Below, one piece after another: positions 1-64,000 of a DNA stretch of 64,000 nucleotides. How positions within the stretch are numbered: the stretch's first letter is position 1; every line of letters starts with the position of its first letter. The DNA is from Asterochloris sp. CNOR1 (lineage: Eukaryota; Chlorophyta; Trebouxiophyceae; Trebouxiales; Trebouxiaceae). The notes beneath the pieces were generated by a model, which worked only from the letters and a program-made list of their open reading frames with translations, searched no databases and had not been told where the DNA came from. The position numbers and the translations under genes were made by a program. The DNA lies in assembly GCA_963969365.1 (NCBI GenBank), contig OZ017747.1:1674001-1738000 (forward strand). Direction: 5' to 3'.

Positions 1-3000
1 GATGGCACAAACAGCTTGGGAGTTCACTCCCAGCTGGCACCAGTCAGCTCCATACGACAGACATCTTCAGCTGCGGTAGTGGTGCAGCACAGCTGCCAGT
101 GGGAGCTGCCTGCTGCTGAAGCATCTCCAAAGGGCTCACTTCCTAGCCTGCAGCCTGGTGCTTGCCTCTGAAGTGTCAACAGACATGCCTGATGGTGACT
201 TGAGCGCCTCAGACCAGCACAGCACCTGTGCAGTATCCAGGCTGCATGCCATCACCCCTGCACAGGGCACCCCAGACAGCCAGCCATGACCATGGCAGGC
301 CGCAGCTGTGGATCAGGGACATGTCCCATGTCCCACATGCCCCCCCAACGCTGACCTGCTCGGTCGCCTTGCTGGCCTCCCTCACGCGATGCTTCAGCAG
401 AGTGTTTTTGATCTCCACCACATCACGCTGCCGTGTGAGCTCCTTCTCCACTGCCGCGTCCAGCTGGCTTGAGTGGGTGTCGCAGTACCGTGCAATCAGC
501 TGCTCCAGGGCCTGCAGACAAAGTAAGACCACAGGACTCATCACCAGTTTCGCACGAACCCCTCCAGCTGCGTTCAGCCGGCTGGGATGGCTTGCGCAGT
601 ACCGCGCAATCACCTGCTGCACGGAGGACATACACCTTGTCATTCTGCATGAAGCAGTGCCTGCATGAGGCCAGACAGGGCTGGGTTGTTTGGGCTGAGC
701 TGATCAAATTTGCAGTCAAAGCTGCTCAGCACAGCAGGGATGCATGCACACAGGCGTGGCCTCTGCTGGCTTGGGCAGGTTGCATGGTGTCAAGGGATCA
801 GCCGATCCAGCACCTGCAGGGGAGGCATCCATACAGCCAGAGTAAATTCTAGATTGCTGTCTTTGATGCCCCAGCAGCAGCTGCCTCTTGCATGTCAGCC
901 CTGGCACGGCCTGCACAGCACATACACATGCCACAGCCCCACTGGGTGGTGCACAGGATCGATCTGCCATTACATCCCAGCCAGTCCGCTATAGTAACAA
1001 GGGTGTCGTACTCAAGGAGCACACCGAGGACGCAGCCCACCTGCTGCCGCTGCCCCTTAGCGTCAGGGACCTGCAGCAGGGTCCCCAAGTCGTGCTGCAG
1101 GTTGCCCCAGATGGCAGCCTGCCTGGCCAGATGCTTCCGCAGCTTCTCACTCTCGATGTGCGACCCCCTCACACGCATGTCCCTCTCCTCCACTGCCCTG
1201 TGCAAAACCTGCAGGGCAGTGACTGTAAGGCAGAAACAGGTTATCCAGATGCAGCAGGGCCAATGATCCATTATAGTCTTCCCTAATCATGGTCTGGTGT
1301 CAGCTGTCACTTCAGCCATTGATGCTTTCGTTGAGAACCCGCACCATAGCAAAGTCCCCCGTTGCAGAACCATGGAATCTGGCTCCAGGCAGCCAGCAAG
1401 GCCGGGCTCTGTGAGAAGGTTACGTCACAGTGACTTGCAGCATGGCAGACACTCTGGTGTATGTGAGAAGCGTCAATGCAGGGCGCATCGTCAAAGGCCA
1501 GGTCAAGCTGGGCACCTGTAGGTAGTGGCAGGCCTTGGCAGCCACACAAAGGGAGGCCTCTGGGGTTGGGGCCACTTCAACCCAGTGGGGCTGTCGCCAC
1601 TTCAGACCACTAATTGCTGCATGGCTGACATGTGTGGTGAGGTTTGCATGAGTAGGCAGCCAGGCCAGCACAGGGCTGCCAGGCACAATCTCAGATGTGC
1701 TGCAGATACAGCATTATTTTCACACTGCAAGACTGAGTCCGGTTGCGGCACAGCTGGCCCTTTGCTGTACAGCCCAGCCACAAGCAACTCTTGAGGCATT
1801 GCTGCCACGTACGCTGGAGCGCTTGAGCTCTTCCACCAGCTCTGCATCCTGCTCAGCCAGCTGGTCCCCCAGCAAGCGCAGCTCTGCATCCTTGGGCTCC
1901 AACTCCTGCTCCAGCTCCTGTGCACAGAGGGAGGCAGTGTGCCTGACAGCTCCCATGCCATCGTGCCGACAGCAGCTTCTGCCAGCCGACATGCAGATTT
2001 GACTTAGGAGTCAGCTGCTGCGGCAGGTCTGGGGCCTCTAGATCTCACAGCGTGCTGCAATCTCTACAAGGCAGGCAGGTCAATCTGCATGGCTCTCTCG
2101 AAGAGACATAGGCGCTGCAGGCCAGGTGAGGCCAGGCAGGGCCAAGCTGTAGGCACCAGAGAAGGCTTTCTCACCTGTGTCCGAAATCCCAGCACATACT
2201 TGTGCTTCTCGAGGTCCGCCAGCCTCTTGCGCAGTAGCTGGATGGTGGTGTAGTTTTGGGCAATCACATTCTCGCGCTCTGAGATCTCATCCTTCATGGC
2301 CGCCATGTTGATCTCATAGTCCTTCACCTTGCTGTCTAGCTTGGCAACTTGGTCCTGCCAGCATCAAGGAGAGGCATCCGCAACATGGGATGCAAGTGCT
2401 TGGCCCTGCCGTACAGTGCTGACTTGTTCCTACCAGCAGCAGCAACACTGCGCCTGCACTGCAGCTTTTGACTGGGGCATACAAATCACTGCCTAGCTGG
2501 CCTAGCCTGGCTCGGCCAGCAGCAGCAGCACAGCCTCAGCAGCACAGCAGACAAGTGCATGGTATTTGCTCTTGTCAGTGTGCAAGCAGCACAGCCCTGA
2601 AGAAGGTAGCCGCTGTCCCAGCAGAGCTGGACGCGTGCAGACAGGCAAGCATGAGCCCAGCACACAGTGCTGTCCCAACAAGCAGCTAGGAAAGATCAGC
2701 GGGGCTGGGAAATGGACAGGAATGCGCAGCAGCTGCAGTTTACTTTGTCATGTCCTGTTGAAACCCCACATCAGCAACAGCAACTACCTCTGATGCATCC
2801 CTGAATCCAGCTTTGATATGCAGCTGCCCGCCTTAGAGATGTCAAAAGCGCTCAGCTGCCACCCCTGACCTGCAGCTCCTCCCTCTTCTCTGCGTCCTGC
2901 TGCAGCTGAGTCTTCATGCGGTAGTGCCCAGTCTTCAGGATGTGGTTTTTGCCCTTCAGCTTCAGCTCCTTGGCGTCCCCCTCATCCCGAACCTGCTCGC

Positions 3001-6000
3001 CAGCAGGGCTTTCATGAGCTTAGGTCTCGGCATCATAACAAGACCAGGACTGCTGACAGAAAGTCTTAACATGTGCCTACACTTAGCTGCGATAAAGAGG
3101 TGCTTGCTGCTGCTAAATCACCTGTCTTGCATCAGCAGCTGCTGCAGCATTCTTTGGGGCTGGCACATCAGCATCCTGTGCAGTACAAATCTCTGCCACA
3201 AATACAAGCTCTGCTGGGATCATGTGCCAAAGGGCCCACAGGTGCTGCACACATGGCCGCTCAGGTGCATGCATGCGCAGCCGCTGGAGCTGGAGTCAGC
3301 GGCAGCATGAGCATTCATGGCGCTGCATGCGGGCAGGCTGACCCATGCGTAGCCTGCGGGGCGGCATGACCCTACACAGCCCTGTGGCAGTTGAGTATCT
3401 CTTAATCCTAAGTCCTGTGCTGACCTGCTGCAGCTGAGCAGCCATCTGGTCCCCCTTGTCCTCAAACTCAATGTCATACTGCGACAGAACCTGCTTGAAG
3501 TCAGCCTCCATGGCGCGTTTCTCTTCCAGCAGCTGGTCGTGCTTGGCCTCAGCCACCTCCAGCCGCCTGTAGACATGCACAAGCATACATGGCCTGGAGC
3601 TGAGTGTTGACGGATGGTGGAGGGCACTTGTGCCCCAGCTGCAAGTGCCTGGGGCAGCCTCCAGCCACGTGCACATACATCGAAAGAGAAGCCGGCACTG
3701 TGCCACAGCATCTTGCGCAGCTGTCACTGCTGCCAGGGCATACCAGGGACAGGGACTTGAAGAGGCTGTACAGCTGGAGGGGCACCAGACCCAGATCTCC
3801 AATCGCCCCCTGCGCTACCAAGGCCCTAACCCAACTCCTTGAGAAAAACTTTCTCACCAAAGCCGCCTTGAAGGAGCCAGAACCCCACCTCTGCGGGCGC
3901 ATTCATGGCATCCTGCAAGATCAGTGTAGGCGCTGCCCATGCCCTACACTTTGGGATTGAAGCAGCAATACAGAGCTGTGTCCGTACTGGTCTTAGGCAT
4001 TCATGGCGTCCTGCATGATTGGGGCAGGCTGCCCAGGCCCTGCAGTTGCCAGGTCCCACAAACTAGATGCTGACCAGTATTCCTACCGATCATAAGCGTT
4101 CATGGCGTCTTGCAGGATCTGGGTGTGCGCCATGTCCACCTTGCGCAGCTTCTCCTCCAGCTGGAAGCGTGCATCGTCAGATTGCTGGCGCATGGCTGCC
4201 GTGTGATCGTGCTGGGCCTGCAGGGGCCGGGCAGTGCTCACCAGAGACTCTGCCGCCACTCCTTTGCCCATGCAGGGCCGTTGTGAGGTCGCGCTGAGCA
4301 CACAGGCACCATTAGCCGGCGGGATACCAGCAGCAGCAGGCTTACAGATGTGACCACGCCTTCCGTCTCTCCCACACGTCCAATAAAATTGTACCAGCAG
4401 CAGGCTCCAAGGTGTCAGCCAGCCTGCTGCTTTCCCCTACACGTGTGGCTGCTATGGTGGCTGCCTCAGCAGTGCCAGTGCCTGTATCTTTGCTTCCTGG
4501 CCGCCTCAAGCCACCACAGATGGCCTTTTCGAAGCAGCCCGATAAGTGCTACAAGCTTTTGGCAGCGACCACATCTGAGGGTCCTCCCCCATATGCAACT
4601 GCAGGCTGAGGGATAGTAGCCAACGCAATGAGCTTCAGGCTGCTGCACTGCTATCTGGCGGCTGCACTGCTATTCAAGCCGAGTGCAGCATTCATTCAAG
4701 GCAGGCCGTTGCCCCACATGTGCATTGCATGCGTTGCAAACCCATCAACTTGCAGGCATGGACCCTGCATGAACCTGTCTCTAGTCTGGTCTGCTTGCTG
4801 GCCATCAGCTCACCCGCAGGCGCTTATCAAATGCTGCCTCCAGACGCTCTGTGGCAGCTGCATGCTGCCCCTCCATCTCAATCAGCAGTCGCTGCTGTGT
4901 GCTCTCTGCCGTCTGCAGAGCACCAGTACAAATCTGGGCTGCCTTCCAAGCCATCATCCCAGGGGAAAGCAGGACCACAAGTCAGCACATGACCCTACAG
5001 GGTCGTGGGCAGCTCCACCAGCAGGGCTGTGCAGCCAGCATGTATAGGAGGCCGCCGGCTACAGGCGGCCGGATGACATCTCCTGGAGGTGCACAATCCA
5101 GATCTGCTGGCACCCCACGCAGCAGAGGCTTGGGACCGGCAGGCTCCTGGAACGCACCTCCTGCAGGCGCATGTTCTCCAGCTCCCGTGCTGCCACTACC
5201 TCCTCCAGTTTTGCAGCCTTGCCGCGCAGCTCGCGGATCTGCTCATTCAGCTGCTTGGGCTGCATCATCAGCTTGTACTCGTAGTCGCTGCGCACCGTTT
5301 TGATCTGCGCGGGCGGGCAGCGGGAAGAGCTTGCAGCAGGGACTAACAGAGGCAGCTGGAAGCACTTGATTTCCCTTGCCCACCCTAGGGCATGTGCTTG
5401 CTAGCTGTTCTTTGCGCCTGGGTGTGCTGAGCATGCTAGCGTGTGCAGCACAGCCAGCAGGCAGCCTCCCTGACAGCAACCAGATGGTGCAGGCCAGTTT
5501 GCTGGCGCATGGCCGTAGTGTCTCACGGCAAGCCTGAGTGGCCCAGTCCCGCACTTGGAGAGCGCTCACAGCACCTCACCTGGGCCTTGAGCTCAGCGAT
5601 GTGGTCCAGCAGGCTCTGGACAGCCTGCTCCTCCATGAGGCAGACCTGCAGCTGGTGCCGCACGTGCTGCTGCTGTGCTGCGGCGGGCGCTGCCTGCGCA
5701 GTGGGGCCCCGCAGCGCAGAGGGCAGCGCCAGCGAGGACAGCAGCATGACACCGTCCTCACTGATAGTGGCCAGCACTCCACCGTCCTTCGCGGCGGCCA
5801 TGTGCATGATGGCGCGCTGGTGCAGGCGGAAACTGTCTGCAGGGGCAGGGACCAAGCACCGCCTTTTGAGGTGCAAGACAGGCTCTGCAGCCTTACACGG
5901 CGCTGATGCAGGCGGAAGCTGTCTGCAGGGCGCTACATAAATGCAACATACATAATATAAAATGCACACGTATTTGCGGCCTCTGAACATCAGTGCAGCT

Positions 6001-9000
6001 CAGGTCCTGGCTGGTGACCACGTGCAGACACAGCACTGTGTGGGGCACACAGTCAGCCTGCTTGAGCGGATCCTCCAGGCAGCAACTCATAAATGCGCGG
6101 TGCTCACTGAGGTGCAGACCTCAGTGTATCACTGCAGCTCAAAGTTCTGGTTAAAAAAGCACTGACACAGCACTGAGTGAGACACACAATCAGCGTGCCT
6201 TGAGCAAAACATAAAAATAGTCAAGCATTCAGGACTGAGCTCACAGCCAGGGTGGCTCCTCGTATGAAGCATGAGCTTTGCATGCTGGTGGTACACAGTC
6301 ATGACAGTTGAGGAGCCAGGCGGTCTTGCCTGGAGCATGGTCCTCCCCCTCCCAGGGGAATGCGTCCACGCTGCCAGTGGCAGTGGCAGCCAGCACCACA
6401 GCGTCCCCGCTGACCCAGGCCACAGGGTGGCCCCGGCCCTCAGAGGCGCTGTGCGTCTCGAGGTGGATCGCGCCGCCCTCGATGTGCTGCACATTGCCAT
6501 CCAGGGTGCGCGTGACGACCGCGTGGGACTTGCTGGAGCAGTCCACCCAGCAGTAGTTCTTGTGCTTGTCCACATACTCGTCCTCCTCTATGCGCGCAGA
6601 AGCTGCAGGGGCACGACGGCATTCAGGTCTGCTCTGGGTGTACGGCAACTCACAGAAAGCTGTAAGGACACAGTAACTGCACCTGCTGGGCAATGTGCAG
6701 CTCAGGAACTAAGCAGTGCTTCTCTGGGTCGCCTGGGGCCCACCATCCCTCCAGAAATAATGCAATCTTCCTGTGTGCATGCACGCCGCAGCGATGAGTG
6801 CGTACTCACTCAGGAGGGCTCAAGGTGCTCAATGCTGGGAGCAGCTGCGTGGCTCACCTGAGATGCTCCACTGGTAGCAGGCACCTCCTGCTCCCACACT
6901 GACCAGGCGAGTGTCGTCCGCAGACCAAGATAAACAGGTCACAGCAGAGACGTGTCCCTGCAGGCAGCGATAATCTATGTATAAAAATGATTGTAGGGGC
7001 ATGAGTGCATGCGGTGCAACATACATGGCCCAAGGCTGCAGGCAGCTCTGGTGGTGTGCGAGGAGGTCTTGCTTCCAGGCGGGCTCACCCTGAGGGATGC
7101 CACCACCTGGAGGGTGAGTGTGTCATGCACTGTGATGATGTTGGAGGCGCCAGCTGCCGCAAAGCGCTGACCTCCTCTACTGAAACGCGCGATGTTGCAG
7201 CGCTTGACTGGCAGCTCCGCCACCAGCTCCACCCCTTCCCTGCATGGGGACAGCCTGACGAGATGCAACAGACAGCACAGCCAGCTTGGCAGGTGGCCAC
7301 ACCAGCCCCCCCCAGTGCCTCTTGCATAATGGGTCACTTAAAGATTGTTTCTCATCAGTTCTCACATGAGCAGCCGTGAGTCGCCTCATACATAAATAGC
7401 ATGCAGTGCCATAACCGATTCAGAGGAAGGCCATTAGCCTGCAGGCCAGCAGCACACTGTGCCTTGCACTGACCTGACAACAAAGTAGAGGCGCAGCCTG
7501 TCCACACAGCCAATGAGCATCATGAAGCCGGTGGGGTGCAGGGACACGCACAAAGGGTCGTCCGCCAGCTGCTTGTCCAGCACCAGCTGCCTCTTGCTGA
7601 AGCTCCACAGCCTGCATATACACAGTGCCTGGAGAGGCTTATTGGACTCACAAGCCTGCCCACAGGCCTCCCTGAGACAGCTGCCCTGACGGGCAACCTC
7701 ATCATGCAGCGGCAGGCCGCCAAGATGGAGCAGCAGGCCGCAAATTAAGCACAAGCAGAGGCTGCCTTGGCAGAGGCGGTGCTGATCGACGAGGCCCAGG
7801 CTCTGAATGATCAGTCCCAGCTTTCTTGCATCCGGGAAGCTGTAGCAGGTGGCTCGTAGGGCAACACTTGTCCTGAGCATCAGTGGGAGCAAACAAAAGC
7901 GCACCAGCACCTGCCCACCTGAGGCTCCTCTCCTCAGCCACTGTGGCCAGCAGCTGCTGGTGGGCGCACATGTCCATCCCCAGCACGCGCCCGGCATGGA
8001 ACTGGTTGCTGAGCGGTCGGAACAGCGACCCCCCCTCAGCCAGGTCCACGCTTTCCATGCGCGACGGTGAGCGCACCTCCTGCTCCGTTTCTGTGCCGCT
8101 GCTGGCGGCCAGTGGCACGTCAGCAGCCAGGGCAGCATCTGCAAACTGCCCCAGGTCCAGCTGCAGGAGCTCATTGCCGCTCGTGCTGACGATGAGGCTG
8201 GTGTCAGAGGGCGCCACCGAGAGGTGCTGCAGGGTCGCATGGCTGCTCAGGGGGGCCACTGTGCTGTGCTGGGGCACGAAGAGGTCCTGCTGACCCTGCG
8301 TCCTGCAGGGAGGTGGGCAGTGACCATCACAGCGGGCGTCTGCCATGAGTACATGAGGTTGTGGGGAGGTGAAGGTCAGCGCCGGGTTGTGCATGCAGTG
8401 CAATCTCAATAGGCTTCAAGGTCAAGGATGCACAACTGCCGTGAGGGGATGGTCAGGGCTGATGCTTTTCGCAGGGTACCTAGAGACACAGCTTGATGTT
8501 GGCAGATAGGGGCCTCACCTCTGGCTGGTGTCTGGCGCCTCAAAGAAGGTGAGCTGCCCCTTGGCACTGGCAGTCACAAAGGCGTGCCCCAGGGGAGCGA
8601 TGGCAGCCAGAGGGGTGCCCTGCCCGGTGGTCAGGGTAGACACTTGCTCCCCAGCTGCTGAAAACAGGGCAACCTGCCCCGTGGCTGTGGTCACCCCAAT
8701 CAGGGACCCCTCCAGCCAAGTGTGGCCAGTCAGCCTAGACAGCCCACTCTGCAGGGGCTGGGCCAACTGTTTCCTCAGAGTCTATCCATCAGTGGGGCAG
8801 CATGGCTGCCAGTTGTGCATGCAGGGCTGCACCCCACTGGCACTTACCGCGTGTTCACATCTGGATGCAGCAAATGGTGCAGCAGAGACAGGACAGGCCT
8901 TGCGCCAAGACAGGAGGGCAATGGCGATGCAGCAATTGGAGCAGCAGAGACAGGGCAGGCTCAGAGCACACGCAGGAGGGCGCTGGCCAGGCTACTTTGC

Positions 9001-10186
9001 ATGGGGAGGCAGCAGCACCCAAGCGACTTCCATCCAAGTCAAACCCGACGACCCACATGGTACATGGGAGCATCTGCCTTCAGCTGGCGGGCGTCCTCCT
9101 GGTAGCTCCAGGTGTGCAGTCCTGTGGGCCCCACAGTGACCAGCTGGGTGGCCGACCAAGGGTTGTAGCTGATGCTGTGCATGGCCAAGCCGCTGTTGGC
9201 AGCTGCCACCATGGCGCCACCGGCCCACTTGTAGCAGATGACTGTGTAGTCTGGCTCCCCACACAGCATGACCAGGGTTTTGTTGTTCTCACTGCGGTCA
9301 GGCAGAGGTACAGATCAGCACCTTCCACGAGGGGCTAAACCTGCCGCACGGCATGACAGGGACCCTGCTGCACCTGCAGCAGGCACACAGCATGCCCTGC
9401 AAGGGGGATGCAGCAGCAGACAGCGCTGACGCTGCATGAGCTGTTGCCTGAGCACAGCGCGCCCGGCGGCCTGGCCCCCGGTGGAACCGCTACAAGATGC
9501 ACAGCTGCATCAACTGCGGGGCTGCGCATAGTCATGCAGTGATGTGCTGTAGGCAAAAGCTTGCCTGACAGCAACATCGGCAATGAGCCTGGACTTTGTA
9601 TGCGCCTGCTCTGGCTGCAGCGTCTTTGCCCTCTTCTCTGTTGCCAGGTTGTAGATGGCGCACTGCAGTCAGCCCATGAGCATGGTCTGCAGGCGAACTA
9701 GCGCGCCACCTCCAAGCAGTCCTGCGTGGCCTCACCTGCTGCCTCTCCCCAACATTCTCCACCACTGCCAGAAGCTTCTTGCCTGGCGCAAGCACAAGGC
9801 TGCTCAAGCTGGTGACCTTCTCCTGGCTGTGCAAGAATGACATCTGCATGCAGCAGACAAGTCATCTTGGCCGCATGCTGAGGCCAGCAAGCTCTCAGAG
9901 ACTGGCGGACCGGCCAGGGAGCACACACATGTGCATACATCTGACCTCTGCCTGCCCTGTATGGTAGATTGCCACGCTCTTGCCCACCGCCACCAGCACC
10001 CTGTGGTCCTCGAGGTGAATGACATTGTTCCTGACAGATGTTGCAAGGCCAAATGCAAACCTACAGGAGAACAATAAGCTGAGTACCAATTTGCACAATG
10101 CCGAGCTGGGCAGCATTCAAGGAGACTTACAGAGGAGCCAGGGAGCACTTTGGCTGAGTTGGGGTGGCAACCCTGGAGTCGGCCAT
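1..10186 (-). CDS. CFAP57: CFAP57 (WDR65) ciliary WD40/coiled-coil protein, 3' part cut by window start
   Basis: Homologue of cilia- and flagella-associated protein 57, an axonemal protein of the inner dynein arm/regulatory region. Start ATG at 10184-10186 gives MADSRVATPTQPKCSLAPL, spliced (10131-10186 to 9946-10060) to FAFGLATSVRNNVIHLEDHR, the usual CFAP57 opening. Next are 9736-9843, about 9590-9662, 9055-9290, 8515-8745, 7915-8300, 7480-7610, 7085-7255, 6860-6965 and 6345-6600, which encode WD40 blades (for example LQGHVSAVTCLSWSADD). From about 5840 down the exons are coiled coil: 5580-5840, 5160-5305, 4818-4910, 4089-4217, 3425-3570, 2873-2980, 2175-2355 (KDYEINMAAMKDEISEREN, a CFAP57 hallmark), 1800-1925, 1010-1205 and 355-515. 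The family continues past the last exon seen, so the C terminus probably lies left of the window. Interior exon edges are approximate. Several introns hold echoes of exon edges. It diverges from the kinesin-14 gene across 201 bp. Confidence 0.9.
464..630 (-). repeat. Echo of CFAP57 coiled-coil exon (IARYC)
   Basis: CGCAGTACCGTGCAATCAGC (true exon, 481) recurs at 595 as CGCAGTACCGCGCAATCACC, 114 bp away. On the minus strand the exon reads EQLIARYCDTHSSQLDAA and the upstream intronic copy reads QQVIARYCASHPSRLNAA. Confidence 0.8.
3899..4137 (-). repeat. Three regularly spaced copies of a CFAP57 exon 3' edge
   Basis: GCGTTCATGGCGTCTTGCAG (true exon, 4096) recurs at 3997 and 3899 as GCATTCATGGCGTCCTGCAT and GCATTCATGGCATCCTGCAA, each 20 of 24 identical over the first 24 bases. 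Spacing is 99 and 98 bp. The exon encodes TQILQDAMNAYDR; the 3899 copy still reads TLILQDAMNA. Confidence 0.85.
5821..5940 (-). repeat. Echo of a CFAP57 exon 5' edge
   Basis: TGCAGGCGGAAACTGTCTGC (true, 5821, spanning the acceptor) is repeated at 5907 as TGCAGGCGGAAGCTGTCTGC, 86 bp away. Both copies keep CTGCAG at the would-be acceptor. Confidence 0.8.
8875..8978 (+). repeat. 52-bp tandem duplication in a CFAP57 intron
   Basis: Two units start at 8875 and 8927. Each has ATGCAGCAA(A/T)TGG, then GCAGCAGAGACAGG(A/G)CAGG and, later, CAGGAGGGC. No matching exon is seen. Confidence 0.7.
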
Positions 10187-10387
10187 TACGATCAGCCAAA
10201 CCTGTCACTGGGCGATGGCAGGACAAGATGAAGCTGCTGGACACTCGGGGTCGCCCCTTTGACCAAAGCCTTTGACTGGACGCTGTGAGCCCGGCATGTC
10301 TGGTCTTATGCCCAGCAGCACGTAAAGTCAACGGGCATGCATTCTGAAAGGGGCCCCTGCAGTTGTTGACCCGGTCTTGATAGCTAC
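10187..10387. promoter_or_regulatory. Short divergent promoter between CFAP57 and kinesin-14
   Basis: Only 201 bp separate the two inferred start codons (10186 on minus, 10388 on plus), so both 5' UTRs and promoters must lie here. I see no clear TATA box or other named motif. Co-expression of the two genes is an inference from the shared spacer. Confidence 0.55.
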
Positions 10388-13300
10388 ATGGAAGGCAGGC
10401 GTGCAACAAAGATACCTGCACCGCCCAGAGCTCTTCAGGAGATCAACTCTGGGGTGAATAGCCCTACAGGTCGGGGCTGGACAGCACGGAACTGCACTCA
10501 CAGCCATATGCCTGCTTCAGGTTCCAGAGAGGAGCTCCAGGAAGCGAAAGGCAGGCAGCCCACTTAAGGCTGCCCCTGAGGCTAAGAAACAGGCAGGCTC
10601 AGCTGGCCCTGTCAATGCTCCCAGTGGGCAGGTGAACATAGGCCCCTCCTTACTTTGTGCAGTCAGCAATGCCTCAGAGCGCCGCAGCCACTGTGCAAGG
10701 CGCCCAGAGGCAGCCCCAGGGCCACCCAATTGCTGGAGTGCAGGCAGAGGAGTCCTGGGAGCAGGTTCAGGAGGAAACAGGGTGGAGCCTGGTGGCCTGC
10801 CTGGGCCACAAGCTCAGCTTCACCAAGCGCCAGGACACAAAGAGTAAGAGCGAGGCGCTGCTGGCACATGTCAAGCGGCTGCGCGCTGCTGGCTGGCACC
10901 TCCACACCCTCACTGAGAGGTGAGATGGGTGGCCTTCTCAAGGCAGAGGCCCAGGCAGCCTTGCAGAGCAGGTGGCAGCCTGATCAAGAGAAGCTTACAG
11001 ACCAAATGAGCCTGCTGCATGCTGGTGCGCTTTATCCAGATTCACGTGACTCTGCTGCAGGAACACACCTCTAATGTGCAAGATGCAGGCACTGGGGCAA
11101 TGCTGACAGGGTACTATGTACTGGACAAGGACCAGAGCAGCAGTGCTGACATTGCCAAGACACTGTACGCACTTTGGCGCTGCAGGTATGAGTTGGATGT
11201 GCAGGCGCTGAAGGGTGCACTGGAGCGCGAGGAGGCTGCCAGGGCAGCAGAGGCTGCCCAGCATGCCACCGCGCTGGCAGGCGTGCAGGGCAACCTGGAG
11301 CGTGCCGAGGTGGGCAGCTGCCTGCAGCGGGTGTCACAAGTGCCGCTGCAGGCGGCGCCATCCCTTTGCATAGTCAATGCAGGGCATGCAGCCATCTGTC
11401 CAGCAAGCAAAAGGTGCTCTCAGCTGCTGCCTGTGTAAGTTACTGTTGCTAGCAGCTGCTGTGCATGTGGCAGGAAGTAAAATGCGTTGTGCCGACCCTT
11501 GAGGGCTGCTTGCTGCAGGCAGGGCTGGCGGAGGAAGGTGTTGCCAAAGCGGTTATGGGCAGCAAGGTTGCACAGCTTGTAGAGGAGCTGGACGGCAGGA
11601 ACAGTCAGCTGAAAGAGTCTAATACTGCCATCAGCAAGCTGCAGGGCGAGCACCAGCAGGCCAGGGAGCACTTGGCTGCTTCAGTTGCCCAGGCAGGTTC
11701 TGCCTGGACACAAGCTCTGCTTGAGAGGGCGCTGCTTGACATAGGTCACAGTGTCACTGCGCAGCAATTTCACAGGATAGGGGCTGCCAAAATGCATAAA
11801 ACCCAGCAAACCCCCAGCTGCCCTTGCATACTTAGTGACTCGCTCTGTGTCCTGCAGGTGCACAGCCTCAGCGACCTGCACCAGCAGGCACAGAAATACA
11901 ATGCCCAGCTCCAGGAGTACAATGGGAAGCTGCAACAGGAGATCTCCAGTGCAAGCCAGGGGCTGATGAAGTTGCAGGTCAGATCACTCGCCACTTACAC
12001 TGTGTGCCATGCCTACTTGATTGCAGCTTGTCTCACCGTCAGCAAGGGCTCTGCCTGAGCCGTTCCGCCAAGGCCCACGCAGCAAAGCCGTAACAGGACA
12101 GAGCACAGCTGTTTGTGATCCCAGCAGGTCTGTTCAAGTACAGGCGGAGAAGCACACGTGGGCGGAGGAGCAGGCCACGCTGCGCGGCAAGCTGGCGGCT
12201 GCCGAGGGGCAGCTACAGGCGCTGCAGGACACCAGCACTGTGGCTGAGAAGGGGAGGCAGGAGCACGCGGAGGATGCTGCTAGGCTGCGCCTTCAGCTTG
12301 CACAGGTCAGCACATGAGTGCCGGGGGCTGGAAGGGCTGCTAGGCTGCATGCCATACAGAACAAGGAGGCTGGCAGGCATGCCTAACAACATTGCTGGCA
12401 TGCATGTAAGTGCATGTAAAGCTGCTCGCTTGCACCCAACAGCCATGTCCCTGTCAGCTAAAGAGCTGGCAGATGCCTCTGCAGGTGGTGCAGGCGCGGG
12501 ACACAGCTGCCACTGAGTGTGCAGCGCTGCGAGCTGAGCTGGAGCGCTTCCGGGAGTGCACTGGCAAGAGCGTGGAGGCGCTGGAGCAGGAAAAGGCTTG
12601 CAGGGCAAACCTGCAAGGCCTGAACCAGGCTCAGGTGAGCACTGCATGCTGAGGTGGGTGGGAACATCTATAAGGGCGTACCTGCAGAGCCAGAAGATGC
12701 CTGGGTGAGCAGTGCCGCCTGGGGATCAGTGCAAGCTCTGCCCAGCAGGGCCCCTGCCTGCATGCTCCTGCCAGCATGGCCCCTGGCTGCAGACGGAGCT
12801 GAACCAGGGCTTGATCCAGGAGGTGGAGATGCTGAGGCAAGGCAAGTCCCTGATGGAGTCGCTGGCTCTGCGGAGGGGAGCACAGGTCGTCAGCCTGCAG
12901 GTGTGCTGGCAGTCAGCCTGCTGATTTTGCATGCACCCAGGTGGCAAATAGAGCGCTGCCCTGCTGCTTGATTGATTGCCTGGAGATGCTGACAGTGTGC
13001 ATTGTGACTGCCAGCCATCCAGCCGACGCAGACTACTTGATTGGTGGGCACAGCAGGGCATGTTGCAAGGTAATGCTGCAATCAAAGACTGCAAAAGCTG
13101 TAGAACAGGAGCTCAACGGTGCCTGGTCTGCTGCAGGCTCAGGTTGAGGGGTTGACCAGCAAGCTAGCAGCGGCTGAGTCAGAGGTGCAGGAAGGGGAGC
13201 TGCTTCGGCGCAGGTTGCACAACACGCTGCTGGTGCGGCACCGGCATCCCTCTGCATGACATGAGTCGAGCCTATGAGTGGACACAGTGTACTTGCACCC

Positions 13301-16205
13301 AGCTATGAATTGCACAGGGGCTGGGACGCCTGCTAGGGACAGACGTATATCCCTCCAGCATTGCCAACAGCCTCCCTTGTGAGCTGCCTGCAATCTCAAG
13401 ACAACCTGAGGCCTGCTTTACAGGAGCTGAAGGGCAACATCAGAGTGTTCTGCCGTGTGAGGCCCATGCTGGGAGATGAGGGCGAGAGCAGCAATGCATC
13501 CCAGCTGGTGCAGTTCCCTGCTCAAGGTGTGCACAAGGCAGCTTGTTGGCATTTTTGACTGCGGTCAAGCTTCTTAATTGCGGCAGCTGGCCTCAGCTGT
13601 CTCTTTGTCCCCGCAGCTTGCCTCCAGACCTCTCTGCAGCAGATCACCCAGCCTTGTCTGCCTGTGATCTTGCAGGAGACCTTATGGGACGCGTAGTAGA
13701 ACTGCACATCCCAGGGGACGGCAAGAGCCAGCAGCCTCATAAGCATGAATATGCCTTTGACAAGGTGTTTGCCCCAGCTGCCACCCAGCAGGAGGTCTTT
13801 GAGGAGATCAGCCAGCTGGTGCAGAGTGCCATGGATGGGTACAAGGTCTGCATATTTGCGTATGGTCAGGTAAGACTCAGGCTGCATGGATGTTACACTG
13901 AAGCCCTGCTGTCTATATTGGATCCTCAGTCCTACAAAGCGGGTTGACAGCCTTGCCAGCTCACTGCTTGCTCTGGGGCATCATTCACCGCTGGTGCTGG
14001 CAGCAACACATGCAGTGATAGCCCATGTCTGCCTCCCAGGGCTGCATGCTGTGATGTCCTCTACTGCCCTGCAGACTGGGAGCGGCAAGACGCACACCAT
14101 GCTGGGCACAGAGGGAGACCCTGGCGTGATTCCCCGTGCCATGGAGCAGGTGTTTGCCAGCAGCAAGGCCCTGGAGGCCAAGGGATGGACCTTTGAGATG
14201 CGGGTAGGCTGAGGCTGAGAAGGTGGCCCTCCTGCAGCTGTGACTCACATGGCGAACCCCTTTTGGGTGTCCGCTGTTGCTGTGTTGTCGTTGCTCGCAG
14301 CATGTCGCACTGCTGCAGATGGGGCCTCCCCATCTGCAGATGGGGCCTCCCCATCCTGATCCGGGCTGCAAGCCTCCGCTGAGCATGTCTTTGACTTCTC
14401 AAAGAAACATGCCCCAGCTGCCTGTCTTGCTGTGCAGGCCAGCATGCTGGAGATCTACAATGAGGAGTACAAGGACCTGCTGGGCAAGGGTCCTCCCGCC
14501 GGCAAGAAGCACCAGGTGACAGTTGCTGCCCTCCAGGTGCAGGCTGACAAGCACGGCCTGACATGGGGGCCTGCCATGACTGGAGGCCGCCACGGAGGCA
14601 GCTGCACAGCAGAAGTGCTGAGCTGCCTGCGCGTCAGCCTGAGAGCGGCCAGCGTGCCACAAGCCATGCTGCACTTCGACAGGGGCTGCCCTGACCCATG
14701 GCTCTGCGTAGCTGCTGCCTTCATGCACCACGACAATGCCTGGGCAGACAGTGGGCCTGCTGAGCTTTTCTGCTTCTGCCTCACAGGTGTCCCAGGCTGC
14801 ACCATGCTGCACCATCGTCAATCTCCCAAAGAGAGTGGAAGTGAGGCTGCCAAACGCCATGCTGTCGCGTTGGCAAGTGAGCATCATTGTGACCTGCCCT
14901 GCAGGTGTCACACGACGACAAGGGCTGCACCAGCGTCTCCTTCCTGGAGGGGGTGGACGTGAGGTGTCCAGGTCGGGTGGCTGACCTGCTGGCACGCGCC
15001 ACGCGGCAGCGTGCTGTGGGGGCCACAGCGCTGAATGAGCGCAGCTCACGCTCCCACATGGCCTTCATGCTGACCATCGCGGGGGGCAACCCCGCAACAG
15101 GGCAGCACGTGCAGGGTGAGCACTGCTGTGGCTGCAGACACACTCCCAGCAGCCCCTGCATCTGGTGCAGCAGCTGGTGTGTGAGACGCGTGGGCTTTTG
15201 ACAGCACCTGGACATGTTGCAGCAGCTCATCCAGTAGGCTCAATGAATATGCAGTAGCTGCTGCGAGCGGCCAGCATTACACCCGACACAATGAGCAACA
15301 CAGCAGCCGTCAGCGGGGTGCCTTGTTCATACTGCCTGCTGTGTCCAGCCTGCAGCGTGCCTGGCACCATCAGCCATGCACCCTGCCCCAGGAGCAGAGC
15401 AGCAGCTGAGAAGGTGGCGGCACAGCTGTCCCAATACAGCAGCATGTACAGCCCCACAGCGCATGCCGGTGCAGCAGGCTGAGCTGCTGCTGCTCTGGGC
15501 GTCCTGAAGGCGACTGACCTGGCAGGCAGCAAGAGGCTGAGCAGCGTGTATTGCCACACAGTGCTGCTGCTGCAGGCGTTTTAAATCTGATTGATCTGGC
15601 TGGCAGCGAGAGGCTGAGCAGGTCTCTGGCCAGCGGAGACCGGCTGAAAGAGACACAGGCCATCAACAAGAGTCTGAGCTCCCTTGGTGAGCACCTGATG
15701 GCACAGCAGGCTGATCATGGTGCCGCTGCAAGCCATGCTTCTCTTGACATCCTGAGACAGTCTTGCGTCTCTGCAGCCTGCATGCCTCTGCCTGACTGCC
15801 CTCCTGCAGCTGTGGCTGTTTTAAGGGTGTGGGTAGGCACAACTGTGGAGTCGGCATTCAATGGTGTCAAGACCAGTGACATTCAGGGGCTCAGGCGGTC
15901 TGGGCGGTCATAGAGGCCGCAGAGCGTCCTCATCTTGCGCACCAACCAGCTCACTGCCATGCGCTTTGCATGCAGGTGATGTGATTGTGGCGCTAGCTAA
16001 CAAAGAGGCCCATGTGCCATACCGCAACAGCAAGCTGACATACCTGCTGCAGCACTGCCTGGGTGGGGACGCCAAGACCCTGATGTTTGTCAACATTGCA
16101 CCCGTGCCAGAAGCTGTCAATGAGTCAGTGTGCTCCCTGCGCTTTGCCGCCAAAGTGAACGCCTGCGTTGTGGGCACCGCTAAGCGTAATGTGGCAGGCA
16201 CGTGA
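10388..16205 (+). CDS. Kinesin-14 (ATK/KIFC1 type, C-terminal minus-end motor), 807 aa
   Basis: Minus-end-directed microtubule motor expected in spindle assembly. Seventeen exons sum to 2424 nt in one frame: 10388-10453, 10521-10631, 10663-10919, 11186-11309, 11519-11692, 11858-11977, 12144-12305, 12485-12634, 12793-12900, 13137-13232, 13424-13526, 13676-13869, 14075-14203, 14438-14515, 14905-15115, 15576-15686, 15976-16205. The N terminus ([20 protein letters not shown]) and the basic [12 protein letters not shown] stretch form the microtubule-binding tail. Exons 4-10 are coiled coil with [10 protein letters not shown], as in Arabidopsis ATK1. The neck ([20 protein letters not shown]) leads into the motor from about residue 457. 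The P-loop [11 protein letters not shown] begins near 554; switch I NERSSRSH and switch [11 protein letters not shown] follow. Order stalk-neck-motor defines kinesin-14. The intron after exon 5 is GC-AG. Decayed exon copies sit in the introns before exons 15 and 16. Confidence 0.93.
14313..14354 (+). repeat. 21-bp direct tandem repeat
   Basis: CTGCAGATGGGGCCTCCCCA occurs at 14313 and 14334, two perfect units in a kinesin intron. The unit contains the inverted pair GGGG/CCCC and could form a small hairpin. Confidence 0.85.
14537..14975 (+). repeat. Echoes of kinesin exon 15 5' edge
   Basis: The exon starts at 14905 after CTGCAG and encodes [20 protein letters not shown]. An intronic copy at 14787, after CTCACAG, reads [20 protein letters not shown] in the same frame. 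A shorter one at 14537, after CTCCAG, reads [10 protein letters not shown]. Offset from the first copy is 118 bp. Confidence 0.7.
15499..15621 (+). repeat. Echo of the kinesin switch II exon
   Basis: Intronic 15499-15544 matches exon start 15576-15621 at about 36 of 46 positions, 77 bp apart. It reads [14 protein letters not shown] beside the true [14 protein letters not shown]. The acceptor CTGCAG of the exon has become CTCTGG in the copy, which would disable it. Confidence 0.85.
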
Positions 16206-17071
16206 ACCCATCTTGCATCAGTAAGTTTCTGCTGCTGTGTTCAGAACAATGTGATGTTGACCAGCAGCCTGTGAGCTATATTGAAGAGCTCTACCTGACC
16301 TCTACCCCTGAGTATACTTGGAAGGATTGCCCTTACTCTGAGAAAGGTTTGATGCAATTGGAGGCATGCAGGCAGTGAACCCTGCAGCAAGAACCGCGCA
16401 GGGGTTGGGACAATTCACGTGGCAGGTGACATGCTGCTCTCCCCTGGGGCAGCTGGTGCTCATTATACAAAGTCTTCCAGATGACAGCTTGCCTGTGAAT
16501 GAACCACAGTGTGGGTCTGTTGCTGTGCACACAGGGGCATTGGACTGTGCTTGACCTGGCTTAATCATGTCTTGATGCAAGTGCCTGGCCTCCAGCACAT
16601 CAGCAAGCTTCTGTCCACTTTGAGCATCTGGCTCACGCAATCAGCTCAGTATCAGTGTGATTAATTGACTGATTGTGATCTTTGGTGTGGTTGAAGCAGG
16701 AGCCAGATCTGACAGCAAGAACAGATATTGTGGTGGTGATGGCTGCCTCTTCCAGCAGATGTTCTGCAGCTGGCATGCTCTCCTTCTTCCCCCTTGGGTG
16801 GAGGTTGCAAGGATTCGAAATGAAGCTGCTTTCTTCTGACTTCGGGATCACCTCTGTTGACCTTAACCTCAGGGGTTTGGAATTTTTCAGGGCCTGATCG
16901 GGCTTTGCATGTGATACAAACCAATACCTCATTCCTCCAGGCAACAGAATTCGTGGCCAACAAGGACCATTTCGTAACATAGCACTGATCGCTGCTGCGA
17001 CAGCTGCCATGCAAGCCTGAGGCCTGGGACTTGGGCGCTCCAGTTCCAGTGGCCCACCTTGGTGCAGCGAA
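16206..17071. other. Intergenic: kinesin-14 3' flank and transporter 5' flank
   Basis: About 870 bp between the kinesin stop and the transporter start. The open frames here are short and show no domain I recognise. A hydrophobic stretch encoded near 16980-17020 (ALIAAATAAMQA, then stop) could be the remnant of an upstream transporter exon. Nothing else is supportable. Confidence 0.4.
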
Positions 17072-20000
17072 ATGTTGTTCTGGGTGGCATCATTTGCAGC
17101 TCTGGGTGGCTTTCTGTATGGGTGAGCCTGATTGCTTATGCGGGCAGCAGCCTGGCACTGGCTGCAGAGCACACTTTAACAGTGCTTTGCACTGAGTTCC
17201 TGGCTGACTTCCTGCAGCTATGATCTGGCGCTCATTGGTGGCGCCTTGGGCCACATCCGCGCAGAATTCCACCTTTCAGAGGTCATGGTGGAGATGGTTG
17301 TGGGGGCGGCCAAGATTGGTGCAGTTTTCGGTGAGCGCACGCTGAGGTGTACCACCCAGCAGCACGCCTGCAGACGCTTTCTGTCACCCCATCTGCAGAG
17401 CTCACTGCACGCTGCCCTGCAGGCACCTTTCTTGGCGGGGCTATGATGCTCTACTACGGGCGGCGGAAGACCATTGGCATTGACAGCCTGTTCTACATGA
17501 CTGGGCCAATCATCATGGCTGCGTCATGGGATGTCACGTGAGCAGACAGGGACCTTTTGCAGCAATGGGTGGCCATAGTTTCCCTGGGGGCCCAAGGAGC
17601 ATGGTCTCTGCTGTCGGAGTCTGGAGATGATTCACTGTGCTCTGCCAGGTTCACTCAATGTGGCCAGGCTCTGCTGGTGCCCAGCATCAGCACCTGGGCT
17701 GGACTGGTGATCTGCTGCACTGCGCAGCACCCTGTCTTCTGATGACGCAGCATACTGGGGCTTCACAGCAGTGCCCGCCAGGCTGCGTGGCCCTCAAACA
17801 GTCAGCCAGGGTATGACTGCCGAGGAATTGTTGCATCAAGCCAGCGCTTCCGCCTTGCTATGTGCCAGCAACAGGTCAGACGGGGCGCGCTTTGTGGTGG
17901 CCAAGCGCCCTTGACCGCTGAGAAGGCGCCCCAGAACCTGCACCTGCACCTGCAGGGACCTGATGACTGATTGCTATTTGTGTTGAATATTGACTTTCAC
18001 ATGCATCCCATGGCAGCAATGTGATCACTGTGAAGTGGCATTGCAGCTTGTTGAGCTGGCACCTCAAAAGCGCTCAGGGCAATCACCTGCCTGCACGAGT
18101 CTGGTGGTGGGGCGCTCATCGGCATTGTGATCTCTGCCGTGGTGGCATGATGCTCAGTGTCAAGCAGGCGCTCTGGGTGGCGCCTCAGATGCCACAATTT
18201 GTCTGCAGGGGGATCACCAGTCACTTCATGCTCGGCATCAGCATTGGCAACCTTGCCATTGCAGCAACACGTTCAATGCCAGGCAGGCGCCCCAAGCTCT
18301 TGATCTGTGCCCCAGAACGTGCGCCTGCCTGCAGGGGCCTGGTCATTGGCCGCTTCGTGCTGGGCATCGGCATCGGCATCTCAGCCGTGGTGGTGCCCAC
18401 CTACCTGGGGGAGGTGGCCCCAGCTCGCCTGCGCGGGCGCATGGTGGAGCTGTACGAGGTCATGCTGTGCGCTGGCATGCTGGGAGCCCTGCTGGCCGAC
18501 GTGGCGCTCATGCATGTCCCAGGGAACTGGCGCTGGATGGTCGGGATGCCCTTCTTCCCCTCTGCCATCACAGCATGTGAGTTGGGGTGCAGACTGCCAG
18601 GTGCTGCCTGCCAGCAGCGTGGGCATGTCCCTTGCTGCCTGCCTGGGGGCTGCTGCTCAAGCTGAGAACTGTGCAGATGCTGCCTGTTGCGATGCTGGGT
18701 GCCCTGCCAGCCGACTGTGGCGCTTCTGCGTGTTCTGGCGATGGATGGAACTGGCGACGGATATCAGGGAGGCCCTGTGTCCCCTCAGACAACATGGCAC
18801 GTGAGTGCTGCCCCCTTGCGGCTGCCGATTGCCAGTGCTTACGGTGTTGCCCGCGGTCTTCCCTGTTGCCCTCTCAAGTTGAGGCAGAAGGCGGCCATGC
18901 CACCTGCCATCACAGCGGAAAGGCTGGACAGGGCTCAGGAGGGCTGCTACGCATTGCTTGATGGCGGCCACTGCTGGAACAGGGGCCTGTACTCTGCAGC
19001 AGCGATTTCCTGTGCTGCCCTGCCCTGAGTCCAGGTTGGGCACTGCACAGTCCAGCACACTGGCATGCCATGTTTGTCTTGCTGCCAGCTGCAGCAGGCC
19101 TCCTCCTGCCTCGTTTGGTGCCATGAATTCAGGTGTCCCCCTCGCATTCCTGCTGGTGGCCTAATGTAGGCTGGACAGTGCGGTGCCATGGCAGCACTTT
19201 ACAAATGCGCTCCAGCCTGCCCCTCAGTGCCAGCAGGGCCATAGTCGTGCTGGTGCTGTGCTGCAGTTGGGCTGTTCATTCTGCCGGAGTCCCCACGCTG
19301 GCTGGTGGTCAACCAGCGCCTGGACGAAGCACTGGCAGTCATTCACCGCATCTACACCAAGACCGTCCTGCCTGAAGGTGACTGCGTTGCTGAGGTGCAC
19401 CAGTCAGCAGTGCATGCCATTGCATGGCTCAGCATGGCGATGGCTATTCCTCAGACAGCCCCTGAAGTGGGCCCACTGCAAGGTCTGAAGGCTGCGCCCC
19501 CTGCCCACGATTGGGGCCCACTTGCACACAGGCACTGCATACACATCAACTGGCCCTCTGCTGGTGAGCTCTGTGGCGCTGAGTCTCATGCAGGCACAGC
19601 CTGGCTGTGCCTGCTGCAGGAGGAAACCCAGAGAGCCGCAGGGGAGGTCCAAAGCTGACCCTGCCTGATGCAGGGTGATGTGTCAGGTGTGTGGTGCCAA
19701 AGCAGCAGGGCTCAGTGTAGAGGCCAGCGTGTGACCTGCTGCAGGCTGCCAGAACAGCACCGCTGAGGTGGAGCATGAGCTGATGGACCTGTGGAGCAGC
19801 GTGGAGAAGACCAAGGCAGCCAGGGATGCGCAACGGGAGAGCATGAAGCGCTCCAAAACACGCAGCGATCCCGCCCAGGGGGCCCTCGCGCAGGTGGGCA
19901 GTCATGGTCGTCCAGCCGCCCCTTGTGGACCTGGCAACAAACTGAAACCATACTCCTGCCTCGTTCGTCCTCGCTGCAGAGCTGCGCAGCGGCGCGGCAC

Positions 20001-23000
20001 AGGCATGCTCGCACAGGCTCTGAAAGTGCTGGTGCGAATATTGTTGTTTGAGCCAGTGCCCAGGGCAGCCTGCGGGCATGCTCCTCCCACTTTACAGTTG
20101 GCTGCCACCTGCTGTGCCGCAGCTGCGGCTTCCCAAGGTCTGGAGCCTCCTGGAAGACATGTGTGGTGCTTGAGAGCTGGTGCTCATCTGCGCAGGCGCC
20201 CATGCTTTCAGGGCCGGGCAGCCGTTCCTGCGCTGGCTGGCATGAGGCTCTGACTGGTCCTCTTGTACAGGCTCTTCCTCTGCGGTCCAGCACCAGTCAC
20301 TGGCCGTCCTGATGTGCGTTGTATCTTGCTTTTGTGCAGGCTGCTGCGCTTGTTTGGGCCCCTGTTCTCCATGGCAAGGGCAGGCGATGTATGCCTGTCC
20401 TGGCTTGCTATACTTGACCATGCGTGTGCGTCGCCTGATGTGCACTTGCTCCCATGAGCAGGCCACCACGCTTCTGGGCAAGGGCGGGCGGGGCAAGCGC
20501 TTCCACACGCTGGAGCAGGATCACCAGACCAACAGTGCTGCTAAGCATGGGCCCGAGGGAGGGTCTGATGTGGAGCTTGCCCTGCAGCCAGAGGCTGGCG
20601 CTGGCGCTGGCTACGTGCAGGACCTGCAGGTGGGCTGCTGGAGAGGGTGGTATAAGGCTACCTCACATGGGACGCAAGCAAGCCGCGCCTGCAGTGGCAA
20701 ACTTGGAGGCTTCTCCGCTACAATTCATGGCATCCTTCAGCCTCAACAAGGCACACGCAATTGGCTGTGCTGCTGACAAAGCCCACTCAGCCTATCACAA
20801 TGCACGCAAGTATGTCACAAATACTGCAGAATCAAGAGTTTGCGTCATGCAGGCAAATGGCCATCTGCCAGCAGAACTAGAGTCGGTGCCAACAGGCGGC
20901 AATGATCAGGAGGCTGCCACCATCTCTCTGATCAGCATGGCTGAGCAGAGAGCGCCAGAGGGGGGTGACAAGTCGCCTGCACGCCTGCAACAAAATGGCA
21001 GTCCCAGCCAGGCTGGGCTGCAGCTGACGCCTGTGGAGACGCCTGCGTCACCGGCCAGCAGCTCTGGCAGTGCCCTCGACCCAGGCCTGTATCGCAGCCT
21101 CAGCATGGTGAGTGGGACAGTCACCCTGGCGATGGCTGCTGGTGTTGGTGCAGCACGTTGCAGTGAGTCAGGCTGCGTCGAGCCCTGGCTGCCAGGCGCC
21201 AGACGAAAGCTTGTGTTTGCAGGAGTTCGCAGTGCCTTGCGGGCATAGAGGCTCTGGCCTGGCCTAAGCAGCAGACACTGTGCCAATGCCTGTTGGCAAG
21301 AGCTGTACTTGCAGTGGGTGCAGCCCGGCTGCTGTACGCGCTCTCAACTTGCCCAGCAATGGAGCCCCGCGTGCATCATGTGATTGAAGGGATGGCGCAG
21401 TGCATGCAAGTCAGAGCTGCACTGCAGGTGCATGCAGAGTGGCATGCAGGCCTCGAGCAGCTACCCTGTACTCTGCAGGTAGCATTGCAGGGCTGGTTCC
21501 ACTCTCCGTGACAGCAGTAGCTGGCACTGAGGTCAACCCACTCCTGCAGGGGCGTGATTCACCCTGCCTGGCAATAGTAATGGGTGCTGACGTCAGGCCC
21601 TGAGGCCTGCACTGCACCTTGCCTGGCAGCAGGAGGCGACTCTGCAGTCCACTCACCTGCCTGCAGGTGCCGCGGGGCCTTCCGCCCATCCGCACAAAGT
21701 CAGAGCCTTCCCTGACGCCCATGGGCATGCCCGAGAAGGGGTTTGGAGGGCGGGAGCGCTGGCTCAAGCGCCGAGAACGCAATCAGAAGCAGCCCAGCCC
21801 CACTGCGGTGAGCAGTCCGCCTGGCCCCCCGTCATGGCTTCAGACGTTCCTTGCTCACTGAAGAAAGTGTGCTAAGTGCTGCAGACAGCAGCCCCACCAT
21901 GGTGAGCCCACAGACTGGCCCCTGCAGCACTCCAGGCAGACATGGCCCCATGCATGCCCACCTGCCTTGCTGAAGCGCAGAACTCGTCACAAACAGCGGC
22001 CGGCTCCACTTGGCAGCAAGAGCTTTGGAGCCCAAGCTATATATGGTGTGCCCACACAGCTTGGCTGAGCTTGCCTTGGGTGTGCTGGGCTGCAGAGCCT
22101 GGGCCGTGCCTGCGTTGTGGCTGACTGGGGTCCCCCTGCCTGCAGAGCCGTGAGGAGGGTTTCTGGTCAACCCAGGCGACCATGCTCCAGGACATCTGGT
22201 TGGTCATGATTGGCCCTGAGAGGAAGGCAGTGTGGGTGGCTATCCTTTTGGCCTTCTTCAACCAGGGCTGTGCGTCAACGGCAGTCATTAACTACGCTCC
22301 AACTGTGCTGGAGGGAGCGGGCGTCAGGAACTATGCAGACGCCACTGCCTGGACAGCAATGATCACGGGCGCCAAGGTGAGGCCCTGTGGTGCTGGCTTA
22401 TCTGCCTGCGCACAGTGGCATACAGCCTGCACCGCATCATGTCACCTGGCTGTCAGATGCCGGGGATCATTGTGTGCACCGGGCAGCTGTGCGCTCTGGG
22501 ATTTACCTGGAAGCAACAGGCCTCCCAAAACGAGGCTCAAAGCTGTTGGGAGCTGAAGCCCTGTCATACAGATGCTGTGCACTCTCCCCTCAGGACCGCC
22601 CTGCTGCTGCTGCACATGATGGTCTTGTTCACCACTGCTTCAGTAGGGGGTTAACTGCTAGAACACTGATGAGGTCTGAGTCCCGAAAGCCTGGCTGCTC
22701 TGCTGAAGAAGGTAGGCCAGGGCCTGGACACAGCAAGGAACACTGCTTGACCTTTGTTGACTCTTGAGTCCTGCCATCCTTGCTGCCCTGCTGCAGACAG
22801 TGGGCGTGTTCATCGCCGTTGGTCTGGTGGACAGCAAGGGGCGTCGTCCCCTGCTCATCTGGGGCAGTGCCATCATCGCCAGCTCCATGGCCCTCATATC
22901 TCTGGGCGACTACAGCCAGAATGTGCCTCTCGTCCTGTTTGCCATGTGCGCATTTATCCTCTCCTTCAGCGCAAGCTATGCTGGGATCTTCTGGGTGCTC

Positions 23001-23631
23001 TGCAGCGAGATGTTCAGCATGAGCACCAAGTCGCCGGCAGTGTCAGCAGCTGCTGCCATGCTCTTCCTGGCAGGTAGGCTTGCATTGTGGCTTGAGGTCT
23101 GTGGTGTGCCACTGTAGTCTGCAGCCTGAGCGGTTGCCTTTGGGAGAGCTCCCAACCTGCCTGCACCAACGCTTGCAGGCTCTGCTCATAAGCAGCTTGC
23201 CAGATACACCCTGGTGCGCTGCAGGTGCTGTGTCAAATCTTTGCTTCCTCTCACTCCACACAGCATTGGGGGCAGCCTCATTTCTGATCTTTGGAGGCAT
23301 TGCAGCTGCCGGAGGCATTTTCGTGTACTTCATGGTGCCTGAAACCAAGGGCAAGACCTTGGCGGAGGTGCAGGCCTTGCTTGGGATTCAACACAGCGGC
23401 GAGGTGATCACACTACAGCAGGCCGCGCTGCCCAGGGTGGATATTCCGGTTGTACAAAATGCAGCCAAGTCAAGTGCTCAGCAGCAGAAGGCATCGAAGT
23501 CCCAAGATCTGCAGTCACAGTCTCTTCTAGCGCACAATCACATCGGCTCAGACAATTTGCATGCTCACATGAGACCTTCAGGAGAGCTGCCGTCAGACTG
23601 GGCCAGCTATGACCGTGCCTCCCGCCTCTGA
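17072..23631 (+). CDS. MFS sugar porter with long central loop (tonoplast monosaccharide-transporter-like), 752 aa
   Basis: Predicted sugar/H+ transporter of the major facilitator superfamily. Twelve exons sum to 2259 nt: 17072-17121, 17218-17330, 17423-17537, 18335-18576, 19267-19377, 19745-19893, 20462-20629, 20853-21107, 21667-21807, 22146-22376, 22797-23073, 23225-23631. The N half has GGFLYGYDLALIGGAL in TM1, YYGRRKTIGID, GRFVLGIGIGISAVVVPTYL and EVAPARLRGR. LPESPRWLV follows TM6. The C half has FNQGCASTAVINYAPTVLE, DSKGRRPLLIWG and MVPETKGKTL, all sugar-porter signatures. Between the halves lies a hydrophilic loop of over 200 residues (exons 5-9, with KTKAARDAQRESMKRSKTR and a Ser/Pro-rich part). 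This resembles plant tonoplast sugar transporters, so vacuolar location is possible but inferred. Start chosen as the ATG opening TM1; an upstream exon cannot be excluded, nor can an extra loop exon in 19894-20461. Introns 3 and 4 contain decayed copies of exon 4. Confidence 0.87.
17740..18334 (+). repeat. Decayed copies of transporter exon 4, 5' edge
   Basis: The intron before exon 4 holds several degenerate versions of its start. Around 17925-17970, CCCCAGAAC...CTGCAGGGACCTGAT matches the 18311-18350 stretch leading into the exon. At about 18117-18146, ATCGGCATTGTGATCTCTGC matches the exon's ATCGGCATCGGCATCTCAGC. At about 18209-18270 a copy starts after CTGCAGGG and reads HFMLGISIG, against the true RFVLGIGIG. 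Copies have stops or frame shifts and are not coding. Confidence 0.65.
18670..18900 (+). repeat. Decayed copy of transporter exon 4, 3' part
   Basis: In the intron after exon 4, 18685-18770 reads GCGATGCTGGGTGCCCTGCC, then AGCCGACTGTGGCGCTT and GGATGGAACTGGCGACGGAT. This mirrors the exon's 18472-18545 sequence encoding CAGMLGALLADVAL and GNWRWMVG. Further on, near 18900-18920, CTGCCATCACAGCGG echoes the exon end CTGCCATCACAGCAT. Offset is about 212 bp. Confidence 0.6.
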
Positions 23632-23978
23632 ACTCTGCCTGCCCTGGCCCATTTGATTTTCGTACGCTCTTTTGTCCTTGAAAAGCTTGTGACACTTTGA
23701 AGTCTGCCTTGCCTTGTCATACTCAAACGCCCGCTGGAGCTTTCTCAAGGCTCAAAAGCCCCACTCAGGACAAGCTCCACGTTTTGAAAGTGTTCCAAGT
23801 CATGAGATAAATGAAATGGGGCCAAAACAAATGCGGCGGCAGCACCTGAAGCAGCACAGAAAGGAGAGAAAGCCAGATGCAAGGGCACAGATGTCTGCAG
23901 GGATACACGTGCAAAGAGGTCGTGTTGAGTTCTCTGATTGCTGTAAAGCGGAGGGTTGTTGCACATGCTTGCTATAGC
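23632..23978. other. Convergent 3' intergenic region
   Basis: Lies between two converging genes. A TGTAA pentamer, the usual chlorophyte polyadenylation signal, occurs on the plus strand at about 23942, some 310 bp after the transporter stop. No gene is seen. Confidence 0.35.
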
Positions 23979-26900
23979 CTAGCCAATGACTGTTTGCCTC
24001 GTGCCGTTGACCACTGTTGTACCAGCAGGAGAGGATCCCGTGCCAGGTGTGGAGGGAGAAGAGGGCTCTGCCGTGACCGGGGGAGGGGATGGCGGGTCAA
24101 TGTCTGTGCGCTGGGTCCCATCACTGCCGGGAGGGGGGGCTTCAGCGGAGGGGTCTGCTGTCAGCTGGCAGTTCGCGGCGCAGAGACTGGTCAGCTCAGT
24201 GGTGGAGGGAGTGTGAGAGAGCCGCACGCTGGGGGACGCGCCCTGCAGGCATACAGCGATGTCTTGCAGTGCACCTGAGAGCTGAGTTGCAATGGTTTGA
24301 GCTACCGCCCCAGGCTGTTGTTGAGGGTGTCTACAGTTCGCTAGGAGATGGATTCACACGCCAGTCTGGTGCCATGCACGGTGAAGGCTTCCCAGCACCC
24401 CAAGCAGCCATCAACGTGAAGCAACGAGTGCCATAGTGTTTTACTTGACGCCAATGGCGTTTGCCCTGTGGCCTGCCAAAATGCACACCTGGGGGCACCG
24501 CAGTGCTGCTGTGCCCTTGCCAGCCACATTGCTATGCAGTTGCCCGAGCGCACACCTGAGGGCATCGCAACGCTGCTGTGCCGTTGCCAAAGGTGAAGAC
24601 GCCGCAGTTGGGGGTGGGCGGCACCGCTGACGCCGTGCTGTTGCATGTCCAGTAGGGCACGTCCAGGCAGGCAAAGTCCTGGCACCACTCGCAGTCCTGG
24701 GCGATGCTGGTCCCGTCAATCTGAATGCCTACGACGCCCACAGCCAGGATGCCAACGATCGCTGCAGCTGCTGCCATCTGGAGGGCGACAACAGCTGCTT
24801 TGCCAGCCTGGGACCTGCCGCCCTGCAGGTGCAGGGGACCCAACCAGGGTGCTGGCAGGAACTATATCTCCCTGTCTGTTACTAGTTGCACAGCAGCAGT
24901 TGCTTGTATGGCTGAGGCAGCAACAGGTCAGGCTTTTTCTGACAAGCACACAGGCAGCCTCTGCAACTGGGACCCATTGCTACCAGCATCTGCCACACTG
25001 GTCTCTGACGACAGGGTAACTCAGCGCAGGGCAAGCATTTACACGGCTCTGTGGCGATAGGTCAAGCATCAGCAGTGTGGAGTGTGGAATGACACGGCGC
25101 TCACCTTGTCCTGCAAGCAAAAGACTGTTGCCCAGAGGAAGCCCAGCACCAGACCAGCGATGTGCAGCCAGTTGTTAAGAAGTGGGGCAAAGCCAATCAG
25201 GATGAGCACAGCTGCATTGAGCACCAGCAGAGGCCAGGTTACCCACTGCCGGATGTAGACGTGCCAGTTGATCAGCTGCTCAGCCCAGGCGCCGCCTGCA
25301 GCAGGGCAGCACACAAACCTCAGTGTGACAGCTTGTTCAGCTGCTGAAGCAATGGCAGGCCTCAGAAGCGGAGGCATACCTGACCTGATCAGGCATCACT
25401 GCAGCAGCAGGGCAGCATGCCAGTACTGCAGCAATGTCTCTTGAGCAGCATGATGCACACACTGCTGCTGCCGACAGCCTTCTCAGCTGGGAGCAGCGAT
25501 GCCCACCAGCACAGACAGGCAGCGCTGAGGCACATTCAGCAGCCATGCTGAGCGCAGCAAGCAGCAGGCACGCAGCACAGCCAGGCGTAGCAGCAGCATG
25601 GCGCCTTGTGGCGGAGCGGCGCCGACACCACCTGCGCTGTAAGGTAAAGGTCTTTCTTTACCGTCTATGTGGCCTAAAGGACTCACCAACAAGGGCGCAG
25701 GCACCGCCGCCAGCTGCCACTGCCACCAGCTCAGGGGCCAGGTTGACGGAGACCAGGCCCCCACCCACAGCCCCCAGCATGTACAGCGCTGGGATGTTCA
25801 GGCCTGGGTGGGGCAGCACGCGCGCGAGGGATCGCCCAAAAGTCCAGACCGCCATGTCGCACAGAAACAGGTGAATGATGCCTGCAGCACGTTGCACAGC
25901 GTCAAGGGCTGTTGGGGATGCCCGTGCATGTGCAGGCGCCAGCTCGTGCTGAACTTGGCTGTGCTCCACTCGCCTGTCACTTTGTCAGCAACACGCTGTC
26001 AGACAAAGCCAGCTGGCTGAAAGTGGCATCACACAGATAACACTGCACTAAGCACGCAAAGCACTCGTGGAGGAAGCCCCAGCCAGACAGCACCAGCAGA
26101 AAGGCCTCTCAGGGGCAAGCAGATAAGAGATTATCAGGCTTTGCAGGAGTCAAGACCTGCTTGGCAGGGCACCACCAGTGCCTGTCCATCCCCCAGGCTG
26201 CTGGCAGCCACACCAGCACACAGCGCGCACTCAATGTGTCAGAACACCATAACCAGCCTGGGCATCAATGCAGCGCTGTTCAGAGCCGTCAGTGCAGCGC
26301 ACCTGCCACCAGGAAGGGCGAGGCCAGCAGGCGCCACCATTGGTGCTGGCTCCCCGCGATCCTGTCGCGTTCCAGAGCCCCCAGACGCATCAAAGGGCCT
26401 GCTGAGGTCCCTCCAAGTGGGTTCTCATGCAGGGGCACAAGAGACCAGCCCCCAAACCACATGGCAATGATAAAGAGGACTATGTAGGCAGCTGTGCAGG
26501 CGTAGAGGGTGACGTGGAAAGGCGAATAGGTGTGCTCCCAGGCATTTGCCTCTGAACGTTGGCAGTGGGCTCTGTGGCCAGAGGGGCTGCAGGGGAGCAG
26601 CAGGTTCATGGTTGATCAGTGCATGACGCAACTGCTTGACCTGTGCAGTGAGGTGGCGGAGACGGCCGTGCAGGCCACAGTGTGCCATGTTGCTCGCAAA
26701 TGTGGAGAGGTCTATTGGGTGGCCTGAGGGCTGCATGGGCGCCGCCACTATGTTTAATGTAGGCTAGGGTGGTGCAGGAATGCAACAGGCTGTTGCACGA
26801 CTGACTCAGGCAGCAGCACACGGCAGTCTGGATTGATGCCAGCCTGCAAGCCAGTGGCTGATGCCACAAATTTGCTGCAATGCAGCAGCGTACTGCGCAA

Positions 26901-28195
26901 GCAGAAGGGGTGCCTCACCAGGCTGGCTGCTGGTGCCAGGCCGGCTGCTGGTACATGGGATTGGCAGTGACCTGGGGCCCTCCAGTGCCCCTGTCGGGTG
27001 GCTGCTGCTGGCGGCCTCTCCTACCCCTGCAGGACCGCACCAAGCAGTGAGCTGAACCAGCTGGTGTCAGCAGGGAACGCCCCGGATACACTCTTCCTCC
27101 CATCTCAGGAAAGCACCCCGCTATGCGAATGACAAGTCAGCTGCCCAACACCCAGCGCAACTGCAGCACATGGCTGACAACAGGGCTGGACGACGTAGAC
27201 AGTGGGCACGGTGAGCAAACCACAGTGCCAGAGCCACGAACCACCCAGCGTGCTGCAGTGTGTGCCACACTGAAGGCTGACCTGCGTGCCCGCGACATCT
27301 CCTCCTCCTGTAACCGCAAGGCTAGTGCCAGGTCAGGGTCCATCAGGGGCTGGCTGCACTGCCGCTGGGGAGCTGCGAAGTCGTCCTCAGGTGGAATGGG
27401 CTTCAGGCGGCCATCTCTGCCCTGCAGCAGAGTCCAGCAGTGTGCGTCTGCAGCTGGAGGCAGAAAGAGCGTCTCAGGCCCAGTGCTGATGTCCTGAACA
27501 CTGCAAAGTGGGTCTGCAAAGGGCTAGCCTCAGCAGTGCCTGGTGCTCTGCCAGGCACAACTGCAGCAGAGATCCCGTCGTAGGGGGACTGCAGGTCGCT
27601 TTTGCAGGGCGCATCACCCTGCCGGGGGCCTCTGCCTGGTGCCAGCACGCCCTCCCTGCCGGGTGAGGGGCAATCTTAGGCTCTCTGGCATCACCCACCA
27701 GCATCCACTCTGCGTTGCGTTGTGCCCAATCCTCGATGGATTTGCGCATGGCCAGGTTGGAGGTGAGCGCCACGAGGCGCTGTAGGGCCAGCCCTGTGGC
27801 TGGGCACAGCAGGTTGCCTTGGCTGAGCCAGCGCTCAATGTACCTTCGCTCGTACCTGCAGGGCACCATGCGCGGCGGTGAGTGGGGGAGGCAGCCACAG
27901 GTGATGGTGGGACGGGATGCCTCACACATGTGCGTGGCGCTGCCATGCTGAGCTGCCTCACATAGGTGTGTGGAATCCCTGTGCAAAGTTACTGCATATC
28001 AGGAATGATATGGCCCCCGACCTGCATGCCAGCTGTCTTTGCATTGCTCATGTCTCAGCAGCATGATCTGTGCCACTGGGCACTGCCAGCTGCTGCATCT
28101 CACGTTTGACCGGTGGGCAGCAGCACAGGATCCCTGAACACGCGGAAGCTGATGGGACAGAAGAAGCTGTCAGGTGCCCCGATGTCTGCTGCCAT
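23979..28195 (-). CDS. U-box / UIM-like / rhomboid pseudoprotease fusion, 592 aa (alternatively two adjacent genes)
   Basis: Nine minus-strand exons stay in phase from ATG 28195 to the stop at 23979: 28104-28195, 27618-27855, 27282-27421, 26919-27026, 26303-26586, 25687-25881, 25105-25295, 24556-24822, 23979-24242 (1779 nt). Exons 1-2 encode a U-box (FFCPISFRVFRDPVLLPTGQ, then YERRYIERWLSQGNLLCPAT), the E2-binding fold of E3 ligases. Exon 3 has a ubiquitin-interacting-like helix DPDLALALRLQEEE (137-150). Exon 4 is a linker (NPMYQQPAWHQQPA). Exons 5-8 are a rhomboid membrane domain: TM1 near 216-238, QWWRLLASPFLVAGIIHL, and NNWLHIAGLVLG with the TM6 His397. The catalytic serine of GxSG is Gly345, so proteolysis is not expected. 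A Cys-rich loop (DCEWCQDFACLDVPYWTC) recalls plant rhomboid-like proteins. The chain may be one ER/Golgi membrane E3, or two genes joined by my model; the exon 3-4 junction is the weak point. Confidence 0.68.
24484..24595 (-). repeat. Echo of rhomboid exon 8 3' edge with its donor
   Basis: Plus-strand 24484-24522 (CACACCTGGGGGCACCGCAG...) matches 24551-24589 (CACACCTGAGGGCATCGCAA...) at 34 of 39 positions, 67 bp apart. On the minus strand both read GTAALRCPQ followed by GTGTGC, so the intronic copy keeps the donor site. Confidence 0.75.
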
Positions 28196-28285
28196 CACAT
28201 CGAAGTCAACGTCTGTACCAGGCCCCACCCCTGCGTGGGCAGCAGAAGCTCAGGATCTTGCAGGACGCTCAGGCAAATTGGGCAG
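28109..28285 (-). repeat. Degenerate second copy of the U-box N-terminal segment
   Basis: About 122 bp upstream of the true U-box start, minus-strand 28285-28231 reads CPICLSVLQDPELLLPTQG. This parallels the coding CPISFRVFRDPVLLPTGQT at 28160-28104. It lies before the chosen ATG and has no good donor site, so it looks like a non-coding duplicate in the 5' flank or UTR. Confidence 0.7.
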
Positions 28286-29619
28286 GCCTGCCTCTGCAGG
28301 GTCCTGCTCCCACATCGCACACTATCTGTCATTGCAGGCCGCCCTTGTACAGGTCTACATTCAGGCATCAGCACATGACCGGGCGTCAGCACTGTCTAAG
28401 CACCTGGCACTGAGTCTGCCGCTGCCGCTGCCGGCGGAAGGGCAGCTCCAACCTCTGCCATCCAGTGTGCGGCCAGGGCATGGTCGCCTTTGGCCCTGGC
28501 CAGCAGATTCCGCCAGAGTGACGCATCGCCTGCAGCAGGAGAGATGTGCATTGCCGCAGCTCACAGGAAGAGGCTCCCCAGAACCCAATTACACAAGTCA
28601 GCAGCACTGAAAGTTTTCGCACTGACTTGCATGAGCCCAGGCAGACTGGAGTGGGGGTCAAGCCGCATTGCAGGCAAAGCCATGCATGCAGAGCTGCAGC
28701 ATGTCGCAGCAGGGCCACCTTATGCAACAAAAACCTAGCTGACCTGCTGAATCCTGTTCACTGGCCTCAACCGATTGTGTTCTTGAGGGCCCCTGTGAAC
28801 TGTTGCCACCAGTCACCAGTGGTGCCTCCAGATCTACACAGCAGCTCAAGCAATGTCAGATCACACACTGTCAGCTTAACTGCAAGGCCAGCTCACAGGC
28901 TGGCAGCCAGACACTCAGGTCAGCAAATAGGCTGTCAGGGCAACCACAGGTTTGCGCTCAGGGGTTTTGGATGATGTACTCCGAGCCACGGCAGTGACCT
29001 GAGGCGTAAGTGCTGTGCGGGATGCTGTGCAGGCTGTTGCAGGGGCTCATGCCCTTCTGACTTGCACCAAACCTCCACAGCTGTCACAGATAGTTGTCAC
29101 CATCAGGGGTGAAGCAGGTCTTACCACCAGTGGAGAGCCGCGGCAGATCCATGGGAGGAGCTGTTGGCGTGGATGGACAGTCCTCCTGCCCTGGGGGATT
29201 GTCTGCTGGCATCTGAAGAAATGGGCTGGCCGTTGTAAATGCGGATGACAGCAGCACCTTTGATTGCCACCTTAGGCCCTGATGACCATCAGGAGCTCAT
29301 TGCTTCCTTTTGAACCTTGTGCACTCTGCATCGCACCCGCCATCTGGCATCTGGCTCAGCCTCCACCGCTGCCCGCAGCTGAGCTCAACACAGTCAGACT
29401 GCCTGTTGATCTGCCGACATGAGCGGCAGAAATCGCTTGATTGCTCTTCTCAGACTGATCAGAGCCCATGCCCCACCTTCCTGGGTCAAGGAGTCTGGTA
29501 TGTTTGGTGGAGCCCAGATCAGGTGAGGGCTGGCAGGGAGCATGTGAGGTCGCTCAAATGACAAGCTGAGGAGGAGTCGACTGTGCAGGCTCCAGACAGG
29601 CCAGCACGCGTCATGGCAG
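28196..29619. other. Intergenic: 5' flanks of the U-box and PTGES2-like genes
   Basis: Apart from the U-box echo, no exon can be supported. The first exon or exons of the PTGES2-like gene (N terminus and start codon) should lie in the right-hand part, but I could not identify them. Confidence 0.4.
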
Positions 29620-31478
29620 GGGTTTCTGCCAAGCCTCTCGGCTGGGTTGGTGGTTGCAGCAGCATATGCAGGCGGCCAGCTGAACAAGGCCCATGCAGAT
29701 CAAGGCCCAAGAGCAGAGTCTCTCATAGCAGAGGTGACGGTATGTGCTGAGTACATTAGGCCACATCCTGCACCTGGCCATGGCCAGCGGACGATCAGCT
29801 GAAGCAGCCAACCCCTGCCCCTGCAGGTTGTGCCAATTGACCCCTACGTCAGGCCTGCAGAAACCCATGGCCTCCCGCGACAAGTCATTCTGTACCAGTA
29901 TGAAGTGTGTCCATTCTGCAATAAAGTGAAGGCATTCCTGGACTACAACAAGGTGGGCAATACCCTTGCTCTGACGGCTTTGCCATCACGGCAGCAAGAC
30001 TATTGGCGCGGAAGGCACTCTGACGGTCGTGGCCGCCTCAGCAGATAGCAGCCCTGCTACATCGTTTGCAGATCCCCTACATGAAAGTGGAGGTGAACCC
30101 CCTGACCAAAAAAGAGCTGAAGGGCACTGGCATGAAGAAGGTGCCGGTGGTCTTGCTGGACGGCGAACTTATGGCAGACAGCTCTGCCATCATCAGCAGA
30201 CTGGCAGCTGAGGTGGAAGCTTCAGCAAGCAGCAGGTGGGCCTGCCAGCACAGCAACGCCCCAGAGCGGGTGAAGCATGCGCGTCCTGCTGCTGTGGGCA
30301 GTGCTTGCAGGGCTGCTGGACTTGCCGTGCATGGCAGAAGCAAGGCCATTTGTATACCTGCCATGGACCTGTGGTAGCAGGCCATAGGCAAAGTTGCCAC
30401 AGGGCAGTCCAGCGGATCATCTTGCAACCCTGCTGCATTCAAGCCACTGCGAGAGACCAATGCCTGTGCTGCAGCAGGAGCCAGGAGGAGCAGCAGCCGA
30501 GGGGCTCCTGGTGGTGGCCCTTTGGCGGCAGCAGGAGCAGCCCACAGGAGGCTGCTGCTTTGCCGTCAGCACAGATTGCGGTGCAGCAGCTGACCAGGCA
30601 TGAAGGCGGCGCAGCGCAGCAGCCGCAGTCGCCTCACCCTGTACCAGGCAGCATGACTCCCAGAGAGGAGGAGGCTTACTGGCGGGAGTGGGTGGACCGT
30701 AGGTCAGCCTGACATGCATGCAATTCTGCAATGCAATAATGGCTTGGAGCGCGGCCACAGGCAGCATTGTGCGAGGCACCCGGCACCTGGCCCATCCAAT
30801 TGATGGCACTGGCCCAACCTGTTCAGTCAAAGAGCACAGGAAGGCACCATCTTAGACTGCGTTTGCAGATTACAGAAAGCACTGGCATGTCAGATGCAGA
30901 AGCAACCAACATGCGTGGCTGCCTGCAGGTTTGTGAAGGTTGTCACCGTGAACATCTACCGCACTGCGCACGAATCCTTCCAGACCTTTGACTACATTGC
31001 AGACACAGGCAACTTCAGGTGAGCCCTCGCAAGAGGCACTGCCACGGCTGCTGGGCGTGCCTGGCAGCAGTGCTCTCATCGCTGCCCCTTGGCCCTGCAC
31101 AGCACCCCAGTGGCAACTGGCCCCTGCTGCCTCTGCAGCTGGTGGGAAGCTGAGTCGGCCAGGGTGGTGGGTGCAGCCATGATGTGGGGCATCTCAGGGC
31201 GGCTTGTCAAGAAATATGGCATTCAGGGAGACCTGCGGGAAGAGCTCTATGCAGCCGCTGAGGAGTGGGTGGCAGCCCTGGGCGGGCGGGACTTCATGGG
31301 TGGCGCCTCCCCAAATCTGGCAGATCTGGCTGTCTTCGGGGTCTGCAGAAGCATCACAGGCTTTGACACCTTCATGGATCTCATGCACCAGACCAGCATC
31401 AGTGCCTGGTATGAGCGCATGTTCAAGGCTGTTGGGCGCAGCTCTGCCATCTCAGACCCCCTTCAAGTGAAGAGCTGA
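29620..31478 (+). CDS. PTGES2: Prostaglandin E synthase 2-like glutaredoxin/GST membrane protein, 5' end unresolved
   Basis: Homologue of microsomal PGE synthase 2, conserved also in plants and algae where its substrate is unclear. Seven exons sum to 1059 nt (352 aa): 29620-29733, 29827-29952, 30072-30235, 30478-30702, 30929-31018, 31139-31478; the first exon (GFLPSLSAGLVVAAAYAGG) is probably the end of the N-terminal membrane segment. The glutaredoxin-like domain has VILYQYEVCPFCNKVKAFLD with a CPFC active site, then EVNPLTKKELK, KKVPVVLLDGE and DSSAIISRLA, all diagnostic. The GST-like C domain has NIYRTAHESFQTFDYIADTG, FMGGASPNLADLAVFGVCRS and ISAWYERM. An Arg/Gln/Ser-rich insert (30478-30640) separates the halves. 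A start codon was not found in the listed exons. The stop lies only 113 bp before the amine oxidase start. Confidence 0.88.
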
Positions 31479-31591
31479 CTTGTTGAGCCTGAATCTGAAT
31501 GCGCATTCGGAAACCCAAAGCCAGTTGCAAAAGCTCGCTACTCTGCACTGCGTGTGCTGCGCATCTTGTCACAAGCCCATCTCGCCAGGGG

Positions 31592-34500
31592 ATGCTCAGC
31601 AGCAGGGTCCCTCATGAATTTCCAGTAGGCCGAAATGCTGTCAAGCCGGGTGCCCCGTCTTCTGTGGTGAATAATCTCCTCACACTTTTAAGCAGTAATG
31701 TGCCCAGGCAGCAAGGGCCATACAGAGCCCTTGGCACAGAGAGGCCCCACCCTTTGGACCAGCTGACAGCTGAGGAAGTCCAGACAGCCGCAGATTGCTG
31801 CAATGCTCATGCAGGCCAGCAGGGCCTGCACAATCTCCGATTCAATGCAGTTAGCCTCATGGTAGGCCAGTCAGCAAAGCTGGGTCAGCCCTCCATCGGG
31901 AGCCTGGGCACCTGATCTGTCCCTTCCCATGTCCTGCAGGAGCCTAGCAAGGCTGAGCTGCTGGCCTACGAGGCTGCAGCGATGCAGAGTGACGCCCCCC
32001 AGCGCAAGGCGACTGCCATTCTGCAGCTGCCCCAAGGAGACACGGTGGTGGAGGCCATTGTTGACCTCACAGCCGAGCCGGCAACGTTGATCTCATGGGA
32101 ACAGGTGCCTAGGGCATTGACTTGTCAAGGTGCTGCATATCTTTGCCTGGCGGTCTGCTGAGCCATGTGCTGCATGTTGACAGCTCCCAGGTGCCTGCGG
32201 AAAGCTTGATCACAGCTCACGCAGATATCACATGGTTGCGGCTGATCTCTGGCGAAGACTAAAATCAGTTCCTGTGGCTGTCAAGCCACTACGCCGCAGA
32301 TGTGAGCTCAGCTTTCAGGCTGGGCAGGCAATGGGAACCACCTGCTGCATCCCGTGGCAGCTGTGACCTCCGAAGTTGCCCAGGACGGTGGCTCAGGCTC
32401 ATGGCGCAAGAGCATGTGCCTTCTCAGCTGCATCACGTGGGCTGCAGCGACCAGTTGTGAAGCCCCACATGGTGTCTGGTCCTGCTGCAGACCGTGGTAG
32501 CTTTGCCAGCAAGGCCCCTGACCAGCCCATCTTGCAGACCGTGGTAGCTTTGACGGCAAGGCCCCTGACCGGCCCATCTTGCGCCTGAGCTGCAGTGTAA
32601 TGTAGACGGGATGCCTTCAATGACTGAAAGTGGCCTGTGACCCTGCAGGCGCCTGCTGGCAGCCCATGCTTTTCATGAATGCCACCTTGTGCAGATCCTT
32701 GCCAGAAAACGTGGCTCAATCGCTTCTGGTTGTGGTGCAGGTGCCAGGGGTGCAGCCCATGGTCTCCATGGACGACACCCTGGAGTGCGAGGATATTGTG
32801 AAGGCTGATAGCAGTGTGCGCAGGATGCTGGCAGAACGCTATGGGATCACAGACATGGCTAGCATTGCTGCTGATCCCTGGTACTATGGCGATCGCACAG
32901 GTGCGCAAAATCGCAGCCCTTTCCGAGGTGACTGTTGTGGATGTGCTGCCAAGGTGCTCCTCTGGCTTGGACTTACAGCCCATCCATCTGCTGGGCGACG
33001 GCACCTAACTATGGCAGTTACACAGCTGTGGAGACTGCGGCCCCACCTGAGCCAGATGCCAGATGCAGCCAATGTCAGGCTTCTGGGTGTTTGTGATGGC
33101 TGTGGTCTAAAGCTGCCTGGTTCCAGAGACGCTGCACAGGCCTGTCATTGGCATCTGAATGCAACAGACCTGCTGCAAGGACACTCCTTTACCGTTGCCC
33201 CAACACCTGCTGGATGCTGGCCCAGCTGTGACATGCTCCTCCTCAGTTTGTTTCACCAGGCATCAGCTCGCCTGTATGCTGGCGCCCCACGCCTGCCGTG
33301 CCAGACGCCGCTGCGTGCTTATGGCCCCCACCTTGTGCGCCTGCTGCAGCTGATGACCACATGCTGCGGGCTGCGGGAGGGAAGCCGGGGCGCTACATGC
33401 AGTGCTTCATGTATGTGCGCAGCTGCCCCGAGGACAACCACTATGCCCACCCTCTGGACCTGGTGGTCGTCCTGGACATGAACACCAAGCAGGTGAGCCC
33501 CTGCTGCCTCACCTGGCTGGCTGCTTCAGCTGGCTATGCAGCCTCAGCTGGCTGTGATACAGGGGTGCGTCAGGCACGCCAGATCTGTGTTCAGCAGGCG
33601 TGCACGTGTCCCCTGCAGGTCAGGCCTGTTCCGCACTGGCCACATCCTCGTCACGAGTCCTTTATGAGGTTCTCTGCAGCACAGCTGATGGCACAGCTGG
33701 TGCTATCGCCAACTCCCTCTCAATGCGGCAGTCTTGCAATAGCTTTTGCCCTGTGTAGGTGCTTGAGTTCATTCACCACGATGGGCCGCCCCCAGCGCTG
33801 CCCCCGCTGAACTCCAACTTCCATGCCAAGCTGGTGGATCAGGAGCGTGGCTTCAGGTGAGCACGCCATGCAATCGCAGGAGGGTGTTTGGTGCTGGCTG
33901 CCGGTGCTTGAATGACTCAGGTACTGATGGCGCAGAGGAGCTGACCTTCTTGCAGCAGGGCAGGGGCTGGCTGGGACCAGGCCCCTGCTAACTGCTATGC
34001 GACGTAAGGTACTGTTGTAGGGTGTAGGGATGGTGGGTTCCGGCAAACACCAGAGATCGTCTCTCTATCCATGCCGAGCAGTTTCTGCTAGTGCTGCTCT
34101 GCTCAACGCTGCAGCAGCATTGCAGAGACACTGCTGAATGTCATGGGTGACTGACTTGCAGGACGGGGCTCAAGCCCCTGAATGTGACACAGCCTGAGGG
34201 GCCCAGCTTCCATGTGGAGGGCAGCCATGTGAGCTGGCAGAAGTGGGAGATGCGCATTGGCTTCAACTACAGGGAGGGGCTGGTGCTGCACAATGTCGGG
34301 TAAGTGGCAGAGGCTTCTAGGCCTGAGGCAGGCCATGTCCACATTCCTCCAGGCTGCTCCACAACATTGTGTCACTGGCACTGTATGTTTGCCCACATCT
34401 GAGGCTCAGGTGCTGGTTTGCACCAATCTAGAACTTGGCGCGATACACAATAAGGGTCTATGCATCATTGCTGCCTGCAAAGTTGAGTCATTGTGCCCTG

Positions 34501-37500
34501 CTCAGCAGCCAGACCTGGGTGCAGAGACAGCTTCAGCTGAGTTGTGTCCATGTCCATCAGTCATGTCCTGGCTGCGCCTTGCACTGAATGAGGCACTCAG
34601 TCACAAAGCAGCCCTGTCATCACAGGCAGCTGGCACCAAACTGTGACTGTTCCCCTTCTCAAGCCCCGCTCCAGCATTGCCTTGGCCTCAGCACCTGCAA
34701 TGCAGCCCATTCTGTACCTGCACCAACCACATGCAATGCCTGCATAGCTGAGCTCATCGCCTGCACACAGACCCTGGCTGTTATGCTGGCATGTGGCCGC
34801 ACACAGGGTCTTCAGGATAAGGTGCTCCTCCCCTGCACAGGTACATGGATGGTGGACGTGTCCGTCCCATTGCCCACCGCATGAGTATGGCGGAGATCAT
34901 TGTGCCCTACGGTGACCCACGCAATCCCTTCCAGAAGAAATGCGCCTTTGACATTGTGGACTATGGCCTGGGCTTCTGCGCCAACAGCCTGGAATTGGGG
35001 TGTGACTGCCTCGGGCACATCAAGTACTTTGATGGCATGGTCAACAACAGCAGGGGTGAGGCCGCCTTGCAGTGCTTGTTGGCTGCACCCAGGCTTGTCA
35101 GAGTTGTGTTTTGCTGTTTTGGGAGCCGTGCAGGGTCACGCTGGTGCCGGCCGCACTTGTACTCTGCATCCTGCATGGCAAAGGCTGCTGTGCCTGCAGT
35201 TGCAGTCAACCAAGCTTCAGTCGACCTGGTCTCCTTGAGCCTTCCTCCCCCCCCCCCTCCCCTTCTTGCAGGCAGATCAAGTGCTGCACGGAAACCCTTC
35301 CTGAGCTCTGCCCCTCACCCTGCTACAGGGGAGCCCATGCTGATCAAGAAGGCAGTGTGCATGCACGAGGAGGATGTGGGCACCCTGTGGAAGCACACCG
35401 AGTATCGTACCGGGCACTCGGAGGTTCGCCGCGCCCGCAAGCTGAAGCTCAGCTTCCTGGCCACCATCGCTAACTACGGTGAGCACAGCCTGGGGAGGTG
35501 GTGCCCGTTAGCATGAGCAGGCCCAGAGAAAATAATGCCATGCTGGCCAGCAGAGATTTCTTGGCCTAATTGTCCAGAACAGTTCTTGTCATGCAGTAAA
35601 CATGGCAGCAGACTGAACTTGGGGACACCATTGCAGATGTACCTCAATAGATGTATATTCAAAGATGATCACATGGAGTGGCGTGCTGTTTGGGCTGTCC
35701 TTTATGTGCAAACTCCATGGCAGGCATTGCCTGCCAGCCAGCGGCTGTGGCAATCATGACAAGTGCACCTGAGAAGCGTTCTGTTGCATATGGCTGTGAG
35801 GTGTGATTAGTAGGCCCTGGGGCAGGCATTTTATGCCACTCAGCAGACTGGGCAACATGCTGAGCCTGCTGATTGCATCACAAGCTACAGAATGCTGCCT
35901 GGACCATCATGTGCTAATGCAGACGTGTCACACCCGAAAGGCAGTGTCTACACATAGCTGCTGCGTGCCTCTGATCTGGCTGTGCACCACCTGAACGTTT
36001 CCGCTGCCTGCCTGCAGACTACGGAGTGGCAGTGTCTTTCTTTCAGGACGGGACAATTGAGTGGGATGTGCAGCTCACTGGGTGCCTCAGCACTAATGTG
36101 CTGAGTCCTGATGAGCACGAAGTGCCCACCCATGGCACCCTGGTGGCGCCTGGGCTCAATGCCCAGCTGCACCAGCACTTCTTCTGTGTCAGGCTGGACA
36201 TGGCTGTTGATGATGACAATGGGGGCGCCAACCTGACTGTCAGTGAGGTAGGGCCAGGCCGCTGCAGGCTCTGCTGGCCTCAACCCTTTGCACTGCCAAT
36301 CTCTGACAGCTGGGAGCCCCCCTCTCCAGTTCCCAAAAGCCGTAGCGACCAATTGAGACCCGTTGCTGCTTCCTTGTGGCACTAGGGCATTTCTTTCACG
36401 TCAACCTCTTCAGGCTGTTGTGCACAGCAAGCTTGCACAGCCCTGAGGTCCCCACTGGTGCCTGCAGATCAATGTGAGCCCGATGCCGCTGGGGCCTGAC
36501 AACCCCTACGGCGTGGGGTTCTCTGCTGACGAGACAGAGTTTCAGACAGAGAAGCAGGCCATCAGAATGGTGAACCCCTCCACCTCGCGCATCTGGAAGA
36601 TCAAGAACCCTTCCAAGCTGAACAAAATGACGGGTGAGGCTTTGCAGTCAGGCGCTGCCCTGCACACGTCGCAGGGGGACGCGTAGTGAGTACAGGCGCT
36701 GTGCAGCTGTCGAGCTGTAAGGTTAGAGGCTTGCCTGACAGGTCAGGTCTTTGCAGCCAGGCATGCTTAGGCTTGCCTGATGGTGCTGGACATGGCGCTT
36801 GAGGTGGCAGTTTGCGCCCCTGCTACCGGTGGGGACATGGCTGCATCTTGTGGGCAGCTCAACAGCCCCCAGGCTGGCAGCAAAAATAAATAAATGCATA
36901 TATACATGTGCTGACCGGGTGCAAACCCTGCAAGTAGACGCATTGGCTGCACTCTCAGCAGGCTGCAAGATGTATTTTAGCTGTCATTCTGTCTGTGCTC
37001 AGCAGGGCAGCAGCATCGAAGCACTGGGCCAATGGCAGCCTTAGTCATGCTTGCAGGCGGGCGCATTGCTTCCATGACAGGCCCAGCAACCTGCTCATTG
37101 CTGGCCCAAGTTGTGCCCTGCCCAGAGGCTGCTGTCTGCAACCCTGTTTATGCAGGCAGTGGGAAGCTTGGCACTGGCAGGGTTGACCGTGAACAACTGC
37201 TGCCTGTGTGAACCCAACAAGCGTCTCAACTGCGCCCACACTTTTTCCGATGCGCTTGCTGACAAGTCAGCTGCCTGCCTGGAAACTGATGCCAGCCCAG
37301 ACTGGTTTTCCTTGCTCATTTGTGATCATATGTGATGGCGTGGACTTTGCCTGTAAGCTGATGCCAGCCCACACTGCCGCCTCTGACTGTTGGCCGCAGC
37401 GGTGCCTGTGTCAGGTGAGTCCTGACTCAGTTAGTCTGGCCGTGTCGTGCAGGCAGGCCCATTGCCTGGAAGCTGATGCCAGCCCCCAGCCCGCCTATGT

Positions 37501-38931
37501 ACGCCCACTTCACTAGCAGCCATGCACGTCGCGGGGCCTTCGCCACGCGTCACCTGTGGGTGACACCCCACAGCGACGACGAGAAGTGGCCTGCAGGGGA
37601 GTATCCCCTGCAGAGGGAGGACGATGAGCGGGCCAGGGGCTTGGTGCACTGGACCAACCAGGTGGGGCTCACTGCAGCAGGGCCGAAGTGAGGACTTGTG
37701 CAGCAACAAGTGTGGCCTCCTGCTGCAGTGCCTGGGACCCTGGGCCTGGCAGGCAATCAGCAGCTGGTTGTGACCAGCTGCCATGGTCGCGGTTGCAGCT
37801 CTGCAGCGCTGAGGGGCAGGCAGAGTTGCTGACAGCCTTGGTCTATCGCCTCCCACAGCTGCTCTTGGTTTTGGGAAGCTGCAGCAGGTGCTAGGTACTT
37901 CGATGTGAAGGGCTCCGCTGATTCCTGCCCCGTTCTCTGCAGGACCGCCCCATCGCCAATGCAGACTGTGTCATCTGGCACACCTTTGGCGTGACACATG
38001 TGCCCCGAGTGGAGGACTGGCCAGTCATGCCGGTGGAGCACGCTGGCTTCATGCTGAAGCCAGCCAACTTCTTCGATGCCAACCCTGGCCTGGACATCCC
38101 TCTGTCCCGCAACGCCGCGTCCCGCGAGCACGGGACTGTGGTGGCCGCCTGCTCGGTGTGCGGCTCCAAGGGCCACACTGGCAGGAACCCCCACCCCCAC
38201 ATGCACACCAGGTGCGCAGAGTCTGCCTGCCTGCCGCCAGCGCGGCGCAGCCCCTGGCATGCTACGGGCTTTGTTGTGCTAGTGTTTGTGCTGGGGGGCC
38301 AGCTTGGCAGGCATGAGGTTCTGTCTCTTGTCTATGCTTACTGAGCATGCCTGCATGCTTGCTGAGGGCCTCATCGTCGTCCATGTGCAGTGTGCTGTCT
38401 CTGTTGCTGTGACTGACGCGAGGTAGTTCCTGCAGGCTGGATGCCCCTCCGGCTCTGGCTTGTCACGTGCCCTGCCTTGCACTGTCTGCTCACTGACTCG
38501 ACACCTGTGTCCTGTGTCTGCTGCGGTGCGTTCCTCAGCTGCAGCTTCAGTTCCAAGCCCTGTGCTTGGCTGTCGCGCATGTGTCAGGCTCTGGGGCCAA
38601 GGTAAGTCCACCCTGCCAGGGGTGCTGTGTGGCCGGGGCTTGGGGCTGCAGTGCCAGGACCTGCAGAGCCTTCTGGCAGCGCTGATCTGCATTGTCCCTG
38701 CTGCCTGGCCTGCTGCACTTCACCTTGAATCCGTGTGCCCGGTCTTGCAGGGCTCCTGACCACTCTGGACGCCAGCTCATCCACCAGCACTGCAGCGCTT
38801 GCAATGCTCCGGTTGGTGCATCAGGGGCCAACCCTGTCCCTGCTGCAGCCCCAGCGGCCCCCGCCTCGAGCAGCTGCTGTGGTGCAGACAGCGGCAGCGT
38901 CCAGGCCAGCGGCGTGCGCAGCCGTCTGTGA
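31592..38931 (+). CDS. Peroxisomal copper amine oxidase (TPQ enzyme), 797 aa
   Basis: Oxidises primary amines to aldehyde, ammonia and hydrogen peroxide. Thirteen exons sum to 2394 nt: 31592-31861, 31940-32104, 32741-32900, 33350-33492, 33759-33856, 34162-34299, 34841-35055, 35329-35478, 36018-36247, 36468-36633, 37453-37661, 37943-38211, 38751-38931. The cofactor motif ATIANYDYG spans the exon 8/9 junction; Tyr446 is the topaquinone precursor. Copper ligands fit His498 and His500 (QLHQHFF) and His667 ([11 protein letters not shown]). The catalytic-base region is FDIVDYGLG, and EDWPVMPVE is also conserved. Splicing 38211 to 38751 gives a low-complexity tail ending GVRSRL; SRL is a standard PTS1, so peroxisomal import is likely. 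Start chosen as ATG 31592; an in-frame ATG at 31499 is only 20 bp after the previous stop. The intron before exon 11 carries two echoes of that exon. Confidence 0.93.
32488..32581 (+). repeat. Tandem 47-bp duplication in amine oxidase intron 2
   Basis: Two adjacent 47-bp units start at 32488 and 32535, each beginning CAGACCGTGGTAGCTTTG. They differ at only three or four positions, so the duplication is recent. It does not match an exon edge that I can see. Confidence 0.85.
37277..37485 (+). repeat. Three copies of the amine oxidase exon 11 start
   Basis: GCCTGGAAGCTGATGCCAGC (true exon, from 37464) recurs at 37349 as GCCTGTAAGCTGATGCCAGC and at 37277 as GCCTGGAAACTGATGCCAGC, each about 21 of 22 identical. 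The true copy encodes AWKLMPA. The other two lie in the preceding intron and sequence around them has decayed. Confidence 0.8.
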
Positions 38932-39480
38932 GTGCACTGGCGTGTGTTGCCTCGCTGTATGGGGAGTGCACAGCTGCAAGACCGCAAGGGGGCCCAACTG
39001 CTGGCACACCGGCATCCTTCCCCACACCACCGTCTTGAATGGCAAACCATGCAAAACTTCAAGGATGTGGAATGGTCTACAGTACAAAGGGTCACGCCAC
39101 TCCAGAATCGATTGCAGCATGTGCGTACCTTAAGCCAGTTTTCGCCCTTTCCTGTCTTTTCCCGATGTGGCCTGCCCTGAATATCTCCAGTTTTGTTGCA
39201 ATACAGCCCTGCCGCCTGGCTCTGACTGCGTCATGGCCCACAAGGCTGTAACACCAGATGGCCCCAGCCTTTGCTGACATTGCTTTTTACTGCAGAATTC
39301 ATTGCATGGCTTTTGTGCAATTGAACTAGATTCCCCAGGCGGTACAGCTGATGGAAGTGTGCATGGCTGACAAACCGGCTCTAGGTCACGGTTGTAACGC
39401 ATGCAATTTCTATCCAGAATTGTGAACCAGAGCGGCTGGGATATTGGGGAAGGCGGAGCAGCTGCCTGGTGGCAGAGAGG
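38932..39480. other. Intergenic: amine oxidase 3' flank and kinase 5' flank
   Basis: TGTAA pentamers occur at about 39246 and 39393 on the plus strand and could be polyadenylation signals of the amine oxidase. A long minus-strand open frame crosses the region but has no recognisable domain. No further gene is supported. Confidence 0.4.
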
Positions 39481-45589
<6,109 letters not shown>

Positions 45590-45848
45590 GACTGGGTCAG
45601 ACTTGGGATGTTACAGAGGAATAATTATGATTCCTTGCACTGGGGAGTGCGGCATCCTTGAATAAATGGTCATGCGCTTGGCAATGCTGTCTTATGAATC
45701 CCTCAATCACGCTGCACTGCTGACTACACTTCTAAGGGCATGTTCTGAAATAGACAACCAAAATTGGGGTCGAAGCCAGCGCACGCGCTCCATGGCCCAT
45801 ATAGAGTCCAACAGCTGAACTCCAAGACAAGTGAATGAAGCAATTGTG
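45590..45848. other. Convergent 3' region between kinase and MRS2
   Basis: Contains AATAAA on plus at about 45661 and TTACA at about 45611, which is TGTAA on the minus strand and could end the MRS2 transcript. If so, the two 3' UTRs overlap. No gene is seen. Confidence 0.35.
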
Positions 45849-48800
45849 CTAGAGGATCCTCTTGCGGCGGGTGTACTGGTACAGAGCAACGAAGACCCAG
45901 AAACAACCTAGTACAATGGCTCCTGTGGTGCCCCAGAAGCCTATCACGCTTTCCTCAAAGGTCGAGCGCAAGTTCATGCCAAAAATGCCGGCAATCATTG
46001 CGCCGATGGCTGCTGCAAAGCTCGCAATGGAGAGCAGGAGCTCCAGACGATTGACCTGCAACAAATTTCGAGCAGCTGAGCAGCTGTCAGGTGATGTAGG
46101 GTCCAGGCAAGTTCAAACTGCAAGGCCACAAGTCAAGCAGCCTAAATGTATCACTCTGTCTGGGCCCAAGCACAGGCTGATGCGCTTGCGCTTGCTCAGA
46201 TGGCTCTCAAGGGCAATGTTGTGCTGCAGCTGCTGTCTGGCAGCGGCCTCGGGGGTGGGAGGGGGGACTGCTGCAGAATGCAATGTAGTTGCTGCCGCCA
46301 TGGCGGCGGATGCAGGTGCAGCCAGCCACTGCCACACCTCAAAGCGTCGTGCGGACAGGGAGACCCCAATGGACTCCTCCAAGTCACGGCTGCCAGCGAG
46401 GAGGCGCTCTGCCTCAGACTGAGTGGTGGTGGCACGCTGCAGGTAGTACTCCAGCAAGTCCTCCACCTGCACAGGGACATGTCTGCCATGTTGACATCAG
46501 AACCTGGGCAAGAAGACGGATGGTGGCGTTGTGCTGCCGTTGTGCTGCAGGTGACACCCATGCAAGTCTTCAGGAACAAGTCTGCCATGGTGACAGCAGC
46601 GACATGGTGAGGAGACTGGCTGGTGCTCGCGCGCTGCAGGTGGCACTCCAGAAATCAGGTGCTTGGTTGGCAGGGCTAGCGATGGGCTACCTGTCAGTCC
46701 AGCCTGCATTGCACAGAGAGGGCACCAGGCAGGTTCCTGCTGTCTGCTGCAGGCGCAATTGCTGCGGACAGGCAGCGCAGGCAGCAGTCCCGCCCTTCCG
46801 CCACCCCCAAGTTCTCTGCTGCAACGAGTTGATGTGCAGGACTGCAGTGCCGACCTCTTCCAGCTCCCGCTCCTCATCCTCTGCAGCCTCCATCTCCTGC
46901 AGCGCCTGCTCTGCCTCGTTGGACATGCCGTCCTCGTTGTCCCTCATGCTGCGACTGCACAGCAGCCAGCCTCTTCTCAGTCACAAAGCCAGCTGTCCAC
47001 AGCAAGGTGGGCCACCAATGCGGGCCCTCCAATGCGGACCAGCACAGCCAGGCCCCTGCCACAGCACTTGCCAGCCACGCCTCCCTGCTGTCCGCGTGCT
47101 TGCTCACGAGCCAGCAGGCGACTGGACAAGCAATGCTGGGAGCGGGGTGACCATCACTCCAATTGCTGTGCTGTAGTGCTCATTAGTGCTGCGGGGCAAG
47201 GAGGTTTGGTGCTGCACACAAACGGGGCGCATGAGCCCACGCCATGCGGTACCCTTACACTCAGACATCCTGAGCTGTGCAACACCCACAGCACAGCTGA
47301 AAGGAAGTCAATCTGTTCTGCGCACATGACGTCGCCCTCCCATCGCCGCGCGCTGGGGAACGAGTCCGTGCTGCTGGTCGCTGCACTTGCAGCAGGCATT
47401 GTACCGTTGGTGCTGGCCCCCTGCTGCAGCAGCTGCTGCCTGCTGGCGCGCTCCCTTTGGCGGCGCTCCCGTTGTAGGCGCAGGTCGGCCACAAAGTCCT
47501 CGCTGGTGGCAGTGCCATCCACGATGGCAGTCTCCCGACGCTCCCTGCACAGTCCATGGACACATGGGGCAGCTTCCTGTGCCTGCTCACAGTGGCCACT
47601 GACAACACAGAGCTGGTGGGTGTGTTATACATGGTGGCATACTCCCTGCACAGGCAGTGAGCAGATGAGGTAGTTTCCCGGAGCAAACATTGGGCACGGT
47701 GTAGACAGTGGGCAGATGACTAGGTCTCACAGGAAGGGAGTGGGAGAATGAGGCAGATCACCAGCAGTCTGCATGGGCAGTAAGCAAATGATTGATTCTG
47801 GAAAGAGGTCTCAGCTAGCACTGGCAAATGCAGCTGTTGTGCTGATGTGCAGGGCCAGATGTTGATTTCATGTTGATGCCCTGTGAGTGCAGGCAGCCTA
47901 TGGACGGCCAGGGGCCCTTCACAGGTGTCCTGCCAGGCTCATGTTTTGCAGATGCGGGAATATCGCGAGCATGACTGGCCACAGACTCAGCTGGTGGTCC
48001 CTGCAGAAGGCCCCATCACTCAGTGACGCGCTGCAAGGCTCACACTCTTCCATTTACAGGGATCATGTGTGCAGGACTCACGCAGCCAGCAGGCGCGCCC
48101 TGCAGAGAGCCCCACCTCTCGAGGTCGCGCTCCAGCCGGTCGCGCTCCCGGTGCCGGCGCCCCTCCTCCCTGAGAGGCCGGCTGCTCAAATTCATGTCCC
48201 GCAGCTCGTCTTCGTCGTCCATCAACTCCTCCAGCATGTCTCTGCACGCAACGCCATAGACAGTAACTTTCCTGCCAGTCGTCCTTGCTGAGACATCGTC
48301 CAAGCTGAGCACAGACCCCGAAGGAGTGCCAATTTCACAGACAGCAGCTGAGGCCAGGATGCAGCATTTTCACGGAGTTGGCCCAGGGGTCAAGGGGTTT
48401 GTGACAAGCGCACATCACGGCTGCTAAAGACAGATGTCTGACAAGAAGTGGGGAGCAGGCATGCATAGCACAGCCCATGCACCAGCCCTGCCTGCGTGCA
48501 ACGCAGCAGCAAAGGCAGTGCGCCTTGCAGGGTTGGACAAATATCTGCAGCCTGTCTGCAAAGTTAAAGAGCCCTAGCACCTGCTTCCACCATGTCCCTG
48601 CTGCAGAGCCATTCCATGCAGCAGAATCACAGAAGTCCCCACGCCTGTGCTCGCACGAGCTTTTTGATGTTGCTTTGCAGCCTCGCCCTGGCCACTGCAA
48701 TACACTCAACCTTGCTCAGCAAGCTGGCGCTGTCCCCGACACATTGTCATCAGGCCCTACTGTGTCCTAGCCCACACAATGCCATCGGCCTTGCTCAGCA

Positions 48801-51644
48801 GTCAGGGCGCATCACCACCCCTTCTCTGCTCACACAATGTTCTCGGCCTTGCTTTGCAGCTCCACCAGCTGCTGCTTGACACGGCGCAGCTCCTCCAGGT
48901 TGACAGGGGTGATGTCCTTGGGCAGCATTTGCAGCACAATGGTCACGCGCTTGGTCACTGCCAGCAGCTCCGCATCCAGCCGCCCTGCAGGCAATGACGG
49001 CAGCAACCAACATCAAGCAGCTACCAGGACCAGGAAGCTTTGGCAATAAATCGAACTGGCAGCTGACAGTGCCCTTGCCTCTCATGCAGGTAGGAACAGA
49101 CCTGCTTTCTGTGCGTGCCAGCACATTCACAGCCAACCTGAGACCTCCAGCAGGGCAGCTGCTGCCAGCACCAGCTCACGAAGAGGCAGTCACAGCTATC
49201 AAAGCTTGAGGCCCATCAGAGGTCCAAGCATGTGTGCAGCCTGAAGGGCACCGCTGACCAGCTCCAGCTCCCTCAAAGCACCCTTGGGTCCCTGACTCCA
49301 ATGCACAGTGGCGTTTTGGCAGCCCAGTCTACTCAGGTTGCCACCTGTGGCCATCAGCATCGCGGCCTCAGCCAGCTCCAGCTCACAAAACACCCTTGCT
49401 GCCCTGGATGCTGCTCAGAGCGCCCCTTTGTGCGGCCCAGCCTGCTGTGTCACGGCTCATGCTGCCCACCTGTAGCCACCAACAGGGCGGCCTCGGCCAG
49501 CTCCAGCTCGAAGGGCGGCGGCCGCACATCCTCCTCCTCATCTTCAATCACGCGCCGCAGCTGGCGTAGGCGCTGCTCATTCTTGTCAGCCGTCAAGCGG
49601 GGCATGACAGTTTCTAAGAACTTCAGTGAGGAGGCACACTCCGGCTCAAACAGGAGGCAGTGCTCCCCCGTGATGATTGCCCTGCAGCATGGTCAGTCCA
49701 GCTGAATCACAGGAGCCACTGAGACAGGAAGAGGTGCAAATGGTGAAACCACTGCACCAGGGGCAGCCTGGCTCTGTTCAATTTGATAACACGGCGATGC
49801 TCACCAGTGATGACTGCCCTGCAGCAGGAGTAGGGATGCTCCAGGTGAAGCACTATAGCCACTGCTCAGACGGAGGCAGTGTGCACGGTGATGTCCCTGC
49901 GTCAGGGTCAGCCTGGCTCAAAGAGGAGTCAGGCAATCCCTACGTTGACTGCTGTGCAGCAGGAGTTGCTGTGTGGCAAGACCTGGCTGCCATCCCAGGA
50001 CTGCGCTGGTACTGCGCAGGGCACGGCTGGGTGCTGCAGCCCCCTTTCCGGTGACGAGCCAAGGTACAGCCCAAGATGTCAAACAGGCAGCCAGCAAGTG
50101 CATCAAAGTCAACTCTACGGAACAGGTGAGTGCCCTGCTGTCTGGTCAGACCTGGCTGTACGTGCCAGCTTCTGCACATGCGCAGGCTTGCCTGACACCC
50201 CCCAGGTTGATGAGCACGCATGACTCCTTCACAGTGACATTGGGAGACGTCTTTGTGAGGCTCAGCGACGGATCTATCCTGCGCAGGTCGCGTGGCTGCA
50301 GCTTGTGTCCACGCAAAAGGTCTCGCCGCCGAACATAGATCTTGCGCGTTTTGCCGGATTTGCTGATCTTCAGCACCTGCAGAGGAGTCGATACACCGAT
50401 CACCAGCACGTTCTACAGGTTGTTGGCAGATGCCTGCTGGACCTGAGCCTTCCAGATGAACCTGACAATTCATGCTACAGTTGTACAGGCCCTGCTGCCG
50501 TCTTGCGGATGCAATGCTCTGCGGAAGCCATCCTGTGTGCAGCGGCCTTTCCAGCGGCCTTCGGGGCGGCGCAAGTACTACCCTTCAATCCCCTGGCGCA
50601 GGCATCTGCTATGCCGCATGGAGCCTGCCCTGTGAGCTCGCTGGAGCAGCGATGTCTTTAGTCCTTGCACATGGCATAGGGAGCCTGCTAGCCTCAGATC
50701 CTGCTTAGGTGGAACAGTCCTGATGCTGGTCCTGGGTACAGTTCTGATGTAAGCCCTGGGGAAACCCTCAGCTCTGGCGGCCCAGTCATGATTTTGCTGC
50801 AGGGCCAGCGTCACTACAAAGACGAGGCGCCCATCTGTGTGGCTGCACCTTTGTGCTCAGTGGAGTGACGTGGAGTCTTGCGATGTTCTTGGAGCATGAA
50901 TGCCGTGCCGCGTCATCCAAGCAGGCGCCCAGTCCAGCAGGCTGTGTATTGCATGTGTCAGGCCTGCTATGACAGTGTCTGTCCTCTTATGCACACAGCC
51001 ACCTGCTGCAGTGTAGCCCCCGGCCCACCTCGTAGACTGAGCGTCCCACTTGCGTGGCTGCGGCCTGCCCCTGCTCAAAGGACTCTTCGCTCAGTTCCTG
51101 CTGCAGGCGCTCCTGCTGCTCCATGCTGGTCTGGTCGAACAGATCCAGAGCATGGAGTGCTGACTGGAACATGTCTGAGGGCGTGGGGTTGGGGGCCACG
51201 CTGGCTGCTGCCTGGGACTGCTGCTGGTCGCTGAGCAGCAGGGGCTCGGCATGGTGGGGCCTGGTCCCTGCGTGCCTGTGGGGGGCAGAGGAAGGCTGCT
51301 CACGCGTATGCGGCAGAGTATTATACATGGGTCTGCAATCTTGGCAAGCTCAGCACCACAGTCGTGTCAGTCATATTGTTGCACACTTTGCCACAGACGT
51401 AATGGCAGCCTCCCTCTCCAGTGGCATCCCTGCAATTGAGATTAAGGCTGCTTTGCATAGAAGATCACCTGCAATGCCTGCGTAAGCCAAGCAGGCTGCT
51501 TCCAGAGGTTGGGCTGCAGTTGTGAGAGGGTTGCAGCCCTAAAGCTGGCTGATGTATGGCCTGCCAGAGGTGAGCTGGTGGGAGGTGATGGTTGGGCAAA
51601 GACTTGAGGGAGCGCTTGACCACAGAAGGAGGCTGTGCGTTCAT
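45849..51644 (-). CDS. MRS2: MRS2/CorA family magnesium channel, plastid (MRS2-11/MGT10) type
   Basis: Pentameric Mg2+ channel of the CorA superfamily. Exons (minus): 51469-51644, 51029-51275, 50192-50376, 49470-49681, 48834-48984, 48116-48241, 47331-47544, 46855-46954, 46338-46466, 45849-46055. The first 58 residues (MNAQPPSVVKRSLKSLPNHH...) are rich in Ser, Pro, Arg and nearly lack acids, like a plastid transit peptide. The core follows Arabidopsis MRS2-11: GHKLQPRDLRRIDPSLSL, NLGGVRAIITGEHCLLFEPE, FELELAEAALLVATG, LLEYYLQRATTTQSEAERLL and EESIGVSLSARRFEVNRLEL. The last exon carries two membrane helices, the pore signature AGIFGMNLRSTFEE and the tail YTRRKRIL. The acidic stretch LEELMDDEDELRDMNLSSRP is Mg-sensor-like. 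The junction between exons 7 and 8 does not fit phase, so a micro-exon or other donor is missing from my model. The intron after exon 3 is GC-AG. Confidence 0.86.
46440..46655 (-). repeat. Echoes of MRS2 exon 9 acceptor region
   Basis: The plus-strand sequence around the acceptor (CTGCAGGTAGTACTCCAGCA with GACATGTCTGCCATG, 46438-46490) recurs at about 46546-46595 (CTGCAGGTGACACCCATGCA with AAGTCTGCCATG) and in part at 46635-46660 (CTGCAGGTGGCACTCCAG). These lie in the intron upstream of the exon in transcript order. Confidence 0.55.
49256..49512 (-). repeat. Three copies of MRS2 exon 4 3' edge
   Basis: The exon end (plus strand CCACCTGTAGCCACC... from 49466) recurs at 49341 as CCACCTGTGGCCATC..., 38 of 44 identical and 125 bp away, and more weakly near 49256. 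On the minus strand the copies read ELELAEAALLVATG (true), ELELAEAAMLMATGG and ELELVSGALQAA. The middle copy keeps a CAG/GTGG donor. Confidence 0.8.
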
Positions 51645-52243
51645 GTGCTCATGCAACAAGCTGAGATTGCTGCCTTTATAAATCACAGAGCGGTCAATGG
51701 TCTAGGGTTGACGATGAAGGTCGGTTGATTGCCTCAAGTTGTGCCTTCTACGTCGCCTGCAGTCTGCTCATCGCTCAACCAGTTGATGGCAGCAAAAAGA
51801 TATGCAGATGGACTGGACACTCAAAGCAAAGGTGTTAAAAAAACGGTTGAGGTGCCACAGAGAAGCTTCTTGCCCACCATTGCTGGCGTTGTGGGCTGTG
51901 AGTGGAGGTCAGACATCTCTTAGGTCTAGGAAAATCGATTGACATTGACCAAGTTGCAGTCACATTTGGCTACATCAGCCGGCACGTTTGCAAAGAGGCA
52001 GCAACGCATCAAGGGGACCGGAAGCTTTACCTGCACATTCAGAGGTCAGTCAGACTCGCAGCTCAGGTGAGGAAATGTGGCTGGCCGGCTTTGCTGCCTC
52101 GCCAGATCTCTGCACTGCCAAACATAATGCGCCAGCATCGTATCTCAGCAAACTCCAGATCACCAGGCATCTTGTGTTACGAGCCCCCGTCGTCGCTGCA
52201 GACCTGTCAGAGCCGGACGTCGGCAAAGCCCCTTCACGCCACG
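51645..52243. promoter_or_regulatory. Divergent intergenic region between MRS2 and secreted Cys-rich gene
   Basis: About 600 bp between the two inferred start codons, so it should hold both promoters. Locally it is more AT-rich than its surroundings (for example the A-rich stretch near 51837). No defined motif is recognised. Confidence 0.4.
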
Positions 52244-53708
52244 ATGGCTTATGCGATGTGGCTCAAGGGCCTGGTGATTTTGGTGACCGGTGTGATTGCT
52301 GAGGCAGCCTTTGCTCCAGCCCCTGCTCCTGCTGGTGAGCTGAGCTGCATCTCTGGCTCAACACGGAGTTTGTGGCCGGGCACTCATTGAGTCGTTCAGG
52401 GTGGCCATGTATTGTGCTGCATGAGCTGCATGAGCAGCCTGTAGGCCTTCTGGCATTGCCGTGTGTGTCAATCTGCATTGGCCAGCAGTTCATGAATCCA
52501 TCCATGATGATCAGGTGCATGAAAGCAAATTCGTGCCAAGCAGCAGTGACTGAGCCATGCTGCCAAAGTGGTTGTGTCAAGGCCATATGCACTCGATCAG
52601 CCCACCATATCCAAGAGTCAGAAGACGAGGATGAGCAGCTTATCCAGCTGCAGAGGCGGCGAGTCCGCCATGGCGGCGAACATGCAGCATGACAGGCTCA
52701 GCATCTGTCAAGTCGCATTCTGAGCATGCCGACTTGCTGACCTCTCCCACCCGTGCCACACAGCTCTGGCAGGCGGGACTCTTGCCCCTGGCTGGTACCC
52801 TGCTGCTGAGGGAGCCACTTGCGCTGCAACCTGCACGAGTGCTGGCCTCAAGAATGCCTACTTCAGCTCCCTGGCAGCTGGCAACCCGGCCCCTGTGACA
52901 GCTATCTGTGCGGCAGAGGTGGAGGGATATGGTTATGTCTCTGGCTGGCAGTACGCAGGCAGCGCAAATGAGCAGGTGACTGAGACATTCTGCCAGCATC
53001 TGTGCCTGTGCTGGTGCTGTGAGCTCCTCTGGGGCTGTTCCTGGCTGTTTTCCTGGGGCAGAGAGTGTGAACTCAGGGCTGCTGCTGGCCCAGCAGTGCA
53101 TGCCACCCCCAGCAGAGGCAGGCATGTCTGCACTCCTGTCCGCTTTGCGCATACTCAAAGCGCAGCCCTTATCATTCAGCCCCGAGTGCATAGGTCAGTC
53201 TAGCCCTTCCCTCACCAGCATGCATTGCCTGCCCAGCAGGCTGGTTGTGCCCTTTGCTGCTGACATGCTCTAGCCGCCATGCCTGCAGGTCTGCCACCTG
53301 TCATACCAGAACCAAACCATCTCAGCCACTAGCTATGCCTGCCTGTGCCTCCAGCAGCTGCAGAGCCAGGGCATCTTCAACTCTCAGAATGGAACCCAGG
53401 GCTGTGCCCAGGCCTGCAACACGCTGTTCCCTGACGCCAATGGGCAGCTCAACCACGGCCGCGCAGTGCCCACAGACACCCAGCTGAACGACTATGCGTG
53501 CCTGCCCTTTGACGACATTGGGGACCTCAACCGCTTTGGCTACACAGAGCCCGGCGCGTCCAGCAGCCAGCCCATCCCTTGCACAGCAGTTCAGGGCAAC
53601 CAGACCGTGACGACCAACAACTACAGCTGCTTCTGCATCTTCAGCCCGCCTGTGGGCTTCAGACCCCAACAGGGCTCAGCTACCCTCTCGGTCAGCAACT
53701 CAGGCTGA
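52244..53708 (+). CDS. Secreted Cys-rich protein with two related modules, 240 aa, family unknown
   Basis: Three exons in one frame: 52244-52334, 52764-52975, 53289-53708. Residues 1-22 or so (MAYAMWLKGLVILVTGVIAE, then AAFAPAPAPA) are a signal peptide followed by an Ala/Pro spacer, so the protein is probably secreted or in the cell wall. The mature part has two parallel modules. Module 1 contains CAATC, GYGYVSGWQYAGSAN and CHLSYQNQTISATSYACLC. Module 2 contains CAQAC, RFGYTEPGASSS and CTAVQGNQTVTTNNYSCFC. Both share CxxxC, a Gly-Tyr stretch, C, NQT (N-glycosylation sequon) and Y(A/S)C(L/F)C. The even spacing suggests internal duplication with disulphide-stabilised folds. No catalytic motif and no transmembrane segment follow. 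I do not recognise the family; a wall or extracellular-matrix protein is a guess. Confidence 0.8.
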
Positions 53709-54954
53709 CCGATGTGCTTTCAAACAGGCAGGCAGCAGCTTCGCCCAGCAGCCTGGTGCTGAAGCCAGCAGACGCCAGAGAAGGAATGACACCAGTCTCT
53801 GAACCCTCAAGCCGCCCCTTAAGCCGTCCACATCCTGTGAGAGCTGAGCTTGCATTGCCCGTGTTGGCTCAACCCCACCTCTCAACATTCTACTCCAACA
53901 ATGCTGTACAGCTTGCTGTTTGCCACCGCTCAGTCAAGCCCAGGCTGCCAGCAGTTCGCCCCTCGGTACATCACGCTGGCATGCTGGACATTTCATTTGG
54001 GAACGCACCTCTACGCCCCCTGTGTGTGGCTTGCAAGCCTTAAGCGTAAAACGAGATTCTGAGCTGTGCATGCCGCCCTCTTGCTGTCACCTTTTGCTTC
54101 CTTCCCTCACCTTGGTCACACTAAATGTAGTAGAATCTCACATTACTGTGTTTGTTTTCCATGTCAGGTGCAGAGCTAGTGAAGTCTCCAGTGGTAACGG
54201 CAGCTATCCAGAAGTTTTCACTATCCACTGTGTAGCCCAAATCATCTGGAGGCTGCCTGCATCCTATGCCTGCTGAGAGAGGTCCTCCGTTGTGTGGCCA
54301 ACAACACTCCATGGCTGATGGCCTGGCTGCCTGCAGCAGGCAGCCTTGCAGGCAATGCGATGTTGGCAGATAGAGGTTATGCTGCATCTGCACTAACAAG
54401 GTGCTTAGCAACCGGTGATGAGCGCTTCAATCACCTCAGCAGGCACAGGACAGAGTGAAAGTGCAAACAGTCCGTGTACCATTTGCATCATGCAGGATGC
54501 GTGAGGACCCCATGCTGTCAGGGCGCTCTGCTGGCATGAGGACAGCTTTCTCTTTGGAGTGAATGTAGCGTTGCCCGCCGGGCTGCGCCACGCTGGACAT
54601 AGCTCTGCTGCTGCACAACAGGCCAAGGCCCTGCTGCTGCAGTCAGAAATCCGTGCTGGCACAGAACACTGAAGACAGTCCCAGGCGCAAAATTGGACAC
54701 CAGGCACCTGCAGGGCCCCGCAAATTGTGTGCTCACAGCGCCCTTGCAAGGTGAACCACGTTGGGTTGCATTGGCACCTGGAGCGTACTCATGCAAGTCC
54801 TGAGGCACTGATTAATTTACAACATGGCAGATTGTGACGTTGGTCAGGGTATGCCCGCCCGTATCCATATTTGTTGTGCATTGCTCTCCAAACATCATGC
54901 GTTGCAAACTGGGAAGTGCATGCAGAGGAGTGAATTAATCAAATGCTGTTGTCC
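53709..54954. other. Convergent intergenic region, 1.25 kb
   Basis: Lies between the stop of the secreted protein and the stop of NECAP. Open frames on either strand are short, with no recognisable domain and no exon-like splice context that I can defend. It probably holds both 3' UTRs. Confidence 0.45.
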
Positions 54955-56461
54955 TCAACTGAAGGCCGTCCATTCCTCTTGACTTGCTGCCGCTGGTGCA
55001 GCTGGCTTTGCCTGCTGTGCTTGTTGACTGCTGCCAAGGCCTAAAAGGTCGTCACCGTCATAAGGGTCCTGCTGCTGCTGCTGTGGCCCTCCCAAAGGCT
55101 TGCTGCCATGAAATGCTGGTGCCTGCGCGTGGGGTGGGTATGAGGCTCAGCTGATATAGAGCTCACAAGACAGGCTCAAAGGTGTCAGCCACTGTACTCA
55201 CCTGTCCAGCCTTTGGAGGTGGCGCCAGGGGGGCAACTTTGGCACCCACCCCTGACCCTCCACTGCTGCTCAGGCCTGATAGAAAACCGCCCTCAGACCC
55301 CGCAGGCTTCTTCATGGCAATCCTGCAGGCAATGCAGGGCTGATGGCTGTGCATGCCTGATCATGATGACGTGTGCTGCACCTGGTTGGGCACCATAGCG
55401 TGCACAAGCATTTTTGATGCTTACGGACACAGGCTTCATCATCTGCTTCAGACTATGACAGTGGGATGGATGGATACCTCTGCTGTGCACATGCAGGGTA
55501 GCCTTGATTGCCTGCCTCTTTGAGGCAGTGAGCTCAAAGGCGGTTGTGCTTTGCATGCACAGCACCCCACTTGATCGTCTGCCCCTCCTTGAGGCTGAGG
55601 TCCTGCTTCTTGTACAGCGCTGCTGCCTCTGTGCTGGAGGCCCGCCCTGCTGATGCAGCAGGGCTGCCCTGCGGTGCGGCAGCCTGCGTGCTGGCCTGCT
55701 TCACCTCCTTGGCTCGCTGCACATGCTTCTCATGATCTTGCTGCAGTAGCAACGCATCCCATGTCAGACGTCCATATTTCCATGCAGCATGTTGAAGTGA
55801 AAGGGTGCACTGCACAGCAGTGAGCCAGCTTGCCAGAGTGGCTGGCCTCTTGCCATGGGAAGTGGCAGCATGCAGCCGGGTGTGGTGTGGAGTCTTGAGC
55901 CGGCACATGTGGCGTCTTGCATGGAGCACAAGCATGCGTGCGGGGAAAGGACGCTGAAGGCGCACCAGTGCCACATTGAAGTCGAACGCCTCGCTCCGTT
56001 CACTGAAGCCCATGCCGAGGAAGGCGTGGCGCTTGGTGGTGGGGTCCACTACTCGCAGCACAAAGTAGCGCGAGCTGTCTGTCACGGGCTCCACAGCAAC
56101 GCTGGACTGCCCCAGAGGCACAGGGCACACAGCAAAAACATCCCCACTGCAGCAGGAACAGGAGTTCGCAGCATGTAAGCTGGGGCTCTTTGCCCTCACT
56201 GAATTCCTGTATGGGAACGCTTGCTTGAGGCCAAGCGTGCAAGTTGGGAACGTCATGGAGAGGCAACGACCTGTTGGTGTCCTCCATTCTGATCTCGCAG
56301 GACTCTCCCTTAGCAATTGCCCGCAGCCTCCCAGTGAAGATTTTGTCTGCCACTAACCACTCTGCACTCTTGTGGCCTCCAGCACCCACCCTGGACGGGA
56401 TCTTGAAGACTGACACCTCACGAGAGATGAAGAGGGTGTGCTCTATCTGATCATCAGCCAT
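54955..56461 (-). CDS. NECAP: NECAP, AP-2-associated clathrin-coat endocytosis factor
   Basis: Adaptin-ear-binding coat-associated protein, which works with AP-2 in clathrin-mediated endocytosis. Exons (minus): 56271-56461, 55966-56146, about 55576-55740, 55202 to about 55330, 54955-55122. The N-terminal PH-like (PHear) domain starts [20 protein letters not shown] and includes [44 protein letters not shown] and [20 protein letters not shown], the strongest family signature. A low-complexity Ala/Ser/Lys linker follows, with a Gly/Ser segment ([16 protein letters not shown]). The last exon has a five-Gln run, [12 protein letters not shown] and the terminal WTAF: a WxxF motif at the extreme C terminus, as animal NECAPs use to bind the AP-2 alpha ear. 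The exon 3 to 4 junction is not in phase in my model, so one boundary is wrong or a small exon is missing. Confidence 0.9.
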
Positions 56462-56610
56462 TTTGACGGTATCTGATGGGCTGCAAATCAGGTGCAGCTC
56501 AGCAAATTGCAGCTGGGATCTGGATGACCTAATCTTCTGCTCAGCTTCATTGTGCGTTGATGAGCCTGCAGTGCGGCTGATCTGTGCTCCTGACTGGGGA
56601 GGCAGGCAGC
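56462..56610. promoter_or_regulatory. 149-bp divergent promoter between NECAP and glucosidase II alpha
   Basis: The two start codons are 149 bp apart on opposite strands, so both 5' ends and promoters fit into this short spacer. No TATA box is evident. Confidence 0.5.
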
Positions 56611-59600
56611 ATGCAGCTTCCTGCAAGGGCTGGCCTAGGACTGCTAATCCTTGCACTGTGTGCCTCTCCAGTGATAGCCTTCAAATCAGAGGACTTCAAG
56701 GTAGAATGGTCAATTGTTGTTGAGACATTTGTTCATTGCTGGCCGATCAAGTTGACAAAAGCTCACTCTGCAGATGTGCAGCATGGCGGCGTTCTGCCAA
56801 CGTCTCAGGGGCACACAGGGCGACGTATATGCCGTGGACCCCAGCTCTGTCAGCCTCACAGGCTCTGGCCTCACCGCCAAGCTTGCCAATACAAAGAGCA
56901 ATGCGCACTTCAAGCTGCAGCTGACCAACTATGAGGGGACAGTGCGCCTGCACATTGATGAGGAGCCCAGCCAAGACAGGTGCACGCACTGCAGGTCTTT
57001 CCTGGGACTCATCCAACAGCTATCTTGCAGAGCGGATGGTCCTTTATGCTGTCACGCCTGCTATTTCAAAGTTGCTGGGCCTTCAGACTCGCCCAGTGCT
57101 GTTGACAGCCCATGCCTGGGTGACTCAGCCTGTGTGGAATGCGCTGCAAAATGCATGATTGCCCGGCTCAGCCAAGGCAGAGGTGCAGGTTGGTGTGATG
57201 ATGCCAAAGCATATTCCAGTCACTTGATTGTCCTCCAGAGCTTTGCTCCTGACAAGGCCCTTTACAGGCTCCAACGCCTGCCAACAGGAGAAATTCATGT
57301 GCGTTTTCTTGCCCTGTGCTGAATACACAAGTATTTTCCCCCCTTGCAGGTTCCAGGTGCCCCACGCGCTGGTGGCAGACCTGGATAAGCAGCAGACCCA
57401 CTGGGACAAGCACACCAAGACCAGCCAAGGCGCCACGCTGCAGCTCCGCAATGCCCAGGTCAAGCTGCAGTACTCGCCGCTGCAGCTGGACATTGCTGTG
57501 GACGGTAAACCAGCAGCCACCTTCAACAGCCGCCAGCTCTTCAATTTTGAGCACCGCCGGCAGAAGAAGGTGTGTCAAGGGGCTCATACTATTTCAGGCT
57601 GCTGATGTCAGCCTCCCTTTGCATCCTCTCTCTCTCTTCAAGACCAGGTGGGCACACTTCTCCGCATGCTCTGCTGCTGTGCTTGACGGCTTGGGAGGCC
57701 TCACTTGCACCATGCAATTCCCAGACACTGAGTCACCCATACTACCACAGCAAGAAGGATGTCGTGAAGAGTACAACTCCGCCAGAGTCCTTGGGCCAGC
57801 TTGCTGCCTGCAATCTGCAGGAGGGCGACCCTGAGGGATGGTGGCAGGAGTCCTTCAAGAGCCACACTGACAGCAAACCCATGGGGCCAGAGGCCATCTC
57901 CATGGACCTGACCTTCCATGGATCCCCACACCTATATGGCCTGCCAGAGCACGCCACCAGCCTATCCCTCCGGCCCACAGTGGGTGAGCCCGTGGCCTGT
58001 AGCCTGAAAGAGCTCCCAGCACCTGTGCACCCTGCACCTGTGCCTCCAGCCTGTGCGGCCTGCCAGAGCCTCTCAGCAGTTTGTCCCTGCAGCCCACTGC
58101 GGGTAGGCGAGAGCCTGTGCCTGCTGGGTACTTTTGTCTGAGCACCTGTGCAACCTGCCAGAGCACCCCCCAAAGCCTTGTCTTGCAGCACACTCTGGGT
58201 GAGCCTGCGCCTGCTGCAGCCTGTGACCTGTCAATTACGTTGAGCCACATTGCCACCCTGCATGACCTGCACGGCCTCTTTGCTGAACTCACCAGCGCTA
58301 GCCGTCAGGCCCACAGCGCACCAGCCTGTGCTAGACGCGTCGCCTTCAGGAACCCCTCCAATGTGCCGTGCCTGTCTTATCTCACAGTGCCAGCTGTCCT
58401 CTGCCCAGCCCTGATCTGCTATTATCCTTGCCAGCACATGGTGGGAGGCCAGCGCACACACCTGCTCAATACAGCTTACGCTTTGCGGCAGACTGGCTTC
58501 TACCTGCTGTGAATGCCGCCTTGTGGTTGGCTGCAGGCCCAGATGGCGCCCCCCTCTCAGACCCCTACAGGCTGTACAACTTGGATGTTTTTGAGTACAA
58601 CACCAACTCCCCTTTTGGCCTGTACGGCTCCATCCCCATCATGCTGGCCCACAAGCCTGGCCTGACCATTGGCGCGTTTTGGTGAGCTTCAGCCGCGCTG
58701 CCAGCACACCACTCTTGCTTCCCTCACCCCCTGCCTGCCTGCATGCATTTGATGGCACTGTGAACCCCTGCCTATGAGCATGCAGTCAGTGGCGCTTGGG
58801 TAAAGCCTGCCTGTGACCAGGCATTGTTTCCCAGGTGGCAGGCCATTTTGTGGCTGGCATCTTCTGCTGTTGTGTGGGAGTCAGATGGCTAACACCCCGA
58901 TGCTGTGTGCAGGTTGAACTCTGCTGAGATGTTTGTGGACGTCACAAAAGGCAGCAGCTCTGCCAGCACCAACTGGGTTGCTGAGTCTGGAGTGTTGGAT
59001 GTGTTCTTTCTGCTGGGCCCCACCCCACCCAAGGTCAGATCTGAGCCTCAGAGCCTGCACCTTCCTCTTCTGTGCTTATCAATGAATGGTCACATCAGCT
59101 CATCACTCCAGCTGCAGCTCACTAAGGGTGCAACAACCGCCCCGCAGCCTGCCCTGTGGCTGCAGGCTCTTGCTTTAAGTTGCTGCTGCAGCCTGGGGTG
59201 CAGCCTTCGTGCTTGTCCAGGCTGCAGAAGCTCCAGCACCTACTGCTGACCCTGTGCTGCATGTCAATTGCCTGCTTGCCTGTGCATATACCTGCAGGGG
59301 ATGCAGTGGGCGGCCTCAGGTCCCAGCCTTCTGCTGCATGTTCAGTGCCAGCTTGCCTTGAAAGCTTGGTGCATATTGCGCATGCGGATCACACATCAGC
59401 GCCCTGACTTTGGCTGCATGTCCTGGGTTGGCATGCTGCAAACTTGCTCACCCTCGAGCAGTCTGCTTAGACCTGCCTGCCTGTGCCCATCTGCAGGTGA
59501 TGCAGCAGTACGCGCGCCTGACAGGCACCACAGCGCTGCCTCAGTACTTCGGTATTGCCTACCACCAGTGCCGTTGGAACTACCGGGACGAGGCCGACGT

Positions 59601-62600
59601 GAAGGCAGTCAATGCTGCCTTTGATGAGCACAATATCCCCTATGATGTCATCTGGCTGGACATTGAGCACACTGATGGCAAGCGGTGGGCTCCGCAGGCT
59701 CACTTCAATCATGCCTGGCACCCCATCCAGGGCAGTGTGGGACCCTGTGTGCTATGCAAACCAAGTAGCTTGGGGTGCAATATGCTCTGGAGCTGCTGGT
59801 TGTTCTCCTCTGTAAGTGACCTGCTTGGGCAGGGGTAGACTGACAGCATGAGATCATCTTGCCCGTGATGTCAGCACACCCCACTCAGTGGCCTTCGGCT
59901 GCCTTCTCAACCTTGTCAGGCTTAGCGTAGTACTGGGGACGAACTCAAAGCTGTTTGCTTGCACAAGAGTCTTCATTGCACTAGATGTCAGCACAGCCAG
60001 CAATGTGCTCTGCAGCCTGTGGTGTGCTATATGCCCAGGTGGTGGCTGTATCATGCGAGATTCTCATGTGCAGGCGCTCCACCTGCTGACAAGACCCTTG
60101 CCAGACTTTAAAATGTCACACATCTGCTGCTGCTGCTGCTGCTGCTATCCATCCATGCTGGCTGCTGTGCAGAGTCCTTGACTGGCACCCCTTCTCCCGA
60201 ACCAGCGGTGCTGCAGGTTCCCAGAGGTCAAGGCTGAGTCCTGCTGCATGCTGTGCAGGTACTTCACCTGGGACAAGAACCTGTTCCCTGACCCAGCTGC
60301 CATGCAGGCCAATCTGGCCAGCCATGGGCGCAAGCTGGTAACCATCATCGACCCCCACATCAAGCGCGATGAGAACTATTACATTTTCAAGGAGGCCCAG
60401 AGCAAGGGCTTCTATGTCAACAACAAAGATGGCAAGGAGTATGATGGGTATGCCCTGCACAACCACCTGCTGCCGTGATAGCCCTGCCGAGGCAGGCACC
60501 CTGGCGGCCAAGTAGAGCAGGCAGCTTTGAGCCCTGAGAGAGGGCAGCCTGTGAGGATCATCTCCTGTGTGGCCCAGCCATAGATGTCCACTGTAGACTA
60601 TGTTGAGTGCCGGAAGCAGGCAGCCCCTGGGTGACCCTTGCAAGGGGCCAGGCTGGAAAACAGTGATGCTACATTGAGCAGCAGAAGGGGAGCCTTGAGA
60701 ATAAGCCTGGCCACCAATCTCAAATAGGCACCCTGAACACAAACAACATGCTGTTTCTCTTCAGTCAGCATGCACCTTCCCAGCGTCTAGACCTGCAATG
60801 CGCAGGTGGTGCTGGCCTGGCTCCTCCTCCTACCTGGATATGCTCAACCCAGCAGCACGCGACTGGTGGGCTGCCCAGTTCGCCCTGAGCAAGTATAAGG
60901 GCTCCACCAAGCACCTTTATGTCTGGAATGACATGAATGAGCCCAGCGTTTTCAACGGCCCTGAGGTGGGCACGTAGCATGCCAGCCAGTGCTGCAGTGA
61001 GTTTGCAAGGTCTCACCATGAGTAGGGCTGACGCTGCTACGCTGACTTTGGTCCGGGAACCTCTGCCTGCAGCAGATGCAGCACAGCAATTGTGCCCAGG
61101 CCTCTGCTCAGAGGAGCTGCCCTGCGATGTCCCGCATCAAGCTCTGGGCTGCTCAGTAAAACCTGCTCCCCTCCCACTGAGTTGACAGTGCCTACCTGCC
61201 TGCAGCTCTTCAGGAGCTGCTCTGACATCCTTTGTGCATGCAGAGCTGCCAGGAATGCAATCCTGAGGGAGCTGTCGTGAACCCTTGACACAGCTGCCTG
61301 CACGCAGATCACGATGCCCAAGGACAACCTGCACCATGGAGGGGTGGAGCACCGAGACCTACACAACCTGAATGGCCTGCTTTTCCACATGGCAACCGCC
61401 CAGGGCCTGGAGGAACGTGGCCGCAGCGTGTGGGGCTCTGACGGGGACCGCCCGTTCGTGCTGAGCCGCAGCTTCTTTGCGGGATCTCAGCGTGTGGGAC
61501 CCATCTGGACGGGGGACAACGCAGCCACCTGGGACCACCTGCGGGCCTCAGTGCCCATGCTCCTCAGCATTGGGCTGGCGGGGCTGCCCTTTGCAGGTGA
61601 GTGCACTGTGCTCAGAAGCTGTACAACACCTCCGTCTTGTATGGGGCAAAAGGAGATTGTCAAGGAGCATGCGGCAAGTGGCCAACCACTGTGCTGGCCA
61701 CCTGGGACCACCTGCACGCTCTAGTGCCCATGCTGCTGATCGTTGGGCTGGCAGGGGTTGGCCTTCGCAGGTGCACATAGCGGCCTGTGCCCTAGCGAAA
61801 CTGCTTGGCTCCATGAGTGCATGCTCTGGGCTCTCATGTCTGGTGGCAGTTCAGGCCACCCTCATTCTGCACCCTTCTCTGGACAGCCTTGGCGGGCCTC
61901 ACTTCTCATGTGGGGCACTCGGCAGGTCCTCGGGGTCCCGGTGCAGCAGAACCCAAAGGACCTGTGGCCTCAGTGTTATGCTCCTCTGCATTGGGCTGGG
62001 GTGGCCGCCCTTCTCAGGGAAGTGCAGAGCCTGACAGCTGCACGTACCTGAAGCCTTGCAGGAACCTGCCTGGCTGGGTTCGCATTGCCACTGTCCAAGA
62101 AGCTGGCTGTGAGGTGGTCACCTGCTGCGCTGGCCATCTGCGATCACCTGGGGGCTTGATGCCCCCGCGCCTCAGCATCAGCACATGCAGGGCTGCTCTC
62201 CACACAACACGAGTTTATCTGCCATGTCTGCAGGCAGGGCTGCCCTCCAACACAACATGAGTTCATCTGCCATGCCTGCAGGTAGGGACGTGGAGCCCCT
62301 TTTGCCAACATGGGGTCAACTGACGGGTGCCCTGGGACCTGCCACTGACCATTCAGCTGCCAGGCCTGCAGGCGCAGATGTGGGACCTTCTCTACATCAA
62401 TGGCCTTTCTGTCATCAGCAGCCACCTGGCGCTGAATTGCAGCCGCCTCTGCTGTTTACCAAGCCTCTGTTCAACCTGCAGGCGCAGATGTGGGTGGCTT
62501 CTTTGGCAACGTGGACACAGAGCTGCTGGTGCGGTGGAATCAGGTCGCCACCTTCTACCCCTTCTTCCGTGGGCATGCCCACCTGGAGGCCAAGCGCCGG

Positions 62601-64000
62601 GAGCCCTGGCTGTTTGGGGAGGACGCCACACGGCAGAATCGGGCGGCAATCCGTGCCCGCTACGCCCTGCTGCCCTACCTGTACACCCTGTTCTGGGAGG
62701 CACACACTTCAGGTGGGAGCATGGAGCTGGCCTCGGTGAGTGAGGGGCAGCCATGCCTGACTGTGATGGGCCTGGCAGCAGGACTGCTCCACAGCCGGCT
62801 CCTCTGCAGGGTTCACACACACCTGCATGCCGGTCGCGCTGCTCTTCTCCTTTTGTGCAAGCCCTCTGCGCGCTGCACTGCCTGCAGCCAGCATGATGGC
62901 GTGCGCGTCTGCAGCGGGTGGGCCCCTTGGGCTGCCTCCCACCACACCAACTGTCTGTGCAGTCAAGGCCCCTGTATGTGCGGGGCGCAGTGAGCTGCTT
63001 GCAACCAGCCTCCAGCTCCAGTTGCCAGGTACTACAGTAACGGCTTGCTTAGCAACGTCATGCCTCTCATGCACTCACCCGCCCCTGCAGGCCAGCCCAT
63101 CATGCGCCCCCTGTGGTACGAGTTCCCAGAGGCAACGGATGCCTATGATGTCCAATCCGAATTCATGTTCGGCGACAGCATGCTGGTGGCCCCAGTGCTG
63201 GAGGCAGGGGCTGCCAGCGTGGAGGCCTACCTGCCCACAGCTGCCCGCTGGTTTGATGCGCACACGGGACAGGAGGTGGTGCGACGGATGGGCTGGGTCT
63301 CTGGGCAAAGTCCCCGGCACAAGGTGGGCAGCAATCAAGGCAATGCCCTAGGTGACAGGTGGACTGGGAACTCAGCAGCCACATTAGCTGAGTCTCAAGC
63401 AGTGTGGGGAGGCTTTGCCGGTGAAATGGGGTTCACCAGCCAGAGGGGCTGGGTCTAAGCAGAGCCCTGGGCACGAGGTCGCCAGGGTGGACCAGTTGAA
63501 GTGCGCCCCACCCAACCTGTGAACTAGGAACTCAGCAGCCACAGGGCTGGTTCCAAGGCCAAGCCCCCTTCAAAAGGTGGGCAGCGTCTGCTTGCGTGAA
63601 GGGACAGCATTTTGAGTCCCACAGGCTGCAGCAGGAATGCACCAGGCTGGGCCCAGGCCTTGCCTGGGTCTGGCTGCCGCTGACGAGGCATGGTGCTGCG
63701 CTTGCTGCATTGCAGTTTATCAGGTGCATGCAGTGCTTGGCCCTCCCTGCGTCTCTTCAATTGTCTTCCCACAGCCTGAAATCCAGCCAAAGCAGCATTC
63801 AGCAGCCAGGCCGCAGTCCCAGACAACACCTCTGTCTGCTGAGCATGTTTTCTAACATCGTAAGATCCATCTGCCTCCACGCAATGCACAGCTGTAGCCA
63901 GCTGGACCACATAACAGGTGACAAGGGCCAGCCTGCTGCCCTCCAGGTGCACGTGACCCTGACACACAGAGCCAGGTTGCGGCTCAACCTGCATGGCCGT
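56611..64000 (+). CDS. GANAB: Glucosidase II alpha subunit (GH31, ER), 3' end beyond window
   Basis: Trims the inner alpha-1,3-linked glucoses from N-glycans in the ER. Exons: 56611-56700, 56774-56979, 57350-57569, 57821-57983, 58537-58681, 58913-59033, 59497-59684, 60259-60447, 60806-60965, 61308-61596, 62482-62712 and 63091 to about 63279 or 63324; phases agree at every junction. [20 protein letters not shown] is a signal peptide, followed by [10 protein letters not shown] as in GANAB. Family motifs: [50 protein letters not shown] and [27 protein letters not shown] carries the nucleophile Asp483. [13 protein letters not shown] carries the likely acid/base Asp. [28 protein letters not shown] and [15 protein letters not shown] follow. 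The C-terminal beta domains are not in the window. At least four introns carry decayed exon-edge copies. Confidence 0.94.
57935..58215 (+). repeat. Three tandem versions of glucosidase II exon 4 3' edge
   Basis: GGCCTGCCAGAGCACGCC ... CCCACAGTGGGTGAGCC (true, 57938-57990) recurs at about 58057-58115 (GCCTGCCAGAGCCTCTC ... CCCACTGCGGGTAGGC) and 58149-58205 (ACCTGCCAGAGCACCC ... CACACTCTGGGTGAGCC). The third copy keeps a consensus GTGAGC donor. Confidence 0.75.
61524..62030 (+). repeat. Echoes of glucosidase II exon 10 3' edge
   Basis: GCCACCTGGGACCACCTGCG ... GGGCTGGCGGGGCTGCC ... TTTGCAGGTG (true, 61524-61600) is repeated at 61697-61772 with most bases kept, including CCTTCGCAGGTGCAC. It recurs more weakly at about 61960-62020 (ACCTGTGGCCTCAGTG, GCATTGGGCTGGGGTGG). 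Confidence 0.8.
62192..62285 (+). repeat. 47-bp tandem repeat in glucosidase II intron
   Basis: Two units start at 62192 (GGGCTGCTCTCCACACAACA) and 62239 (GGGCTGCCCTCCAACACAAC). Each continues with GAGTTTATCTGCC/GAGTTCATCTGCC and ends in CTGCAGG. Nearby, CCTGCAGGCGCAGATGTGGG at 62367 copies the exon 11 acceptor and start at about 62476. Confidence 0.75.
63291..63590 (+). repeat. Three versions of glucosidase II exon 12 3' region
   Basis: GGCTGGGTCTCTGGGCAAAG ... GGCACAAGGTGGGC (63291-63330) recurs near 63448 (GGCTGGGTCTAAGCAGAG ... GGCACGAGGTCGCC) and near 63547 (GGCTGGTTCCAAGGCCAAG ... AAAAGGTGGGCAGCG). The flanking phrase GGAACTCAGCAGCCACA also occurs twice (63366, 63527). Confidence 0.7.

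Follow-up and report, generated by a model that had tools for sequence, protein, structure and literature searches.

Rhomboid pseudoproteases have been described as binding transmembrane domains and regulating membrane proteins, and the plant member KOMPEITO as inactive and Golgi-located (PMC9180352, in excerpts). The Dsc ligase assesses transmembrane length via its rhomboid pseudoprotease Dsc2, and a figure legend featuring a Y53A,R54A mutant connects membrane thinning by Dsc2 with the degradation of substrates (PMC11513148, in excerpts). In the excerpted text of PMC4378952, the 30 U-box proteins of Chlamydomonas carry 13 extra domain types, rhomboid not included, and the word 'rhomboid' does not occur in that paper. 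A chain combining a U-box with a rhomboid was not found described in the open-access papers searched, as far as their excerpted texts extend.

Here we describe a locus on the minus strand of a 64,000-nucleotide window, the whole stretch of DNA analysed, apparently of green-algal origin. We read it, at a probability of roughly 0.55, as a single gene whose product is a one-chain U-box E3 anchored in the membrane, with a rhomboid pseudoprotease that would pick transmembrane clients.

Gene prediction and the nine-exon model

Genes were predicted with a home-made gene finder trained on the source genome in six ways, comprising a first training, a fixed-rate training, and four re-seeded variants. 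The first training, with free transition rates and GC donors allowed, was rejected as a basis: the intergenic state shrank and neighbours were merged, and it was replaced by fixed rates and GT-only donors. Split costs were used as relative values with an internal control. The re-seeded variants were seeded from genes predicted by the fixed-rate training and are therefore not fully independent.

The minus-strand frame from 28195 to 23979 consists of nine GT-AG exons, whose spliced product of about 565 residues contains, in order, a U-box, a linker region, and a rhomboid domain of seven helices. The initial annotation had proposed one frame across nine exons from the ATG at 28195 to the TAG at 23979, including the junction 27282/27026, and this was confirmed on the minus strand. 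The features are as follows.

28104..28195, minus strand: exon 1, ATG at 28195 and start of the U-box; start posterior 0.71
27699..27855, minus strand: exon 2, remaining U-box; donor after 27699, posterior 0.997
27711..28177, minus strand, split by intron 1: U-box domain, residues 7-79 (Pfam PF04564)
27282..27421, minus strand: exon 3, linker with the UIM-like helix; acceptor 27421, posterior 0.976; donor 27281, posterior 0.998
27299..27340, minus strand: UIM-like helix DPDLALALRLQEEE, residues 111-124, with Gln where UIMs carry Ser
27027..27281, minus strand: intron 3, the disputed junction separating the two halves; donor 7.15, acceptor 8.58, forced split 13.9 nats
26919..27026, minus strand: exon 4, basic/Gln/Pro linker of 108 nt; acceptor 27026, posterior 0.82
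26303..26586, minus strand: exon 5, TM1, loop, WR motif, and start of TM2
25117..26345, minus strand: rhomboid domain, residues 247-385 of 565 (Pfam PF01694)
25687..25881, minus strand: exon 6, remainder of TM2, TM3, and TM4 with the lost nucleophile serine
25105..25295, minus strand: exon 7, TM5 and TM6 with the retained His370
24556..24822, minus strand: exon 8, TM7 (hydropathy) and Cys-rich tail; acceptor 24822, posterior 0.98
23979..24242, minus strand: exon 9, Cys- and Ser/Thr/Pro-rich tail, stop TAG at 23979; posterior about 0.5

This path is the output of the finally updated fixed-rate, GT-only model. The printed paths of all six trainings differ from it, either at the 5' end, which was extended upstream in five of the six (the first training and all four re-seeded variants), or in the last exon, four of the six ending in exon 8 at 24532 and not at 23979. 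The last intron had a posterior of about 0.5, splitting off exon 9 cost 0.2 nats, and both gene ends are uncertain. The poly(A) signal TGTAA occurs only at 28593 and 25043; it is absent from the junction, but just as absent from the 979 nt that follow the stop.

The used frame had the best coding score of the three in all nine exons, with only +1.2 nats in exon 4 and negative scores in all three frames of exon 9 (-3.5 in the used frame). A 562-residue model with an open frame, in which exon 2 ends at 27695, was rejected, as the gene finder preferred 27699, 27421, and 24822, giving 565 residues, with a posterior of 0.0025 for the donor after 27695 versus 0.997 after 27699. One re-seeded variant ended exon 2 at 27618. 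Elsewhere in the window, the gene finder apparently split one gene wrongly at 56783-64000, which we take to be glucosidase II alpha.

The junction between the U-box and rhomboid halves

The junction 27282/27026 was used in all six trainings. Among minus-strand sites between 20000 and 32000, the intron 3 donor score of 7.15 compares with a 99th percentile of 7.17 (572 GT sites), and the acceptor score of 8.58 with one of 8.20 (907 AG sites). Forcing two genes at intron 3 cost 13.9 nats; the corresponding median for the 116 predicted introns of the window was 14.4 nats. At one clear wrong merge elsewhere, between a GST-like gene (best Pfam score 19.8 bits, cut-off 24.9) and a copper amine oxidase (445 bits), the split cost was 4.9 nats, this control being a single case. 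The gene finder gave a probability of 0.99986 for zero intergenic bases between 25882 and 27700. When the acceptor at 27026 was disallowed, the best path skipped exon 4, which keeps the reading frame, and the halves were still joined.

Intron 1, inside the U-box, cost only 3.3 nats to split; genuine introns too can be cheap to split.

The rhomboid half had been said to lack an obvious start codon of its own. In that wording this did not hold, as the frame of exon 4 is open upstream to the TGA at 27139 and holds ATGs at 27103 and 26956, with gene-start posteriors of 3e-11 and 1.4e-4, respectively. The locus could be read as two same-strand neighbours, with a U-box protein stopping in intron 3 (TGA 27139-27137) and a rhomboid gene that has its start codon at 26956 or 27103: both codons lie in the rhomboid frame, the start score at 26956 is 3.08 versus 3.41 at 28195, and gene finders merge tandem genes, as the present one did at 31467-31939. 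However, this arrangement would squeeze a 3' UTR, a promoter, and a 5' UTR into only 33 or 180 nt, and the stretches that it could use as coding look non-coding (-6.2 nats for read-through of intron 3 to the stop and -6.1 nats from ATG 27103 to exon 4). Its best forced path, with a 4-nt last U-box exon (27140-27137) followed by ATG 26956, was 13.9 nats worse, as costly as splitting introns 4 and 5 (13.4 and 14.7 nats), and we regard two separate genes as unlikely.

The same stop and start codons bear on a bicistronic mRNA, in which intron 3 would be retained, ORF1 (the U-box) would stop at 27139-27137, and ORF2 (the rhomboid) would start close behind, the next in-frame ATG being at 27103. Such loci have been reported to be widespread in green algae; the starts of ORF1 are weak there, and start codons ahead of ORF2 are few (PMC11291117, in excerpts). 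The ATG at 28195, unlike those weak starts, has G at -3 and +4, and where few start codons are expected, the stretch from 28195 up to but excluding 26956 contains six ATGs when spliced or eight with intron 3 retained. The strong splice sites of intron 3 argue for its removal, and we consider a bicistronic message very unlikely. On splice scores, split costs, posterior, and trainings, a single chain of U-box and inactive rhomboid is the best-supported gene model.

Domains and relatives

The U-box of the spliced protein matched Pfam PF04564 at 58.3 bits (cut-off 21.4), covering profile positions 1-72 of 73. U-box chains in the PDB matched with a best E-value of 2.9e-15, and the CPIS, GQTYER, and CP-T segments aligned with solved U-boxes. 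By these Pfam and PDB matches, it is a U-box, as in the plant and algal U-box (PUB) ligases, and we take this half to be a predicted E3 ligase module. TAL-effector chains ranked among and above the U-boxes; at no more than about 6 bits per repeat, summed over repeats, they were discarded as an artefact.

The chain had been proposed to contain a ubiquitin-binding UIM. The helix resembles the UIM of Rpn10, with a phmmer E-value to RPN10 of 0.0084 for a 34-residue query and 0.26 for the whole protein. The core of a UIM is Ala-x-x-x-Ser, and the helix has AxxxQ. Pfam UIM (PF02809) had no match in the spliced protein or in a 31-residue peptide, and the helix was absent from the 12 PF02809 places listed in the genome. 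The helix is a weak candidate for ubiquitin binding.

The rhomboid half matched Pfam PF01694 at 61.9 bits (cut-off 22.6; profile positions 2-141 of 143), and hydropathy showed seven hydrophobic segments. Active rhomboid proteases carry their nucleophile serine in a GxSG motif. In alignments with iRhom1 and GlpG, AAGG stands opposite GLSG of GlpG and GPAG of iRhom1, placing Gly318 at the nucleophile serine. The HxxxN of TM2 is a feature of active rhomboid proteases; here, GlpG HILFN aligned with HLFLC, in which the His is kept and the Asn is Cys. The WR motif (Trp250/Arg251) is kept, as is the TM6 histidine, HIAG at His370 aligning with HISG, and iRhom1 keeps the TM6 His as well. With its nucleophile serine replaced by glycine, the rhomboid should be proteolytically inactive, and the active-site residues bear out its initial assignment as a pseudoprotease. 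Kinship to Derlins was not supported: DER1 (PF04511) was not among the four Pfam families reported for the protein up to E 10, a limit within which HMMER filters let few matches above about 0.1 pass. Elsewhere in the genome, DER1 matched five times, across two contigs other than that of the gene.

Besides four matches in the window, the U-box half had 10 elsewhere in its own genome, the best with 51% identity on contig C13; for the rhomboid half, five matches fell within the window and one more, at 33% identity, on C14. Among at least 19 U-box and at least 12 rhomboid places in the genome, the latter not counting the window's own rhomboid, no second fusion was seen, since even on C8, where another U-box comes nearest to another rhomboid, about 20 kb separate the two. 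In viral and genome contig collections, relatives were limited to pattern matches, none confirmed by tblastn. Taken together, the single frame, the junction, the U-box, and the rhomboid of the initial annotation were upheld, whereas its start-codon claim and UIM were not, and the 5' and 3' ends are uncertain.

Proposed function and comparison with known systems

Computation supports the gene model, both Pfam domains, the serine loss, and the seven hydrophobic segments; topology, compartment, E3 activity, and a role of the rhomboid in selecting clients are what we infer. The N-terminal U-box would recruit a charged E2 in the cytosol, and the basic linker, through its UIM-like helix, may contact ubiquitin attached to clients. 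The rhomboid pseudoprotease, its seven helices lying in a secretory-pathway membrane, would select transmembrane clients, which the tethered U-box would ubiquitinate. A link to membrane-protein quality control is conceivable on this basis. A covalent union of E3 and rhomboid pseudoprotease acting as a membrane quality-control ligase within one polypeptide, with the pseudoprotease recognising clients and the U-box ubiquitinating them, is a tentative proposal to which we give slightly less than even odds. Of the single-chain E3, UIM, and pseudorhomboid combination first suggested, the one chain and the inactive rhomboid are retained, with the ubiquitin-binding helix weak.

The fusion could be real without client selection, the rhomboid serving as a mere membrane anchor or the U-box as a mere localisation or turnover module. 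Tethering to a membrane is by itself a known theme, since Chlamydomonas U-box proteins that carry transmembrane motifs have been listed (PMC4378952, in excerpts). However, a nearly complete rhomboid with the WR motif and TM6 His kept and seven hydrophobic segments exceeds the needs of an anchor, and we consider this explanation rather unlikely.

The closest solved relatives of the rhomboid half are iRhom1 and iRhom2, which share the loss of the nucleophile Ser and the retention of the TM6 His. iRhoms have a large lumenal loop between TM1 and TM2, whereas by hydropathy the loop of the present protein is only about 47 residues, and we know of no E3 domain in iRhom1 or iRhom2. The C-x-W-C tail presumably resembles the tails of plant RBL proteins. 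To our knowledge, KOMPEITO has no U-box, a term with no occurrence in PMC9180352. This inactive Golgi rhomboid of Arabidopsis has a long C-terminal lumenal domain (PMC9180352, in excerpts).

Derlins pair with Hrd1. In this ERAD system, a pseudoprotease rhomboid likewise takes part in a ubiquitin-dependent removal pathway (for Derlin, PMC12615303, in excerpts), but the Derlin family PF04511 was not reported for the present protein. RHBDL4, UBAC2, RHBDD3, and Dsc2 unite a rhomboid with a ubiquitin-binding element in one chain, C-terminal in RHBDL4; they are described as ubiquitin binders, and a ligase domain is not mentioned in the excerpted text (PMC12615303).

In other organisms, ligase and pseudo-rhomboid are separate cooperating proteins; here, they apparently form one membrane protein. 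Derlins and Dsc2 act in multi-subunit ligases, in which the share of the rhomboid is hard to separate from that of other subunits. If true, the fusion would be evidence that rhomboid pseudoproteases can be direct substrate receptors of E3 ligases, and the one-chain protein would reduce the system to a minimum in which client choice is testable by reconstitution from one membrane protein, E1, and E2. The Dsc E3 complex of the yeast Golgi, with the RING protein Tul1 and Dsc2, likewise couples an E3 with a rhomboid pseudoprotease by which transmembrane clients are assessed, Dsc2 being described as similar to derlins and UBAC2 (PMC11513148, in excerpts). That complex consists of separate subunits, further ones being Dsc3, Ubx3, and Gld1/Vld1, and uses a RING (PMC11513148, in excerpts), whereas the present protein has a U-box in one chain. 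By this analogy, the present protein is best read as a putative one-chain counterpart of the Dsc2/Tul1 pairing.

Gene model and neighbouring genes

The assembly comprises 56.4 Mb in 21 contigs, with intron-rich genes and 31 chlorophyll a/b-binding matches, which point to a photosynthetic and most likely green alga. The spliced model bore out the initial annotation of one open frame through nine minus-strand exons, from the ATG at 28195 to the TAG at 23979. It encodes 565 residues in the version favoured by the trained gene finder and 562 in the initial frame-keeping assembly, and the frame used scored positive in eight of the nine exons.

Exons of the 565-residue model (trained gene finder) and possible additional 5' exons, minus strand
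28195-28104, exon 1
27855-27699, exon 2
27421-27282, exon 3
27026-26919, exon 4
26586-26303, exon 5
25881-25687, exon 6
25295-25105, exon 7
24822-24556, exon 8
24242-23979, exon 9
28404-28529 and 29101-29152, among others: possible extra exons sharing the U-box frame, giving products of 630 or 636 residues

Both domains were recovered almost in full from this protein by Pfam, the U-box at 58.3 bits (cut-off 21.4) and Rhomboid at 61.9 bits (cut-off 22.6); both recurred, with no further Pfam domain, in the 5'-extended 630-residue version. The 5' end was shifted upstream in five of six trainings, the extra exons being favoured by the first training (free transition rates, GC donors) and all four re-seeded variants, not by the second (fixed rates, GT-only donors). 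At the 3' end, the gene terminated within exon 8, at 24532, in four of the six (first, second, and two re-seeded variants). The coding score of exon 4 was only +1.2 nats. This exon is a 108-nt cassette (26919-27026, minus strand), and since skipping it keeps the frame, the linker could be alternatively spliced.

Other genes predicted in the window
30081-39662, plus: GST-like gene (sub-threshold Pfam match), then copper amine oxidase (Pfam) close by
45849-51427, minus: MRS2-like magnesium transporter (Pfam, 90.5 bits; cut-off 27)
52244-53708, plus: 189-residue Cys-rich protein with several N-x-S/T sites, N-terminus hydrophobic by eye, no Pfam match
136-9269, minus; 9682-16205, plus; 17072-23077, plus; 39664-45017, plus; 55534-56461, minus; 56783-64000, plus: further gene-finder predictions

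The short spacing of the GST-like and copper amine oxidase genes makes them a candidate for co-transcription. Among the six further predictions, Pfam matches in N-terminal parts identified a WD40 protein with a coiled coil (WD40) and a sugar transporter (Sugar_tr); others, judging by their translations, are probably a kinesin, a cyclic-nucleotide-binding kinase, NECAP, and glucosidase II alpha.

One gene or two across intron 3

The halves meet at intron 3 (27281-27027). Our purpose-built gene finder, with exon, intron, and intergenic states on both strands, was trained on 244 kb of the same genome and seeded with the target's codons for the two domains, U-box and rhomboid, together with seven of its eight introns, intron 3 being left out; retraining always excluded genes overlapping the target. 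It learned a sharp splice consensus (CAG/GTGAG and CTGCAG/G), and its path across the region was a single gene using the 27282/27026 junction. Relative to all candidate sites on the minus strand over 12 kb, the donor (7.15) fell slightly short of the 99th percentile for 572 GT sites (7.17), whereas the acceptor (8.58) exceeded that for 907 AG sites (8.20); their posteriors were 0.998 and 0.82, respectively. When the acceptor at 27026 was deleted, the top path omitted exon 4 with the frame preserved, and the two halves were still joined. The model probability of an intergenic base anywhere in intron 3 was 1e-6, and that of zero intergenic bases between 25882 and 27700 was 0.99986.

Because probabilities from such a gene model are too confident, we calibrated them: every one of the 116 introns predicted in the window was interrupted by a forced intergenic base, and the resulting score loss was recorded (median, 14.4 nats; lower decile, 4.8). 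Splitting intron 3 cost 13.9 nats, comparable to introns 4 (13.4) and 5 (14.7) and above intron 6 (7.4), introns 5 and 6 falling within the rhomboid domain. The cost was 4.9 nats at the only clear wrong merge, a single control case in which the GST-like and copper amine oxidase genes were fused; genuine introns were sometimes cheap to split, as with intron 1 within the U-box (3.3 nats) and intron 8 (0.2 nats). The four re-seeded variants, seeded with other window genes predicted by the second training and varied in model order and gene density, all retained the junction, with split costs of 15.2-17.5 nats at intron 3 and 0-8.8 nats at the wrong-merge boundary.

The initial annotation saw no obvious start for the rhomboid half, which did not hold: the frame is open upstream of exon 4 to a TGA at 27139 and contains ATGs at 27103 and 26956. 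A U-box gene and a separate rhomboid gene could be modelled without reading as coding either 27281-27140 (the reading of the U-box gene if intron 3 is retained; -6.2 nats) or 27103-27027 (-6.1 nats), but the top forced path, at the cost of 13.9 nats, required a 4-nt last U-box exon (27140-27137) and a rhomboid start at 26956. A bicistronic mRNA carrying the two as separate frames is a fair rival, such mRNAs being prevalent in green algae according to PMC11291117, which also describes weak first starts and scarce start codons ahead of the second frame. Here, G occupies both -3 and +4 around the first start, and six ATGs occur in the spliced sequence from 28195 up to just ahead of 26956, which makes this reading unlikely.

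Domains and predicted topology

Up to E 10, the solved relatives of the rhomboid domain were iRhom1 and iRhom2, plus a GlpG as a weak match (E 0.085). Because GLSG of GlpG and GPAG of iRhom1 align onto AAGG of the target, the nucleophile serine position is occupied by Gly318, in keeping with the inactive rhomboid initially proposed. HILFN of GlpG aligns onto HLFLC with loss of the Asn. The target keeps His370 of TM6 as well as the WR motif (Trp250-Arg251). Seven hydrophobic segments were found (191-209, 257-275, 288-306, 312-330, 347-365, 368-386, and 399-417). The U-box and a basic stretch (RARRGRRGR) imply a cytosolic N-terminus. After seven helices, the Cys-rich tail would then lie in the lumen; it carries three N-glycosylation sequons (450, 469, and 557).

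Among solved chains, the U-box matched other U-box ligases best, PUB12 and 7c96_B being examples (best E 2.9e-15), with CHIP a lower match (E 6.8e-6). Of the U-box paralogs detected in this genome, the nearest lies on contig C13 (L036:4021-4678, plus strand), with 53-56% identity over two stretches (51% in another search). In exon 3, MDPDLALALRL aligns with MDPELAMALRL of RPN10 at E 0.0084 with a chosen 34-residue query, falling to E 0.26 with the whole protein as query. The helix has glutamine where UIMs have a conserved serine; Pfam reported no UIM in the target, and the helix is absent from the 12 UIM places listed in the genome. The ubiquitin-binding helix initially proposed is therefore better termed UIM-like than a UIM.

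A putative membrane ligase and its known counterparts

The 30 U-box proteins described for Chlamydomonas carry 13 further domain types, with no rhomboid among those named (PMC4378952); the word 'rhomboid' is absent from a plant U-box review (PMC8875423) by term count, and no U-box-rhomboid protein was found in the open-access literature searched. An E3 coupled to a rhomboid pseudoprotease is an already known kind, of which the target would be a variant, represented by one gene model in one genome.

In light of the precedents of Dsc2, ubiquitin-binding rhomboids, and KOMPEITO, the simplest reading is a self-contained membrane E3, whose transmembrane clients would be engaged by the rhomboid part and ubiquitinated by the U-box and its E2. 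Five DER1-family matches occur elsewhere in the genome, on two contigs other than that of the target, so the protein would supplement Derlins rather than substitute for them. In the yeast Dsc ligase (PMC11513148), the ligase is a separate RING protein, Tul1, and the rhomboid pseudoprotease Dsc2 assesses transmembrane segment length; its membrane-thinning capacity, studied via a Y53A,R54A mutant, is reportedly needed for substrate degradation, and Y53-R54 may be the counterpart of the WR motif. Known rhomboids with ubiquitin-binding parts include RHBDL4, UBAC2, RHBDD3, and Dsc2 (PMC12615303), and KOMPEITO (PMC9180352) is an inactive plant rhomboid of the Golgi that influences accumulation of the callose synthase CalS5.
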